Source of the DNA: Selenomonas sputigena
Lineage (GTDB): Bacteria; Bacillota; Negativicutes; Selenomonadales; Selenomonadaceae
Direction: 5' to 3'
Length of the DNA stretch: 64,000 bases
NCBI RefSeq assembly: GCF_026015965.1
Contig: NZ_CP110383.1
Coordinates: 1,057,501 to 1,121,500, forward strand
In this document: one piece after another, positions 1 through 64,000 of the stretch
Position numbering within the stretch: the first letter of the stretch is position 1
How the letters are laid out: every line of letters begins with the position of its first letter
Notes under the pieces: model-generated
What the model saw: only the letters and a program-made list of their open reading frames with translations
What the model was told of the DNA's origin: nothing
Database searches by the model: none
Translations under genes and position numbers: made by a program

Positions 1-179
1 GCGGCACGCTGCAAGTCACTAGAATAGATGGCGTCGATCTTCTCTGCGGGAAAATGCCTGGCGAGGCATTCAGCCTGTTTCACACCCTTTTCTGCCAAGG
101 CAATATCAGAATGTCCTTGAAACCGACCGCCGGAATTCCACTCGGTCAATCCATGTCGAACAAGATAAATCTTCGTCAT
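1..179 (-). CDS. cobC: Histidine phosphatase family protein, probable alpha-ribazole phosphatase (partial)
   Basis: Only the first ~59 residues are in the window; the gene runs off the left edge. The protein opens MTKIYLVRHGLTEWNSGGRF, which carries the RHG phosphohistidine motif and the TEWN-x-GRFQG-HSD pattern of the phosphoglycerate-mutase-like phosphatases. Its ATG (179-177) overlaps the TGA of the upstream cobD gene by 4 nt (ATGA), so it is translationally coupled and is the last visible gene of the cobalamin operon. From that context the likely reaction is dephosphorylation of alpha-ribazole-5'-phosphate or adenosylcobalamin-5'-phosphate late in nucleotide-loop assembly. The family also includes unrelated broad phosphatases, so the substrate is inferred from neighbourhood. 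Confidence 0.8.
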   Translation of the reverse strand, partial: MTKIYLVRHGLTEWNSGGRFQGHSDIALAEKGVKQAECLARHFPAEKIDAIYSSDLQRA

Positions 180-1261
180 ACTGCATCCCATTCCTTCCAA
201 ACTTCATGCATGGCTTCGAGCAATCGTTCATTATCTGCGCGAGAACGTACAGCTGCACGCAAGTAGGCCCCATCCAACCCCGAATAATTGCTGCAATCGC
301 GCAGCAAGATTCCTCTCTCTCGCAAAGCCATAATAAGATGTCGTAAAAACTCCTTTCCCTGCTGCAAATAGAAAAGAATAAAATTCACGGAGGGTGCAAA
401 GACCTCAATCCCTGGCAATTTTGCAAGTTCTGCAGCAAGAAACTGTTTTTCTCTGCGGACAAAAGATCGTACCGCTTCATGGTAGACCGTGTCGGAAAGA
501 GCGGCAACACCTGCTGCTTGAGCAAGGAAATTCACATTCCAAACATCTTTGCCACTTTCCAACCGTCGGCAAAGATTCGGTTCAGCAATGCCGAAGCCCA
601 GCCGTAATCCCGGCAGGGCAAAGAACTTCGTCATGGACTGGACGACGAAGAGATGCGGATATTCGTTCGTCAGATGGCGCGAAGTATATTCCTCTCCATC
701 TTCACGAAAATCCAAGAAGGATTCATCCATCACGACGTATGTGCCTCGCTCCTCTGCTTTTTCCAGCAGCACACACAATTCTTTTCGCTCCCAGAGACGT
801 CCCGTCGGATTGTTTGGACTGCAAAGCAGAATGACGTCTTCCTTCGAAAACTGCTGCACCGCCGCTTCCAAATCAAGAGAAAACCCATGCTTTTTCAACA
901 GCGGAAGATATATGACCTTCACACCTGCGGCACGCGCCGCCCTTTCATATTCGCTGAAGGACGGGACGGGCAGGAGCAGGCGCTTCGGGCGCACGATATA
1001 GAAGAAGCAGTAAAAGAGTTCCGCTGCGCCGTTGCCGAGCACGATTTTTTTCTGCGGCACATCATAAAAAGAAGCGATCGCCGTCTTCAAGGCACGCGCC
1101 TCAGGATCAGGATAATTGACGATGCCATCAACATGGGAAAAAATGGCTTCCCGCACACGAGGTGACAGGCCGAGAGGATTGATATTTGCACTGAAATCCA
1201 GCCACGCTCCGCCAGTCGGGCATTTCTCATAGACATTGCCCCCATGTTCATATTTTTGCAG
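176..1261 (-). CDS. cobD: L-threonine-O-3-phosphate decarboxylase CobD (PLP-dependent)
   Basis: Makes the (R)-1-amino-2-propanol phosphate linker of cobalamin by decarboxylating threonine phosphate. It is an aminotransferase fold type I protein: N-terminal HGGNVYE and LDFSANINPLG are typical of CobD, SPNNPTGR is the cofactor-binding turn, and the PLP lysine lies in SMTKFFALPGLRLGFG. The start is uncertain. There is no in-frame ATG near the N-terminus. A TTG at 1345 would translate a dispersed repeat (1293-1335) into the protein. A CTG at 1261, about 8 nt after an AGGGAGG ribosome site, gives a ~361-residue protein beginning just before HGGN, which matches the family length. The end overlaps cobC by 4 nt. 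Confidence 0.9.
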   Translation of the reverse strand: MQKYEHGGNVYEKCPTGGAWLDFSANINPLGLSPRVREAIFSHVDGIVNYPDPEARALKTAIASFYDVPQKKIVLGNGAAELFYCFFYIVRPKRLLLPVPSFSEYERAARAAGVKVIYLPLLKKHGFSLDLEAAVQQFSKEDVILLCSPNNPTGRLWERKELCVLLEKAEERGTYVVMDESFLDFREDGEEYTSRHLTNEYPHLFVVQSMTKFFALPGLRLGFGIAEPNLCRRLESGKDVWNVNFLAQAAGVAALSDTVYHEAVRSFVRREKQFLAAELAKLPGIEVFAPSVNFILFYLQQGKEFLRHLIMALRERGILLRDCSNYSGLDGAYLRAAVRSRADNERLLEAMHEVWKEWDAV

Positions 1262-1292
1262 AACCTCGTCCTCCCTTCTCTCATGTAAGAAC

Positions 1293-1335
1293 CGCGTACA
1301 ATATCCACAAAGTGGACGTTTGCGCGTATAGTTTT
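1293..1335 (-). repeat. Dispersed hairpin repeat, partial copy (hairpin 2 only)
   Basis: A slightly diverged copy of the hairpin half of the 105-bp unit found at 4836-5045. The inner stem TCCAC-AAA-GTGGA is conserved, and the outer arms read CGCGTACAA and TTTGCGCG. It lies between cobS and cobD, read in the same direction relative to transcription as the other copies, and overlaps the region where a cobD start would otherwise be called. Confidence 0.75.
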
Positions 1336-1431
1336 TCAAAGACAACAGAAACCCGATGTACTTTTCCTTCTACAACGGGTTCCCTTCTTCCTGCATGGAG
1401 CAGAAAGAAAGCCGAACATCTTTATATTACA

Positions 1432-2259
1432 CTAGCAGCTAACCGAAGAAAACACCAAAAAGCTCAAAAGCACAAGCGTTTCCGTCAATGTCGTAATCGC
1501 GCCATAGACATCTCCGGTCAAGCCGCCGAGATGACGCGTCGCATAGCTTGCAAAAAAAATCGTAAAGAGAAGCGCAGCAAATATGACCGCCGTCATGGAA
1601 AGAACCCACGAGGACAGTCCCGCAGCGTCCAAAGGAATGATGCCGAAAAAACATGCTGCGACACCTGGAAAAAACACGAGGATAAGCGTATAAAAAAAAG
1701 CTCCGTAAAGGACGGACTTCGTGCCGCCATCTTTGAATGCCTTGCCCATACCCACAGGACGTGCATAGGGAAAGGCGGAAATGGCGACGACCATCATCAG
1801 ACGTGAAACAATGGGCATGGCGAACAGAGCTGGAAAAAGCCATGCGCTTTGCAGCAGGTCAAGCAGGATCGACCAGTCGAAAATCATCAACAGGACGAAG
1901 GCAAAAACACCGTTCGCCCCCACGCGGCTGTCCTTCATGATTTCCAACATGCGCTCGCGAGAGCGTCCCGAAAACAGTCCGTCCATCGTGTCCATGAAGC
2001 CGTCGCAATGAAGCCCGCCCGTCAGGAGAATCGGCAGTATCAGCAAGATTGACGCAACGACATGATGCGGCAAAAGAATGCCGTTTTGCGGCAAAAAACT
2101 CAACAGCAGTGCGGCAAAGGCCGCATAAAGGATGCCGAGCACCAAGCCGATCAGCGGAAAATAACGCACGCTGTCGGCAAAATCCTTCTCACACCAATCC
2201 TTTTGCTCCACGATCGAAATGCGCGTGAGAAACTGCAGACCGATGAAAAACGCACGCAA
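1432..2259 (-). CDS. cobS: Adenosylcobinamide-GDP ribazoletransferase (cobalamin synthase) CobS
   Basis: Integral membrane enzyme joining adenosylcobinamide-GDP to alpha-ribazole(-phosphate), the last assembly step of cobalamin. The 275-residue protein starts with the family's FFIGLQFLTRISI segment. It carries the signature GGLHCDGFMDTMDGLFSG followed by RERMLEIMKDSRVGANG, with several hydrophobic membrane segments after that. The start is TTG at 2259, a few bases after a GGGGGTG-like ribosome site. cbiB ends 29 nt upstream, so the two are in one transcript. About 170 nt without a gene, containing one copy of the dispersed hairpin repeat, separate it from cobD. Confidence 0.95.
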   Translation of the reverse strand: MRAFFIGLQFLTRISIVEQKDWCEKDFADSVRYFPLIGLVLGILYAAFAALLLSFLPQNGILLPHHVVASILLILPILLTGGLHCDGFMDTMDGLFSGRSRERMLEIMKDSRVGANGVFAFVLLMIFDWSILLDLLQSAWLFPALFAMPIVSRLMMVVAISAFPYARPVGMGKAFKDGGTKSVLYGAFFYTLILVFFPGVAACFFGIIPLDAAGLSSWVLSMTAVIFAALLFTIFFASYATRHLGGLTGDVYGAITTLTETLVLLSFLVFSSVSC

Positions 2260-2288
2260 AAAAACACCCCCAGTGCTTCACGTCTACA

Positions 2289-3254
2289 CTAAAAAAGCAT
2301 CCCCCTCTGCTGCCAAAGAAGGAACCCGCCATACGTCAAGAGCAGAAAAAGAATCGTGACCGTATACATGAGGCGCACGGTCTTCTGTATGTCATCGGCT
2401 TCAATTTCACGCCGCGCCTCTCCCATATAGGCGCGAAAATGCGGCTCGCCGAAGTAGTAGTTGTTGCCACCCAAGCGTATGCCGAGTGCACCCGCCGTAG
2501 GCGCTTCGGCGTGCCCCCCGTTCGGGCTTGGGTGCTTCGCCGCATCGCGATGCAGCATGCGCCAAGCGCCGCGCCCGTCGAAGCCCAGGAAAAAGGCCGC
2601 GAGCACGAAAAGAACACCCGCAATGCGCGCGGGAATGTAATTGAGCACATCGTCGAGACGCGCCGCCACCCTGCCAAAGTACAAATACTTCGCGTTCTTG
2701 TAGCCGAGCATCGAATCCATAGTATTCGCCGCGCGATAGAGCACAGCGAACGGCAGCCCGCCGATCAGATAGAAAAAGAGCGGTGCAAGAACGCCGTCAA
2801 CCGTGTTTTCCGCCACGGTCTCGATCGCGGCGCGCGACACTTCCGGCACGCTGAGCTTTTCCGTGTCACGCCCCACGATCCAGCCGACTTTTCTGCGCGC
2901 TTCCGGCAGATCGCCCGCCTTCAGGAGGGCGCGTATCTCCATGCCTGCCGCCGCAAGGCTCTTCGGCGAGATCATGAAGGCGAGCAGCAACGCTTCCAGC
3001 ACCATGCCCACATGCGGCAAGGGGATAAGCCCCAAAAGCCGCAGGATGCACCATGCAGCCTCGTAACAAACGACGAGCACGATGAGGGCGAGCATGCCGC
3101 CGCAGAGCAGTTTCTTCTCATTCGTATCTTCGGGACGATAAAAGCAATGCTCCAGCCAAGCGATAAGATTTCCCATCAATACGACGGGATGGAAGCGCGA
3201 ACGCGGATCGCCGAGAATGCAGTCGATGAAGAACGCAAGGACAGCCGTCAGCAT
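2289..3254 (-). CDS. cbiB: Adenosylcobinamide-phosphate synthase CbiB
   Basis: Membrane protein that attaches aminopropanol phosphate to adenosylcobyric acid, giving adenosylcobinamide phosphate. The 321-residue protein begins MLTAVLAFFIDCILGDP, followed by RFHPVVLMGNLIAWLE, the standard CbiB N-terminus. Further along it has TVDGVLAPLFFYLIGG, the MDSMLGYKNAKYLYFG block and a conserved PSPNGGHAEAPTAGALG stretch. Multiple transmembrane segments are evident. The ATG start overlaps the end of cbiP by 7 nt. It acts between CbiP and CobU in the pathway, and its position in the operon fits. Confidence 0.96.
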   Translation of the reverse strand: MLTAVLAFFIDCILGDPRSRFHPVVLMGNLIAWLEHCFYRPEDTNEKKLLCGGMLALIVLVVCYEAAWCILRLLGLIPLPHVGMVLEALLLAFMISPKSLAAAGMEIRALLKAGDLPEARRKVGWIVGRDTEKLSVPEVSRAAIETVAENTVDGVLAPLFFYLIGGLPFAVLYRAANTMDSMLGYKNAKYLYFGRVAARLDDVLNYIPARIAGVLFVLAAFFLGFDGRGAWRMLHRDAAKHPSPNGGHAEAPTAGALGIRLGGNNYYFGEPHFRAYMGEARREIEADDIQKTVRLMYTVTILFLLLTYGGFLLWQQRGMLF

Positions 3255-4783
3255 CCGACCTTCTCCCCCATGATTTCGCGCAGCTTATCCATATCGAGAT
3301 GCGCACGCACGACGGCAGCAAGGCGGTCATAGCTCTCCTCCTTCTCGCGGTAGCGATTGCGCGTCACAGCGAGCGCAGGAAGCCCTTTCTTTTCGCGCAA
3401 GGCATTGAGAATCGCACGGCGCAGTCCATCGTGATCGAAAAATCCATGGATGTATGTACCAAAGATGTTTTCTTCTTCATTTACCGTACCTTCCGCAGCG
3501 TCACAAACTTCGCCGCGTCTCTCTTTCACGCAGAGCGGATGACTGTCCCTATCGCACAGGAACTCCGTCGTTCCCATATGAATTTCATAGCCCTTGATAT
3601 CATCGACAGAAATCCGCTTGCCAAGAAACGGAAAATCCCTAGCCGAAGCTACGACCTGCGAAGTCAACTTGTTTTCATGAAATGTCGTCTGCAGACCAAG
3701 AAGCCCCAGCCCATCCGTACTGTCAAAAGAAGATTCCGTATGGTGCGGATCCAATATGCGCTTGCCAAGCATCTGGTAGCCGCCGCATATACCGATGACG
3801 GCCGTTCCCTTTTCGTGCGCCTCGCGAATCTTCGAGGCAAGTCCCGTTTTTTCGAGCCAACGCATGTCCTCCGACGTATTCTTGCTGCCCGGCAACAGAA
3901 TCAAGTCGGGCGTACCGAGAGCCGCCGCTTCATGCACATAGCGTAGCGCCACGTCCGGCTCGCTTTCCAAACTGTCAAAATCCGTGAAGTTGGAAATCTT
4001 CGGCGTACGGATGACAGCAAGGTTGAGGTCCTTCTCTTCCGCCCTTTCTGCCTTATCCTCCAAGGATACGGAATCTTCGTCGTCAATGCCCATTTCCTCG
4101 ATATGCGGGATGACGCCGAGCACAGGCTTGCCCGTCTTTTTCTCCAAAAATTCGACAGCAGGCGTAAAGAGCGAGATGTCGCCGCGAAACTTGTTGACGA
4201 CAAGCCCCTTGACGAGCGCTCTTTCATCCTCTTCCAAAAGCTCCAAAGTGCCGACGAGCGAAGCGAGCGCACCGCCGCGATCGACATCGGCAATGAGCAG
4301 AACGGGCGCATTCAGATACTTCGCCACGCGCATGTTGACGATGTCGTTCGCCTTGAGATTGACCTCGGCAGGGCTTCCCGCGCCCTCGATGACGACGGTT
4401 TCGTACTCCGCATCGAGACGCGCCAATGCTTCTTTGACCACCAAAAACGCTTTGAGCGAATAGCCTTGGTGGTACTCCTTCGCTGTCATATTGCCGACAG
4501 GCTTTCCCATGAGCACGACCTGCGAGCAGGAGTTTCCTGTCGGCTTCAGCAAGACGGGATTCATGTCGACGAACGGCTCAAGTCCCGCAGCTTCCGCCTG
4601 GGCGACCTGCGCACGCCCCATCTCCAAGCCATCTTTCGTGACGTAGGAATTGAGCGCCATGTTCTGCGCTTTGAAGGGGACGACGCGCCGCCCCTCCTGC
4701 CGAAAGATGCGGCAGAGCGCCGTCGTCAGGATGCTCTTTCCAACATGCGAGCTTGTCCCCATCATCATGATGTAGTTCGCCAA
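3248..4783 (-). CDS. cbiP: Cobyric acid synthase CbiP (CobQ), glutamine-hydrolysing
   Basis: Amidates adenosylcobyrinic a,c-diamide at four carboxylates, using ATP and glutamine. At 511 residues it is of normal length. The N-terminal synthetase domain has the P-loop-like GTSSHVGKS (residues ~9-17). The C-terminal class I glutaminase domain holds the nucleophile in GICGGYQMLG (Cys ~333) after a PGSKNTSEDMRW segment. The start is ATG at 4783 (MANYIMMMGTSSHVG). The gene is preceded by two tandem 105-bp repeats that separate it from cobU. A weak promoter (4831-4858) at the repeat edge could give it independent transcription. Confidence 0.96.
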   Translation of the reverse strand: MANYIMMMGTSSHVGKSILTTALCRIFRQEGRRVVPFKAQNMALNSYVTKDGLEMGRAQVAQAEAAGLEPFVDMNPVLLKPTGNSCSQVVLMGKPVGNMTAKEYHQGYSLKAFLVVKEALARLDAEYETVVIEGAGSPAEVNLKANDIVNMRVAKYLNAPVLLIADVDRGGALASLVGTLELLEEDERALVKGLVVNKFRGDISLFTPAVEFLEKKTGKPVLGVIPHIEEMGIDDEDSVSLEDKAERAEEKDLNLAVIRTPKISNFTDFDSLESEPDVALRYVHEAAALGTPDLILLPGSKNTSEDMRWLEKTGLASKIREAHEKGTAVIGICGGYQMLGKRILDPHHTESSFDSTDGLGLLGLQTTFHENKLTSQVVASARDFPFLGKRISVDDIKGYEIHMGTTEFLCDRDSHPLCVKERRGEVCDAAEGTVNEEENIFGTYIHGFFDHDGLRRAILNALREKKGLPALAVTRNRYREKEESYDRLAAVVRAHLDMDKLREIMGEKVGC

Positions 4784-4830
4784 AAGCCATTCCTCCTGTC
4801 AAGCGATGCAGTATGCTATTCCTGTAGTAT

Positions 4831-4858
4831 ATTTTACTAGGAAAGTCCAAGAGGCCAA
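4831..4858 (-). promoter_or_regulatory. Candidate weak promoter at the edge of the 105-bp repeat, upstream of cbiP
   Basis: On the minus strand, TTGGCC (4858-4853) and TAAAAT (4836-4831) are separated by 16 bp. The same spacing occurs in the stronger TTGACT/TACAAT pair before cbiD, which lies in a diverged copy of the same repeat half. The -35 is inside the repeat and the -10 straddles its edge. The -35 match is weak. Confidence 0.35.
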
Positions 4859-5045
4859 GCCGAAGGCGCAGGCCGATTGAGCAACTTTCCTTAAGGGCGA
4901 CGCACAATGTCCACAAAGTGGACGTTTGTGCGTGTAGTTTACTAGGAAAGTCCAAGAGGCCAAGCCGAAGGCGCAGGCTGATTGGGCAACTTTCCTTAAG
5001 GGCGGCGCACAATGTCCACAAAGTGGACGTTTGTGCGTGTAGTTT
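4836..5045 (-). repeat. Two tandem copies of a 105-bp repeat with two hairpins per unit
   Basis: Units 4836-4940 and 4941-5045 differ at only a few positions. Each unit has an outer inverted pair AGGAAAGT/ACTTTCCT enclosing a GC-rich stretch. It also has a strong hairpin with arms CGCACAA and TTGTGCG around GTCCAC-AAA-GTGGAC. Read in the direction of transcription, the unit begins AAACTACACGCACAAACG and ends TTTCCTAGT. Its first two A residues complete the TAA stop of cobU. Partial or diverged copies lie at 1293-1335, 13298-13340 and 27251-27313. The array fills the 260-nt gap between cobU and cbiP, which otherwise holds no gene. Confidence 0.93.
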
Positions 5046-5601
5046 ACCACGACACTGCCAATTTCTTGAAATCGACGGCAATGCCGCAGGAAACGACGTA
5101 CACCTCATCTGCGGCACGCGCCGTCAGCTGGTTGGCAATGCCTGTGATGTCGCGATACTCGCGTGCAAGATGATTTTCCGGCACGATGCCCGCGCCGACC
5201 TCGTTCGTCACGAAAATCGTCGTACCGTCCTGCTCCTTTGCAGCTTCGAGCAGGAGACTGATTTTCTCACGTATAAGTTCATAATTTGCCGCAGAGTCGC
5301 GGACATTCTCCAAAGCGCACAGCAGATTGCTGATGTAGAGCGTCAGGCAGTCGAAGAGGATCATATCGTGCGCCCTTCCTGCCTCCTCAATGGCAAGATG
5401 CGCGTTCTCGGGCGCTTCCCATGTATGCCAGTCCCTAGGGCGCCGCTCACGGTGCAGTTTGACGCGAAATGCCATCTCCTCGTCATAGACGCCCGCCGTC
5501 GCAATGTAGGCAACCTTCTTTCCGAAACGCGCCGCGTACTGCTCGGCAAAACGGCTCTTGCCGCTTCGTGCACCGCCCGTGACGAGGACGATCTTACCCA
5601 T
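5044..5601 (-). CDS. cobU: Adenosylcobinamide kinase / adenosylcobinamide-phosphate guanylyltransferase CobU
   Basis: Bifunctional enzyme that phosphorylates adenosylcobinamide and then transfers GMP to it. The 185-residue protein starts MGKIVLVTGGARSGKSRFAE, the CobU P-loop. It has the LHRERRPRDWHTWE segment, whose HxxxRP includes the guanylylated histidine, then FDCLTLYISNLL and VTNEVGAGIVPENHLARE(Y)RD. The ATG at 5601 follows an AGGAGGAAG-type ribosome site and overlaps the cbiA stop by 8 nt, which marks the true start. The TAA stop is formed at the boundary with the tandem repeat, so the repeat abuts the end of the reading frame exactly. Confidence 0.96.
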   Translation of the reverse strand: MGKIVLVTGGARSGKSRFAEQYAARFGKKVAYIATAGVYDEEMAFRVKLHRERRPRDWHTWEAPENAHLAIEEAGRAHDMILFDCLTLYISNLLCALENVRDSAANYELIREKISLLLEAAKEQDGTTIFVTNEVGAGIVPENHLAREYRDITGIANQLTARAADEVYVVSCGIAVDFKKLAVSW

Positions 5602-7000
5602 GCATCTTCCTCCTCTCCCTGCTCGCTCGGCAAGCCTCAACGAAAGCCTCAGCCGCCTCAGGGCAGCCTGCAAAGTGCAGGTGCAGATAAGAGCCGAGAA
5701 CCGCCCCCTTGGCATAGCCTGCCGCATAGTGCGCGCCGTTCCTCATGCGCGTAAAAATAAAGGCCCTCGCCGCATCCGCTTTTTCCCCCGGCAATTCCGT
5801 CGAGAAATGAAACTCGTGACCGTGCAGTTTCCTGCCTCGCGGTCCGAGAACCGTATCGCTGCAAAGCTCCGCCTCAACGTAGCCGACCATCTGCAGTTTG
5901 CGGTTCATCTGCACGACAGCAGGAACGATTCCCGTCATCGCATGTTCTTTTCCCTCGAAGTCCACGAGTTTTTCCATCAAGTACATATAGCCGCCGCATT
6001 CGGCATAAATGGGCACACCTGCTGCCGCCGCCTCAGCGAGAGAACGGCGCATCGACACATTCGTCGTCAGTTCCTCGGCAAACATCTCAGGAAAGCCCCC
6101 GCCTAGGAGAACGCCCGCCGCCTCAGGCAGAGCCGTATCATGCAGCGGGCTGAAAAAGACGAGTTCCGCGCCAAAGGATTCCAACACATCAAGACTCTCG
6201 GGATAATAAAAGGAAAAGGCCTCATCGTGCGCGACGGCAAGGCGCACCTTGGACGGCTGTCGCTCTGCATTTTCCCTTGCAGAAAAAAGCAACTCCTCCG
6301 TCGAGGCCAATGGCGCGGCCGCTTCTGCAATCCTTCTGAGCGCCGCAAGATCGACCGAATGCGCCGCCGCCTCGCCCATCTTCTTTACAACATCGCGCTC
6401 TTCGTTCTCCTCGGCAGGCAGAAGGCCTAAGTGACGCTCCGGCATCTTCAGCGATTCGTCGCGTCGCATAGCCCCTAAGACAGGCATGTCAATCTTCGCC
6501 ATCGCCTCGCGTATCATCGCCTCATGCGTATCCGAGCCCAGACGGTTCAAGAGAACGCCCGCGAGGTTGACCTCACGATCATAACTGCGGAAACCAAGCG
6601 CGATCGCCGCTGCCGATGCGCCCATCGACTTCGCATCGAGAACGAGCAGCACGGGCGCGTCGAGCAATTTGGCGATTTCTGCCGTGGAACTCACGCCCTT
6701 CCTGCCGCCGTCATAAAGCCCCATGACGCCTTCGATAACGGCAAGATCCGCACCTTTGGCCGTGCGTGCAAAAATCTCCTTGAGACGTTCAGCCGGCATA
6801 AGCCATGTGTCGAGATTGTGCGCGGGCAGCCCACTCGCAAGCGCGTGATAGCCGGGGTCGATGTAGTCAGGGCCTACCTTGTACGACTGCACGCGCAGCC
6901 CCTGCGCACGCAGTGCGGCGAGGATGCCCGTCACGAGCGTCGTCTTGCCCGAGCCGCTCTGCGTCGCGGCGATGACAATGCGCGGTATCTTCTCTTCCAT
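5594..7000 (-). CDS. cbiA: Cobyrinic acid a,c-diamide synthase CbiA
   Basis: Amidates the a and c side chains of (cobalt-)cobyrinic acid, using glutamine and ATP. The 468-residue protein has an N-terminal DTBS-like ATPase domain with ATQSGSGKTTLVTG and the VIEGVMGLYDG motif. Its C-terminal glutaminase domain has the nucleophile in YAECGGYMYLME, preceded by LLGGGFPEMFAEEL. The start is ATG at 7000. It sits 12 nt after cbiC and overlaps cobU by 8 nt. This is the entry point to the shared late part of the pathway. Confidence 0.96.
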   Translation of the reverse strand: MEEKIPRIVIAATQSGSGKTTLVTGILAALRAQGLRVQSYKVGPDYIDPGYHALASGLPAHNLDTWLMPAERLKEIFARTAKGADLAVIEGVMGLYDGGRKGVSSTAEIAKLLDAPVLLVLDAKSMGASAAAIALGFRSYDREVNLAGVLLNRLGSDTHEAMIREAMAKIDMPVLGAMRRDESLKMPERHLGLLPAEENEERDVVKKMGEAAAHSVDLAALRRIAEAAAPLASTEELLFSARENAERQPSKVRLAVAHDEAFSFYYPESLDVLESFGAELVFFSPLHDTALPEAAGVLLGGGFPEMFAEELTTNVSMRRSLAEAAAAGVPIYAECGGYMYLMEKLVDFEGKEHAMTGIVPAVVQMNRKLQMVGYVEAELCSDTVLGPRGRKLHGHEFHFSTELPGEKADAARAFIFTRMRNGAHYAAGYAKGAVLGSYLHLHFAGCPEAAEAFVEACRASRERRKMHG

Positions 7001-7012
7001 GGCAAAATCTCC

Positions 7013-7645
7013 TCAGCGCGTATTGTCTATGAGATACATGACAGCATTGACGACGGACGCCGCGATCGGGCTGCCGCCCTTCGTGCCTTCCACCGTGATG
7101 TACGGCACTTTTTCGTTCTTCGCCAAAAGTTCCTTGGAATCCGCCGCCCCGACGAAACCGACGGGGATGCCGACGATGGCCGCCGGACGTATGCCTTCCT
7201 CCTCGACCATGCGCAATACCTCGAAGAGCGCCGTCGGCGCGTTGCCGATGGCGATGATCGCACCATCGAGAGCCTTGCCGAAGGAACGCATGGCAGCCAT
7301 TGAGCGCGTGATGCCCTGCGCCTTTGCTTCGGCGGCAATCTTCTCATCTGCTACGAGGCAATGCACCTCACCGCCGAAGGATGCCAGTTTCTTCTTATTG
7401 ATGCCCGTGCGCACCATCTCGACGTCCGTATAGATGTGCGCCCCTTTCTTGAGCGCCTGCTGCATCGCCTCGATTGCCTGCGGATGAACGCGGATCACCT
7501 TCGCATAGTCGACATCGCCCGACGCATGAATCATGCGCGAATACACCTTGATTTCCGCTTCGGAAAGTTTATACTCGGCCAGATACGGTGCGATGATCTC
7601 CATGCTGCGGTTCTCGATTTCCATCGGCTGTTTGATAAAATCCAT
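7013..7645 (-). CDS. cbiC: Cobalt-precorrin-8 methylmutase CbiC
   Basis: Moves the C11 methyl to C12 to give (cobalt-)cobyrinic acid. The 210-residue protein carries the catalytic-histidine region YSRMIHASGDVDYA, the DVEMVRTGINKK segment and AIGNAPTALFEVL. It ends with VGIPVGFVGAADSKELL and GTKGGSPIAASVVNA, all typical of CbiC/CobH. The start is ATG at 7645, 9 nt after cbiJ. The anaerobic branch is inferred from neighbours cbiD, cbiG and cbiT. Confidence 0.96.
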   Translation of the reverse strand: MDFIKQPMEIENRSMEIIAPYLAEYKLSEAEIKVYSRMIHASGDVDYAKVIRVHPQAIEAMQQALKKGAHIYTDVEMVRTGINKKKLASFGGEVHCLVADEKIAAEAKAQGITRSMAAMRSFGKALDGAIIAIGNAPTALFEVLRMVEEEGIRPAAIVGIPVGFVGAADSKELLAKNEKVPYITVEGTKGGSPIAASVVNAVMYLIDNTR

Positions 7646-7654
7646 GCTGTAACC

Positions 7655-8419
7655 TCACTTCTCTGCTTTATGAACAAACGCCAAGACCTCTTCAAAAGTC
7701 TGCGCCATATTGTCGTAGGCGATGCGCGGCCGTTCGACGATGACGAGCGGCAGGCCGAGATTCATTGCCGCCGCAAATTTCGTATCGGCGCCGCCGACCG
7801 TGCCGCCGTTCTTCGTGACGACGACATCCGCCTCATACTTCTTGTAAAGCTCCTCGTTGAGCGCTTCGGAAAATGGTCCCTGCAAGGCGACGATATGGCT
7901 CGGGCGAAAGCCGAGCGCCGTACATTCCTCGATGACTTCGGGGGCGGGCAGGACGCGTGCCGTCAGCACACATTTTTTCAGTGCGGGCGCTTCTGTAAAC
8001 GCCTTGAGGTTGTGACTGCCCGTCGTAAGAAAGATGTTCCGTCCCAAATCCGCCGCAACTTCCGCCGCTTCCTCGTAGTCTGCGACGTAATGCGCCTTTT
8101 CATAATCGAGCGGCGCACTCTGTCTCTCATAGCGGATATACGGGATGCCGCACGCGCGGCAGGCGCGCATGGCATTTTCGGAGATATTCGCCGCATAAGG
8201 ATGGCTTGCATCGACGAAGACAGTGACGCCATGCGCACGGCAATACTCCGCCAGTGCTGCTTCATCGAGCGGACGATCGTTGATGACGATGCCCGGATAG
8301 CGCGACAAAAGCTCCTCACCGTAGCGGCTCACGACCGATGCCGTGACACTCTGCCCCTTTTCGAGCAAAAAACCTGCAAGCTCCCTGCCGTCCTGCGTGC
8401 CTGCTGCCACGAAAATCAT
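7655..8419 (-). CDS. cbiJ: (Cobalt-)precorrin-6A reductase CbiJ
   Basis: NAD(P)H-dependent reductase of the corrin macrocycle. The 254-residue protein shows the family pattern: MIFVAAGTQDGRELAGFL at the N-terminus, then VFVDASHPYAANISENA, the FLTTGSHNLKAFTEAP motif, and VVTKNGGTVGGADTKFAAA near the end. The ATG overlaps the stop of cbiH by 4 nt, so translation is coupled. It sits between the ring-methylating enzymes and CbiC, as expected for this step. Confidence 0.94.
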   Translation of the reverse strand: MIFVAAGTQDGRELAGFLLEKGQSVTASVVSRYGEELLSRYPGIVINDRPLDEAALAEYCRAHGVTVFVDASHPYAANISENAMRACRACGIPYIRYERQSAPLDYEKAHYVADYEEAAEVAADLGRNIFLTTGSHNLKAFTEAPALKKCVLTARVLPAPEVIEECTALGFRPSHIVALQGPFSEALNEELYKKYEADVVVTKNGGTVGGADTKFAAAMNLGLPLVIVERPRIAYDNMAQTFEEVLAFVHKAEK

Positions 8420-9156
8420 ACTTCGTAGCCCCGCGGCGTGATCATGTAGCCTTCCTTCACATAGGTGCGGCTGTTGCCGATGATGACGAGCGAGAACATG
8501 TCGATCGTTTCCTTCGTGAAGTTCTCAAGCGTCGAAATCGTCTTGCTCTCCGCTTCACGCGCCGCATGGTTCACAATGCCGACAGGCGTATCTGCCGCAC
8601 GGCAGGCAAGGAATATCTCGCGGATCTCCTCGATGTTCTGCACGCGCTTCTTGCTCTTGGGATTGTAGAGCGCGACAACGAAATCAGCTTCTGCCGCCGC
8701 CTTGGCACGCTTCTTGATGAGTTCCCACGGCGTCAGGAGATCGCTGAGACTGATGACGGCAAAGTCATGCATGAGCGGTGCGCCCAAGATCGAAGCCGCC
8801 GCATTGACCGCCGAGATGCCGGCGATGACGCCGCCGAACTCGGGGCGATCGCTCGCTTCGCGCTGCAAGAGAAGTTCCAAGACGAGTCCCGCCATGCCGT
8901 AGACGCCGGAATCGCCGCTCGAAACGACGACGGTATCTCTTCCCTTCGCCGCCGTTTCCACCGCCATGCGGCAGCGGTCGATCTCCTGCATCATGCCTGT
9001 GCCGATGACCTCGCGCTCACCGATGAGGTCTTTGATGAGCTTGATGTACGTCGTATATCCTGCGACGACTGCCGCTTCCTCAATCGCCCGCTTCGCACGC
9101 GGCGTCATATCCTCCAAACTTCCGGGACCGATGCCCACCACTGTTATTTTTCCCAT
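8416..9156 (-). CDS. cbiH: Cobalt-precorrin-3 C17-methyltransferase CbiH
   Basis: SAM-dependent methylation at C17 with ring contraction. The 246-residue tetrapyrrole-methylase fold protein has the SAM-binding GIGPGSLEDMTPRAKRAI at the N-terminus, VVVSSGDSGVYGMAGLVLE in the middle, and VALYNPKSKKRVQNIEEI, a CbiH/CobJ hallmark. No fused ferredoxin domain is present, so this is the short CbiH form. It overlaps cbiG by 13 nt and cbiJ by 4 nt. Confidence 0.95.
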   Translation of the reverse strand: MGKITVVGIGPGSLEDMTPRAKRAIEEAAVVAGYTTYIKLIKDLIGEREVIGTGMMQEIDRCRMAVETAAKGRDTVVVSSGDSGVYGMAGLVLELLLQREASDRPEFGGVIAGISAVNAAASILGAPLMHDFAVISLSDLLTPWELIKKRAKAAAEADFVVALYNPKSKKRVQNIEEIREIFLACRAADTPVGIVNHAAREAESKTISTLENFTKETIDMFSLVIIGNSRTYVKEGYMITPRGYEV

Positions 9157-10196
9157 ACAAGTGCCACCGTCACTTTCTCAAATCTCGTCTTGGCAAGGGC
9201 AAGCCGTCCTGCGGGGACGCTCGCGAGCGCTGCAGCTTCCGCGACGTTGCCGATGCCGATATTTTTCTTGACAAAAGGAGACTCAGAAAGCCCATAGGCG
9301 TCGATTGTCTCCTGCATCTTTTCGTTGGAATGGAAGCGAATATCACGCTTGAGTTTCGCGCTCAAAGCAAGAAGCCCAGCCTCGTCCGCCTTCGCCTCTG
9401 TACTCGCGAGAAGCGATACATCTGCGATGCTGCGCCCGATCTTCGTGAGGGTCACTTCCAATGCCACCCGTATCTCCGACATCTCCGTGCCGCGTCTGCA
9501 GCCGATGCCGGCAACGAGACGGCGCGGCACGAGGCAGATCACATCTTCTCGCCGCACACTTTCATCCGCCGTGATGAAGGCCGTCAAGCCTTCCTTCGGC
9601 GGAAGTTCCCGTCCGAACAGCGCCGTCAACCCCATATCGTCAAGCCGCTTCTTGTAAAAGCTCGCACGCGCGAGATTCTCATCAATTACATAGCGAATCG
9701 ACTCATCGTCAAGCACGGCGCTGTTGAATCGCTTGATCTGCTCCTTCGGCGAGGGGCGCAGCGCAAGGCGCGCGGCGGCGACATCGACGGCAAGCTTCTT
9801 CTGCACGTCCGTTGCCGTCGTGATGACGGGATCTGCGCCGAGCGACGCCGCAAGCTCGCGCGTCAGTTCATTCGCGCCGCCAATGTGACCCGAAAGCAGA
9901 CTGATGACATGCTGCGCCTCCTCATCGAGCACGAGGACGGCCGGATCTTCCAGCTTGCTCTTCAAAGAACCCGCAATCATGCGCACGGCAATTCCCGTCG
10001 CCATGATGAAAACAAGCGCATCATACTGACGAAACGCCGCCTCAACCTGCGGCGCGAGGCGCTTATAAACGCGTACTTCCGCCGGCATTTCCTGCCCTGC
10101 CTTGACGAAGATGTCGACGCTCGCATCGAGTGATGCGCGAACGCGAAGAGCCGTCTTCGTGCCGCGCGGCGTCGCCGTAAAAACCGCGCATCTCAT
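9144..10196 (-). CDS. cbiG: Cobalt-precorrin-5A hydrolase CbiG
   Basis: Opens the delta-lactone of cobalt-precorrin-5A and releases acetaldehyde, a step found only in the anaerobic pathway. The 350-residue protein has the N-terminal region ending in ATGIAVRMIAG, the VLDEEAQHVISLLSGHIGGANELT block (central CbiG domain), and the C-terminal LVAGIGCRRGTEMSEI with LALAKTRFEKVTVALVWEK. The ATG overlaps the cbiF stop by 4 nt. The C-terminal domain is intact and not fused to CbiH or CbiF. Confidence 0.95.
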   Translation of the reverse strand: MRCAVFTATPRGTKTALRVRASLDASVDIFVKAGQEMPAEVRVYKRLAPQVEAAFRQYDALVFIMATGIAVRMIAGSLKSKLEDPAVLVLDEEAQHVISLLSGHIGGANELTRELAASLGADPVITTATDVQKKLAVDVAAARLALRPSPKEQIKRFNSAVLDDESIRYVIDENLARASFYKKRLDDMGLTALFGRELPPKEGLTAFITADESVRREDVICLVPRRLVAGIGCRRGTEMSEIRVALEVTLTKIGRSIADVSLLASTEAKADEAGLLALSAKLKRDIRFHSNEKMQETIDAYGLSESPFVKKNIGIGNVAEAAALASVPAGRLALAKTRFEKVTVALVWEK

Positions 10197-10951
10197 TTGC
10201 TTGCTTCGCGGAACATGTGGCTGAACTCCGGCGCGTAGAGGCGCGAAAGCTCATAGTCCGCGCCGAGGCAGCGGCTGACGACGATCATCGCCGTGCGGTC
10301 GATGCCCTTGTCGGCAATTTCCGCCACGATGGTTTCCAATGTCGCGCGCACGATCTTCTGCTCGGGCCACGAGGCGCGCTGCACGATGGCGATCGGCGTA
10401 TCAGGCGCGTAGCCGCCCTCGATAAGCTCCTTCACGACATCCGCGAGCATCGTGATGCTGAGGAAGATGCACATCGTCGCCTGATGTGCGGCAAGCGAGC
10501 GCAGCTTCTCCCGCTCGGGCACGGGCGTACGCCCCTCGTTGCGCGTGATGATGACCGTCTGCGAGATGCCGGGAAGCGTATACTCCTGCTTCAAAGCGGC
10601 AGCCGTCGCGAGGAAGGAGCTGACGCCCGGCACGACCTCGAAATCAATATCCTTCTTCTTGAGTGCGTCCATCTGTTCCTGAATTGCGCCGTAGATGCTC
10701 GGATCGCCCGTATGAAGGCGCACGACCATGAGATCTTTCGCCACGGCTTTCTCTATCGTCTCAATGACCTCGGGGAGCGTCATAGAGGCGGAATCGTGAA
10801 TCTCCGCTCCCTCCTTGGCAAAGCCCAAAAGGGCGGGATTGACGAGCGAACCCGCATAGATGATGACATCGGCTTTTTGCAGCAGCTTCTGCCCTTTGAC
10901 CGTGATGAGCTCGGGATCGCCTGCGCCCGCGCCGACAATGTATACCTGCAT
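10193..10951 (-). CDS. cbiF: Cobalt-precorrin-4 C11-methyltransferase CbiF
   Basis: SAM-dependent methylation at C11. The 252-residue protein starts MQVYIVGAGAGDPELITVKG, the glycine-rich N-terminal SAM loop. It has ADVIIYAGSLVNP, HTGDPSIYGAIQEQ and VPGVSSFLATAAALKQEYT, the standard CbiF/CobM series. The start is ATG at 10951, 13 nt downstream of the cbiT stop. CbiF acts just before CbiG in the pathway and is just upstream of it here. Confidence 0.96.
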   Translation of the reverse strand: MQVYIVGAGAGDPELITVKGQKLLQKADVIIYAGSLVNPALLGFAKEGAEIHDSASMTLPEVIETIEKAVAKDLMVVRLHTGDPSIYGAIQEQMDALKKKDIDFEVVPGVSSFLATAAALKQEYTLPGISQTVIITRNEGRTPVPEREKLRSLAAHQATMCIFLSITMLADVVKELIEGGYAPDTPIAIVQRASWPEQKIVRATLETIVAEIADKGIDRTAMIVVSRCLGADYELSRLYAPEFSHMFREASK

Positions 10952-10964
10952 GTTCTTCCTCCTG

Positions 10965-11552
10965 TTACACGTTTGCCTTATGGCAGGAAATGATGTAGAC
11001 GGGGTTGATCGCCTCCGCCATATCGTAAGGACCGACCTTCTTCAAGCGATTGACCTGCACCTGGACGGTATCATAGAGATAGCCGCTCTTCTTTCGCATG
11101 TAGGCGAGTGAACTCGCGAGCGTCTGTACCGTGATGCAGTTGATGACGATGAAGCCGCCGGGTTTCAATCGTTTGTCGAGAAATTCAAGGATCTCTTCCA
11201 GATGGCTTCCCGTGCCGCCGATGATTGCCGCATCAAGCCGTTCGGGCAGCTGCTCCAGTCCCGCCGGCGCCTCGCTCTCGATGATCGTGATGTTCTCGAT
11301 GCCAAATTTCGCCGCATTCTGACGGATGAGTTCGATCGCTTCTTTTTTGCGCTCCACGGCGTAGACATGACCCGCCTTCGCCAGAAGCGCCGCCTCGATG
11401 GAAAGCGACCCCGTGCCGGCGCCGATATCACAAACGATATCATTTTTTCCGATCTTCGCCCCCGCCAGTGTCAGGATGCGGATCTCCTTCTTCGTCATCG
11501 GCACTTTGCCGCGGATGAATTCTTCGTCTTCGATGCCTAAAAAATGTTTCAT
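10965..11552 (-). CDS. cbiT: Cobalt-precorrin-6B C15-methyltransferase (decarboxylating) CbiT
   Basis: Methylates C15 and decarboxylates the C12 acetate side chain. The 195-residue Rossmann-type methyltransferase begins with FIRGKVPMTKKEIRILTLA, the family signature. SAM motif I is DIGAGTGSLSIEAALLA, followed by VYAVERKKEAIELI and AAIIGGTGSHLEEILE. CbiT and CbiE are separate proteins here rather than a CobL-like fusion. The ATG overlaps the end of cbiE by 4 nt. Confidence 0.95.
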   Translation of the reverse strand: MKHFLGIEDEEFIRGKVPMTKKEIRILTLAGAKIGKNDIVCDIGAGTGSLSIEAALLAKAGHVYAVERKKEAIELIRQNAAKFGIENITIIESEAPAGLEQLPERLDAAIIGGTGSHLEEILEFLDKRLKPGGFIVINCITVQTLASSLAYMRKKSGYLYDTVQVQVNRLKKVGPYDMAEAINPVYIISCHKANV

Positions 11553-12175
11553 GCCTTCACCACCAAAACACCATGAGAGATTTCCGCTGCAGACGCCGCC
11601 TCAGCAAGTGTCGTATGAATGATTTCCTCATCTTCATAAGACAGCCGTGAGCATATATGAAGCTCTGCAGAAGACGGCCAGCCAAGCTCCATAAGGCGCT
11701 GTGCAATCGTGCGCGAATTGTTCGATCGATCTGTCAAAAGCCCGAGCAGGGCGCCCTCCTTGTAAGCAATCTCTTTCGCCTGCGGCACGCGTCCGTGGAA
11801 GGACGCAAGTCTCGCCTCATGCCAAGGCAGAGCAAGGCGCGCAAATGCCATCTGCAGGGAACTTACGCCGGGGATGACAACGAGCGCCTGTGGCGGGAAC
11901 TCACGCCGCAGAGCATCGAGCAGCGAATAATAGCCGGGATCGCCTGAAACCATGACGACGACGTGCGTCTTTTGAATCTTCTCCCGAATGAACGAAAGGA
12001 CGGCGTCTATATCGCCGCGAATCGTCATCGTCTCCTGCCCTTGCCTGGCGAAATCCGCCAGGGCGCGGCTGCCGCCGACGAGCACCTCCGCGCCCTCGAT
12101 GGCAGCGCGTGCCGCCGGCAGGACAAAATCTGGATTTCCCGGTCCGATGCCTGCCACTACGATTCTATGTTCCAA
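11549..12175 (-). CDS. cbiE: Cobalt-precorrin-7 C5-methyltransferase CbiE
   Basis: SAM-dependent methylation at C5. The 208-residue tetrapyrrole-methylase protein has VAGIGPGNPDFVLPAARAAI, the VMVSGDPGYYSLLDALRR loop and VIPGVSSLQMAFARLALPW. Its C-terminus has the TDRSNNSRTIAQRLMELG segment typical of CbiE. It overlaps cbiD by 19 nt and cbiT by 4 nt, so the three open the operon as one coupled block. Confidence 0.95.
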   Translation of the reverse strand: MEHRIVVAGIGPGNPDFVLPAARAAIEGAEVLVGGSRALADFARQGQETMTIRGDIDAVLSFIREKIQKTHVVVMVSGDPGYYSLLDALRREFPPQALVVIPGVSSLQMAFARLALPWHEARLASFHGRVPQAKEIAYKEGALLGLLTDRSNNSRTIAQRLMELGWPSSAELHICSRLSYEDEEIIHTTLAEAASAAEISHGVLVVKA

Positions 12176-13269
12176 TGAAAATCCCTGCCTATCTCTCTTG
12201 CTGTATCATCCATGCCCAAGAGCTCCCCCTTCAGCGTCGTCATCGCCGTACCCACGCGCAGATCTTGGAATACATACCGCTCGGCACGAGCCGAAGCACG
12301 CGCGCAAAGAATGCCATAAACCCGCTCCAAACCGTATTCGGCAAAAAGCGGCAAGGCCTCTTCCGTCGTCGTCGCCGCAAGGATGCGGCGCACCGCTTCC
12401 TGCGGCAGGCCTTCTGCCGCCGCGTAGGCAGCGAGCGCTTCCAAGCGGCCGTCCGCTATGCGGTTGTGCGTATAAAAGACACCTGCCGCAACCTTCGAGA
12501 GCTTGCCGATATGACCGAAAAGCAGCACGCGCTTGAGCTTCCTTTCCACCGCACGCTCCAACATGAAGCCGATGAAGTTGCTCGTCTGCACGACAGCCTC
12601 GCGCGGCAGGCCGAAGCGCGCCGCCGCATTCTCGCCCATCTTGCCCGGCACGAAGATCTGCGTGTCGAAGCCTGCTGCAAGAGCCACATCCATCTGCGGT
12701 ACGAGGGAGTTTTTGAAGCCTTCCTCCGACATAGGACGCAGGACGCCCGTCGTGCCGATGACGGAAATGCCGCCGACGATGCCGAGGATCGGATTCAGCG
12801 TGCGTTTTGCAAGTTCCTCGCCTGCGGGAATCGAAATCGTGACGTCCGCACTGCCGTCCTTGCCGAGGATTTCCTCGATGACGTTGCGAATCAGCTGGCG
12901 AGGCCCCGGATTGATCGACGGCTCGCCCGGCGGCACGGAAAGCCCTGGCTTCGTGACCGTGCCAATGCCGCGCCCCGCATGGAAATGAACGCCGCTCCCC
13001 TCAGGGCGAACGACGACTTCCGTAAAGACGGAAACGCCATTCGTGATGTCTGGATCATCTCCTGAGAACTTCACGACCTCGGCGCGCGCTCCCGACGGCG
13101 TGCGGATGACTTCTTGAATCGGAATGTGAAGCGGCGTGCCGTCGAGCGCCATGATCGTCACTTTCTCGCAATACTCTCCGTCAAGAAACAGGAGCGCCGC
13201 CTTCGTCCCAGCCGCCGCACAGGCTCCTGTCGTGTAGCCGCTTCGCATCTCCTTCGCCATCGCACTCAC
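12157..13269 (-). CDS. cbiD: Cobalt-precorrin-5B C1-methyltransferase CbiD
   Basis: SAM-dependent C1 methylation, specific to the anaerobic pathway. The 370-residue protein has the N-terminal RSGYTTGACAAAGTKAAL signature, FSGDDPDITNGVSVF, INPGPRQLIRNVIEE and IGTTGVLRPMSEEGF. It is the first gene of the cobalamin operon. A TTGACT/TACAAT promoter lies just upstream, giving a leader of only about 15-20 nt. A GTGGAGGAG ribosome site precedes the start; ATG at 13260 (MAKEMRSG) is an alternative start 3 codons in. No riboswitch fits in the short gap to the upstream terminator. Confidence 0.96.
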   Translation of the reverse strand: MSAMAKEMRSGYTTGACAAAGTKAALLFLDGEYCEKVTIMALDGTPLHIPIQEVIRTPSGARAEVVKFSGDDPDITNGVSVFTEVVVRPEGSGVHFHAGRGIGTVTKPGLSVPPGEPSINPGPRQLIRNVIEEILGKDGSADVTISIPAGEELAKRTLNPILGIVGGISVIGTTGVLRPMSEEGFKNSLVPQMDVALAAGFDTQIFVPGKMGENAAARFGLPREAVVQTSNFIGFMLERAVERKLKRVLLFGHIGKLSKVAAGVFYTHNRIADGRLEALAAYAAAEGLPQEAVRRILAATTTEEALPLFAEYGLERVYGILCARASARAERYVFQDLRVGTAMTTLKGELLGMDDTAREIGRDFHWNIES

Positions 13270-13291
13270 TCCTCCACACTACAATGCTTTT

Positions 13292-13319
13292 ATTGTACAA
13301 GGAAACTTCGAGAAGTCAA
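13292..13319 (-). promoter_or_regulatory. Sigma-70-type promoter of the cbi/cob operon
   Basis: Minus strand: -35 TTGACT (13319-13314), 16-bp spacer, -10 TACAAT (13297-13292). Transcription would start around 13285, leaving a very short leader before cbiD at 13269. The promoter lies within a diverged copy of the 105-bp repeat half and downstream of the terminator at 13344-13386, so the cbi operon is transcriptionally separate from the mut operon. Confidence 0.75.
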
Positions 13320-13340
13320 GCCCAAAAGGCACAGACCGTC
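13298..13340 (-). repeat. Diverged half-copy of the 105-bp repeat carrying the cbiD promoter -35
   Basis: Compared by eye with the end of the 105-bp unit (read on minus), about 28 of 36 aligned positions match with a 2-nt indel. The last 26 nt, ending TTTCCTTGT (unit: TTTCCTAGT), match at about 20 positions. The -35 TTGACT corresponds to TTGGCC of the intact units. Confidence 0.5.
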
Positions 13341-13343
13341 CCC

Positions 13344-13386
13344 ATAAAATCTAAGCCCCGGCACACAAGAAGTGCAACCGGGGCTT
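13344..13386 (-). terminator. Intrinsic terminator ending the mut operon
   Basis: A 9-bp perfect stem AAGCCCCGG/CCGGGGCTT (13353-13386) is followed on the minus strand by AGATTTTAT. It lies about 40 nt after the MsrA-like gene and before the cbiD promoter. Confidence 0.85.
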
Positions 13387-13427
13387 GAGGAAGCACAGAT
13401 ATTTCCCATACTTCTTTGATGCTTTTC

Positions 13428-13997
13428 CTATTGCAATATCCCCAGCTCGCGCAGCCGCTTGAAATCAATCGTTGTCTTGCGGTGCGGATGACGAGCGAGA
13501 TACTGCTGCCGCTCAGGTTCCGCTGGATGGAAGCTTACGAGAGGCGCAGCTTTTGCATAGCAGTGACGCGTCAACTTCTTGTTGTGATTCGGGTCGTTGA
13601 CCGTCACGTTCGCTTCTGTCGCGGCAGGAGGTCTGCCGCGATTCACGATGAAATTCATGTGATATTCGACGAGCGGCGCGTCCTCTGCATCGACGTAGTA
13701 TACGCCGCTTTGGTACATCGGCCCTTTCGCCGCCCCCTGTCCATCCTTTTCATAGGGATTGACGACGGCGAAGAGGATGTCCAAAAGCTGCGATATATCT
13801 GTCTTCTTCGGGTTGTAGGCGATTTCCAGTCCCATGACAGCCTTGATCCAACCGCTTTTCACTGCATCATACGACGGCTCCTCACTCTGTGCATCAATAT
13901 AGCCGGTACGCGTCGCGACGACGCCGGGCACATGATCGAAAACCGCCTGCAGCTCGTAGAAGCTGCCGCCAGAGACATATAGCCGTTTCGTATACAA
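13428..13997 (-). CDS. MsrA-fold protein lacking the catalytic cysteine (putative pseudoenzyme)
   Basis: A 189-residue protein with the methionine-S-sulfoxide reductase A layout: the N-terminal catalytic loop, a GVVATRTGYIDA segment, PSYDAVKSGW, then AYNPKKTDISQLLDILFAVVNPY and MYQSGVYYVDAEDAP. The invariant GCFWxxE motif reads GSFYELQ (residues ~11-17). The nucleophilic Cys is therefore Ser and the acidic Glu is Gln. The GHAE motif is GWIK, and DxGxQYRS is replaced by AKGPMYQS. No alternative cysteine replaces the nucleophile. The start is TTG at 13997 after GGAGGG, 3 nt downstream of meaB, so it is the last gene of the riboswitch-controlled mut operon. Classical reductase activity is unlikely; the role is unknown. 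Confidence 0.8.
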   Translation of the reverse strand: MYTKRLYVSGGSFYELQAVFDHVPGVVATRTGYIDAQSEEPSYDAVKSGWIKAVMGLEIAYNPKKTDISQLLDILFAVVNPYEKDGQGAAKGPMYQSGVYYVDAEDAPLVEYHMNFIVNRGRPPAATEANVTVNDPNHNKKLTRHCYAKAAPLVSFHPAEPERQQYLARHPHRKTTIDFKRLRELGILQ

Positions 13998-14000
13998 GGA

Positions 14001-15185
14001 TCATCCCTCCTCATGGGGATGCAGAAGATCGACATGGCGATCCGAAGCACGATGTATGTCGAAGACATGGATAAGCTCCGCCACACCCTGCGAGGGGGAC
14101 ACCGTCCCCTTGAGCACGGCATCGCGCACTTCCGGCATACGCCCCAGAATCACAGGATCGTCAAAGAAGAGGTTGTGCAGGTGCTCGTCGATCATGCTGT
14201 TCATCCAGTCGAGCAGCTGACTTTCACGACGCTTTCGGAAAGCACCATTCTCCTTCGTCGTGCTCTCAAAGATGCGAATGACATCCCAAAGCTCTTTCAA
14301 TCCCGTCTTTTCCAAGGCAGAAACGAGGTAGGCATGCGTCTGCCAGCCCGGCGTCGCGGGACGAATGTACTCGATCATACGCTCGTACTCGCCGCGTGCG
14401 ACCTGAGCTTTCGTGCGATTGTCTCCGTCTGCCTTGTTGATGACGATGGCGTCCGCCAGTTCCATGATGCCCTTCTTGATGCCTTGCAGCTCATCTCCTG
14501 CCCCCGTCAGAACGACGAGCAGGAAGAAGTCGACCATCGAGCGAACCGTCGTTTCCGACTGTCCGACGCCGACGGTTTCGATGAGGATGACATCATAGCC
14601 GGCCGCCTCGCAGAGAAGCATTGTCTCACGGCTCTTCCTCGCGACACCGCCCAAAGTGCCTCCGGCAGGTGACGGGCGAATGAATGCCTCTTCCCTGCGC
14701 GAAAGCGTGCCCATGCGCGTCTTGTCTCCAAGAATCGAGCCTTTCGTCACCGAGCTTGTCGGATCGACCGTCAGGACGGCGACGCGATGCCCCATGTCGC
14801 AGAGCATGTTGCCAAAAGCCTCGATCATCGTGCTCTTGCCCGCTCCCGGGACGCCTGTGATGCCGATGCGCAGAGCCTTCCCCGTATGGGGAAGGAGATC
14901 CTGCAGCACCCTCTGCGCCTTCGGGAAATGACGCGGGCTGTTGCTTTCAATGAGCGTGATGGCGCGCGAGAGGATCATGCGATCCCCCGCGGCCACGCCT
15001 TTCACATAGTCTTCCACATCAAGAATCATGCGATTCCTTCGGAAACCCGTCTTTCCAAGATCAGGGTTGATGTTGCCAACCGTCAGATCCTTGATGCCGT
15101 CAATGCCGCTCATGACGCTCGTGGCAAAATTCTTGTCCGCATTCTCCGGCACCCAGTCCGGCTTCGTGTTCGTGTATTTCGCCAT
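14001..15185 (-). CDS. meaB: Methylmalonyl-CoA mutase chaperone GTPase MeaB
   Basis: G3E-family GTPase that gates cobalamin loading and protects or reactivates methylmalonyl-CoA mutase. The 394-residue protein has Walker A in GITGVPGAGKSTMIEA (P-loop residues ~111-118) and the switch region TVDPTSSVTKGSILGDKTRM. It also has FIRPSPAGGTLGGVARKSRE, LIETVGVGQSE and the base-specificity NKAD. The N-terminal ~40 residues are an extension before the usual domain. It lies 5 nt downstream of mutB, as in many mut operons. Confidence 0.95.
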   Translation of the reverse strand: MAKYTNTKPDWVPENADKNFATSVMSGIDGIKDLTVGNINPDLGKTGFRRNRMILDVEDYVKGVAAGDRMILSRAITLIESNSPRHFPKAQRVLQDLLPHTGKALRIGITGVPGAGKSTMIEAFGNMLCDMGHRVAVLTVDPTSSVTKGSILGDKTRMGTLSRREEAFIRPSPAGGTLGGVARKSRETMLLCEAAGYDVILIETVGVGQSETTVRSMVDFFLLVVLTGAGDELQGIKKGIMELADAIVINKADGDNRTKAQVARGEYERMIEYIRPATPGWQTHAYLVSALEKTGLKELWDVIRIFESTTKENGAFRKRRESQLLDWMNSMIDEHLHNLFFDDPVILGRMPEVRDAVLKGTVSPSQGVAELIHVFDIHRASDRHVDLLHPHEEG

Positions 15186-15190
15186 GGTCG

Positions 15191-17389
15191 TTACCCCGCA
15201 GCCATTTCTTCCTTTGCACGTCCAATCAAGAGTTTCAGGAGTTTGACGCCCGCCTCGGGGATGTTCGTTCCCGGAGCGAAGATGGCGACCGCGCCGCTCT
15301 TGTAGAGGTGGTCATAGTCCTGCACGGGGATGACGCCGCCAATGCAGACCATGATGTCCTCGCGCCCAAGCTTCTTGAGTTCTTCCACAAGAGCCGGCAG
15401 GAGCGTGTTGTGACCGGCAGCCAGCGAACTGAAGCCAACCATGTGAACGTCGTTATCGACGGCATCCTGCGCCGTCTCATCCGGCGTCTGGAACAGAGGT
15501 CCGACGTCGACGTCCCAGCCCATGTCAGCGAAGGAGGAGGCGATGACCTTCTGTCCGCGATCGTGACCGTCCTGCCCCATCTTGGCGACAAAGATACGCG
15601 GCCGGCGACCCGTGAGCTTTTCAAAATCATCGGCAAGCGCACGCGCCTTGTCCAGCTCCGTCTTGTCCGTAAACTCTGAAGAGTAGACGCCCGAAATCGT
15701 ATGGATGACGGCCTGATAGCGACCCGAAACCTTTTCCACGGCATCCGAAATCTCGCCGAGCGAGCAGCGCACGCGCGCCGCTTCGACCGCGCATTCCAAG
15801 AGATTGCCGTTGTCGCGCGTCTCGGCAGCCTTCGTGATGGCTTCCAAGGCGGCGCGCACGTCGTCCTCGTTGCGGTTGGCACGCAGTTTTTCGAGGCGCT
15901 CGACCTGAGCCTGACGCACAGCGGTGTTGTCGATCGCGAGGATTTCCAGCGGATCTTCTTTCTCCAAGCGGTACTTGTTCAGGCCGACAATCGTCTCGTT
16001 GCCCGAATCGATTCTCGCCTGACGACGCGCTGCAGCCTCTTCGATGCGCATCTTCGGCAGCCCCGTCGGAATCGCCTTCGCCATGCCGCCGAGGGATTCG
16101 ACTTCCTGAATATGCGCCCAAGCGCGGCGAATGATCTCGTTCGTAAGGGCTTCGACGTAGTAGGAGCCGCCCCACGGGTCGATGATCTTGCATACGCTCG
16201 TCTCATCCTGAATGTAGAGCTGCGTATTGCGCGCGATGCGAGCCGAGAAATCCGTCGGCAGAGCGATGGCCTCGTCGAGAGCGTTCGTATGCAACGACTG
16301 CGTGTGCCCAAGAGCCGCGCCCATCGCTTCCATCGCCGTGCGCGCGATGTTGTTGAACGGATCCTGCGCCGTGAGCGACCAGCCCGAAGTCTGCGAATGC
16401 GTGCGAAGCGCCATGGATTTGGGATTTTCCGCGCCGAACGACTTGACGATCTTCGCCCAGAGGACGCGCGCCGCACGCATCTTGGCGATTTCCATGAAGT
16501 AGTTCTTGCCGATTGCCCAGAAGAACGACAGACGCTTTGCGAAGGCGTCGATCGGAAGTCCCGCCTTGATGCCCGTACGGATGTATTCGAGGCCGTCGGC
16601 AAGCGTGTAGCCAAGCTCAATGTCCGCCGTTGCGCCAGCCTCCTGCATGTGGTAGCCCGAAATGGAGATGCTGTTGAACTTCGGCATATACTTCGTCGTG
16701 TACTCGAAGATATCGCCAATGATGCGCATCGACATATCCGGCGGATAGATGTACGTGTTGCGCACCATGAATTCTTTGAGGATGTCGTTCTGAATCGTAC
16801 CCGCCATGATCTTCTTGTCAACGCCCTGCTCGACGCCTGACTGAATGAAGAAGGCGAGAATCGGCAGAACGGCACCGTTCATCGTCATGGAAACCGACAT
16901 CTGATCGAGCGGAATGCCCGAGAAGAGGATGTTCATGTCGAGCATTGAGCAAACCGAGACGCCCGCCTTGCCAACGTCACCGATGACGCGCGGATTGTCG
17001 GCGTCGTAGCCGCGATGCGTCGGCAGATCGAAGGCGATGGAAAGACCCTTCTGACCGGCCGCAAGGTTTCTGCGGTAGAAGGCGTTCGATTCCTCCGCCG
17101 TCGAGAAGCCTGCGTACTGACGCACCGTCCACGGACGGAAAACGTACATCGTCGAGTACGGTCCTCTGAGGCACGGCGGGATGCCGCTCGCAAACTCCAA
17201 GTGGTTCATATGATCGTATTCATCGTGATTGTAGAAAGGCTTGATGGGAATCTTCTCCATCGTACTCTCCATCAGCGAGTCATAGCTCATGCCCGTCGAA
17301 GCTTCCAAGCGTTTGCGCCAATCCGCCTCTTTATGAGCAGGCGCATCCTCAAGGTTGATTTTCGTGAAATCAGGGTTCTGTGCCATCAC
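15191..17389 (-). CDS. mutB: Methylmalonyl-CoA mutase, catalytic (large) subunit
   Basis: Interconverts methylmalonyl-CoA and succinyl-CoA using adenosylcobalamin; in a propionate-forming anaerobe the net flux would be from succinyl-CoA. The 732-residue protein has the N-terminal TIM-barrel substrate domain ([45 protein letters not shown]). Its C-terminal B12 domain has the DxHxxG cobalt-ligand motif as MGQDGHDRG (~607-612), followed by GFSSLAAGH and IGGVIP. It overlaps the mutA stop by 4 nt. The intact ligand motif makes this the cofactor-binding partner. Confidence 0.97.
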
Positions 17390-19584
17390 TGAATCATTCC
17401 TTTCTTCTTCTGCAGCATCTGCAGTGTCTTGTAGCAGTTGGCACGCACGGAAATGAAGTCATCCACGCCCGCTTCGCGATAAATTGGCTCCAAATCCTTC
17501 GGCGCAGCGCCCGCGAGGAAGATCGTAGCCGCAGGCAATGCCGCGCGCAGTTTCGGCGCGAGCTCGGGCACAATTTCCGGATACGTCGGATCGGTCGAGC
17601 AGATGACGACAGCGTCAGCACCCGATTCCTTCGCGGCGGCAGCCGCTTCGTCCGTCGTCTTGAAGCCGTCGTTCAACAGCACTTCAAAGGCTCCGACCTG
17701 CAGGAAGCTCGTCGAGAAATCGGCACGCGCCTTGTGCTGCGGAATGGGGCCCATATTCGCGAGGAAGATCTTCACGTTATCGCCGTCGTGGCTGTCCCTA
17801 TACTCCTCGGTGATGCGGCGCAGAGCTTCATAGCGCTCGCTCCAGCGGTGCGCTCCAATTGCCGTGATCTTCTCGGCTGCCTCGCCCGTCTGCAAGGCCT
17901 CGCGAAGCTCCGCAATCGTCGCACCGGCCTTCGCCGCCTTGACAGCAGCCTCCGCCTTCTCGCCCTTGCCCGCACTCTTCAATGCCGTGAGGCACTCCTT
18001 TTTGAATGTCTCGTCCACATCGGCGAGATAGGCTTCGACATCCTTCTTGCGCTTTTCCAGAAGTTCCGCCACATCCTCTGTGCGCGGATCGAGCAGTTTC
18101 TCCGTCATATTCGGATACATATTGTTGCCGACGATGCGATCTCTGCGCAGTTCGAGCTTCTTGAAGCGATCTTCAAGCGTCTTTGCGACTTCTTCCTGCA
18201 CATAGCCGACTTCGAGAGCCTTGACGATACCGCCCTTGCCCTCGATCGTCTGGAATTCTGCCCAAATCTTTTCCTGAATTTCTTTCGTCAGCGTCTCAAC
18301 TGCCCAAGAGCCGCCCGCTGGATCAATCGGCTGCATAAGGCCGAATTCTTCCTGCAGCATGATCTGCACATTGCGCGCGATGCGGCGCGAGAACTCATCA
18401 CCCTTGCGAATCGGCTCATCGAACGGAGCGTTCTCAAAGGAGTCAAGTCCGCCGACGACACCGGAGAAGATCTCCGTCGTGTTGCGCAGCATGTTGACGT
18501 AAGGATCGTAAACCGTCTTGAAAAACAGTGCGGGACGTGCATGTACGTGGATGCGCTGCGCCTCTTCTCCGCCGCCGAACGCCTTGACGATCTGCGCCCA
18601 AATCGGGCGAACCGCACGAAGCTTCGCAATCTGCAGGAAGAAGTTCGCGCCCATCGAGAAGCCGAACATCATCTGCTCTGCCGCCTCGTCGACCGTAAGT
18701 CCGCGCTCCATGAGGGCACGCAAGTACGCGACGCCGACGGCGAGCGTCGAGGCGACTTCCTGCACATCGTTGGCGCCGCCGCGCGAAACGGCATCGCTGC
18801 GCACCATGATCGTCTTGAGATTCGGCGCATACTGCTTTGCCCAGAGAGCAGCCTCCGCCATCTCATCATAGAGCTGTGGCAGCGAAGCGTAATTCTCGCC
18901 GCGCTGAATCAACTCGCCCAAGGGGTCTGCTCCCACGAAGCCGCCGAGCTTTGCGAGGTCACCGCCGTCAGACTTGACGGACGCAGCGACGAGAGACAGC
19001 ATCGGCAGGGACGACGCGCCCGCATAGATGTAGAGCGGATGCTGGTCGAGCTTCAAGCCGTTGAGCGTCGTGTGCATATCCTCAACCGTCGTAATATTGC
19101 AGCCTTCATCGCCGATTTTTTCAGCATCCTTGGCATCCTTGTTGAGGAGCGTTGCCGAATCGAGGCGGATGTTGTAGATGGTCGAACCCTTGTCCACTTC
19201 GCGGTGCAAGAGTTCGTTGTTCTCCTCGGGCAGCGTCTCGTCGCACGACTGCGCGATGCCCCAAGGCTGTTCGATATAGCCGTTCGGACGCACACCGCGC
19301 AGGAAGTTGTCCATGCCGGGAAAGTCCGTCCTCGGCAGGATCTCGTCCGTCATCTTGTGGGTGTACATCGGCTCGAATGTGATGCCCTCGTACGTTTTCG
19401 TGAACATCTTTTTCTCGAAGGGCGCCCCCTTCAAGAGTGCGACGCATGCCTCTTTCCACTCGTCATACGTCGGCGGTTCGAATTCGTCGAGCGGCACATC
19501 GGGGAAACTCGTTTGCTGTTCGGCCTTCTTCAAGATGGCCTGCAGGTCAAGATTCTCGTCCTGACCCTTTGTCTCATTGCTCAT
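17386..19584 (-). CDS. mutA: Methylmalonyl-CoA mutase, small (non-catalytic) subunit
   Basis: Partner of MutB in the heterodimeric enzyme. The 732-residue protein follows the same two-domain plan, but the position of the DxHxxG cobalt-ligand motif reads [10 protein letters not shown]. It therefore cannot ligate cobalamin, as is known for small subunits. The barrel shows [20 protein letters not shown] and the [19 protein letters not shown] block. The start is ATG at 19584 (MSNETKGQ) with GGGAGG upstream; an in-frame extension to 19632 would read through the leader terminator and is rejected. It is first in the mut operon and lies behind a cobalamin riboswitch. Confidence 0.95.
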
Positions 19585-19621
19585 ATTTCCACAGCCTCCC
19601 TTGAAATAATACGGAATACAA

Positions 19622-19651
19622 CAAAAAGCCACCCTGCAGTCGAGGGCGGCT
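19622..19651 (-). terminator. Terminator-like hairpin just before mutA
   Basis: Minus strand: stem AAGCCGCCCT/AGGGTGGCTT (one G-U pair) followed by TTTTTGTTG. It ends ~37 nt before the mutA ATG and is a candidate expression platform for the upstream riboswitch. Confidence 0.7.
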
Positions 19652-19724
19652 TCGTCATTTTCGTGAACAGGCTTGCAGGAAATCTCTTCTGCACATCATG
19701 TCCGTGCAAAGTGCATTTTCCAAT

Positions 19725-19752
19725 AAAAAATCCGGTGCAAATCTGCGCCGGA
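19725..19752 (-). terminator. Second leader terminator between riboswitch and mutA
   Basis: Minus strand: stem TCCGG-C-GCA/TGC-A-CCGGA with one mismatch and loop GATT, followed by TTTTTT. It lies about 75 nt downstream of the B12 box. The roughly 70 nt between the two terminators hold no credible gene. Confidence 0.7.
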
Positions 19753-19824
19753 GAGCCTGCCGTGAAATGACAAAATCCCCTACCCATCGCTCGCAGGTAC
19801 CAGCGCAAATCGCGCTGACGGTGA

Positions 19825-19980
19825 TGTCAAAACAGGCAGTTCTCCTGGCTCAGATTCATCGTCCGATCATGCCTTCCCAGAGATTTCTCCAGTGGCCTTT
19901 TATGAAGGACTCCTCTTACAGTGGCGGGACCGCTCCGGCTTCTACCGAATTCCCTATTAAGTCTTGCGACGCCTGTCTCC
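19825..19980 (-). ncRNA. Cobalamin riboswitch (B12 element) upstream of mutAB-meaB
   Basis: Read on the minus strand, the consensus blocks appear in order. They are ACAGGC (start of P1), AATAGGGAATTCGGT, GGTCCCGCCACTGTAA, GCCACTGG, CTGGGAAGGC, and the B12 box AGCCAGGAGAACTGCC (19850-19835). GCCTGT then closes P1 (19832-19837 pairs with 19971-19976). The element sits ~240 nt before mutA with two terminator-type hairpins in between, and just downstream of a TTGACA/TAATAT promoter. Normally such elements shut off expression when adenosylcobalamin is abundant; the direction here cannot be read from sequence alone. Confidence 0.93.
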
Positions 19981-20003
19981 AACAATATGTTGTTTTCATC
20001 TTT

Positions 20004-20033
20004 ATATTAACTCTGTTTATTGGGGATTGTCAA
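20004..20033 (-). promoter_or_regulatory. Promoter of the mut operon (minus), -35 shared with the divergent promoter
   Basis: -35 TTGACA (20033-20028), 18-bp spacer, -10 TAATAT (20009-20004). Transcription would start just before the riboswitch. The -35 box overlaps that of the plus-strand promoter at 20027-20055. Confidence 0.75.
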
Positions 20034-20055
20034 TACTCCCGAAGTCTTTTACAAT
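20027..20055 (+). promoter_or_regulatory. Divergent promoter of the small hypothetical gene (plus)
   Basis: -35 TTGTCA (20027-20032), 17-bp spacer, -10 TACAAT (20050-20055). The 7-bp TTGTCAA serves as -35 in both directions, so the two promoters should compete for polymerase. Confidence 0.75.
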
Positions 20056-20130
20056 AAAAATATGGTTTGATTCTGCATAGATTTTCTACGATTTTCTACG
20101 ATTCTTCAAAATTGCACAAGGAGACACAGC

Positions 20131-20394
20131 ATGATCAAAGTTCATGGATCCGTCATCATCGAGCAGGGCGTGACCTTCGCCATCGTCGTCGTCAAGCCCC
20201 ACGTCACGCAGTACACGGCTCGCGCCGTATCGTTCCGCAATGAGATCGCCCCCTTCTTCCGCAACATGCCCATCATCCTGATGTCGCAGGACAAGGACGG
20301 CAATCCGCGCTACTATGGCAGAAAGGACATCGTCGATTTTCTAAAGACGGTCAAGGTCGAGCAGATTCCCTGGAAGACGTACCATATTTATTAA
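20131..20394 (+). CDS. Small conserved-looking hypothetical protein (87 aa)
   Basis: I do not recognise the family. The 87-residue protein opens MIKVHGSVIIEQGVTFAIVVVK and has an amphipathic, partly beta-rich sequence with no signal peptide, membrane segment or cysteine cluster. It has features of a real gene: a good promoter (20027-20055), an AAGGAGA ribosome site before the ATG, and a strong terminator right after the TAA. The segment PIILMSQDKDGNPRYYGRKD suggests a small globular fold. It is transcribed alone, divergently from the mut operon, with which it shares a -35 element. No function is proposed. Confidence 0.75.
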   Translation: MIKVHGSVIIEQGVTFAIVVVKPHVTQYTARAVSFRNEIAPFFRNMPIILMSQDKDGNPRYYGRKDIVDFLKTVKVEQIPWKTYHIY

Positions 20395-20403
20395 GAAACG
20401 CAA

Positions 20404-20445
20404 TTGCCGCCAAAAAGCGCCCGCGAAGGCGCTTTTTGGCGGCAA
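20404..20445. terminator. Bidirectional terminator between the small gene and glnA
   Basis: A perfect 18-bp stem, TTGCCGCCAAAAAGCGCC and its complement around loop CGCGAA. Runs of A and T flank the GC core, so it can act on both converging transcripts. Confidence 0.85.
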
Positions 20446-20449
20446 GCTG

Positions 20450-22345
20450 TCAGATCATATTCTTGATATAGGCGTCATAAAGCGCCTTGAGTTCCTCGAT
20501 CTTGTCATACATCTCTACCTGCAGACCCGACGCCACGGCGTAATCGCCTTCGTGCAAGGCCTTGATGAGAAGCGTGAACAGAGATTTTTCGTCGATGCTG
20601 TCCTTCGCGAGATACGAGCGAATGCCGTTGATCTTGTTCCAGTTGTAGGAGTCCTGATCTGTCACGAAGGTCGCCTGCACTTCCTTTGCCTTGCGCACGA
20701 TGTCGCGGTTCTCGGGAATGATGCGGCTGATGAGTTCCGTCTTCCAGCGCAGGAGAGCGCCCGCCTTGAACGCCTCGATGATCTGCGGACGCAGAGCGCC
20801 GCCCACCGTGATGGCGGCGACCTTCTCGGGATGATTCTCAAACCCCTGCATATTTTCCCAAACCGTCGCCGGCGGTGCGCCGAAGAGGCGATTTCTTTCC
20901 TTTTCGGTGTAATCCTCGAAGACATCGACCTCGCTGCGATAAGCGCGATCCTTTTCAAGATAAAAGCCTTCCTTCCCCGCTTCCTTGGAAAGTTCTGCCA
21001 GAAGTTCCTCCGTCGTATGGTGAATCGAGGTCTTCACACCGTCAAGCACTGCAGAATAGACTGCAGCCAAAACAAGGTATATATTGGAATACGGATTGCA
21101 GGCGCGCAGTTCGAAGCGCGTCGCATAAGGATTCGCCAAATCGCGAATCAATCCTGCAAGTATCGTGCGGTTGCGCGACGGAATTTCCGGCGTATAGCCG
21201 AGCGACGTGACGATGCAGACGGGCGCTTCAAAGCCGGGCTTCAAGCGGTTGAGCGAATCGTTCGTCGCCGACACGAAGGGATTGATGACCTCATAATTCT
21301 TCAAGAGCCCCATGATCGCGCCATAACCGACGGCACTCAGGTAGTCCTTCGTCATATCCTGCGGCGTGAAGAGATTGTGCACCTTGCCGTCTTCCATGAC
21401 GGCGGCGATGCAGAAATGCGTATGCTCGCCGTTGCCCGCAAGGCCGATCATCGGCTTCGCCTTGAAGTTCACCTCCAGGCCGTTCTCACGGAAGACCTCG
21501 CGCACCATCGTGCGCACGATCAGTTCATTGTCCGCCGCCTGCAGGGCGTCAGAAAAGCGCCAGTCGATCTCGATCTGCTCGCACACATGCGTCATCTTGC
21601 CCGACTCGTCAATCTGCGCCTTGAGACCGCCGACCTCCTTGTGCCCCATCTCAACCTGCAGTCCGTAGCGATCGAGCAGCATGACCGCCTGCTCCAACGC
21701 CGTGCGCACAGCGCCGTGCGTACGCTGCCAATACTGCTCCTGCATGACCTGAGAAGCCGAAAGTTCCTCCACGTTCGTCTCTTCGAGAGGCGTCTTGACC
21801 CAGAACTCCAGCTCGGTCGCCGAAGTGAACTGGAAATCGACAATCTTCGAGCCGTCGATGTGCTCAAGACCCGAAACGTGCGGATGCTCCTTGAACATCT
21901 GCAAGAGTTCCTTTTTCAAGTAGACCAGCGTATCCTTCAAGATGGCACGCGAATCGACGCGCTTGCCGTCATGGATGAGAAAGGACGGGATGCGCAGCGT
22001 GCCGATGGGCTTGCCCGTTTCCTCATCGAAATGCTCAAGATTGTAATCAATGAACCAGTTCGCTTCCGGATCGATTGGCATGTCGACCTTCGCGTTGTTC
22101 AAGATGGCAATGCCCGTCAGCACGACCGAAGAACCGTCCGTCTGCACCGCCGTGCCATTGTAGAAATCATCCATATCCTTGAGGAAGATGCGCATCGGTA
22201 TCTTTTCATCGGTATCATTGCCTGCGAGATCGATGCCGACGAGAGAAACAAACTTTATCTCCGGATGCGCCTCCAAGAGACGAACAATTTCTTTCTTCGA
22301 GGAATTTGCTGGAATCACATACAACAAGTCTTCCATTTCAACCAT
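20450..22345 (-). CDS. glnA: Glutamine synthetase, long type I-like form
   Basis: Makes glutamine from glutamate, ammonia and ATP. The ~631-residue protein is much longer than the ~445-470 of classical GlnA. It still carries the type I catalytic pattern: FQFTSATELEFW, GNGEHTHFCIA (ammonia/metal site), TNDSLNRLKPGFEAPV and PSRNRTILAG. The RFELRACNPYSNIYLVLAAV segment is also present, followed by a ~200-residue C-terminal extension. The type III hallmark AGNDHRLGA is absent. The start is ATG at 22345 (or 22336) after AAAGGAAAAGG. A good promoter and a terminator-like leader hairpin lie upstream, suggesting attenuation. Similar long forms occur in Clostridia, from memory. Confidence 0.93.
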   Translation of the reverse strand: MVEMEDLLYVIPANSSKKEIVRLLEAHPEIKFVSLVGIDLAGNDTDEKIPMRIFLKDMDDFYNGTAVQTDGSSVVLTGIAILNNAKVDMPIDPEANWFIDYNLEHFDEETGKPIGTLRIPSFLIHDGKRVDSRAILKDTLVYLKKELLQMFKEHPHVSGLEHIDGSKIVDFQFTSATELEFWVKTPLEETNVEELSASQVMQEQYWQRTHGAVRTALEQAVMLLDRYGLQVEMGHKEVGGLKAQIDESGKMTHVCEQIEIDWRFSDALQAADNELIVRTMVREVFRENGLEVNFKAKPMIGLAGNGEHTHFCIAAVMEDGKVHNLFTPQDMTKDYLSAVGYGAIMGLLKNYEVINPFVSATNDSLNRLKPGFEAPVCIVTSLGYTPEIPSRNRTILAGLIRDLANPYATRFELRACNPYSNIYLVLAAVYSAVLDGVKTSIHHTTEELLAELSKEAGKEGFYLEKDRAYRSEVDVFEDYTEKERNRLFGAPPATVWENMQGFENHPEKVAAITVGGALRPQIIEAFKAGALLRWKTELISRIIPENRDIVRKAKEVQATFVTDQDSYNWNKINGIRSYLAKDSIDEKSLFTLLIKALHEGDYAVASGLQVEMYDKIEELKALYDAYIKNMI

Positions 22346-22395
22346 CCTTTTCCTTTCGTGGGCAGACATTCCATTCGCTGCAACAACAGCGGCAC

Positions 22396-22434
22396 AAAAA
22401 AACCGCACAGCAAAGCTTTCCCGTACATGCGCGG
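22396..22434 (-). terminator. Leader terminator (attenuator candidate) of glnA
   Basis: Minus strand: stem CCGCGCA/TGTGCGG followed by TTTTTTT, about 50 nt before the glnA start. A competing hairpin TTTTCCG/CGGGAAA (22438-22417) shares the CCG of the 5' arm and could act as antiterminator. Confidence 0.6.
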
Positions 22435-22482
22435 AAAACAAAGCTATACGGCAACGCTGCCAACATACTTATCCATGCGACT

Positions 22483-22511
22483 ATCATAGCACCTCCTTCT
22501 CCTTCTGTCCA
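22483..22511 (-). promoter_or_regulatory. glnA promoter
   Basis: -35 TGGACA (22511-22506), 17-bp spacer, -10 TATGAT (22488-22483). It gives a leader of ~130 nt containing the attenuator candidate. Confidence 0.6.
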
Positions 22512-22550
22512 GCAAAATTCTGCCAAAAGCAGGAACTTTTTCCGCCGGCG

Positions 22551-22559
22551 TGGTATAAT
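22551..22559 (+). promoter_or_regulatory. Extended -10 promoter of hypF
   Basis: TGG-TATAAT (TGnTATAAT) about 38 nt before the hypF ATG; there is no good -35 box. Confidence 0.65.
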
Positions 22560-22596
22560 CGCTGAAAGACACCTCTCAAGGAAAGGCAGCATCCGC

Positions 22597-24960
22597 ATGG
22601 CAAAAAAAGTTTTGCAAACCAGTCGATTCAAAATCTTCGGCATCGTGCAGGGCGTCGGATTTCGCCCCTTCGTCAGCCGCACGGCAAATGCACTCGGCAT
22701 CACGGGAGACGTCTGCAACAAGGGCTCCTATGTAGAAGTTCGCGCCCAAGGCACGAAAGACGCTCTGCAAGATTTTCGCAAAAAATTGGAAAAAGAGCCG
22801 CCCGAACGCGCAGTCATACTGAAAATCCTGCAAGATTCTACGGAAAAAGCCCCTTTGTTTCACGATTTCCAGATCATCGAAAGCGCCCACGAGAGCGGCG
22901 ACGTATTTGTTTCACCCGACATCGCCATCTGTCCCAAGTGTCAGACCGAACTTTTCGACAAAAACGACCGCCGCTACCTCCATCCGTTCATCAACTGCAC
23001 CTCTTGCGGTCCCAGGCTCACGATCCTCGACGCCATGCCCTACGACCGCGAGCGTACGAGCATGGGAGCGTTCCCCATGTGCCCGGCGTGCCATTACGAA
23101 TACACCCATGCCGAAACGCGCCGCTACGACGCGCAGCCCGTATGCTGCAACGACTGCGGGCCGCACGTCTATCTCTTGGGATGTAAAGAGCGCGACCATG
23201 CTGCAATCACACGTGCAAGGCATGTGCTGCAGGAGGGCGGCATCGTCGCCGTCAAGGGCATCGGCGGCTTTCACCTCGCTTGTGACGCAAGAAATGAGGC
23301 GGCCGTGCAGCGGCTGCGCGAGCGCAAAAGCCGCCCGCAGAAGCCCTTCGCCGTCATGCTGCGCGGCCTCGACGCCGTGCGGCGCGAGTGCCGCCTCAGC
23401 GACGCACAGAAAGCGCACCTCGACAATCACCAAAAGCCCATCGTACTGCTGGAAAAAAGCGGCAGCGGAAAAATCGCTGCGAGCGTCGCACCCGCAATGC
23501 CCTCCCTCGGCGTCATGCTGCCCTACACGCCGCTGCACCTTCTGCTCTTTTCCTTGCCCGACGAACTCGCTGATTTCACAGATTGCCTCGTCATGACGAG
23601 CGGCAACCCTTCGGGAGCGCCGATCTGTCGTACGGACGAGGACGCACTCGACGCGCTTTCTTCCATCGCCGACCTCATCCTCTCGCACGACCGCGAGATT
23701 CGTCTGCGCGCCGATGACAGCGTCATGGATTTCTACGACGGTGCGCCTTATATGATTCGACGCAGCCGCGGCTACGCACCGCTTCCCTTGATGCTCTCTG
23801 CCGATTTCCAAGGCTCGGTTCTCGGCATTGGCGGCGAACTCAAGAACACTTTCTGCCTTGCCAAGAATTCACTCTTCTACCCCTCGCCCTATCTCGGCGA
23901 TATGAGCGATCTGCGCACCCTCCGAGCTCTGCGCCAAGCCCTGCCGCGCATGGAGCGTCTGCTCGCCATCACTCCCGTCGCCGTCGCCGCCGACCTTCAT
24001 CCGCGCTACGAAACGAGCCGCTTCGCCGAAACCTTGGGACTTCCCATCTTCAAGGTGCAGCACCACCACGCGCATGTGCTCTCCGTCATGGCGGAGAACG
24101 ATCACCTCTCCCCCGTCATCGGCGTGAGTCTCGACGGCACAGGCTACGGTACGGACGGAACGATCTGGGGCGGCGAAATCATGCTCGCTACAACGCGTGA
24201 TTTTCAAAGGCTCGCCTCCCTTGCGCCCTTCTTCCATGCAGGCGGCGACCTCGCCGCGCGAGAAGGCTGGCGTCTTGCTGTTTCCTTGCTCCATCTTTAC
24301 TGCGGCAGGGAGAATGCCCTCCTCCACAGCAAAAAACTCGGCCTTGCGACAGAAAAAGAAGCTGCCTCCGTCATCTTCCAACTGGAGAATGGCTTGCATA
24401 CGACGATTTCGACGAGCGCGGGGCGGCTCTTCGATGCCGTCAGCGCCTTGCTCGGCATCCGCCGCATCTCCACCTATGAGGGGGAAGCCGCCATATACCT
24501 GCAATTCGCGGCTGAAGCCGCCGAAAAGGCTGGAAAATCTGCACAAGCGGACGCGCTGCTCGCACGCTGGAAAGCGGACGGCACGCTCCAAGCGCCGCCG
24601 GCAGAAAGCGCCATTACGATTACGGACGGTCGCTTCCTGCTGACCTCAAACGATTTATTCTGCCATCTGCTGCAATATCGCCTGCAAAATGTGTCAAGCG
24701 ACCTCCTAGCACTCGCTTTTCATCGCGGACTTGCCGCCGCCATCCGCGACGCTTGCAAAAACGCGCGTGAAATGACAGGCTGCAGCACGGCGGCACTGAC
24801 AGGCGGCGTATTTCAAAACACCCTGCTGCTGCGCCTGACACAAAACGCCTTGGAAAAAGACGGGTTTCATGTCCTGCATCACAGCATCATCCCGTCGAAT
24901 GACGGCGGCATCGCCGTCGGACAGGCGCTCTTCGCCATGCAGTGCCTGAAGGACAAATAG
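22597..24960 (+). CDS. hypF: Carbamoyltransferase HypF ([NiFe]-hydrogenase maturation)
   Basis: Turns carbamoyl phosphate into the thiocarbamate that HypE dehydrates to the cyanide ligands of [NiFe] hydrogenase. The ~787-residue protein has all HypF domains. The acylphosphatase domain has GIVQGVGFRPFVSR (~residues 15-28). The two zinc fingers are CPKC...CTSC and CPAC...CNDC. The YrdC-like domain includes KGIGGFHLACDA and RPQKPFAVML. The Kae1-like domain has VQHHHAHVLSVMAEN and SLDGTGYGTDGTIWGGE, ending TGGVFQN. The start is ATG at 22597, after AAGGAAAGG. hydF follows 28 nt later. Confidence 0.97.
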   Translation: MAKKVLQTSRFKIFGIVQGVGFRPFVSRTANALGITGDVCNKGSYVEVRAQGTKDALQDFRKKLEKEPPERAVILKILQDSTEKAPLFHDFQIIESAHESGDVFVSPDIAICPKCQTELFDKNDRRYLHPFINCTSCGPRLTILDAMPYDRERTSMGAFPMCPACHYEYTHAETRRYDAQPVCCNDCGPHVYLLGCKERDHAAITRARHVLQEGGIVAVKGIGGFHLACDARNEAAVQRLRERKSRPQKPFAVMLRGLDAVRRECRLSDAQKAHLDNHQKPIVLLEKSGSGKIAASVAPAMPSLGVMLPYTPLHLLLFSLPDELADFTDCLVMTSGNPSGAPICRTDEDALDALSSIADLILSHDREIRLRADDSVMDFYDGAPYMIRRSRGYAPLPLMLSADFQGSVLGIGGELKNTFCLAKNSLFYPSPYLGDMSDLRTLRALRQALPRMERLLAITPVAVAADLHPRYETSRFAETLGLPIFKVQHHHAHVLSVMAENDHLSPVIGVSLDGTGYGTDGTIWGGEIMLATTRDFQRLASLAPFFHAGGDLAAREGWRLAVSLLHLYCGRENALLHSKKLGLATEKEAASVIFQLENGLHTTISTSAGRLFDAVSALLGIRRISTYEGEAAIYLQFAAEAAEKAGKSAQADALLARWKADGTLQAPPAESAITITDGRFLLTSNDLFCHLLQYRLQNVSSDLLALAFHRGLAAAIRDACKNAREMTGCSTAALTGGVFQNTLLLRLTQNALEKDGFHVLHHSIIPSNDGGIAVGQALFAMQCLKDK

Positions 24961-24988
24961 AGCAGTCACGAATAGAAAGGAACTTTTC

Positions 24989-26188
24989 ATGGGACTTAAC
25001 GATACACCCTCGGGCGAACGCCTGCACATCGGCTTTTTCGGCCGCCGCAATGCCGGGAAATCCAGCCTCATCAATGCCATCACGGGACAGGAAGTCGCCG
25101 TCGTCTCCCCCGAAAAGGGTACGACGACCGACCCTGTAACGAAAGCGATGGAACTTCTTCCGCTCGGCCCCGTCCTCCTCATTGACACGCCGGGCTTTGA
25201 CGACACGGGCGACCTGGGCGAACTCAGAGTCAAGAGGACGCGCCGCATCTTGAACAAGACGGATATCGCCGTTCTCGTCCTCGATGCCGCTGAAGGCATG
25301 ACAGCGGTCGACGAAGAACTGATGCAGATTTTTCGCGAGAAGGACATCCCCCATCTCATCGTCTGCAACAAATGCGAGGACGAAAAGCATCCTTCCTCTG
25401 CCGGCAATGAAAGCATACTCCAAGTCAGCGCTATGAAAAACCTCGGCATAAACGAGCTGAAAGAACGCTTGAGCCAGATTGCGCCGCAAGAAAAACCTCG
25501 CGCTTTCGTGCGCGATCTGATTTCTCCGCACGCCCTCGTCTTGCTCATCACGCCCATGGACAAGGCGGCGCCGAAAGGCCGGCTCATCCTGCCGCAGCAG
25601 CAAGCGATTCGGGACATCTTGGAAGCAAGAGCCCTTCCGCTCGTCTGTCAGGAGACGGAGATTTCCGTTGCACTTGACAGCCTGAAGAACGCGCCCGATC
25701 TCGTTATCTGCGACAGTCAGATCTTCAAAAAAGCTGCTTCTTTCATACCCAAGTCCATCCCTCTGACCTCCTTCTCCATCCTTATGGCGCGTTACAAAGG
25801 CTTTCTTTCTGAGGCCGTAAACGGCATCGCCGCTCTCCCTCGCCTCGCGGACGGCGATACCGTACTCATTTCCGAAGGCTGCACGCATCACCGTCAATGC
25901 AACGACATCGGCACGGTCAAGATTCCGCATTGGCTCACCGAGCACACAAAGAAGAAGCTGCTTTTTGAAACCTCAAGCGGCCAGACCTTCCCCGAGGATC
26001 TGCAGAAGTATCAGCTCATCATCCATTGCGGCGGCTGTATGCTCAATCAGCGCGAGATGCTCTACCGCATGAAATGTGCCAAGGATCAGGGCGTGCCCAT
26101 GACGAACTACGGCACGCTCATCGCTCATCTGCACGGTATCCTGCAGCGCAGTTTGGGACTTTTCCCGCATCTTGCAAAAAGATTATAG
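24989..26188 (+). CDS. hydF: [FeFe]-hydrogenase H-cluster maturation GTPase HydF
   Basis: Scaffold and GTPase on which the 2Fe subcluster of [FeFe] hydrogenase is assembled before transfer to HydA. The 399-residue protein has the N-terminal GTPase domain (GRRNAGKSSL at ~18-27, DTPGFDD, NKCED). Its C-terminal metal-binding domain has EGCTHHRQCNDIGTVKIP and HCGGCMLNQREM, supplying the conserved CxH...CxxC ligands. It starts with ATG after GAAAGGAAC. No hydE, hydG or hydA is in the window. The pairing with hypF suggests the organism matures both hydrogenase classes. Confidence 0.96.
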   Translation: MGLNDTPSGERLHIGFFGRRNAGKSSLINAITGQEVAVVSPEKGTTTDPVTKAMELLPLGPVLLIDTPGFDDTGDLGELRVKRTRRILNKTDIAVLVLDAAEGMTAVDEELMQIFREKDIPHLIVCNKCEDEKHPSSAGNESILQVSAMKNLGINELKERLSQIAPQEKPRAFVRDLISPHALVLLITPMDKAAPKGRLILPQQQAIRDILEARALPLVCQETEISVALDSLKNAPDLVICDSQIFKKAASFIPKSIPLTSFSILMARYKGFLSEAVNGIAALPRLADGDTVLISEGCTHHRQCNDIGTVKIPHWLTEHTKKKLLFETSSGQTFPEDLQKYQLIIHCGGCMLNQREMLYRMKCAKDQGVPMTNYGTLIAHLHGILQRSLGLFPHLAKRL

Positions 26189-26403
26189 GCTAGGACTTTC
26201 CTATTGACTTTTGAAAAAGATAGGCTTTTCTTTATTTCCCTTATAATTTACCTAATATTTTTGCAGGGATTTCTCTTTTTATCTAGAAAGAATAGCAGAA
26301 AAGCATTTTCAGGAGAAGGCTTATCCGTCCTTTGACCTAAGTACAAGTACAAGGGACAAAACAGAGTACGAAGCCGTACCCCAACTTTGAGGAGGAATAT
26401 TTC

Positions 26404-27252
26404 ATGGCTTTGCCAGAAACCATTAAGACAAATGAAGACATTATCAACGCCTTCAAGGCTGTGCTCCCCTATCTGAATGAAGTGGTGGAAGCCGATATCG
26501 CCTCCGTTCTCTCGGACGGAACGAAATGCCTTGCCTTTGTACCCGCCAAGAGTTTTTCCATCCCGCTGAACGTAGGCGACTCCATGCTCGAACATCCGGC
26601 AATTCAGGACGCAATGCGTACCAAGCGTCCATCGATCGCCGAAATGCCCGCCTCCGTTGCCGGCGTCGCACTTCGCACTGCCGGAGCGCCGATCTTCGGC
26701 ATAAACGGCGAGGCGATCGGCGTCGTCGCTGCCGGCTTCCGTCCGAGTGCCACAGAAACCGTACTTGAGAACATCGAGCGCATATCATCTGCCGTACAGA
26801 CGATTCACGCTTCCGTTCAGCAGGTCGCGGAAAGTGCCAACGAACTTGCAAAATCCGGGCAGGAATCCGTTTCTCAAGCCGCTATCCTGCAGGAACGCAA
26901 TGCGGAAACGATCAAGGTCATCGACTTTATCAACGGTATCGCCCAGCAGACGAACCTCCTCGGTCTCAATGCCGCCATCGAAGCGGCGCGTGCAGGCGAG
27001 CAGGGAAAAGGCTTCGCCGTCGTCGCCGAAGAGGTACGAAAGATGGCAGAGCAGTCGCGCACGGCCACAGAGAAGATTCAAGCGACTCTTTCCGAAATGA
27101 ACAAGGCTGTCATGGAAATCTCCAAATCCATCGAATCGACCGGCGCCATCAGTGAGGAGCAGGCCGCCTCAACCGAAGAAATCACGGCGAGCCTTGCAGG
27201 GGCGCGCGACATCATCGAAGATCTCAAGTGCTTCGTCAAAGAACTGAAATAA
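26404..27252 (+). CDS. Short soluble methyl-accepting chemotaxis protein (copy 1)
   Basis: A 282-residue protein with no transmembrane helix. The N-terminal ~120 residues form a small sensor-like domain; the [23 protein letters not shown] segment resembles the end of a Cache or PAS-like sensor. The rest is an MCP signalling coiled coil containing the canonical tip [20 protein letters not shown], then [20 protein letters not shown]. It probably forms cytoplasmic receptor clusters that signal to CheA/CheW. The ATG follows GAGGAGG. The 215-nt gap upstream holds a possible hairpin, GTCCTTTG/CAAGGGAC, and no clear promoter. The stop codon abuts a dispersed hairpin repeat. Confidence 0.88.
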
Positions 27253-27313
27253 ACTACACGCACAAACATCCGTTTCCTGGACATTGTGCGCCGCTTTTAA
27301 TGAAAGAATCCCC
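27251..27313 (+). repeat. Dispersed hairpin repeat, partial copy between the two MCP genes
   Basis: It reads AAACTACACGCACAAACATC in the direction of transcription, then the diverged inner stem and ATTGTGCGCCGC, continuing to a weak match of the next block (TTTTAATGAAAG). As at cobU, the element's first two A residues complete the TAA stop of the upstream gene. The promoter-like half of the unit is missing. Confidence 0.75.
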
Positions 27314-27355
27314 GTTTCATGCAAGAAACGACTGATATGGAGGAGGAACATCCCT

Positions 27356-28210
27356 ATGGCACTGCCAGAAAATATCCAGACGAACGAACAGCTCATCGAC
27401 GCCTTCAAACTCGTACTGCCCTATCTGAATCCCATCCTGCCGGACGATACGCGGCTCGTCATATCGTCGCCCGAAGCCATTCTCGACGTCGCACCTGCAA
27501 AACACTTGCAGCTTAAGAGCTCTCCCGGAGACTCGGTGCGCAGCGTCGCCGTCGTACAACAGGCGTTCAACGAGCGCCGCACGACATCTTCGGCGCTCGA
27601 TTCCAGCGTCTACGGCGTGCCGATTCATGTCACGGTCGCGCCTGTTACTGGGCCGAACGGCGATGTTCCCATCGTCATTTCTTCCAGCTACGAAATCAGT
27701 GATACGTTGAACAAAATTGCCGAAAACATCGACCGCATCGCCAATGCAACGGAAACCGTATATCAGTCCATCGAGCAAGTCGCCAACAGCGCAGGCGAGC
27801 TTGCCCGCACGGGGCAGGAATCCGTTTCACAGGCAGGCACGCTGCAGGAGCGAAACGCGGAGACCATCAAGGTCATCGACTTCATCAACGAAATCGCCCA
27901 GCAAACGAATCTCTTGGGCCTCAACGCCGCCATCGAGGCCGCGCGCGCCGGCGAGCAAGGCAGAGGCTTCGCCGTCGTCGCTGAAGAGGTCAGAAAACTG
28001 GCTGAGCAGTCCCGCACAGCCACAGAGAAAATTCAAGAAACCCTTTCCGAAATGAACAAATCCGTCGCAGAAATCTCCAAATCCATCGAATCAACGGGCG
28101 CAATCAGCGAAGAACAGGCTGCTTCCACGCAGGAAATCACAGCCAACCTCTCGCGCGTGCGTGACATCATCACGGAACTGCAGAACTTTGTCAACGGGCT
28201 GCAGAAATAA
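27356..28210 (+). CDS. Short soluble methyl-accepting chemotaxis protein (copy 2)
   Basis: A 284-residue paralogue of the preceding gene. From about residue 140 the two are nearly identical through the coiled coil and signalling tip ([30 protein letters not shown]). The N-terminal sensor part keeps [20 protein letters not shown] but diverges afterwards. This is a tandem duplication in which the input domain changed and the output domain stayed. No membrane segment is present. The start is ATG at 27356 after GGAGGAGG; a longer frame from 27284 would translate repeat-flanking DNA and is rejected. A strong terminator follows. Confidence 0.88.
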
Positions 28211-28219
28211 GTCAACAAT

Positions 28220-28269
28220 AAAAGAGCCGCACAATGCCAAATACAAGAAGCATTGTGCGGCTCTTTTTT
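28220..28269. terminator. Bidirectional terminator between mcp copy 2 and azlD
   Basis: Stem AAAAGAGCCGCACAATGC and its complement around a 12-nt loop, with T runs on both sides. It overlaps the TAA of azlD (28270-28268), so the convergent genes share it. Confidence 0.9.
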
Positions 28270-28579
28270 ATTTAAGGAGAACAAGTTCAAACAGGAAAAC
28301 GACAACACAGCAGGCAGCGGAAACTTGAAAAAGGCTCGCGCCCACCCAAGCGAGCGAAATGCCGACCAAAAGAGCTGCCACGCCTGCTGCCGGCATCTGT
28401 GTAGCGTCGACAATGGCAGGAAAGGTCATGACGGCCAAGGTCACATAAGGCACATAGTAGAGAAAAGAGCGCAGGAAACGGCTCTTGATCGGGCGGCGCA
28501 GAAGCGTCAGCGGCACGAGGCGGATGGCGAGTGTCACGGCAGTCATGACGAGGATGTAAAGGAAAACGTCATGCTTCAT
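28268..28579 (-). CDS. azlD: AzlD-type branched-chain amino acid exporter, small subunit
   Basis: A 103-residue, highly hydrophobic protein with about four predicted transmembrane segments. It contains the AzlD motif region VTLAIRLVPLTLLRRPIKSRFL followed by YVPYVTLAVMTFPAIV. Together with AzlC it forms a two-component exporter of branched-chain amino acids or analogues. The start overlaps the end of azlC by 11 nt, so the two are coupled. Confidence 0.92.
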   Translation of the reverse strand: MKHDVFLYILVMTAVTLAIRLVPLTLLRRPIKSRFLRSFLYYVPYVTLAVMTFPAIVDATQMPAAGVAALLVGISLAWVGASLFQVSAACCVVVFLFELVLLK

Positions 28580-29321
28580 CCATCATTTCCCCTTCCTCCG
28601 TCTCCCGCAAAGGAAAGAGACATGCCGCTGCACTTGAAAGAAGCACCGTAAGAACGATCGTCCGTGACGATGCGGAAAGCTCCGAAACAAAAGGCAGGGT
28701 CGCCGCCAAGAAGCTCATGGCGAAGCTGATGAATACAAGCGCAAGAACCACTTTATTCTCTTTCCCCGGCGGAATGATGATGGCGATGAACATGCCGTAG
28801 AGCGCCACGCTCAATGCGCTGAGCAAGGACGGCGGCAAGATGTCGCCCGCCACAATGCCGAGTGACGTCCCCAAAGCCCAAACGGGTACGGCGAGCGACA
28901 TCGCTCCATAATTGTAAGCGGGCCGCAGGAAGCCTTGACGTGAAATCGATATGCCGAAGATCTCATCCGTAATGCCGAAGCCTACTCCCAAGCGGTGATA
29001 AAAAGGCGTCGCAGGTGAAAACTTCTGGCTGAGCACGCAGCTCATGAGCATGTAGCGCGCATTCGCCACGAGCGTGATCGCCGCCATCTCCCAATACGGA
29101 GCGTCCGCAGCGATGACGGTGAATGCCGCATACTCTCCAGCCGAAGCAAGGTTAAATAAGCTCACAACAAAGCCGTCAACAGCATCAAGACCCGCATTAT
29201 GCGCCGTTATGCCGAGCGTAAAGCTCACGACAAGGTATCCGAGCGCAATCGGAGTGCCGTCGCGCATGCCTTCGCGGAAAAGCTGCCGATTCGTTTTCTC
29301 GCCGATGGGCGCTCCCGTCAT
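28569..29321 (-). CDS. azlC: AzlC-type branched-chain amino acid exporter, large subunit
   Basis: A 250-residue membrane protein with the AzlC pattern: FREGMRDGTPIALGYLVVSFTLGI, NLASAGEYAAFTVIA, TLVANARYMLMSCVLSQ and FGITDEIFGIS. Several transmembrane helices are evident. The ATG overlaps the stop of the upstream thioesterase gene by 4 nt. Substrates known for the family include leucine and its analogues; the substrate here is not shown by the sequence. Confidence 0.93.
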   Translation of the reverse strand: MTGAPIGEKTNRQLFREGMRDGTPIALGYLVVSFTLGITAHNAGLDAVDGFVVSLFNLASAGEYAAFTVIAADAPYWEMAAITLVANARYMLMSCVLSQKFSPATPFYHRLGVGFGITDEIFGISISRQGFLRPAYNYGAMSLAVPVWALGTSLGIVAGDILPPSLLSALSVALYGMFIAIIIPPGKENKVVLALVFISFAMSFLAATLPFVSELSASSRTIVLTVLLSSAAACLFPLRETEEGEMMDEA

Positions 29322-29710
29322 TTCGCCGACACTTTGCTCATGAACTTCTCGCGGTTCACAAGAACGCGTTCATGAAGCCCCTCACCGATCTCCCCCGCCT
29401 CGTCAAAGGCCTTGACGGCAAATGTAACCTGACGTCCGTCGAAGCTCTTGACCTCCGCTTCGGCGTGAACACTGCGTCCCAGAGCCGTCGCCGCCTTATG
29501 ACGGATATTGAGCGAAATGCCCACCGAAGTCCAATCGGACGGCACAAGTTCGTCAACGAGTTCCGCCGCCGCCTGCTCCATCAGAGCCGTCATCGCAGGT
29601 GTGGCGAATACGGGCAAAGAGCCGCTCTTCATCGCGATGGCGGTGTTCTCCTCCGTCACCTTTGCCGCGGCCTCGCGTTTCATACCCACTTCGATCTTTG
29701 TTTCCACCAT
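29318..29710 (-). CDS. Hotdog-fold thioesterase, FlK-like
   Basis: A 130-residue protein of the small single-hotdog acyl-CoA thioesterase type. It has the FlK-like FATPAMTALMEQAAAELVD segment, which supplies a Thr and a Glu, then SVGISLNIRHKAATALG (His). These are the likely catalytic Thr-Glu-His set of the fluoroacetyl-CoA thioesterase family. Most bacterial members act on unknown short-chain acyl-CoAs, so the substrate is open. It is coupled by a 4-nt overlap to azlC and lies 34 nt downstream of murI. Confidence 0.85.
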   Translation of the reverse strand: MVETKIEVGMKREAAAKVTEENTAIAMKSGSLPVFATPAMTALMEQAAAELVDELVPSDWTSVGISLNIRHKAATALGRSVHAEAEVKSFDGRQVTFAVKAFDEAGEIGEGLHERVLVNREKFMSKVSAK

Positions 29711-29744
29711 GATGAATTCCCCCTATAAAAATTTCCACAACATC

Positions 29745-30533
29745 CTAAGAATTGTCTGAATCCCATAACGCATAGAGCATCTTTGCGCGCTCGACATAGT
29801 TCGGATCGTTGCTGCTGCTCAGCCACTCGATCGCGCCTTTTTGGCCGCGTTCCCGCAGAGCATCGGCTTCCAACAGGCGACGCTTGAGTTCGCGAGCCGT
29901 CCCCGCCGCACCGTCAAAAATCTGCACGGCCTGACCCACGACATCTTGAATCGCCTCGCGCACAAAGGGAAAATGCGTGCAGCCAAGGACGACGCAGTCG
30001 ATAGGCTCTTGCGATACGCTCGAAAACCGTTCTTCCAGATAGTCGCGCAGGGCTGTCGAACGAATCTCGCCGCGCTCGACGAATTCCACGATCTCAGGGC
30101 ACGGCAGCTTGACGATCTCCCCTGCATCTTTGAATCGCTCCATGAGACGCGCAAACTTCTTCTGCCTGAGCGTCGCATGCGTCGCCATGACGACGACGCG
30201 CGGCTTTTCACCGCTCAAGACTGCAGGCTTCAACGCCGGCTCCATACCGATGATCGGCATCTGTCTGTATCTTCGGCGCAAAGGCGCACAGGCGGCACTC
30301 GTCGCCGTATTACAGGCAAGCACGACGGCTTTGACCCCCTCTGCCGCCATGCGGTCGATCTGCGCCGTCGTCAAGGCGCGAATCTCCCGCTCCGTTCGCT
30401 CGCCATAAGGCGCATGGGCGGCATCGCCAAAATAAATGAAATCCTCCTTCGGCAAAAGGGAAACAAGTTCGCGCAGCACGCTGATGCCGCCGAGTCCTGA
30501 ATCAAAAACACCGATGGGCTGCTCCTTTTTCAC
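29745..30533 (-). CDS. murI: Glutamate racemase MurI
   Basis: Makes D-glutamate for peptidoglycan in the cytoplasm. The ~262-residue protein has GVFDSGLGGISVLRELV, with the first Asp/Ser site. The two catalytic cysteines lie in ACNTATSAA and GCTHFPFVREAI. FGDAAHAPYGERT is also typical. The best start is GTG at 30533 (VKKEQPIGVFD); a TTG at 30542 is possible, and an upstream extension to 30614 lacks family character. It leads the murI-thioesterase-azlC-azlD group. Confidence 0.95.
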   Translation of the reverse strand: MKKEQPIGVFDSGLGGISVLRELVSLLPKEDFIYFGDAAHAPYGERTEREIRALTTAQIDRMAAEGVKAVVLACNTATSAACAPLRRRYRQMPIIGMEPALKPAVLSGEKPRVVVMATHATLRQKKFARLMERFKDAGEIVKLPCPEIVEFVERGEIRSTALRDYLEERFSSVSQEPIDCVVLGCTHFPFVREAIQDVVGQAVQIFDGAAGTARELKRRLLEADALRERGQKGAIEWLSSSNDPNYVERAKMLYALWDSDNS

Positions 30534-30625
30534 GTTGTCCAATGCACCCTTCCCATACGCAAGAATCCGCCTCTTACATATTCTAATGAGTTTGCCGCGA
30601 AAAATCAACCGCAAGCATTGTTTCC

Positions 30626-30654
30626 TTTACAAGACGGAAGAAAAAATATATAGT
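30626..30654 (+). promoter_or_regulatory. Promoter of the acyltransferase gene
   Basis: -35 TTTACA (30626-30631), 17-bp spacer, -10 TATAGT (30649-30654). It gives a leader of ~100 nt that contains a 15-bp tandem repeat. Confidence 0.6.
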
Positions 30655-30690
30655 AACCTTTGAGGACAGCAGATCTGGGAGACTTCATTT

Positions 30691-30720
30691 ATCAGCGCTC
30701 CTTATATCAGCGCTCCTTAA
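30691..30720 (+). repeat. Two tandem 15-bp repeats in the acyltransferase leader
   Basis: Units ATCAGCGCTCCTTAT (30691-30705) and ATCAGCGCTCCTTAA (30706-30720) differ at one position. A related sequence, CATTTATCAGCGCTTCC, occurs in the rpoB leader (60749-60733, minus). Confidence 0.8.
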
Positions 30721-30759
30721 AAAGCACATCACACAAAAATCCCTGCAGGAGGTTTCTCT

Positions 30760-31890
30760 ATGGCAAAACAACATCTCGCCGCCATCGAATATATCCGCGG
30801 CATTTCCATGCTCGGTGTCATCGGCATCCATGTCGGCTCACAATACTTGATGAATCCCGCATCCAACGCACATCTGACAGCGCTCTTCGAGATTGCCACA
30901 CGCTTCAGCGTGCCCATCTTCTTCTTCATTTCCGCTTTCGGCATCTTTTACAATATGGATTTGGATCAGCCCTTCAGCTATCGCCGCTTCCTGCAAAAGC
31001 GCTCGCGTGCCGTCGTCCTGCCGTATCTCGTCTGGTCTCTCTTCTACCTCCTGCATGACGGCTGGCTTTATGGCGTCGGCTTTCCAGCGCCGCTCTCGCT
31101 CGCGTCCCTCATTTTCTTCGGCAATGCCAAGTACCAGCTTTACTTCCTCGTAATCCTCATTTGGTTCTATCTCCTCATGCCGCTTTGGATTTCCATAGTA
31201 AAGCATATCAACGGCAAAGGGCTTCTGCTCCTCTTCGCGCTGCAGGTCGCCTTCGACTACTTTTCGAGTTTCAATGTCCCCTTCAATACCATGGTTTACG
31301 GCATGGAAAATCCCGTGCTCAAGAGTTTCCTGCTCTATCGCCTCAATTATTGGGTGCTCCACTACGTCTTCATCTTCGTCATCGGCGGCTACCTCGCCAT
31401 GCATTTCGACGCTTTCAAGGCATTCATGCACAACGAGCGAAAGAGCATCTGTCTCTTCTTCGCGGTGTCCCTCATAGGACTGCTCAGCTATTATTACTTT
31501 CTGCTCTCCTTCCGCAATTACACGCAGATGGATGCCATCAACACGGCGCATCAGCTTTGTCCGCTCGGTATCGTCTACACCCTGGCTGCGTCCCTCTTCT
31601 TCTTCACGATTTTCACCGAGCAGCGATATCCGCAGATACTCAACTCCCTCTTTTCTCTCCTAGGCAGGCACTCGTATTTCGCCTACCTCGTCCACCCTCT
31701 CTTCATCGGTTACATGATGCTTGCGCTCGAAAGGCGCGGCATCATCATGACAGCACCCAAGGCAATCGCATTTTATCTCGCAACTGTCGTCCTTTCCATC
31801 GCAGCGGCTGCAATCACTCGCTCCATCGGAGAAAGATTCCCCATGCTGAACATGCTCACCTTAGGCATTGCCGCTTCAAAGAAAAAATAA
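30760..31890 (+). CDS. Membrane-bound acyltransferase (acyltransferase 3 family)
   Basis: A 376-residue protein with about ten transmembrane segments and the acyltransferase-3 N-terminus: AIEYIRGISMLGVIGIHVGS has the family's conserved Arg and His, and ISAFGIFYNMD follows. These enzymes O-acetylate cell-surface polysaccharides, peptidoglycan or exopolysaccharides across the membrane; which substrate applies cannot be read here. No extracytoplasmic SGNH domain is fused. The ATG at 30760 follows GCAGGAGG. It is a single-gene unit between divergent murI and convergent pepD, with a shared terminator after it. Confidence 0.88.
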   Translation: MAKQHLAAIEYIRGISMLGVIGIHVGSQYLMNPASNAHLTALFEIATRFSVPIFFFISAFGIFYNMDLDQPFSYRRFLQKRSRAVVLPYLVWSLFYLLHDGWLYGVGFPAPLSLASLIFFGNAKYQLYFLVILIWFYLLMPLWISIVKHINGKGLLLLFALQVAFDYFSSFNVPFNTMVYGMENPVLKSFLLYRLNYWVLHYVFIFVIGGYLAMHFDAFKAFMHNERKSICLFFAVSLIGLLSYYYFLLSFRNYTQMDAINTAHQLCPLGIVYTLAASLFFFTIFTEQRYPQILNSLFSLLGRHSYFAYLVHPLFIGYMMLALERRGIIMTAPKAIAFYLATVVLSIAAAAITRSIGERFPMLNMLTLGIAASKKK

Positions 31891-31900
31891 GCCTTTGACG

Positions 31901-31935
31901 AAACTCGCCGAGCGTTATTGCTCAGCGAGTTTTTT
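31901..31935. terminator. Bidirectional terminator between the acyltransferase gene and pepD
   Basis: Stem AAACTCGC-C-GAG/CTC-A-GCGAGTTT with flanking T runs. It includes the pepD stop codon. Confidence 0.85.
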
Positions 31936-33363
31936 CAATGTCTGGGAAAGAATTTCTACCAACGGCGCTACGGTTGGCAGTTCAAGACTTTCCTTAGGAT
32001 TGTGAATGTCGTGCGTCGTCACGCCGACGGAAACGAACTTCATCTGCGGATTCTTACGATAGAACCAACCGCACTCCAGCCCCGCATGAATTGTCTCGAC
32101 TTTCATCGGCTTGCCCATGCGCTGCTCAAAAACCTCCGCGATGAGTTTCGCGAGCGGATTGTCCCTGTCTTCGTCCCAACTCGGCGCAATCGTGCCGATA
32201 TGAAGCGCAAAGCCCGTAAGTTCTGCCAAATCCTTCGCCATGCGGCAAAATTCAAAGAGCTTGCCCTCCACACTGGAACGCGGATAAAAGTCGATGTCGA
32301 TGTCCGCACCCTCCATACGCACGACGCCGAGATTCGCAGAGGTTTCCACCATGCCCGGCGTGACGGCGGACATCTGGTAGACGCCCGTATGGAAAAGGCG
32401 CAGGATGCGCAGCAAGTTTGCTGCATCCTCTGGCGCAAAAGTCTTCTCTGTATGCGGCGCTTCTGCAAGTGACAACTTAAGCGACGGCTCTGTTACGCTG
32501 TACGTCCGACGAAACTTCTCTTCTTCCTGCCCCAAGGCTTCGCGCAGGGCTTCCTCCGTCGCCTCTGTCACGACGATTGCCTCCGCCTCCGACGCGATCG
32601 CATTCTTCGCCTTACCGCCCGTAAGCGAGGCAAGTGAGAAATCCACGCCTGCCTCCTGCAGTCCTGCCAGCGCCAAGGACAATAGACGCAGTGCATTGGC
32701 GCGTCCTTCACCTATCTCCTCGCCCGAGTGCCCGCCTTTTAGTCCTTCGACGGCAATCTGCCACGCTTTTCCCTTCGCAGCAGCAACAAACTTCATCGTG
32801 CGCGAAAATGTCAGATCGACTCCGCCCGCACTGCCGACACAAAGCTCATCGAGATTCTCCGAATCGCAGTTGATCAGATACTGCGCATCCTTCAGATATT
32901 TCTCCGCCAAGTGGATGGCGCCCGTCATGCCGCGTTCTTCGTCAACGGTGAAGATCGCACGCACGGGTCCGTTCTCCTTCACGTGGCGCAAGATGTGCAG
33001 GATGATGGCGACGCCGATGCCATCATCCGCCCCAAGGCTCGTCCCTGCCGCATGCAGGACATCGCCCTCTTCCACAAGTCGGATGGCATCGTGCAGCGGA
33101 TCATAAGCGACGCCCGGTGCAGCGACACAAACCATATCCATGTGCCCTTGGAGAATGACGCGCGAGGCATTCTCTCTGCCTGGCGCAGCGGCAAGATCGG
33201 CGATGATGTTGTTCCTCTCATCCTGCACGACCTCAAGCCCCATCTCGCGCAAATGTGCGAGGAGATAGTCGCTGACTGCCTTCTCGTGTCCCGATGGGCG
33301 CGGAATCGCGGCGAGGGCACGAAACTCTTTCATGACACTTTCTAAAATATCGCTCTTTTTCAT
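31915..33363 (-). CDS. pepD: Aminoacyl-histidine dipeptidase PepD (M20 family)
   Basis: Cytosolic zinc dipeptidase with broad activity on Xaa-His and other dipeptides. The ~482-residue protein has the M20 metal sites in order: LQGHMDMV, LGADDGIGVAI, TVDEERGMTGAIHLA and LINCDSENLDE. It also has HSGEEIGEGRANALRLL and a C-terminal HAGLECGWFY. The start is ATG at 33363 (MKKSDILESV) after AAGGAG; the upstream extension to 33399 overlaps the sepF terminator and is rejected. It is monocistronic by appearance. Confidence 0.95.
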   Translation of the reverse strand: MKKSDILESVMKEFRALAAIPRPSGHEKAVSDYLLAHLREMGLEVVQDERNNIIADLAAAPGRENASRVILQGHMDMVCVAAPGVAYDPLHDAIRLVEEGDVLHAAGTSLGADDGIGVAIILHILRHVKENGPVRAIFTVDEERGMTGAIHLAEKYLKDAQYLINCDSENLDELCVGSAGGVDLTFSRTMKFVAAAKGKAWQIAVEGLKGGHSGEEIGEGRANALRLLSLALAGLQEAGVDFSLASLTGGKAKNAIASEAEAIVVTEATEEALREALGQEEEKFRRTYSVTEPSLKLSLAEAPHTEKTFAPEDAANLLRILRLFHTGVYQMSAVTPGMVETSANLGVVRMEGADIDIDFYPRSSVEGKLFEFCRMAKDLAELTGFALHIGTIAPSWDEDRDNPLAKLIAEVFEQRMGKPMKVETIHAGLECGWFYRKNPQMKFVSVGVTTHDIHNPKESLELPTVAPLVEILSQTLKKLAEQ

Positions 33364-33385
33364 AAGTCGCTCCTTCTTTCCATAG

Positions 33386-33418
33386 AAAAAGCAGGGCAAT
33401 CAAGCCTGACTGCCCTGC
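33386..33418 (-). terminator. Intrinsic terminator after sepF
   Basis: Minus strand: stem GCAGGGCA/TGCCCTGC with a 12-nt loop, followed by TTTTTC. Confidence 0.85.
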
Positions 33419-33473
33419 CCAAGGAAGCATCCATTCCCTGCATCCGCAAGGAAAGCCTCCTGACACCTCATAT

Positions 33474-34034
33474 TCAATCTTGCAAGGGAATCGGCTCGGC
33501 CTCATAGACGTTCACGCCATCCGGCGCATAGAGCACCATGGCCGTGGAAACGCGCTTGACTTCACCGTTCATAATGTAGCACACACCATTGATGAAATCG
33601 CAGAGACGGCACTGCTCCTCAAGCTCAACGCGCTCATAATTCACGAGCACCGCCCTGCCGGCCTTCAAATCATCGGCGATTTCCTGAACCTGATCGAAAC
33701 TGCGCGGCACATAGATCTTCACGTTGAGCGAAGGAATCTGCGTCGTATGAACCGTCAGCTTCGGACGCTCCTGCTGAACCGTCACACGCGTGCGCGGCGC
33801 ATGCACCGCCGTCGTATAGCGCGGGCGGCGCAGCTCTGACGCAGATGGATACATCGGCGGCTCTGCCGACGCATAGGAAATTGATGCACCGTTAGAAACC
33901 TTGCGTTCCTCATAAGAGTCAGCGCTCATCATACGTTCCTCTTCTTGCTCCTCTTTCCTTGCCGACTCTGTTTTGACGACTTCTTCTTCCTCCACGGGCA
34001 TGAGGAAGTCCGTCACCCTTTTCAAAAAATCCAC
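33474..34034 (-). CDS. sepF: Cell division protein SepF
   Basis: FtsZ-binding membrane anchor of the divisome. The ~186-residue protein has the three SepF parts. They are an amphipathic N-terminal helix (MDFLKRVTDFLMPVEEEE when started at GTG 34034), a charged linker of ~70 residues, and the C-terminal SepF core. The core contains NVKIYVPRSFDQVQEIADDLKAG, VNYERVE and RLCDFINGVCYIMNGE. The GTG lies 9 nt after GGAGG, far better placed than the ATG at 34064, which has no ribosome site. It stands alone rather than in the ylm cluster. Confidence 0.93.
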   Translation of the reverse strand: MDFLKRVTDFLMPVEEEEVVKTESARKEEQEEERMMSADSYEERKVSNGASISYASAEPPMYPSASELRRPRYTTAVHAPRTRVTVQQERPKLTVHTTQIPSLNVKIYVPRSFDQVQEIADDLKAGRAVLVNYERVELEEQCRLCDFINGVCYIMNGEVKRVSTAMVLYAPDGVNVYEAEPIPLQD

Positions 34035-34171
34035 CGCACTCCGCCTCCAGCGTAATAATTCCATGATAGCGACAAAATAAACCGAACAAACGATTGGAAA
34101 CCTCTTAATGAATCATGCTTATTATGTTCGCTCTTTCTTTCGGAAATCCTCTAAAAAAAGTTAAGCCTCTG

Positions 34172-34220
34172 GAAAAAGTTTTCCCGATGGGCGCATAAGA
34201 TAGATATTCCCATCGAAAAG
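34172..34220 (-). terminator. Probable terminator after typA
   Basis: Minus strand: inverted arms CTTTTCGATGGG and CCCATCGGGAAAA around a ~17-nt loop, followed by CTTTTTCC. It lies in the ~200-nt gap between typA and sepF, where no gene is seen. Confidence 0.6.
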
Positions 34221-34234
34221 TCCTGCCATTGCTG

Positions 34235-36052
34235 TTACTTTCGTGCATTTTTATTCGCACGTCCGCGAGCCGTACGATCGAGTATCGCCTTGCGCAAGCG
34301 GATATTTTCCGGTGTGACCTCGACAAGTTCATCCTCGTTGATGTACTCAAGCGCCTGCTCAAGACTCAAGATGCGCGGCGGCACAAGGCGGATTGCCTCA
34401 TCGGAAGAAGACGTGCGCATGTTGGAAACATTCTTCTTCTTGCACGGATTGATGTCGATGTCGAGTTCGCGCGAATTTTCGCCGACGATCATGCCTTCGT
34501 AGACCTGCTGACCCGGCGAAATGAACATCGTGCCGCGATCCTGCAGCGTGTAGATGCCATATCCCGTCGTCTCCCCCTGCTCGAAGGCGACGAGCGAGCC
34601 TCGCGTGCGCCCAGGGATGTCTCCCTTGAAAGGGACGTAGCCGCAGAACACATGGTTCATGATGCCGTTTCCCTTCGTATTCGTCAAAAGTTCCGAGCGG
34701 AAGCCGATGAGTCCGCGTGCAGGAATGACGAACTCCATGCGCATGTAGCCCGAAACCTCCGTCATATTGGAAAGCTCCGCCTTGCGCGTGCCCAGAGACT
34801 CCATGACCGCCCCCATATACTCCTGGGGAACTTCGATCGTCAAGTTTTCCATCGGCTCGCACTTCTGCCCGTTGATCGTCTTGTAGACGACCTCGGGCTT
34901 GCCGACCTGAAGTTCATAGCCTTCGCGGCGCATCGTTTCGATGAGGATGGAAAGATGCAGTTCGCCGCGTCCCGATACCTTGAAGACATCGGCGGAATCT
35001 GTCTCCTCCACGCGCAGGCTGACATTCGTCTCCACTTCCTTGAAGAGACGGTCACGCAGATGGCGCGAGGTCACAAACTGCCCTTCCCTGCCGGCAAAGG
35101 GACTCGTATTGACGCCGAAGGTCATGGAAAGCGTCGGCTCGTCGATATTGATCGTCGGCAGAGCTTCGGGATTTTCCGCATCCGCCACCGTATAGCCGAT
35201 GCTGACATCACCAAGACCCGTCAGGGCAACGATATCGCCCATCTGTGCCTCAGGTACCTCGACACGCTTCAAGCCCTGATAGACAAAGATCTTGCCGACG
35301 CGCGCCTTCGACTCATGGTCGCCGCTCAGGAGAGCAACACTCTGGTTCGTTTTCACACCGCCGCGGATGATTCGGCCGACGGCAACCTTGCCGACATACT
35401 CATCGGCTTCGAGCGTCGTAACCATCATCTGCAGCGCACCATCTGCATCACCCGAAGGGGCAGGGATGTCCTTAATGATGGTTTCCAGCAAGGGGACGAG
35501 GTTGTCACTCTCGTCTTCCATGTTGTACTTCGCAATGCCTTCGCGCGCCGTTGCGTAGATGCAAGGGAAGTCCAGCTGCTCATCGTCCGCATCAAGCTCC
35601 ATGAAAAGCTCAAGAACTTCATCATAAACATCATCAACACGCTGATCGGGGCGATCGATCTTGTTGATGACGACGATGGGCTTAAGTTTCTGCTCAAGCG
35701 CCTTTCTTAAGACATACTTCGTCTGAGGCATCGGACCCTCGAAGGCGTCAACAAGCAGCAGCACGCCATCCACCATGTTGAGCACACGCTGCACCTCGCC
35801 GCCGAAATCCGCATGACCCGGCGTGTCGACGATGTTGATCTTCACGTCATTGTAGAGGATCGAGGTATTCTTGGAAAGAATCGTAATACCGCGCTCGCGC
35901 TCCAAATCTCCGGAATCCATGACGCGCTCTGCCACCTGCTCATTCGAGCGGAAAACATGGCTCTGCCGCAGCATGGCGTCAACCAGCGTCGTCTTTCCAT
36001 GGTCGACGTGGGCGATGATCGCGATATTCCTCAACTTTTCATTTACACTCAT
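34235..36052 (-). CDS. typA: Ribosome-associated translational GTPase TypA/BipA
   Basis: EF-G-like GTPase involved in ribosome assembly and stress adaptation. The 605-residue protein has the G domain with [15 protein letters not shown] (~14-28), [21 protein letters not shown] and NKIDR. Domains II and III follow, then the TypA-specific C-terminal domain ([47 protein letters not shown]). It is monocistronic with its own promoter (36098-36126). Confidence 0.97.
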
Positions 36053-36097
36053 TTTTGTCCGATGTCCTCCTAAATATGTTTCACCTATAGCAGTACA

Positions 36098-36126
36098 ATT
36101 TTATTATAGTTGTCCTGCAATGTCAA
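36098..36126 (-). promoter_or_regulatory. typA promoter
   Basis: -35 TTGACA (36126-36121), 17-bp spacer, -10 TAAAAT (36103-36098), about 45 nt before the typA ATG. Confidence 0.7.
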
Positions 36127-36175
36127 ATCATTTTCCCTGACGAAAATACGTTTGCTTTCTGCATCCTGCAGCGAT

Positions 36176-37099
36176 TCATTCTACATTCAGCCCGAAGAGG
36201 GCGCGCGCGAAATCCTTGGCGATGAACGGGCGCAGATCGTCGACTCCCTCGCCGACGCCAATCCATTTCACCGGCATGGAAAGCTCCGATTTCAGGCCGA
36301 TGATGACACCGCCCTTCGCCGTTCCGTCGAGCTTCGTCAGAACGATGCCCGTGATTGCCGCCGCTTTTTGGAAGAGATCTGCCTGACTGATCGCATTCTG
36401 CCCCGTCGTCGCATCGAGGACGAGCAGCGTCTCATGCGGCGCCTCAGCAATCTCACGCTGGATCACGCGATTGATCTTCTTCAGCTCTTCCATGAGGTTC
36501 GATTTCGTATGCAGACGCCCCGCCGTATCAATGATCAGGACGTCGATGCTGCGCGCCCTCGCCGCCTTGACCGCATCGAAAGCGACGGCGGCAGGATCGG
36601 AGCCTTCCTCGTGGCGAATGACAGGAACCCCCGTGCGATCACCCCAGATCTGCAGCTGATCGATAGCGGCAGCGCGGAAGGTATCGGCGGCAGCGAGCAT
36701 AACCGACTTGCCCTGCTCCTTGTAGTAGGCGGCGAGCTTGCCGATCGTCGTCGTCTTGCCGACGCCGTTGACACCAATGACGAGGAGCACCGTAGGCCCT
36801 GCCGAAGCGATACGCGTTTCGTCCGAACCTGTTGAAAGGATTTCGGAAATCTTCTCAGCGAGGAAGGGCTTCAAATCTTCCGGCGTATTGATGTCTTTTT
36901 TCTTGATGCCCTTTCGTACATCTGCCATGAGTCTTTCTGTCGTCTTCACGCCGACATCGGACATGATCAGAGTTTCCTCCAGCTCATCGAGCAGATCGTC
37001 ATCGATATCTGCATAGCCGATGATGAGTTTTTCAATCTTGTTCGTAAAGGTCTCGCGTGTCTTGGCAAGCCCCTTTTTCAATCGGTCAAAAAATCCCAT
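36176..37099 (-). CDS. ftsY: Signal recognition particle receptor FtsY
   Basis: SRP receptor GTPase that docks ribosome-nascent chains at the membrane. The 307-residue protein is a compact form with a short N-terminal region ([19 protein letters not shown]) and no long acidic A domain. The G elements are [15 protein letters not shown] (~109-123), [33 protein letters not shown] and [12 protein letters not shown]. It lies 28 nt downstream of smc, the usual Firmicute smc-ftsY arrangement. Confidence 0.97.
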
Positions 37100-37127
37100 A
37101 ATACCTCCAATTTATCAACGTGCTCCC

Positions 37128-40100
37128 TCAAATCGCTTCGTCGAGGCGCACGGAAAGAACGCGCGACACGCCTGCATCCTCGATGGTGATGCCGTACATG
37201 AAATCAGCTGCTTCCATCGTCCCTTTTCGGTGCGTGACGACGATGAACTGCGTATTCTCAGCAAATTCACCGAGGAACTTGCCGAAACGAGCGACATTCG
37301 CCTCATCGAGCGGCGCATCGATCTCATCGAGCACGGAAAATGGCGCGGGACGGTAGCGTAAAAAAGAAAAGAGCAATGCGATGACCGTCAGGGCACGCTC
37401 ACCGCCCGAAAGTACGGAGAGATTCTGGCGCTTCTTCGTCGGCAGCTGCACCTCAATTTCCACACCAGCATGGAGCACATCCTTCTCATCGGTCAGAAAA
37501 AGCTCCGCCTTGCCGCCGCCGAAGAGGCGCACGAATATGTCGGCAAAATAACCGCGAATCTCTTCGAACGCCGCCTTGAACTGGCGCGTCATCGTCACGT
37601 CCATCTCATGAATCATCGCCATGAGATTTTCGCGCGCTGCTTCGAGATCCGCCGCCTGCTTGCCCATGAACTCATGGCGCTCCACAAGCTCTTCATGCTC
37701 GCGTATGGCGTTGGGATTGACGGGACCGAGTTCTGCGAGCGCACGGGAGATGTCCTGCATCTTCTTCTTAAGCTCCGTGCCCGTCAGATCGAGCGCCTCT
37801 TCCGCTGCCGTTTCCCATGTATGCCCATACTGCTCTAAAAGCTCCACCTGCACCTGCTCAAGCTTCACATGCACCTCGGCGGCAGCAATTTCCATTTGAT
37901 GCAGCTTGCCCTGCATCTCTGAGAGTCGTTGCCCTGCTACCCTCGCCGCCTTGTCATTCTCTTGGTTTTCCGCATGACGTTCGAGTTTTTCCTGATACTG
38001 CTTGTCGTAGGCGGCTTTTCCCTCGGCATGCTTTTCCTGCCACGCAGCAACCCGCGCGGCGATTTCCTCGCGCTTCGTGCCGCCGTTGCTCTGTTCTTCA
38101 TCCAGCGCAATTTCTTCCTCGCGCGTTTTTTCCGCCTGCTCCTTCGCTCTCGTCTCTTCCTTCTCTTTTAGGAGCGCCTGCTCACGCGCACGGATTTTCT
38201 CCTGCTCAAGGACGGCGCGCTTTAGCTCCCGCTCGTTGATATACTTGCTGAGGTCGTCAGCATCCTGCTCAAGATCGTCGAGCTCTTCCTCGCTCTCCTT
38301 TGTCTCCCGCTCCATCTTCTCGTACAGGCGGCGCGCGGCCTTCGCCTGCTGCACGGCGTCATTCTTCTTCGCCTGCGCCTTGGAAAAGGTCATTTCAGCC
38401 TCTTCTGCAAGCTTCTTGAGCATCTCTCTCGCCTTTTCCTTCTCTTTTCGCGCCTCGGCGATGCGTTCATCCTTGACGCGCAGTTCCGCTGCATACACAT
38501 CCTTTTGCTGCAAAGAGCGGGCAACAAATTCCAGCGCCTCGGCCATTTCCTTCGCCGCCTTGTCAAAAAGCGTGCGCTCTTTCAAAAGCGCAGCAAGCTT
38601 TTCTTCCGCGTCCCGCACGCTCTTTTCCAAGCGCTCGATCTCACCGCCGCGATTGAGAAAGCTCGTCTCCTGCCCTTGCCTGCCGCCGCCCGAAAGCGAG
38701 CCGCCGGGATTCAGCAATTCGCCGTCAAGCGTCACGATGCGCAGCCGCCACCCCATCTTCTTCTCGATGGCAAGACCGTGATCGAGCGTATCGACAACGA
38801 GCGTGCGGGCCAGCAGAAAGTCCACGACTTTTCGGTACTTCGCATCCGCACCGACCAGCTCATTGGCAAAGCCTATGGCGCCCGCTTCCCTCTTCGCCGC
38901 CTCATCCTGTGAGCGGCGCACGACGAGCGTCGAAAGCGGCAGGAACGTCACGCGTCCCAAACGTGCGCGTTTCAGAAAGGCGATGGCGGCCTTCGCCGTA
39001 TCCGTATCCTCCGTCACGATGTTCTGCAGACTGCTGCCCAAGGCGACATCGACGGCGCGGATGTACTCATGCGGCACGGAAACAAGCTCGGCGACAGCGC
39101 CCGCGACGCCCTTCTGCCAAGGTTCTTTCGCCTGCAGTACAGCCTTCGGCGCGCGCGCGAAGCCTTCGTACGACGCCTGCATGTTGCGCAGGAACTTGAG
39201 CTTGTTCTCATCTGCGTGCAGCTCTTCTTTCGTACGATTCTCCGCATGAAGCAGCGTGCGGAGCTTCTCGTCCAAATGCTCCTTCTCTTGCGTCTTCTTC
39301 GTGCGTTCTTCTTCGAGCGTCCTGCGCTCTTCTTCGAGCCTGCGTCGCTCTTCGCCGATTGCCTTCGCCTCAGTCGTCAGAGCGTCAACTGCCGCTGTCG
39401 CTCTTTCCAGCTCATCGGCACGTTCCGTGCCGCTCGTCGAATACCGTTCCAACTCATGCTCAATGAGCAGAAGCTCATTTTCCCGCGCGAGCATGTCGCG
39501 CTGCGCTGCATCCTTCTTGTCCGCGAGCGTGCGATGCTTCTCCTTGACCTCGCGCAGCTTCTCGCCCAGAGCCTTGAGCGAGCCGCGATCCTTCGCTATG
39601 GCGGCATCGATCGCCGCATGCTTTTCAAGAAGCTCCTTTTCGACAGCAAAGAGCCGCTGCTTCTCAGCAGCAGCTTCTCCGGCAGTGCTCTCAAAATCCG
39701 CACGCTGTTGGAGAAGACGCGCCTTCAAGGCGTCATGCTGATGTGCTCGCTCCTCCAAGATGGCGATTTCGCTGTTTGCCTGCTCGATCTGCGTCCTCAG
39801 CGCGTTGTTCTTCTCCGCCTGCTCCTGCAGTTTTTCTTCCAGAACGAGGATCGCCTGATCGAGTTCTTCCTTCTTCACATCCAGCAAGCGCACCTGCGTC
39901 TCGACAGCCAGAGCCTCATCGCGCATCGCCTCGATCTTGCCCGCGCTGTCTGCACGCTCCTTCTTGAGCTGACCCTCACGCTGGAAAAGTTCCGTCAAGG
40001 CGCAGCGCCTGTAGACCGTCTGCAGATCATCGTGGCGGCGCGTCTTCTCTGCGCTCTCGGCAAGAGGTTCGAGTTGCCCTTCGATCTCCTGCATGATGTC

Positions 40101-40673
40101 GCTGACGCGCACGAGATTCCCCTGCATGTCTTCCAGCTTTCGCATCGACTCGCGCTTGCGGTTGCGGTACTTCGTGATGCCCGCCGTTTCTTCAAAATAA
40201 AGGCGACGCTCCTCAGGCTTGCTGTTCAGGATCTCATCGATGCGGTTCTGACCAATGACGCTCATGCCATCGCGCCCGAGTCCCGTATCGGCGAAAAGGT
40301 TGCTGATATCCTTCAGGCGACAGCGCGACTTATTGATGAAGAACTCGCTCTCGCCCGAGCGGAAAAGACGGCGCGTCACGACGACTTCGCGGTAATCAAC
40401 GGGCATATCCCCTTCATTTTCAAAGAAGAGGGAGACTTCTGCAACGCCCATGGCACGCCGCGTCGCACTGCCCGTAAAGATGATGTCCTCGGCCTTCGAA
40501 CCGCGCAGGGCGCGCACATTCTGCTCGCCGAGCACCCAGCGCACCGCATCTGTGACGTTGCTCTTGCCGCTGCCGTTCGGCCCGACAATCGCCGTAACGC
40601 CCGCATGGAACTCGATCTCGACTTTATCGGCAAACGATTTGAAGCCGTAGGCTTCGAGGCGTTTCAACTGCAA
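37128..40673 (-). CDS. smc: Chromosome partition protein Smc
   Basis: Condensin ATPase that loops and organises the chromosome with ScpA/ScpB. The 1181-residue protein has an N-terminal head with Walker A GPNGSGKSN (~31-39) and two long coiled-coil arms rich in Glu, Lys, Arg and Ala. The hinge lies around residues 510-660 (GFARAPKAVLQAKEPWQKGVAGAVAE region). The C-terminal head has the signature LSGGERALTVIALLF and Walker B PFSVLDEIDAPLDEANV. All parts are intact. It is followed by ftsY in the same transcript. Confidence 0.97.
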   Translation of the reverse strand: MQLKRLEAYGFKSFADKVEIEFHAGVTAIVGPNGSGKSNVTDAVRWVLGEQNVRALRGSKAEDIIFTGSATRRAMGVAEVSLFFENEGDMPVDYREVVVTRRLFRSGESEFFINKSRCRLKDISNLFADTGLGRDGMSVIGQNRIDEILNSKPEERRLYFEETAGITKYRNRKRESMRKLEDMQGNLVRVSDIMQEIEGQLEPLAESAEKTRRHDDLQTVYRRCALTELFQREGQLKKERADSAGKIEAMRDEALAVETQVRLLDVKKEELDQAILVLEEKLQEQAEKNNALRTQIEQANSEIAILEERAHQHDALKARLLQQRADFESTAGEAAAEKQRLFAVEKELLEKHAAIDAAIAKDRGSLKALGEKLREVKEKHRTLADKKDAAQRDMLARENELLLIEHELERYSTSGTERADELERATAAVDALTTEAKAIGEERRRLEEERRTLEEERTKKTQEKEHLDEKLRTLLHAENRTKEELHADENKLKFLRNMQASYEGFARAPKAVLQAKEPWQKGVAGAVAELVSVPHEYIRAVDVALGSSLQNIVTEDTDTAKAAIAFLKRARLGRVTFLPLSTLVVRRSQDEAAKREAGAIGFANELVGADAKYRKVVDFLLARTLVVDTLDHGLAIEKKMGWRLRIVTLDGELLNPGGSLSGGGRQGQETSFLNRGGEIERLEKSVRDAEEKLAALLKERTLFDKAAKEMAEALEFVARSLQQKDVYAAELRVKDERIAEARKEKEKAREMLKKLAEEAEMTFSKAQAKKNDAVQQAKAARRLYEKMERETKESEEELDDLEQDADDLSKYINERELKRAVLEQEKIRAREQALLKEKEETRAKEQAEKTREEEIALDEEQSNGGTKREEIAARVAAWQEKHAEGKAAYDKQYQEKLERHAENQENDKAARVAGQRLSEMQGKLHQMEIAAAEVHVKLEQVQVELLEQYGHTWETAAEEALDLTGTELKKKMQDISRALAELGPVNPNAIREHEELVERHEFMGKQAADLEAARENLMAMIHEMDVTMTRQFKAAFEEIRGYFADIFVRLFGGGKAELFLTDEKDVLHAGVEIEVQLPTKKRQNLSVLSGGERALTVIALLFSFLRYRPAPFSVLDEIDAPLDEANVARFGKFLGEFAENTQFIVVTHRKGTMEAADFMYGITIEDAGVSRVLSVRLDEAI

Positions 40674-40707
40674 AACTTTTTCACCAGCCCATATTTCTTA
40701 CATCGCC

Positions 40708-41613
40708 TCACTGGCGAAAACGTTCCCTGAACTCATCCGTCGTCGTGTACTCCTCCATGAAGGAAACGACCTTGCGTCCCGTCTCGCTCAGGCGCTTCTG
40801 CGGACTCCAGAAAAGATTGACCTGGATTTCCATCTCCGGCACAAGGGGACGACGTGCAAAGATCGTCTCGCTGCGCGTCACAAAATCCGGCAAAATCGAT
40901 ATGCCGAGGCTGTTCGCGACGAGCTGCTTGATCGTCTTGAGCTGCGACGTACAAAGCAAAATCTCGGGCGTAAAACCGTTTTCCACGCAGCTGCGATAAA
41001 CCGTATCGTATTGATACGTATTCGGCTGCTGCATGATGAACTTCTCACGACGGAGATCGGCGACGGCCACATGCTCGCGCGCCGTCAGCGGGTGATCGAG
41101 CGGCAGACACAACTCCATCTTATCCTTGAGCACAGCCATCTCATTGCGGTGCGTCTTAACTGCAGGCGCAAGAACGACGCCGAAGTCGAGCAGCCCTTCC
41201 TCCACCTTCGCCCTGACCTCGACGGAATCGACGTATTCGCAAACATCGAGATTGATGTCGGGATGCGCCGCCGTAAACTTCGTAAAAAAGTCCGGAAAAA
41301 GATACGCCTCAAGCATCGGCGGCAGACCGAAGTGAACCGTCCGCCGAGCATCGGGGCGAAAACGCAGCATATCCTGCTCCGCACGTTCGACCGCCTGCAT
41401 GATCTCCTCCGCATGAAGCAGAAATGCCCTTCCCTCCATCGTCAAAGACACACGCTTCTGCCGACGATCGACGAGCATCAGGCCAATCTCGGACTCCAAC
41501 GATTTGATCGCCTTCGTGACAGACGGCTGGGAAACGTGGAGAGCCTCCGCCGTGCGCGTGAAGTTTTCGAGATGGGCGAGCGTGCAAAAATATTCCAATT
41601 GTCGAATTTCCAA
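40708..41613 (-). CDS. LysR-family transcriptional regulator
   Basis: A ~301-residue LysR regulator. The N-terminal winged helix-turn-helix reads LEYFCTLAHLENFTRTAEAL and VSQPSVTKAIKSLESEIG; the C-terminal effector domain follows. The start is TTG at 41613, right after GGAGGAGGGAATAGC. Its own extended -10 promoter is seen upstream. It lies between smc and the ATP-binding gene of the cbiL-linked importer, all on the same strand, so it might sense that pathway. No target is shown by the sequence, and the palindrome before cbiL is not a typical LysR T-N11-A site. Confidence 0.9.
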   Translation of the reverse strand: MEIRQLEYFCTLAHLENFTRTAEALHVSQPSVTKAIKSLESEIGLMLVDRRQKRVSLTMEGRAFLLHAEEIMQAVERAEQDMLRFRPDARRTVHFGLPPMLEAYLFPDFFTKFTAAHPDINLDVCEYVDSVEVRAKVEEGLLDFGVVLAPAVKTHRNEMAVLKDKMELCLPLDHPLTAREHVAVADLRREKFIMQQPNTYQYDTVYRSCVENGFTPEILLCTSQLKTIKQLVANSLGISILPDFVTRSETIFARRPLVPEMEIQVNLFWSPQKRLSETGRKVVSFMEEYTTTDEFRERFRQ

Positions 41614-41642
41614 GCTATTCCCTCCTCCAGTTCTCACTAGGT

Positions 41643-41651
41643 ATTATACCA
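41643..41651 (-). promoter_or_regulatory. Extended -10 promoter of the LysR gene
   Basis: Minus strand TGG-TATAAT, about 30 nt before the TTG start. The -35 match is poor. Confidence 0.55.
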
Positions 41652-41723
41652 TAACTGTGAGGAATCTTATAGAGAAAATTCCATAGGAACCGACATATCG
41701 TCATTAAAATCCTGACACGACAT

Positions 41724-42509
41724 TTACCGCACGAGCGAAACAGGCGACAGCACCTGCGCTCCTTGACTATTGGTAAAAATGTCGGCGCGCACGCCGAAGA
41801 CCTCAGCAAGCATCGCGACGTTCAGCACATCGTGCGGCGTTCCCGTGCTGAAAATCTGTCGATCCTTGATGACGGCGATCTCGTCCGCATACTGCAAAGC
41901 ATGGTTGATGTCATGCAGCACCATGATGACGGTCATCGCATGCTCTCGATTGAGCCGCTTGATGATTTCCATGACTTCAAGCTGATGCGCAATGTCGAGG
42001 TATGTCGTCGGCTCATCGAGCAGCAGGTATTCGGGCTGGCGAGCCAACGCCATGGCGATCCAGGCGCGCTGACGCTCGCCGCCCGAAAGCGACATGACCT
42101 GACGGGTGCGCATCGCTTCCAGCCGCGTCTCGGCCAGCGCCTGTGCGACAGCCTCGCGATCCTCCTTCGAGCGGCCGATCGTGCGCCAACTGCGGTACGG
42201 ATAGCGGCCATAGTCGACGAGAGCCTCCACCGTGAGATCGGGCGGAGCGGCAAGTCCCTGCGGCAGGATGGCGAGGCGCTTCGCCAACGATTTTCGCGGG
42301 ATGGCATGGATGTCCGTACCGTCCAGCAGCACCTCGCCCTCATACTTGGGATTCAAGGCAGCAAGCACGCGCAGAAGCGTCGACTTTCCCGCGCCGTTCG
42401 GGCCGATGATCGCCGTGCGCTTGCCGACGGGAAATTCGACGTTCAGATTGTGCAGGATTGTTTTTCCTGCGAGCGCCACCGAAAGATGGCGAACCGTCAC
42501 AGACATCAA
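41724..42509 (-). CDS. Iron-siderophore/heme/corrinoid ABC importer, ATP-binding protein
   Basis: A 261-residue ABC ATPase of the FecE/BtuD group. It has Walker A GPNGAGKSTLLR, the Q-loop LPQGLAAPP, the signature LSGGERQRAWIAMALA, Walker B YLLLDEPTTYLD and the H-loop VLHDINHALQYAD. It is coupled by a 4-nt overlap to the permease gene and ends the cbiL-led operon. The association with cbiL suggests corrinoid uptake. Sequence alone does not exclude an iron complex as substrate. Confidence 0.92.
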   Translation of the reverse strand: MMSVTVRHLSVALAGKTILHNLNVEFPVGKRTAIIGPNGAGKSTLLRVLAALNPKYEGEVLLDGTDIHAIPRKSLAKRLAILPQGLAAPPDLTVEALVDYGRYPYRSWRTIGRSKEDREAVAQALAETRLEAMRTRQVMSLSGGERQRAWIAMALARQPEYLLLDEPTTYLDIAHQLEVMEIIKRLNREHAMTVIMVLHDINHALQYADEIAVIKDRQIFSTGTPHDVLNVAMLAEVFGVRADIFTNSQGAQVLSPVSLVR

Positions 42510-43516
42510 AGTTCCCTCCTCAACAGAAACAAGAAGAACGGCGCACCGAGGACAGCCATGAGGATGCCGACGGGCAGTTCGACAGGCGCAAATGCCGTGC
42601 GTGCGAACGTATCGCTCAAAGTCACGACAGCCGCGCCCAAGAGCGCGGACGCGGGCAGAAGAAAGCGATAGTCCGAGCCGACCAGAAGCCGAGCCGCATG
42701 AGGCACGATGAGTCCGACAAAGCCCAAGAGTCCGACGACGGCAACGGCGCTCGCTGCCAGAAGAGCCGCGATCGCCGTAAGCAAAAGGCGCGTGACCTCG
42801 ACGCGAAGGCCGAGACTCCGCGCGATCTCATCGCCCAGGAGCAGGATATTGAGCTTGCGCGAGAAGGCGAGGGCGAGCACGAGACCAACAATCGTATACG
42901 GGAAGATCATGTCAACCTGCGGCCAGCTGCGCGCCGACAGACCGCCTACCATCCACATCAAGGCGCCGTGCACGCGGTCGCTGTAAAAGATCATCAGGGC
43001 GGAGATGCCCGCGCCGAGAAAAGCCGAGACGGCGACGCCCGCCAGGATGATGCGGATCGGCCGGATGCCGTTCTTCCAAGCGAGCAAGTAGATGGCGACA
43101 GCGGCCGCCATCGCGCCGAGAAAGGCGGCGGGCGTCACGAAGGCCTCGTGCCCGGGAAAGACGAGCATGACAAAGATGCCCGCAAGTCCCGCCCCCGACG
43201 AGATGCCGATGATGTGCGGGTCGGCGAGGGGATTCTTCATGATCGCCTGCAAAATAGCGCCTGAAAGCGATAAATGGACGCCGACGAGCGCCGCCACGAT
43301 CGTGCGCGGCAGACGGATATTCATGAGGATCTGCGCGTGTATACCCTCAACGCCCTCTGTGAGCGTCTGTCCTATTTCTGCTGCGGGAATTTCGACAGAT
43401 CCTTTCATGATGCTCAAGACGAAGCCGACGCATGCCAAAGCGGCGAATACCGCCACGATGGATATTCGCCGCCTGAAAGCGCTGAATTTTGTTTCCGCAC
43501 CTTCCGCACCGCTCAT
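42506..43516 (-). CDS. FecCD/BtuC-family ABC importer permease
   Basis: A 336-residue type II importer permease with about ten transmembrane helices. Family segments are RLPRTIVAALVGVHLSLSGAILQ, NPLADPHIIGISSGAGL and the C-terminal FVGLIVPHAARLLVGSDYR, which holds the coupling-helix region. It works with the downstream ATPase and the upstream binding lipoprotein; all three overlap by 4 nt. The inferred substrate is a corrinoid, from the linked cbiL. Confidence 0.92.
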   Translation of the reverse strand: MSGAEGAETKFSAFRRRISIVAVFAALACVGFVLSIMKGSVEIPAAEIGQTLTEGVEGIHAQILMNIRLPRTIVAALVGVHLSLSGAILQAIMKNPLADPHIIGISSGAGLAGIFVMLVFPGHEAFVTPAAFLGAMAAAVAIYLLAWKNGIRPIRIILAGVAVSAFLGAGISALMIFYSDRVHGALMWMVGGLSARSWPQVDMIFPYTIVGLVLALAFSRKLNILLLGDEIARSLGLRVEVTRLLLTAIAALLAASAVAVVGLLGFVGLIVPHAARLLVGSDYRFLLPASALLGAAVVTLSDTFARTAFAPVELPVGILMAVLGAPFFLFLLRREL

Positions 43517-44469
43517 GGAAATACCTCAGGATAGATGAGCTTCGCCATCATCTCGAAGGCTTCAGGATAGTGCAGTCCGGGACTCAGAAGGAAGAGATCC
43601 TGCGGCAGGTAATAGAGTTTTCCCTGCTGAATTGCAGGAATGCTCTGCCACGCGGGACTTTCAGCGATCGTCTTTTCCATATTTTTCTTGATCTCATCCA
43701 TCTTGCCCATGCTCGTGACAAAGATGATGTCCGGATTCTGCTCGACGAGAGTTTCCATGCTGTATGGCGCAGCATCGGGATTCTTCTCCAGCGGCGTCAT
43801 ACCGCTCGCCACGTTCTCCCAGCCGAGCATCTTGACGATGGAGCCTGCGATGCTGCCGTCGAGCTGCACGCTCAAGCCCTGCGACGTGCTGTGCAGGATG
43901 GCGACACGCTTCTTCTCCTTTGGCACGCGTGCAAGGACGCCCTGAATCTTCTCGTCCATCTCCTTGACAAGCGTCTCGCCCTTCTCCTTTTCTCCTGTGA
44001 CCTGCGCAAAAATCCTGACCTCGCGCTTCACGTCCTCGTAGCTTTTCATGTCGATGACGATGGACGGAATCCCATTTGCCTCAAGCGTCGACAGGAGCTT
44101 TTCGTTCATGCCCTTATTGACGATGACGAGATCGGGCTGACAAGCGAGCACCTTCTCCACATCGATCTGGTAGACCTCGCCAACGCTTGCCTTGTCCTTG
44201 GCATAATCGGGCATCTTCGTCTTGGAATCCGGCCGGCCAACGACATCGCCGCCCACGGCATGAAGCGGCTCAAGGAACGATGCCGACAGCACGACGATGC
44301 GCTCCGGCTTCTTTCCAAGTGCGACCTCGCGCCCCATATCGTCCTTGATTACGGCAAAATTTGCGCCCTGTTCCGTCTTCGCCGCTTCCTTCGCACCGCA
44401 TCCTGCAAGAATTGCAAGCATCACGACCAAAAGGGAAAGAGCAAACGCCCTATAAAAATTTCCGCACAT
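43513..44469 (-). CDS. Periplasmic-binding lipoprotein of the cbiL-linked ABC importer
   Basis: A ~318-residue class III binding protein (FecB/BtuF type). The N-terminal signal ends in the lipobox LAGC (Cys24), so it is a lipoprotein tethered outside the membrane. Conserved parts are DDMGREVALGKKPERIVVLS, QPDLVIVNKG and NPDIIFVTSMG. The start is ATG at 44469, 8 nt after AGGAGG; an upstream TTG at 44487 would include that ribosome site. It overlaps the permease by 4 nt and begins 14 nt downstream of cbiL. Confidence 0.92.
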   Translation of the reverse strand: MCGNFYRAFALSLLVVMLAILAGCGAKEAAKTEQGANFAVIKDDMGREVALGKKPERIVVLSASFLEPLHAVGGDVVGRPDSKTKMPDYAKDKASVGEVYQIDVEKVLACQPDLVIVNKGMNEKLLSTLEANGIPSIVIDMKSYEDVKREVRIFAQVTGEKEKGETLVKEMDEKIQGVLARVPKEKKRVAILHSTSQGLSVQLDGSIAGSIVKMLGWENVASGMTPLEKNPDAAPYSMETLVEQNPDIIFVTSMGKMDEIKKNMEKTIAESPAWQSIPAIQQGKLYYLPQDLFLLSPGLHYPEAFEMMAKLIYPEVFP

Positions 44470-44483
44470 GTTCAAGACCTCCT

Positions 44484-45185
44484 TCAAGCATTGCGTCGCG
44501 TCAGAATCGTCGACAGGTAATTGACCTTCTTATCCTTCTGCGCCTCGATATCATCGATGCGTTCCTCATCGGGCAGGCCGCAGCGGCTCACCATCACGGC
44601 ATCCTTCGCCAAGCCGCTTTCGCTGAGCATATCAGCGATTTCGGGGAAGTTCTTGTATACCTTCATCAGGACGGCATTGTCCGTCACGGGCAGGATCTTG
44701 GCAATCTTCTCGGGCGAAGCCGTCGCCGGAATGATGGAAAGAATATCGTTTCCCTCGACGATCGGATAGCCGAGCTTGCTGCCAATGGCGCAGAACGCCG
44801 GAATCCCCGGAATCGTCTCGATCGTCACCGCTTCATGCTCAAGCAAACGATAGACATAGATGTAAGTGCTGTAAAACATCGGATCACCCAAGGTCAGGAA
44901 CGCCACATTCTTTCCCGCCTCCAAGAGTGCGAGAATCTCTGCCTTGTTCTCCTCCCATGCTTTCGTGGACTCGGCAAAATTCGCAACCATCGGAAAGACC
45001 TGATAGACGATCTCGATATCCTTCTTCAAGTAAGGACGCGCGATGGAAAGCGCGACGCTACCGTCCTTCTTCTCCGTCTTGGGCGCGATGAGCACATCTG
45101 CCTTCTCCATCGCACGAATTGCCTTGACCGTCAAAAGCTCGGGGTCACCCGGTCCCACGCCAATGCCGAAAAATGTTCCCTTCAT
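44484..45185 (-). CDS. cbiL: Cobalt-precorrin-2 C20-methyltransferase CbiL
   Basis: SAM-dependent C20 methylation, the first committed corrin methylation in the anaerobic route. The 233-residue protein starts MKGTFFGIGVGPGDPELLTV and has the family LTLGDPMFYSTYIYVYRLL and IPGIPAFCAIGSKLGYPI. The ATG at 45185 follows AATAGGAGG, which settles the start. It is the cbi methyltransferase missing from the main operon, here 31 kb away and first in an operon with a FecBCD-type importer. The promoter carries an embedded palindrome (45296-45314), and a hairpin with a short T run lies in the leader. Confidence 0.95.
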   Translation of the reverse strand: MKGTFFGIGVGPGDPELLTVKAIRAMEKADVLIAPKTEKKDGSVALSIARPYLKKDIEIVYQVFPMVANFAESTKAWEENKAEILALLEAGKNVAFLTLGDPMFYSTYIYVYRLLEHEAVTIETIPGIPAFCAIGSKLGYPIVEGNDILSIIPATASPEKIAKILPVTDNAVLMKVYKNFPEIADMLSESGLAKDAVMVSRCGLPDEERIDDIEAQKDKKVNYLSTILTRRNA

Positions 45186-45208
45186 ACCATACCTCCTATT
45201 GCTTCTAC

Positions 45209-45255
45209 AAAAGAACCGCCCGAGCGGGCACAACTGCACCAGCTTCGAGCGGTTC
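45209..45255 (-). terminator. Leader hairpin (possible attenuator) of the cbiL operon
   Basis: Minus strand: 11-bp stem GAACCGCTCGA/TCGGGCGGTTC (one G-U pair) followed by TTTT. It lies between the promoter and the cbiL ribosome site. I recognise no known riboswitch class in this leader. Confidence 0.5.
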
Positions 45256-45287
45256 ATATTCGCCTCTGGGGGCAATTCCCTCTCGCC

Positions 45288-45317
45288 ATTATATACCATT
45301 CCTTCAAGGAATGGCAA
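45288..45317 (-). promoter_or_regulatory. Promoter of the cbiL-importer operon with internal operator palindrome
   Basis: -35 TTGCCA (45317-45312), 18-bp spacer, -10 TATAAT (45293-45288). The perfect palindrome CCATTCCTT-C-AAGGAATGG (45296-45314) fills the spacer, so bound protein would block polymerase directly. Confidence 0.8.
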
Positions 45318-45365
45318 GGTCATGTTTAGGAGACTGCAGAGGCATCACAAACATTCATCTCTTGC

Positions 45366-45614
45366 CTATTTCGGCTCTTCCAAAAGGGCGAGCAATTCGT
45401 CGTAATCCTTCTTCAGCTTGTAGTATTCATCGGCAAGCTGCAAAGCGGCGAGCACGCCGATCTTCGTGCCCGAGAAACTGCGGGTCTTTTTGGCGACGTC
45501 GCGCATGTTATCATCCACGAGCTTGGCAAGCTGGCGCACATAGTCGGCAGGTTCATCGCTCTTGAGCGGATACACTTCGCCGAATATCTCAACGACTACC
45601 TTCTTCTTTTCCAT
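45366..45614 (-). CDS. zapA: Cell division protein ZapA
   Basis: Small FtsZ-bundling protein of the Z ring. The 82-residue protein has the ZapA N-terminal beta hairpin (KKKVVVEIFGEVYPLKSDE) followed by a long helix (YVRQLAKLVDDNMRDVAKKT) and LAALQLADEYYKLKKDYDEL. The length is normal. It lies 19 nt downstream of pheT on the same strand, as in many Firmicutes where pheT is followed by zapA. Confidence 0.93.
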   Translation of the reverse strand: MEKKKVVVEIFGEVYPLKSDEPADYVRQLAKLVDDNMRDVAKKTRSFSGTKIGVLAALQLADEYYKLKKDYDELLALLEEPK

Positions 45615-45633
45615 CGTTTCACCCGCTGTCTCT

Positions 45634-48066
45634 TCAGGCGCGAAGCTCAGCGCCGCATTCTTTTTGGAGCGCCGCCAAGATCTTCGCTACGGCTTCGTCG
45701 GCTTCTTCATCCTTCAAGGTCTTGTCCGCCGACTGGAAGTCGACGCTGAATGCCATGCTCTTCTTGCCCTCGGCGACCTGCTCGCCCGTGTAAACGTCGA
45801 AGAGGTGCAGCTCCTTGAAGAACTTGCCCGCACTCTTTTCGATGGTGCGTGCGAGTTGCGCCGCGTCCGTCCGCTCGTCGACGAGCAGTGCGAGGTCGCG
45901 CGAGATCGCGGGGAAACGCGGCAGCGGCTCATAGCGGAAGTTCTTCGCGCGATACTTGAGCAAGGTCTCGACGTCCATCTCGAAGATGTATGCCTTCTTG
46001 TGGATGCCGAGCGCTTTCAGGACAGTGGGATGCACCTCGCCGAGCACGGCGATGACCTCCCTGCCCTTCTTGAAGAATGCCGTCTTCCCCGGATGCAGCG
46101 CGAAGTGTTCGCCGCTTTCCACCGTATAATTGGCGATGGAAAGACGCGCGAGGAGTTCTTCCACGACGCCCTTGACGTCGTAGAAGTCGACGGCTTCATT
46201 GTCCTGATTCCAGCCGATCGGATGACGCCTGCCTGCAAGAAGCCCTGCGAGCTTCATGATTTCCTCGGGCTGCTCCGTCACGGGCAGCTCCTTCGGCACA
46301 AAGATCGGCGCGACCTCGAAGAGGCGCAGATCTTCGTTCTTGCGCGAGAAGTTGCGCTGTGCGTTTTCCAAGAGGCTGGAAAGGAGCGTCGTGCGCACGA
46401 GCGGATATTCGTCCGTCAGCGGATTCATGATGGGCACGGCGCGGCGCAGGGCGCTCGCCTGCGGCACCTGCATCTTGTCGAACATGCTCGGATGCGTGAA
46501 GCTGAAAGACACTGTTTCCGTCATGCCGAGTCCTGTGAGAATCTCCTTGATGCGGCCGATGAATGCGAGCCGCTCGCTCTGGCGTCCCTGCACGGCTTCG
46601 CCGCGCGGGCGCGTCGCGGCAATCTTGTCGTAGCCGTGGATGCGCGCGACTTCTTCAGAGATGTCCTCCATCAAGGTCACATCGCTGCGCCACGAGGGCA
46701 CGCATGCGATGTACGAGCTGCTCTCCTCGCGCACGGCGAAGCCGAGTTTTTCGAGGATGCGCTTCATCTCCGCACCTTCGATCTCAGTGCCGAGACGCGC
46801 ATTGACTGCCTGTGCCGTGAACGTGACTTCCACTGGCTCTTTCGGCGCGGGATATACGTCGACGACGCCCGAGGCAACCGTGCAGGCGCCCATCTGCTGC
46901 AGGAGCTGCGCTGCACGATCGAGCGCACGCACCGTATGCGCGACGTCGACGCCGCGCTCGAAGCGCCCCGACGCCTCGGAGCGAAGGCCGAGGGCGCGAC
47001 TCGTGCGGCGGATGCTCGCACCGTTGAACGCGGCGGCCTCTAGGACGACAGTCTGCGTCGCGTCGGTGACTTCCGATTCCAGACCGCCCATGACACCGGC
47101 AAGACCCGCGGCCTTTTCCGCATCGGCAATGACGAGTTCCGTTCCCTTGGCGCGGCGTGAGGAATCGTCGAGCGTATGAAGCTCCTCGCCTTTTGCCGCA
47201 AGCCGCGCCGTGAGCTTCTTCCCCGCGATCTGCGCCCAATCGTAGGCGTGCATGGGCTGGCCGAATTCCAACATGACGAAGTTCGTGACGTCGACGACAT
47301 TGTTGATGGCGCGGATGCCTGCATCTTCCAGCCGCTTCGCCATCCATGCGGGCGACGGCGCGATCTTGACGTTCTGCAGGACGCGCGCGGAAAAGCGACT
47401 GCAAAGCTCGGGCGCCGCTATGCCGATCTCGATGAGGTCAGAAGCCTTGACGGAGGCGTCTTCTTCGACGCGAATCTCAGGGAACTTCGCCTCGCCTCCC
47501 GTGAGCACGGCGGCTTCGCGCACAAGCCCCAAGACACTGAAGCAGTCGCCGCGGTTCGCCGTAAGCTCGAATTCCAGGACGACGCCGTCGAGTCCCAACA
47601 CCTTGCTCGCCGGAATCCCTACGGGCGTATCGGGCGGCAGGATGTAGATGCCGTCCTTTTGCTCCTCTGTCAGATTCGATTCATCGAGCTTCAGCTCGCC
47701 GGCGGAGCAAAGCATGCCGTTCGACACGATGCCGCGCAGTTTGCCCTTCGCAATCTTCAAGCCGTTTGGCAGATGTGCGCCGACGAGCGCAACGGGAACG
47801 ATATCGCCTTCATGCACGTTGTCCGCGCCCGTCTGAATCGTGACGAGTTCCTTTTGCCCGACATTCATCTGGCAGACGAGAAGATGGTCGGAGTCGGGGT
47901 TCGGTTCAAGCTTTTCGATGCGTCCCGTGACGACCTTGTCCAGTCCGCTGTCCGCACGCACGACATTCTCCACGGGCACGCCCGCCATCGTGTATTTGTC
48001 GGCGAGTTCTTCCGCCGTCTCCTTGAAGTCTATATAGTCATGAAGCCATTCGATCGATACCTGCAT
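45634..48066 (-). CDS. pheT: Phenylalanine-tRNA ligase beta subunit
   Basis: Beta subunit of the heterotetrameric PheRS, carrying editing and tRNA-binding functions. The 810-residue bacterial long form has the N-terminal OB-fold (TGRIEKLEPNPDSDHLLVCQMNVG), B3/B4 editing and B5 domains (LGLRSEASGRFERGVD), and the C-terminal ferredoxin-like anticodon-binding domain (FPAISRDLALLVDERTDA). All are intact. It starts 17 nt after pheS and is followed by zapA. Confidence 0.97.
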   Translation of the reverse strand: MQVSIEWLHDYIDFKETAEELADKYTMAGVPVENVVRADSGLDKVVTGRIEKLEPNPDSDHLLVCQMNVGQKELVTIQTGADNVHEGDIVPVALVGAHLPNGLKIAKGKLRGIVSNGMLCSAGELKLDESNLTEEQKDGIYILPPDTPVGIPASKVLGLDGVVLEFELTANRGDCFSVLGLVREAAVLTGGEAKFPEIRVEEDASVKASDLIEIGIAAPELCSRFSARVLQNVKIAPSPAWMAKRLEDAGIRAINNVVDVTNFVMLEFGQPMHAYDWAQIAGKKLTARLAAKGEELHTLDDSSRRAKGTELVIADAEKAAGLAGVMGGLESEVTDATQTVVLEAAAFNGASIRRTSRALGLRSEASGRFERGVDVAHTVRALDRAAQLLQQMGACTVASGVVDVYPAPKEPVEVTFTAQAVNARLGTEIEGAEMKRILEKLGFAVREESSSYIACVPSWRSDVTLMEDISEEVARIHGYDKIAATRPRGEAVQGRQSERLAFIGRIKEILTGLGMTETVSFSFTHPSMFDKMQVPQASALRRAVPIMNPLTDEYPLVRTTLLSSLLENAQRNFSRKNEDLRLFEVAPIFVPKELPVTEQPEEIMKLAGLLAGRRHPIGWNQDNEAVDFYDVKGVVEELLARLSIANYTVESGEHFALHPGKTAFFKKGREVIAVLGEVHPTVLKALGIHKKAYIFEMDVETLLKYRAKNFRYEPLPRFPAISRDLALLVDERTDAAQLARTIEKSAGKFFKELHLFDVYTGEQVAEGKKSMAFSVDFQSADKTLKDEEADEAVAKILAALQKECGAELRA

Positions 48067-48083
48067 GAAACTTTTCCTCCCCC

Positions 48084-49226
<1,143 letters not shown>

Positions 49227-49251
49227 TCACTATTGTTGCAATACTGATAAA

Positions 49252-49280
49252 AGTATATTACAGAAGGGAAGAAAAGGCAA
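49252..49280 (-). promoter_or_regulatory. pheST promoter
   Basis: -35 TTGCCT (49280-49275), 17-bp spacer, -10 TATACT (49257-49252), about 140 nt before pheS. Confidence 0.65.
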
Positions 49281-49316
49281 ATCTTTTACGGAAATTCGCC
49301 AGAAAGGCTAGAAATA

Positions 49317-49325
49317 TGGTATACT
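49317..49325 (+). promoter_or_regulatory. Extended -10 promoter of the U32 gene
   Basis: TGG-TATACT, about 45 nt before the ATG at 49371; no good -35 box. Confidence 0.55.
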
Positions 49326-49370
49326 ATACGTTAAACGGAAAAATCATGAGCAAAGGAGCATGAAAAAAAT

Positions 49371-51320
49371 ATGCTATTAACCCGTAATTGCGTGGAGCTT
49401 CTCGCACCAGCCGGCACCTGGGATGCCCTCGTCGCGGCTGTCGAGGCGGGCGCGGATGCCGTCTATCTGGGCGGCAAGCACTTCAATATGCGCATGCACC
49501 ACGGCGATACGAATTTCGACAACGAGATGCTGAAAAAAGCCGTCGACTTTACGCACGAACACGGCGTCAAGCTCTATATCACCTTGAACAATCTCATCAG
49601 CGAGGAAGAGCTTCCCGCCCTGCGCGAATATCTGCTCTACCTGCAGGAGATCCGCCCCGACGCGATCCTCGTGCAGGACTTCGCCGTGCTTGAGCTGAAA
49701 AAGGAACTGGGCATCGACATCCCGCTGCACACCTCGGTCATGATGAATACGCACAACGAGGCGGCGATTGAAAAACTCAAGGAATACGGCATCACGCGCA
49801 TCGTTGTCGGGCGCGAGATGACGCTCTCTGAACTGAGCCTCTTCAAGGAACGCACGGGGCTCGAAGTCGAATACTTCATGCACGGCGACATGTGCATGTC
49901 CGAGAGCGGCCAGTGCATCCATTCGGGCGTGCTCTTCGGTCAGAGCGGCAACCGCGGCCGCTGTCTGAAGCCCTGCCGCTGGGCGTATGAGCTGATCGAC
50001 GAGGAGACGGGCGAGGTCTTGGATGCCGAGAGCGAAGGCCCGTACAAGCTCGCTTTGAAGGACATGTGCATGTATCGCAACATCCCCGAGCTCATTCAGG
50101 CGGGCGTTCACTCCTTCAAGATCGAGGGACGCATGCGCCCGGCGGAGTTCATCCGCCGCATCGTGCGCACCTACCGCAAGGCGATTGACAGCTACATCGC
50201 CGATCCTTTCGGCTACCAAGTCGACGAAGCGGGCTGGCGCGACCTCTTCGACAACCGTGCGCGCGACTTCACGACGACGTTCGCCTTAGGGCCGACGACA
50301 GCACGCGACATCGGCTTTGACGGCACGCGCGAACCTCGCTTCTTCAGCGAGGCCGTGAAGGAGCCGGGCTTCCAGGACGACATTCTGAAGACGGAGCGCC
50401 CCATCGCACGCGAGAATGCGCCCCATCGCCGTCTCTCGGTGCGCGTCGGCGACATCGAAGGCGCACGCGCCGCCATCGAGAGCGGCGCCGATGCCGTCTA
50501 CGTCGGCGGCGAAGCATTCCGCCCGAAGAAGCCGTGGCGGCTCACGGACATCGAATCCATCATCGAAACGGCGAATGAATCGGGCGCAAAGATCTTCGTC
50601 AATACACCGCGCACGACGATGCGCCGCGAATGCGGCGAACTTGAGCAATTCTTCACAGTGCTTGAACGCCTGCAGCCCGCCGGCATTCTCGTCAGCAACC
50701 TCGGCTCCCTGCGCCTCGCCCAGACGATCACGAGCCTGCCCGTGCAAGCTGATCTCTCGTTCAACCTTTTCAACCATCTCGCCGCAAAGTTCCTCAAGGA
50801 AAACGGTCTTGCCATGGCGGCATCCTCCTTCGAGCTTTCCTTCGAGCAGCTTCGAAGCCTCGTTGAGGCCTCGGAGCTTCCCATCGAAACGGTTGTGCAC
50901 GGCTCTTACGAATCCATGATCCTCGATCACAATCTGCCCGAGATGTCCTTGGGCAGCTACGACCCGCTGAAGAATCCCGAATTTCTCGATCGCCGCTATG
51001 CACTGCGCGACAGGACGGGCGAGGTTCATTCCATCCGCATCGACCAGTTCGGGCGCAACCACCTCTACTTCGCGAAGGATCTGTGTCTTTATCCGTACCT
51101 TGAGAAGTTCAACGGCATCGCCTCCTACCGCATCGAGGCGCAGGACTACGCGCCTGCGCTTGTCGCTCTCGTCACGAAAACGTACCGCGAGGCGCTCGAT
51201 GCGCTCTCACGCGGGGAAAAGGCCTTCGATGAATCCGCGCTCGCCGCACTCGCCGCGAAGAGTCCGCGCGCTTTCGGTCTCGGCATCTACCGTTTCCGCG
51301 AGTCGAAGGATTCGATCTAA
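49371..51320 (+). CDS. U32 family peptidase-like protein (RlhA/YhbU group)
   Basis: A 649-residue protein with two U32-type halves. The first opens ELLAPAGTWDALVAAVEAGADAVYLGG; the second repeats the theme as VRVGDIEGARAAIESGADAVYVGG. The U32 signature region is EYFMHGDMCMSESGQC followed by SGNRGRCLKPCRW, with cysteines that in relatives bind an iron-sulfur cluster. Members of this length include RlhA, which hydroxylates 23S rRNA in E. coli. Others are annotated as collagenase-like proteases, so the exact reaction is uncertain. It has its own extended -10 promoter. An aminotransferase gene follows after 59 nt. Confidence 0.88.
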   Translation: MLLTRNCVELLAPAGTWDALVAAVEAGADAVYLGGKHFNMRMHHGDTNFDNEMLKKAVDFTHEHGVKLYITLNNLISEEELPALREYLLYLQEIRPDAILVQDFAVLELKKELGIDIPLHTSVMMNTHNEAAIEKLKEYGITRIVVGREMTLSELSLFKERTGLEVEYFMHGDMCMSESGQCIHSGVLFGQSGNRGRCLKPCRWAYELIDEETGEVLDAESEGPYKLALKDMCMYRNIPELIQAGVHSFKIEGRMRPAEFIRRIVRTYRKAIDSYIADPFGYQVDEAGWRDLFDNRARDFTTTFALGPTTARDIGFDGTREPRFFSEAVKEPGFQDDILKTERPIARENAPHRRLSVRVGDIEGARAAIESGADAVYVGGEAFRPKKPWRLTDIESIIETANESGAKIFVNTPRTTMRRECGELEQFFTVLERLQPAGILVSNLGSLRLAQTITSLPVQADLSFNLFNHLAAKFLKENGLAMAASSFELSFEQLRSLVEASELPIETVVHGSYESMILDHNLPEMSLGSYDPLKNPEFLDRRYALRDRTGEVHSIRIDQFGRNHLYFAKDLCLYPYLEKFNGIASYRIEAQDYAPALVALVTKTYREALDALSRGEKAFDESALAALAAKSPRAFGLGIYRFRESKDSI

Positions 51321-51323
51321 AAA

Positions 51324-51359
51324 AGCGCGGATGAATCCAACACTCATTTCATCCACGCT
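51324..51359 (+). other. Inverted repeat between the U32 gene and the aminotransferase gene
   Basis: Stem AGCGCGGATGAA/TTCATCCACGCT (one mismatch) with a 12-nt loop. No T run follows, so it may be an RNA-stabilising or processing hairpin rather than a terminator. The next ribosome site starts a few bases later. Confidence 0.5.
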
Positions 51360-51379
51360 CCCCCTAAGGAGGTCATTAT

Positions 51380-52672
51380 TTGAAAGAATACATCGGCGCT
51401 GAAGCCATCCTCGAAAAGAAGAAGAAGTACATCATGCCCTGTCTCGGCCACTTCTACCGTGAGCCGCGCCAAATCGTGCGCGGCTCCATGCAGTACCTCT
51501 TCGACAGCGAGGGCAGGAAGTATCTCGACTGTTTCGCGGGTGTTTCCGTCATCAACTGCGGCCACTGCAATCCCGAGATTACGGAGAAGGTCACAAAGCA
51601 GGTCGAAACATTGCAGCATGTCTGCAACATCTACTTGACGGAGAACTTCGTGAACCTCGCCGAAAAACTTGCCGAGATCACGCCCGGCGACCTGCAGAAG
51701 AGCTTCTTCTGCTCGACGGGCACGGAAGCGACGGAGGGCGCTGCGCTGCTCGCGACCATTCACACGGGAAGCAGCGAGTTCATCGCACTCCGAAACGGTC
51801 TGCACGGGCGCACAAAGCTCACGATGAGCCTTACGGGCATCGGCATGTGGCGCACCGATCCGAACCCCGTCGGCGGCATCCAGTTCGCACCGAACCCGTA
51901 CTGCTACCGCTGTCCGCTCGGCAAGACCCATCCCGAATGCGGCCTTGCCTGCGCCGATGAGGTCGAGACGATCATCCGGACGGCGACGAGCGGCAAACCC
52001 GCCGCCTTCATCGCCGAAAGCATTCAAGGCAACGCAGGCATCATCGTGCCGCCGGAAGGATACTTCCAGCGCGTCAAAGAAATCATCTCGTCCTACGGCG
52101 GTCTCTTCATCGCGGACGAGGTACAGACGGGATTTGCTCGCACGGGCAGGATGTTCGCCATCGAGCACGCGGGCGTCGTGCCCGACATCATGTGCGTCGC
52201 CAAGGCGCTCGGCAACGGACAGCCCATCTCCGCCTTCATCGCGAGTGCCAAGGTCGCTGACAGCTACACGAAGCCCGGCGCCTCAACCTTGGGAGGCAAC
52301 CCCGTTTCGAGTACGGCAGGACTCGCTGTCCTCAACTACATCGAGGAGCATCACCTCGCCGAAAATGCCGAAGCGCGCGGCAAACAATTGCGCAAGGGAC
52401 TCGCCGAAATTCAGAAGCGCCACCCGATCATCGGCGACATCCGCGGCCTCGGCCTTATGACGGGCGCAGAATTCGTCCACAGCGACAAGCGCCCCGCCCC
52501 TGAAGAGCTGGACACAGTGCTCGAAGAGCTCAAAGATCGCGGCTTCATCGTCGGCAAGAACGGCGTCGCCAGAAACGTCATGGCGTTCCAGCCGCCGCTC
52601 ATCATCACGGAAGAGAATATCAACGACGTGCTCGACGCCCTTGAGCACGTGTTGGTGAAGTTCAAGTTGTAG
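51380..52672 (+). CDS. Class III PLP-dependent aminotransferase
   Basis: A 430-residue omega-aminotransferase-type enzyme. Cofactor features include CSTGTEATEGAALLA, AESIQGNAGIIVPPEGYF, IADEVQTGFARTG (the aspartate that contacts PLP) and the lysine in CVAKALGNGQPISAFI. The STLGGNPVSSTAGLAVL segment follows. It resembles the alanine-glyoxylate/4-aminobutyrate group more than acetylornithine aminotransferase. An unusual cysteine-rich insert, CYRCPLGKTHPECGLACADE, lies before the cofactor region. The substrate cannot be assigned. The start is TTG at 51380 after AAGGAGG. It is probably co-transcribed with the U32 gene. Confidence 0.88.
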   Translation: MKEYIGAEAILEKKKKYIMPCLGHFYREPRQIVRGSMQYLFDSEGRKYLDCFAGVSVINCGHCNPEITEKVTKQVETLQHVCNIYLTENFVNLAEKLAEITPGDLQKSFFCSTGTEATEGAALLATIHTGSSEFIALRNGLHGRTKLTMSLTGIGMWRTDPNPVGGIQFAPNPYCYRCPLGKTHPECGLACADEVETIIRTATSGKPAAFIAESIQGNAGIIVPPEGYFQRVKEIISSYGGLFIADEVQTGFARTGRMFAIEHAGVVPDIMCVAKALGNGQPISAFIASAKVADSYTKPGASTLGGNPVSSTAGLAVLNYIEEHHLAENAEARGKQLRKGLAEIQKRHPIIGDIRGLGLMTGAEFVHSDKRPAPEELDTVLEELKDRGFIVGKNGVARNVMAFQPPLIITEENINDVLDALEHVLVKFKL

Positions 52673-52691
52673 AAACAGCAGTCTTCCACAT

Positions 52692-52730
52692 AAAAAATCC
52701 CGCGAGTGCCAAAACTCGCGGGATTTTTTT
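52692..52730. terminator. Bidirectional terminator between the aminotransferase gene and rpoC
   Basis: Stem AAAAAATCCCGCGAGT and its complement around GCCAAA, with T runs on both sides. Confidence 0.92.
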
Positions 52731-52745
52731 ACAGGAAAATCGCTC

Positions 52746-55700
52746 TCAAGCGCTGATATTTTCTTCTGTCGCTTTGTCTTCCTTCTCTTCGACAGCTTCT
52801 TCCGCATTGAGCGTCGGCTCTTCCGTCAACGTTTCCTCGGACTCAGCCGCCATTTCCTCGCCGTCGCCTTCGGGCGGCTCAGGCGCGGGCGGGTTCGGAT
52901 CGACAACCGCAATGTTGCGGTAGCGTCCCATGCCTGTTCCTGCAGGAATCAGCTTGCCAATGATGACATTCTCTTTCAGACCGATCAAAGGATCGACCTT
53001 GCCCTTGATGGCGGCGTCCGTGAGAACGCGCGTCGTTTCCTGGAAGGAGGCTGCCGACAGGAAGGAATCCGTCGCGAGCGACGCCTTCGTGATGCCGAGG
53101 AGAATCGGCTTCGCGACGGCAGGCTCGCCGTCGGCCTCGATGGCGACGGCATTCGCCGCTTCAAAGGAGTTGATGTCGACGTATTCGCCGGGCAGGAAAC
53201 TCGTCGTGCCCGCCTCCTCGATCTTCACCTTGTGCAGCATCTGACGCACCATGACTTCGATGTGCTTGTCGTTGATCTCAACACCCTGCGACTTGTAGAC
53301 CTTCTGCACCTCGTAGACGAGGTAGCGCTGCGTATCGCGCAAACCGCAGACGCGCAGGATATCGTGCGGATTGATCGATCCTTCCGTCAGACGGTCGCCC
53401 GGCATGAGATGGTCGCCGTCGTGCAGGGCGAGGCGTGCACCGTAGGGAATCGCGTACTCGCGCGATTCGCCCGATTCGGGAACGATCAGGAGCTTTCTCA
53501 TGCCCTTGCCCGTATCCGTGATCTCAACCGTTCCTTCGATCTCAGCGATGATCGCATGGTGCTTGGGCTTTCTCGCTTCAAACAGTTCTTCAACGCGCGG
53601 CAGACCCTGCGTAATGTCTTCACCCGCGACACCGCCTGTATGGAACGTGCGCATCGTGAGCTGCGTGCCCGGCTCGCCGATCGACTGCGCGGCAATCGTG
53701 CCGACAGCCTCACCGACCTCGACCTCCGTCTGGTTCGCGAGATCGCGTCCGTAGCATTTGACGCAGACGCCGAACTGCGATTTGCATGTCAAGACACTGC
53801 GGATGGACACGCGCTCGCGCACCGCCGCAATCTTCTTGGCAAGCGCCTCGTCGATCGCATCGTTGAGCGAAGCGACCTTCTCGCCCGTCTCGGGATTGAA
53901 GATGTCCTCTGCCAGCACGCGGCCTGTGATGCGATCCTCCAACGACTCAATGATGCCGTTGCCTTCCTTGATGGCTTCGACCTCGATGCCGCGCACATTG
54001 TTGTTGCGCACCTTGAGCTCCTTGGCGTCGCTCGCAAGGATGGCCTCGATCTGCTCTTCCGTCAAATCGACGGCGGCGGGAACGATCTCCGTGCCTTCGC
54101 TGTCTGTGACGGCATAGCGCGTTTCCTTGCCGAGCATTTCGTGAATCATAGCGTGCTTGATTTCCGCACGGCGCGCCTCGTCCGGCTCGCCAAGGGCAAT
54201 CTTCTCCGAGACCATCGTGCTGCTGATGATGGCTTCGGAGGTCAGGGAAGAGCCGCGCAGGACAATCTCATGCACATCTTCCTCGGCAAGAAGTTCCAAA
54301 TCGCCTTCCGTCAGCACCGTGTCCTTCGGCAGCAGCAGTTCATCCGTCGCAGGACTCATGATGTCCGCTGCCGTCAGGCGGCCGACGAGCTGCTCATCGA
54401 GGATCTCGATGGCGTCCGCCGCCGACTCCGCGAGGCGTGCTCGCTCACGCAGCAAGTTGATGCTCTCCACATCGCAGTCGTCCTCGCGCACGATGACGTC
54501 CTGTGCGACATCGACGAGACGGCGCGTGAGGTAGCCCGAGTCCGCCGTACGAAGAGCCGTATCGGCAAGACCCTTTCTCGCGCCGTGCGAGGAGATGAAG
54601 TAGTCGGAAACCGTAAGACCCTCGCGGAAGTTCGCCGTGATCGGCAGGTCGATGATCTTGCCCGACGGGTCGGCCATGAGGCCGCGCATGCCGGCGAGCT
54701 GACGCATCTGCTGCTTGTTGCCGCGCGCGCCCGAATCCGCCATCATGAAGATGGGGTTGAAGGCATCCATGTTGTCCATCATGGCGTCCGTCACATCGTC
54801 CGTCGCCTGCGTCCAAAGCGCGATGACCTTGTTGTAGCGCTCTTCGTCCGTGATCAAACCACGGCTGAACTGGCGCTCGATGCCGTTGACCTGTTTCTTC
54901 GTCGCCGCGAGGATGTCCTGCTTCTTCTCGGGCACGATGATGTCGGAAATCGCGACCGTCATGCCCGCAAGGCACGCATAGTGATAGCCGAGGTTCTTGA
55001 CGTCGTCAATGACGACGGCCGTACGTGCTGCTCCGAAGTGGTCGAAGCAGTTTGCCACGAGCTTGCCGAGCTGCTTCTTGTCCATACGGATGCCGAGGCA
55101 CCACTGCCCCGTCTCTTCATCCTTGTGGTAATAGCGAAGCTCCTGCGGCAGGATCTCGTTGAAGATCATGCGCCCGAGCGAAGTCTTGACAAGGCCGTAT
55201 CCCTCGATGCGCGCCTGGATCTCCGCCTGCAGCGCAAGCTCCTGATGCTGATACATCAAAAGCGCTTCCTCGATGCCCGTGACGATCTTGCCTTCGCCTA
55301 GGGCGCCAGGACGCAGGATCGTCAGATAGTAGGAGCCGAGCACCATGTCCTGCGTCGGCACAATGATCGGTCTGCCGTCCTTCGGCGCAAGGATGTGGTT
55401 CGCGGCGAGCATGAGGATGCGCGCCTCTGCCTGCGCCTCTGCCGACAGCGGCAGATGAATCGCCATCTGATCGCCGTCGAAGTCGGCATTGTACGCCGTG
55501 CACGCGAGCGGATGGAGCTTCAGTGCACGGCCTTCCGTCAGCACAGGCTCAAACGCTTGGATGCCGAGACGATGCAGCGTCGGGGCACGGTTCAGGAGGA
55601 CAGGATGCTCCTTGATGACCTCTTCGAGCATATCCCAGACCTCTGGGCGTGCGCGCTCAACCATGTGTTTGGCGCTCTTGATGTTCTGTGCGAGAGCGGA

Positions 55701-56828
55701 ACTCACGAGCCGCTTCATGACGAAAGGCTTGAAGAGTTCGAGCGCCATCTCCTTCGGCAAACCGCACTGGTGGAGCTTTAGCTCAGGGCCGACGACAATA
55801 ACGGAGCGTCCCGAGTAGTCGACGCGCTTGCCGAGAAGGTTCTGACGGAAGCGTCCCTGCTTGCCCTTGAGCATGTCGGAAAGCGACTTCAGCGGGCGGT
55901 TGCCCGGTCCCGTGACGGGGCGGCCGCGGCGGCCGTTGTCGATCAAAGCGTCGACGGCTTCCTGCAGCATGCGCTTCTCGTTGCGCACGATGATGTCCGG
56001 CGCACCGAGATCGAGGAGACGCTTCAAGCGGTTGTTGCGGTTGATGACGCGGCGATAGAGATCGTTCAAATCACTCGTTGCAAAGCGTCCGCCGTCGAGC
56101 TGCACCATGGGGCGAAGCTCAGGTGGAATGACGGGAACGGCGTCGAGCACCATCCATGAGGGCTGATTGCCCGACTTGCGGAATGCCTCGACGACTTCCA
56201 GGCGGCGGATCGCACGAATCTTGCGCTGTCCGCTGACCTCGCGCAAGTCTTTCCTGAGCTCCTCGTTCATCTTATCGAGATCGAGCTCCACAAGAAGCTC
56301 CTTCACGGCCTCAGCACCCATGCCGACGCGGAAGGCGCTGCCATACTTGGCGCGGTTATCGCGGTATTCGCTCTCCGTCAAGAGCTGCTTCTTGATGAGC
56401 GGCGTATCGCCTGGGTCAAGGACGATGTAGGAAGCGAAGTAGAGAACCTTTTCCAACGCGCGCGGGGAAATGTCCAAGATGAGTCCCATGCGGCTCGGTA
56501 TGCCCTTGAAGTACCAGATATGGGAAACAGGAGCAGCAAGCTCAATGTGGCCCATGCGCTCGCGACGCACTTTGGCGCGCGTCACCTCGACGCCGCAGCG
56601 GTCGCAGACGACGCCCTTGAAGCGAATCCTCTTGTACTTGCCGCAGTGGCATTCCCAATCGTGCGTCGGTCCGAAGATGCGCTCGCAGAAGAGCCCGTCG
56701 CGCTCGGGTTTCAGCGTGCGGTAGTTGATCGTCTCCGGCTTCTTGACCTCACCATAGGACCACTCGCGGATCTTGTCCGGCGATGCCAGACCGATGCGCA
56801 TCGAGTCAAATTCGTTTACATCCAACAA
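52746..56828 (-). CDS. rpoC: DNA-directed RNA polymerase beta' subunit
   Basis: Catalytic subunit of RNA polymerase. The 1360-residue protein has the N-terminal zinc site (CHCGKYK...CDRCG), the active-site magnesium motif [14 protein letters not shown] (~residue 448), and the trigger-loop/bridge-helix region. The second zinc site is [15 protein letters not shown], and [20 protein letters not shown] follows. The C-terminus is an acidic tail rich in Glu. The start is TTG (56828), followed by a second TTG, after AAGGGAG. It begins 17 nt after rpoB. No split or intein is seen. Confidence 0.98.
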
Positions 56829-56845
56829 CGAGGGTTCACTCCCTT

Positions 56846-59800
56846 CTACTTATCCGAGAAATCGTCATCGCTCATCACATCGTCCGCGATGTCATCCATC
56901 TCCCCCATAGTCTCGAAACTGCTGAAATCGGCAATGATCTCATCGCCGTTCAACTCCTCGGAGGATTCTTCCTCGGTTTCTTCACCCGCTTCAGCGTCCG
57001 CAGGCGGCTGTTCCTTATCTTTCTGCGCAGCGACTCCCGCGACGTCGAGGTCGAGTTCGTGCGCCGTCGCATTGATATCGTCGTCATCGTCGTGGATGAC
57101 GATCTCCTGTGCGTCTTCCGTGAGTACCTTGATGTCAAGGCCAATGCTCTGCAGTTCCTTGATGAGCACCTTGAACGATTCGGGCACGCCAGGTTCCGGG
57201 ATATTCTCGCCCTTGACGATGGCCTCGTACGTCTTGACGCGTCCGACGACGTCGTCGGACTTCACCGTGAGGATTTCCTGCAGGGTGTACGCCGCGCCGT
57301 AGGCCTCAAGCGCCCAGACCTCCATCTCACCGAAGCGCTGGCCACCGAACTGCGCCTTGCCGCCCAGTGGCTGCTGCGTGACGAGCGAGTACGGCCCCGT
57401 CGAACGCGCATGAATCTTGTCGTCGACGAGATGATGGAGCTTGAGCATGTAAACGCAGCCAACCGTCACACGATTTTCAAACGGCTCTCCCGTGCGTCCG
57501 TCGTAGAGGATTGTCTTGCCATCCTCGGGCAGTCCTGCGGCGCGAATCGTGCCGAACACTTCGGCGTCACCCGCGCCGTCGAAGACGGGCGTCGCGATGT
57601 GGATGCCCGCGACGTCCGGCTTCGGCACGCCATGCGTCTCGACATCGTAGCCGATCGAGCGCAGGCGCTCGCCCACCGTCGGGTCACCCGCCTTGATCTG
57701 CATGCCGAGGGCGCGCACCGCCATGCCCAGATGCGTTTCCAGGATCTGTCCGATGTTCATGCGTGAAGGCACGCCCAACGGGTTGAGCACGATATCGACC
57801 GGCGTGCCGTCCGGCAGGAATGGCATGTCCTCCTGACGCATGATGCGCGAGACGACGCCCTTGTTGCCGTGACGGCCGGACATCTTGTCACCGACCGAGA
57901 TCTTGCGCTTCTGCGCGATGTAGACGCGCACGAGATGATTGACGCCCGGCGGCAGCTCGTCGTTGTTCTCACGGCTGAACGACTTGACGTCGACGATCTT
58001 TCCCGCTTCGCCGTGCGGCACGCGAAGCGATGTGTCGCGCACCTCGCGCGCCTTTTCGCCGAATATGGCCCGCAGCAGGCGTTCTTCCGCCGTCAGCTCC
58101 GTCTCGCCCTTCGGCGTGACCTTGCCGACGAGGATGTCGCCCGGCAGCACGTCGGCGCCGATGGAAATGACGCCGTTTTCATCGAGATCCTTCAGTGCAT
58201 CGCCCGAAACGTTCGGGATGTCGCGCGTGATCTCTTCCGAACCGAGCTTTGTATCGCGCGCATCGCATTCGTATTCCTCGATGTGGATGGATGTGTAGAG
58301 GTCGCGCTTTACAAGGTTCTCCGAAAGGAGTATGGCATCCTCGTAGTTGTAACCTTCCCACGGCATGTAAGCGACGATGATATTGTAACCGAGCGCAAGC
58401 TCGCCGTGATCCGTCGCAGGACCGTCGGCGATCGGCTGCTTCTCGAAGACCTCCTCGCCCTTATGGACAATCGGCACCTGGTTGATGCATGTGCCCTGGT
58501 TCGAGCGCTGGTACTTCTGAAGTTTGTAAATGTCGAGATCGCCCTCGTGCGTGCGCACCTGAATCTGATCGGCCGTGACCTTCTCGATGACGCCCGCACG
58601 CTTCGCGAGAATCATGACGCCCGAGTCGCACGCCGCCTTGTACTCCATGCCCGTGCCGACGAGAGGCGCCTGCGTGCGCAGAAGCGGCACGGCCTGACGC
58701 TGCATGTTCGCTCCCATTAGGGCGCGGTTCGCATCGTCGTTTTCGAGGAACGGAATCATCGCCGTGGCGATGGAGACGACCTGCTTCGGTGAAACGTCCA
58801 TGTAGTCGACGCGATCGCGCGCCACGAGAACCGTCTCCTCATTGTAACGCGCCGTGACGCGCTCGTTGACAAACCAGCCGTTTTCGTCGAGCGGTTCGTT
58901 CGCCTGCGCGATGACGATCTTGTTCTCCTCGTCTGCCGTCAGGTAGCGCACATCGTCCGTCACGCGGTGCGCCGCCTTGTCCACCTTGCGGTACGGCGTC
59001 TCCATGAAGCCGAACTGGTTGACGCGCGCGTAGTTCGACAGCGAACCAATGAGGCCAATGTTCGGACCTTCCGGCGTCTCGATCGGGCACATGCGTCCAT
59101 AGTGGGAGTTGTGGACGTCTCGCACCTCGAAGCCTGCGCGCTCGCGCGAGAGACCGCCGGGGCCGAGCGCTGAGAGGCGGCGCTTGTGCGTAAGTTCCGA
59201 CAGCGGATTGTGCTGATCCATGAACTGCGAGAGCTGAGACGAGCCAAAGAACTCCTTGATTGCCGCGACGACAGGACGAATGTTGATGAGCGCCTGCGGC
59301 GTGATGACGTCGACATCCTGGATCGTCATGCGTTCCTTGACCACGCGCTCCATGCGCGAAAGGCCGATGCGGAACTGGTTCTGCAAAAGTTCGCCGACGG
59401 AGCGCACGCGGCGATTGCCCAGATGATCGATGTCGTCCGTCGTACCGACGCCGTCCATGAGGTTCAGCAGATAGTTGATGGACGCCATGACGTCGTTGCA
59501 CGTGATCGTGCGATGATTGTAAGGAAGCGTGCGCGAGCACAAAACCTTCATGCTCTTGCCGTCGCCCGTCTGCGTGCGCACAAAAAAGACGGCGGGCTTA
59601 TCCTCGCCGAAAAGCGCATCCTCCTGCTCCGCTGTGATGTTTTCAAGCATCGCCTCGTCGACGGCGACGTCAGCCGGCACGACGACCTCGCCCGTATCCT
59701 TGTCCACGATGGGCTGCGCGAGCACCCTGCCGAGAATGCGGCGCTTCCAGCCCAGCTTCTTCGTCAGCTTGTAGCGACCGACCATCGCGAGATCGTAGCG

Positions 59801-60583
59801 CTTGGGATCGAAGAAAAGGCTGTCGAGGAGCTGCTGCGCATTGTCGACCGTCGGCGGCTCGCCGGGGCGCAGACGCTTGTAGATCTCGACGAGAGCCTCC
59901 TCCTTGGAGCTTGCGCCGTCGCGCTCCAGCGTTGCCTGGATGCGCTCATCGTAGTTGAACAGCTCGGCGATCGCACTGTTGGAGCTGTAGCCGAGCGCAC
60001 GCACAAGGATGGTCACGGGCAGTTTCCTCGTGCGGTCGATGCGTACGGAAATGACGTCGTTCGCATCCGTTTCCAGCTCAATCCACGCGCCGCGGTTCGG
60101 AATGATCGTCGCGTTATAGAGCTTCTTGCCCGTGGTGTCGATCGTCTCACCGTAGTAAGCGCCCGGCGAACGCACGAGCTGGCTGACGATGACACGCTCC
60201 GCGCCGTTGATGATGAAGGTTCCTGTATCAGTCATGAGCGGAAAATCACCCATGAACACTTCCTGTTCCTTGATTTCGCCCGTCTCGCGATTGATCAGGC
60301 GCACGTTGACGCGCAGCGGCGCTGCGAGCGTAACGTCCCTCTCCTTGCACTCATCAAGCTCGTACTTCGGCTCGCCGAGCGAGAAGTCTTCAAAGGACAG
60401 CACAAGATTTCCAGTAAAATCTTGAATCGGTGAAATATCCTGGAAGATCTCCCGCAGGCCCTCCTTCAAGAACCATTCGTAGGAGTTCCTCTGAATATCC
60501 AAAAGATGCGGCATATCCATGACTTCCTTGATCCTTGCATAGGTATACCTGTTTCTCTTGCCCACCGGCACAGGACTAAACAT
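56846..60583 (-). CDS. rpoB: DNA-directed RNA polymerase beta subunit
   Basis: The 1245-residue beta subunit. The rifampicin region [20 protein letters not shown] followed by [13 protein letters not shown] has wild-type residues at the usual resistance sites. Other parts are [17 protein letters not shown] and [17 protein letters not shown]. The C-terminal tail is long and acidic (~90 residues ending in DDDFSDK). The best start is ATG at 60583 ([15 protein letters not shown]) after GAGGGA; a GTG 12 nt upstream sits on the ribosome site. The ~250-nt leader holds a terminator hairpin. No rplJ/rplL lies upstream. Confidence 0.98.
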
Positions 60584-60660
60584 TAAATCCCTCACCCCTT
60601 AGCCAAATATCGGTCTATAACCAAAAGCACGCAAAAAAGACAACGAAGGACAGGAAAGCC

Positions 60661-60701
60661 AAAAAAAGACAAGGCATAAAACTGTCGCTTGATACCTTGT
60701 C
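60661..60701 (-). terminator. Intrinsic-terminator hairpin in the rpoB leader
   Basis: Minus strand: 10-bp stem GACAAGGTAT/ATGCCTTGTC followed by TTTTTTT. It lies ~80 nt before rpoB and ~140 nt after the promoter start. The 60584-60912 gap otherwise holds only this hairpin and the promoter; I see no gene in it. Confidence 0.75.
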
Positions 60702-60847
60702 CGCTCTCTCCCATCTTGCTCGCTATCATTCGGGAAGCGCTGATAAATGCAGCGATTCCTTTACGTTTATTCAGTTCTCATGCGTCCAACAATGCGTTAA
60801 ACGCGCAAATGCGCATAGTTGGAATAACATACACGCTGTAATAAGTG

Positions 60848-60876
60848 ATTCTAGCATGGGATTATCCAATATTCAA
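60848..60876 (-). promoter_or_regulatory. Promoter of rpoBC
   Basis: -35 TTGAAT (60876-60871), 17-bp spacer, -10 TAGAAT (60853-60848). It gives a leader of about 250 nt. Confidence 0.65.
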
Positions 60877-60912
60877 TGGGTCTTTTCTCCCTTAAGAAAA
60901 TTTTTCACAGAT

Positions 60913-61353
60913 TTATTCACGATAGGCGATCGCATTCTCCTCGCACCAATCACGCGCAAGCGCGAGAAGACTCGACGAAAGATGTGCCTGCCAGGCTGCC
61001 GCCAAGGAAAGGCTCTGCACCGCACGTCGAAAGCGCAGCCGGGCAGAAGCGCCGCGCAGGGTTTCCTCAAGGGCAACACGCGCCTCCTGAGGCACCTTTT
61101 CTGCAAAAGTCTGCATGATGGAGCGAATCTCTGCATCGTAGATGTCGGGCAGCGGCACATAGCGCTGCCAATCCTCCTCAATGGAAAGCAGCCGTTCCAT
61201 GCGCACTTCCTCCCGAGACGTCGCTTCGGCTCGCGCGTCGGATTCGTCTTCTCCCATCAAGATGATGCGCCCATCACGCGTATCGGCATAGCCCTGCAAT
61301 ACATCTGTCTTTTCCAGTGCAGCGGCCAGCTCCTGCAAAGAGATTTCCAACAA
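60913..61353 (-). CDS. UPF0158 family protein
   Basis: A 146-residue protein matching the UPF0158 pattern: a charged N-terminal part, then YVPLPDIYDAEIRSIMQTFAEKV, and the GASARLRFRRAVQ region near the end. The family has no established function. No membrane segment or metal motif is seen. It ends ~330 nt before rpoB and starts 12 nt after tyrA, so it closes the GNAT-aroF-tyrA run of minus-strand genes. Confidence 0.8.
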   Translation of the reverse strand: MLEISLQELAAALEKTDVLQGYADTRDGRIILMGEDESDARAEATSREEVRMERLLSIEEDWQRYVPLPDIYDAEIRSIMQTFAEKVPQEARVALEETLRGASARLRFRRAVQSLSLAAAWQAHLSSSLLALARDWCEENAIAYRE

Positions 61354-61365
61354 TCTCCCTCCCCG

Positions 61366-62253
61366 TCATACGAGATCGTACATCTTTTCCGTGCGGTCGA
61401 GGATGGCGTCACGCCGCTCCTTGCTCGCGGCAAAGTAGCGATGCACGGCTTCACGATCGCCCGCTTCGATGGAAGCGATGACCGTTCCGAGGATCGCCTG
61501 CAGATCGCGCAAGTGACCCGTGATTGCCTCTCGGTTCGTCATGCAGATATCCGCCCACATATCGGCGTTCGAAGATGCAATGCGTGTCGTATCCTTGAAG
61601 CCGCCACCTGCGAGCTTCAGGCACGATTCCATGTCGCCTTCGCTCTGGTTGAGGAGCGTCACAAGTGCCGCTGCCGTCACATGCGGCACATGGCTGATGA
61701 TTGAAGCGCAGCGATCATGCTTTTGTATATCGAGGCGCAGGAAGTTCGCCTCCGTATGCGAAAGCACCGACATCAATTTCTCGTGCGCCTCGGGCGGCGC
61801 TCCCGTATCCTCGACGATGACGTAAGCCTTGTGCCGGAAGAGGTCGGCGGACGCCGCCTCGACGCCGCTCTTCTCGCGCCCCGTCATCGGATGGCCCGCG
61901 ATGTAGTGGACGCCCGCGGGCAGAATGCCCTGGATGTGCTGCCAAAGATATGCCTTCGTGCTTCCCGCATCCGTCAAGATCGCGCCTTTCTTGAGATACG
62001 GCACGATTCGTTCCAGCATCGGCGTCATCTGCAGCACGGGCGTCGCCAGAAACACGATGTCAGCACCCTCGACGACTTCGCGAACGTCGGGCGACGCCAT
62101 GTCGACAGCGCCGCGCTTTACGGCAAGATCCATGGACTTCTGCGTGCGGCAGAGTCCCGTGATGAAGATGTCCGCTCCGAGCTTCTCCTTTAAGCAAAGT
62201 CCCAAAGAGCCGCCGATGAGTCCGACGCCGATGATAGCCAGTTTCATCTTCAT
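61366..62253 (-). CDS. tyrA: Prephenate dehydrogenase TyrA
   Basis: Oxidises prephenate to 4-hydroxyphenylpyruvate in tyrosine synthesis, using NAD(P). The 295-residue protein has the nucleotide-binding LAIIGVGLIGGSLGLCL at the N-terminus, ADIVFLATPVLQM, TDAGSTKAYLW and GHPMTGREKSGVEAAS with the catalytic His. There is no ACT or chorismate-mutase domain. It overlaps the aroF stop by 4 nt, so the two aromatic genes are coupled. Confidence 0.95.
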   Translation of the reverse strand: MKMKLAIIGVGLIGGSLGLCLKEKLGADIFITGLCRTQKSMDLAVKRGAVDMASPDVREVVEGADIVFLATPVLQMTPMLERIVPYLKKGAILTDAGSTKAYLWQHIQGILPAGVHYIAGHPMTGREKSGVEAASADLFRHKAYVIVEDTGAPPEAHEKLMSVLSHTEANFLRLDIQKHDRCASIISHVPHVTAAALVTLLNQSEGDMESCLKLAGGGFKDTTRIASSNADMWADICMTNREAITGHLRDLQAILGTVIASIEAGDREAVHRYFAASKERRDAILDRTEKMYDLV

Positions 62254-63263
62254 GCCTCGCGCCCCATGAAGTGTGCAATGTCACGCACCTCTTCCATCGT
62301 CTTCTGGAAATTCTCGGGCGTCAGGGACTGGTCGCCGTCCGAAAGCGCGACTTCAGGATGCGGATGAACCTCGATGATGAGACCGTCCGCACCGGCCGCG
62401 ATTGCCGCACGCGCCATCGCGGGCACCATCTGCCAACGCCCTGTGCCGTGGCTCGGGTCGACGATGATCGGCAGGTGCGAGATCTCCTTGATGGCAGCGA
62501 CGGCGCTCAGATCGAGCGTATTGCGCGTATACGTCTCGTAAGTGCGTATGCCGCGCTCGCAGAATACGACGTTGTCGTTACCGCCGGCCATGATGTACTC
62601 CGCCGCGTTGAGCCACTCGCTGATGGTCGCGGAAAGGCCGCGCTTCAAAAGTACAGGCGTATGCACCTTGCCGACTTCTTTGAGCAGCTGGAAGTTCTGC
62701 ATGTTGCGCGCACCGATCTGGATCATGTCGGCATACTTCGTGATCAGTTCGACGTCGTTGATGTTCACGATCTCCGTCACGACCTTGAGCCCCGTCTTGT
62801 CCGCCGCCTCGCGCAGCATCTTCAGCCCCTCTTCCGCCAGTCCTTGGAAATCATAGGGCGAAGTGCGCGGTTTGAAGGCACCGCCGCGCAGGAACTTGGC
62901 GCCGTACTTCTTCACGCACTCGGCCGCTTCCATGAGCTGCTCCATGCTCTCGACAGCGCACGGTCCCGCCATGACCGTCAAGTGCCCCGCGCCGATCTTC
63001 ACGCCTCCGACGTCGATGACGGTGTCTTCGGGCTTGAACTCGCGGCTTACAAGTTTGTACTTCTCCGTGATGCGCACCGTCTTTTCCACCCCGTCGAGAG
63101 AATTCATCTGCAGTCCTGCAATGATCTTTTTGTCACCGATCACGCCGACGATCGTGCGTTCATCGCCTTCCGAAAGATGGTACTTGAGACCGGTTCGCGT
63201 GATTTTCTGCTCCACTTTCTCAAGGTTTTCCTTTGTCGACGTCGGACTCATTACAATGATCAT
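62250..63263 (-). CDS. aroF: 3-deoxy-7-phosphoheptulonate synthase (DAHP synthase, AroF/Bacillus type)
   Basis: First enzyme of the shikimate pathway, joining PEP and erythrose-4-phosphate. The ~337-residue protein has an N-terminal ferredoxin-like regulatory domain (~80 residues, MIIVMSPTSTKENLEKVEQK). The type I-beta barrel follows, with MAGPCAVES, LRGGAFKPRTSPYDFQG, IGARNMQN, IIVDPSHGTGRW and EVHPHPEVALSDGDQ. The start is ATG at 63263 after GCAGGAGG; the upstream extension overlaps the next gene. It is coupled to tyrA. The N-terminal domain suggests feedback control by an aromatic end product. Confidence 0.95.
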   Translation of the reverse strand: MIIVMSPTSTKENLEKVEQKITRTGLKYHLSEGDERTIVGVIGDKKIIAGLQMNSLDGVEKTVRITEKYKLVSREFKPEDTVIDVGGVKIGAGHLTVMAGPCAVESMEQLMEAAECVKKYGAKFLRGGAFKPRTSPYDFQGLAEEGLKMLREAADKTGLKVVTEIVNINDVELITKYADMIQIGARNMQNFQLLKEVGKVHTPVLLKRGLSATISEWLNAAEYIMAGGNDNVVFCERGIRTYETYTRNTLDLSAVAAIKEISHLPIIVDPSHGTGRWQMVPAMARAAIAAGADGLIIEVHPHPEVALSDGDQSLTPENFQKTMEEVRDIAHFMGREA

Positions 63264-63282
63264 GACACAACCTCCTGCAAAA

Positions 63283-63756
63283 TCAATGACTGTTCGCGTC
63301 CGCAGCCTCCCGCACCATGGCGATCTCGTCACAGTTCGGAAACTTCGGACAGTCGATGCATTCCTTCCAGACCTTCTGCGGCAACTCCTCCTTGGCAACG
63401 ATATGGAAACCGAGCGTCTTGAAGAAGCCCGGCTTGTACGTCAATGTGAAGAATCGCCGCACGCCGAGTGCACGCCCTTCCTCCATGAGCCGATGCACGA
63501 TTTCCGATCCGATGCCGCAGCGTGCAAGCGCAGGGTCGACCGCCATCGTGCGAACCTCTGCGAGGCCGTCCCACATCATGTGCAGGCCGCCGACGCCGAC
63601 GATCTTGCCCTCATCATCTTCGGCAACGATCATATCGCGCAGCGTCTCGTAGAGGGTGTTGCGCGAACGTGCGAGCATCGCGCCCTCCGCCGCATAGTCG
63701 TTCACGAGATGAAAGATGCTCTCCACATCAGCGAACACGGCCTTTCTGTACTTCAA
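63283..63756 (-). CDS. GNAT N-acetyltransferase, ArgA-like (short form)
   Basis: A 157-residue GNAT enzyme with the acetyl-CoA loop ALARCGIGSEIVHRLMEEG and VGVGGLHMMWDGLAEVRTMAVD. Its C-terminus FFKTLGFHIVAKEELPQKVW followed by ECIDCPKFPNCDE is characteristic of short stand-alone N-acetylglutamate synthase-like proteins. Glutamate acetylation is therefore likely but not proven; other GNAT substrates are possible. It lies 19 nt upstream of aroF. The cysteine cluster near the end (C-x2-C-x5-C) is a family feature, possibly metal-binding. Confidence 0.85.
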   Translation of the reverse strand: MKYRKAVFADVESIFHLVNDYAAEGAMLARSRNTLYETLRDMIVAEDDEGKIVGVGGLHMMWDGLAEVRTMAVDPALARCGIGSEIVHRLMEEGRALGVRRFFTLTYKPGFFKTLGFHIVAKEELPQKVWKECIDCPKFPNCDEIAMVREAADANSH

Positions 63757-63777
63757 AATCTTTCCCCCATTCGCTGC

Positions 63778-64000
63778 TCACTCACGGCTTGGGCAGACAT
63801 CCGCGAGCGGACACTCGCCGCAGAGCGGGCGATTCGCCTTGCATATGCGCCTGCCGTGGTAGATGAGCCAGTGGTGCGCCGCACTCCACTTTTCGCGCGG
63901 AATCGCCTTCATCAGCCCCTTCTCCACCGCGAGCGGCGTCTCGCCCACAGCGAGCTTCAAGCGGTTCGCTATGCGAAAAACGTGCGTATCGACGGCGATG
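63778..64000 (-). CDS. nth: Endonuclease III (partial, C-terminal end)
   Basis: Only the C-terminal ~73 residues are inside the window; the start lies beyond the right edge. The visible part has VDTHVFRIANRLKLA, with the helix-hairpin-helix-side Asp, and HHWLIYHGRRICKANRP. The [4Fe-4S] motif C-x6-C-x2-C-x5-C (CKANRPLCGECPLADVC) matches Nth. It is a DNA glycosylase/AP lyase for oxidised pyrimidines. It is followed on the minus strand by the GNAT gene after 21 nt. Confidence 0.93.
   Translation of the reverse strand, partial: IAVDTHVFRIANRLKLAVGETPLAVEKGLMKAIPREKWSAAHHWLIYHGRRICKANRPLCGECPLADVCPSRE

Follow-up and report, generated by a model that had tools for sequence, protein, structure and literature searches.

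A cobalamin riboswitch upstream of mutAB in Selenomonas sputigena, and a candidate riboswitch-controlled small RNA complementary to mutase start codons in Negativicutes

We found that the mutAB operon of Selenomonas sputigena is preceded by a cobalamin riboswitch that is predicted to terminate transcription in its ligand-bound state, and that the same genome carries, behind another cobalamin riboswitch, a small RNA-like element whose unpaired seed is antisense to mutase start regions. We consider it likely that both contribute to control, the riboswitch as an OFF switch in cis on mutAB and the element as a small RNA in trans on mutase starts. With a little less assurance, we think it probable that in many Negativicutes the translation of mutase mRNA is blocked in B12 scarcity by a riboswitch-controlled antisense small RNA, which together with the OFF switch on mutAB would give opposite wiring. 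The window referred to below is the whole stretch of S. sputigena DNA that was analysed (64,000 nt); its features are collected in Table 1.

Table 1. Features of the mut and cbi region, in window coordinates.
Feature	Position	Strand	Remarks
mut operon sigma-70-like promoter, TTGACA-18-TAATAT	20004..20033	-	consensus match only
Cobalamin riboswitch aptamer, RF00174	19818..19991	-	100.9 bits, full model
L5 loop GGUCCC	19926..19931	-	expected kissing partner of L13 (GGU with ACC); from sequence
Aptamer 3' core GAGCCAGGAGAACUGCC, predicted antiterminator 5' partner	19835..19851	-	pairs with 19761-19738
L13 loop UACCUGCGAG, 3' of aptamer	19790..19799	-	kept in nearly all relatives
Predicted antiterminator 3' partner GGCAGGCUCUCCGGCGCAGAUUUG	19738..19761	-	overlaps 5' arm and loop of T1
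Terminator T1 and UUUUUU	19725..19752 (hairpin 19752-19731)	-	dG -11.7; riboswitch-controlled by folding
Terminator-type hairpin T2 and U-rich tail	19618..19653 (hairpin 19653-19625)	-	dG -17.6
AUAUGAGCAAUG at mutA start	19575..19586	-	exact complement to 12 nt of the element at G000:C1:839483-839599
mutA, methylmalonyl-CoA mutase small-subunit type, 732 aa	17386..19584	-	best family TIGR00642, 391.6 bits, below family cut-off
mutB, methylmalonyl-CoA mutase large subunit	15191..17389	-	NF006944, 1240 bits, above cut-off
meaB, mutase-associated GTPase	14001..15185	-	NF006958, above cut-off
msrA-like gene, last in mut operon	13428..13997	-	TIGR00401, 86.9 bits, below cut-off
GC-rich hairpin with imperfect U tract, between msrA and cbiD	about 13353..13386	-	dG -23.8
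cbi promoter, separate, TTGACT-16-TACAAT	13292..13319	-	
cbi/cob biosynthesis operon, cbiD to cobD	176..13260	-	without a riboswitch of its own

The initial annotation, made from the letters of the sequence, had placed a cobalamin riboswitch, with two terminator-type hairpins behind it, between the mut promoter and mutA, on the operon that uses B12 and not on the one that makes it, and had proposed a search with the Rfam covariance model RF00174. That search confirmed the placement. The match (E 4.7e-24) covers model positions 1-189, lies 5' of mutA and is followed by T1 and T2, and its score is far above the gathering score of the family (31.5 bits). By this covariance model the aptamer belongs to the cobalamin riboswitch class and is predicted to bind its ligand. 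The expected pairing of L5 with L13 has been described for this class (PMC9600662). T2 lies directly 5' of the mutA ribosome site, and the operon continues in the order mutA-mutB-meaB-msrA. The scan of the 64,000-nt window gave no Rfam match besides the aptamer, and no second riboswitch between T1 and T2. A decayed, non-functional aptamer has next to no probability: nothing was found in its favour, and the score, the full-model match and the intact conserved core all speak against it. On the other strand, a divergent 87-aa open reading frame (window 20131-20394, plus strand) has its own promoter-like site at 20027-20055, overlapping the mut promoter region.

Folding of the leader indicates that the window riboswitch is an ordinary transcription-terminating (OFF) riboswitch, from which we infer its native response to ligand. 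T1 formed with a probability of 0.78 when the aptamer and L13 were masked (bound-like state) versus 0.00 when all bases were free. T1 and the ligand-binding aptamer contest one strand, which argues for an OFF switch. The antiterminator formed by GAGCCAGGAGAACUGCC and GGCAGGCUCUCCGGCGCAGAUUUG, which takes in the whole 5' arm and loop of T1, had a dG of -32.1, and 19 of 3000 dinucleotide shuffles were equally strong; with less of the T1 side included, the shuffle test gave weak support (113/2000). The leaders L064, L071, L039 and L069 fold in the OFF direction like that of the window. In addition, the homologous mutA riboswitch of V. parvula was one of 38 whose GFP reporters were repressed by corrinoids in B. 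subtilis, and 37 of those 38 functional riboswitches had terminator-type platforms [Kennedy et al. 2022, PMC9600662].

The initial annotation had raised the idea of an ON switch in cis, in which cobalamin binding frees mutA transcription and the mutase is made only when its cofactor is present. For an enzyme that uses B12, such wiring would be easy to understand. It also fits T2 to some extent: the probability of this hairpin was a little lower in the bound-like than in the free state (0.83 vs 0.88), and much lower (0.13 in the bound-like state) when L13 was left free. In the leader folding suggested in that annotation T2 is predicted in both states, a result that counts against our main explanation, since T2 would stand before mutA also when T1 is open. 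However, T1 goes the OFF way and uses the strand needed by the ligand-bound aptamer, and the V. parvula homologue represses (PMC9600662). We therefore rejected the ON switch in cis, to which we assign a small probability.

Pseudoknot-free equilibrium folding failed to separate the two states in many relatives, and for one leader (L075) it pointed opposite to the OFF direction. Such folding of all leaders gave little signal where the terminator was strong; masking the aptamer and L13 helped partly. In many Negativicutes a second terminator-type hairpin recurs, either 3' of T1 or shortly before mutA (leaders L010-L029 and L090-L098). In L060, L067 and L068 the 3' arm of T2 is able to pair with L13, which suggests that T2 is also ligand-controlled in these three leaders.

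The arrangement of riboswitch and mutA is conserved across the class. RF00174 matched 5' of mutA in all of the first 20 relatives scanned. Using a survey model built from 20 aptamers, followed by gene mapping, we found a riboswitch before mutA in 56 of 61 loci (window included) from 14 Negativicutes families; the five loci without one all belong to genus g13. This comparison of mut leaders, which the initial annotation had recommended, indicates that the riboswitch has probably been attached to mutAB-meaB since early in Negativicutes, and it generalises a published Veillonella case to the greater part of the class.

The same survey bears on whether the riboswitch belongs to cobamide synthesis, either as a relic of a fused mut-cbi transcript, as had been proposed, or through read-through into the cbi genes. 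The cbi operon (cbiD E T F G H J C A, cobU, cbiP, cbiB, cobS, cobD) does lie directly 3' of the mut operon on the same strand. The hairpin between msrA and cbiD was not called by the terminator scan and, because its U tract is imperfect, mut transcripts could still run into cbiD. However, among the 61 mutA loci the adjacency of mut and cbi is confined to the genus of the window. The mut-riboswitch arrangement is old and the cbi neighbour recent, so the relic reading falls. As had been described from the letters alone, cbiD also has its own promoter and a short leader (31 nt from the end of the -10 box to the ATG; leader ~25 nt). We rejected this reading and give it a very small probability. 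The genome contains eight RF00174 matches in total and none on the cbi operon. By sequence reading (not a family-library scan), the first genes behind the other riboswitches encode CbiK-like, BtuF-like and TonB-receptor-like proteins, a membrane protein and a peptide/nickel-type permease.

In some of the sister leaders the riboswitch is followed by a conserved block in which AUUGCUCAU is unpaired and invariant. The element consists of two covarying hairpins and a terminator, with an unpaired seed CAUUGCUCAU, and has a predicted size of about 90-140 nt. A covariance model of the element found one strong copy in the window genome, G000:C1:839483-839599 (L099, L188), behind riboswitch L001, and copies in 15 of 23 chosen genomes. 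Across the class, at least 39 of 200 genomes had a match (a lower bound, obtained with stricter filters). The S. sputigena copy lies outside the window, between L001 and a gene for a CbiK-like protein that begins like a signal peptide.

We found that the element is associated with an upstream riboswitch. A same-strand riboswitch was located 5' of 16 of 17 copies, and also of copies found later; L116 (G075), which has no riboswitch 5' of it, was left out. As an independent check, named genomes, most of them Selenomonas, were scanned with an exact pattern; the riboswitch core lay 200-330 nt 5' of the element in 28 of 28 scorable places, that is, those with enough upstream sequence. The rumen bacterium S. 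ruminantium HD4 is among the carriers of the element. The hairpins covary: 14 of 15 pairs had double changes, and 97.2% were paired compared with 34-67% when slid. Most copies have a U-rich tail 3' of the second hairpin. L001, the riboswitch before the S. sputigena element, is also predicted by folding to be an OFF switch (T1 0.85 bound-like vs 0.00 free). These properties, an upstream riboswitch and a covarying structure with its own terminator, are those of a small RNA with a putative transcript. We rejected a known Rfam family, since no credible match to the element was found up to E 5. Five genomes (G006, G009, G013, G092 and G156) have two to four copies (loci L205, L279, L210, L277, L278, L206, L112 and L117). 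Among these are tandem copies and copies whose seed is altered, as if copies were undergoing retargeting.

The seed points to mutase start codons as targets: CAUUGCUCAU is antisense to AUGAGCAAUG, and AUUGCUCAU to AUGAGCAAU. The window mutA begins with AUGAGCAAUG, and so does a second B12-dependent mutase in most of the relatives that have the element. A search of 14 genomes for AUGAGYAAUR behind a ribosome site gave few matches per genome. The recurrent match, in most of the 14, was a stand-alone acyl-CoA mutase large subunit (MSNEKIQAEL...). Its neighbours, identified by sequence reading, encode a CoA transferase, a B12-binding small subunit, MeaB, and epimerase-like and carboxyltransferase-like proteins, and by these neighbours the second mutase would belong to a propionate pathway. 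In the window genome, the other long-frame start match was mutA, with 12 nt complementary to the element (AUAUGAGCAAUG, 19586-19575); with the same start sequence, it may be a second target of the small RNA there. A third gene start in this genome carries GGAGGUAUGAGCAAUG 5' of a second ATG that opens a frame of ~200 aa (L121, G000:C1:927593-927602), and is a possible extra target.

We gathered mutase starts from element-positive and element-negative genomes. The start AUGAGCAAUG is present in most element-positive genomes of families f1, f2, f5, f13 and f17, with Ser always encoded by AGC. In eight genomes the third codon is ACG or ACU instead of AAU (target AUGAGCACN), and in these the seed differs too. 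G092 has the target AUGAGCACU, and both of its seed copies read AGUGCUCAU, an exact compensatory double change (ACU/AGU). The native pairing in G092 was stronger (-14.5) than that with swapped partners (-10.6 and -11.1). This seed is not explained by mutA, because mutA of G092 starts AUGAACAAU. The ACG genomes have the seeds AAAUGCUCAU or GUUUGCUCAU, with only 7-8 pairs kept; for the targets AUGAGCACG (G016, G043, G071, G086, G103, G025 and G049) the changed seed pairs at only 7-8 of 10 positions. A further seed variant, AGUUGCUCAU, occurs in L296, L307, L313 and L314. One clear exception to seed-target matching is G044 (L275), which has a damaged seed, AAUUCUCAU, and an unchanged target start.

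None of 10000 permutations gave seed-target covariation as good as that observed, in a test that ignores relatedness; after relatedness is taken into account, approximately three independent co-changes are left, one exact (G092) and two in lineages with partial pairing. The complementarity of the seed to the target start region, together with the compensatory change, is that of a base-pairing small RNA, with predicted pairing. In many element-negative families the mutase starts are AUGGCNAAY or AUGAGU. Nine genomes (G019, G047, G007, G036, G182, G195, G169, G162 and G167) have the AUGAGCAAUG target and no detected element, and part of the target conservation is shared ancestry. Two genomes of genus g6 (G005 and G034) have the target start AUGAGCACU, also with no element detected; for these we predict an undetected element with the seed AGUGCUCAU. 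Only 3 of 40 riboswitch-bearing mutA loci start with AUGAGCAAU, so mutA is not a conserved target in such loci.

Genus g13 shows a different arrangement. The mutA riboswitch was absent in all five g13 genomes examined (G145, G148, G057, G012 and G107), and a second mutase was not found in any of the three tested (G012, G040 and G057). A seed was present behind a riboswitch in 5/5, although the first hairpin is hard to make out in G012. The mutA start is AUGAGCAAU in four of these genomes and AUGAGCGAU in the fifth (G-U tolerated). In g13 the seed-matching start is in mutA, at a locus apart from the element. This is what retargeting of the small RNA to the remaining mutase would look like.

These data also bear on the possibility that the element is a second sensor or an antitermination site acting in cis on the gene behind it, with a coincidental antisense match to mutase starts. 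Consistent with this, the element sits between riboswitch and gene in mutA, cbiK-like, GntP-like and TonB leaders. However, different genes lie 3' of it (cbiK-like, mutA, GntP-like, TonB or ABC, by sequence reading), whereas the riboswitch and seed are retained, and the element has a terminator of its own at its end. In addition, changes in the seed go together in trans with changes in a mutase start, as described above, and in g13 the matching start is at another locus. We rejected a cis leader on the grounds of the varying downstream gene and the trans covariation, and regard it as unlikely.

Based on these results we suggest the following model. When cobamide is scarce, the 3' strand of the mut aptamer would pair with the 5' arm of T1 and RNA polymerase would pass; when cobamide is present, the aptamer and the L5-L13 kissing loop would take those bases, T1 would form, and mut transcription would stop. 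By the logic of an OFF switch, MutAB would therefore be made more in cobamide scarcity. In the same condition the OFF riboswitch L001 would release the small RNA, of which none would be made with B12. The single-stranded CAUUGCUCAU would pair with AUGAGCAAUG at the start codon of the second mutase and block its translation. The second B12-dependent mutase, in the propionate operon, would thus be wired opposite to MutAB, which might be the reason for the OFF wiring, and the two mutases would serve different cofactor levels (an isozyme swap). The idea in the initial annotation that a mutase is made only with its cofactor may hold by this other route, a riboswitch-controlled small RNA complementary to mutase starts.

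Parts of this picture have precedents. A Veillonella riboswitch 5' of a mutase gene has been noted (PMC7160235), and the V. parvula mutA riboswitch is likewise 5' of mutA in a Negativicute and represses (Kennedy et al. 2022, PMC9600662). The mutA placement, which had been called unusual, is so only in part given this published case; the window differs from it in family, in its two tandem terminators and in its adjacent cbi operon. In a V. parvula survey, riboswitches are likewise off cobamide biosynthesis and also near cobamide-dependent genes; the survey mapped one Veillonella genome and is not known to describe a small RNA there (Swaney et al. 2022, PMC9600381).

The element would resemble Listeria AspocR in that a B12 riboswitch precedes a non-coding RNA acting in trans; under B12 scarcity AspocR lowers expression needed for a B12-dependent pathway, and it is thought to block translation (PMC8079631). 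However, AspocR is 1.4 kb and is antisense to the regulator gene pocR, which occupies the other strand at that locus (PMC8079631), whereas the element is much shorter and would act from a distant locus through a short seed directed at the start codon of the enzyme itself. Listeria Rli55 is also a B12-riboswitch-controlled small RNA that couples a B12-using pathway to its cofactor, by sequestering EutV through an ANTAR site (PMC8079631). No ANTAR match was found up to E 5 in L001, L028 or L012, unlike in an Rli55/EutX-type RNA. In the open-access literature we found no description of a riboswitch-controlled small RNA on methylmalonyl-CoA mutase, and a B12-controlled small RNA pairing with mutase start codons appears to be unreported.

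The riboswitch on mutAB raises a puzzle, B12 turning down an enzyme that uses B12, to which the trans element suggests a testable solution, namely that the two mutases work at different levels of B12. If the model is correct, the element would provide a natural example of a short antisense RNA that is driven by a riboswitch and aimed at the cofactor's own enzyme. Several such bacteria, in the rumen and gut, make propionate through the mutase step. In these propionate producers, B12 supply would set the level of the mutase as well as its activity.
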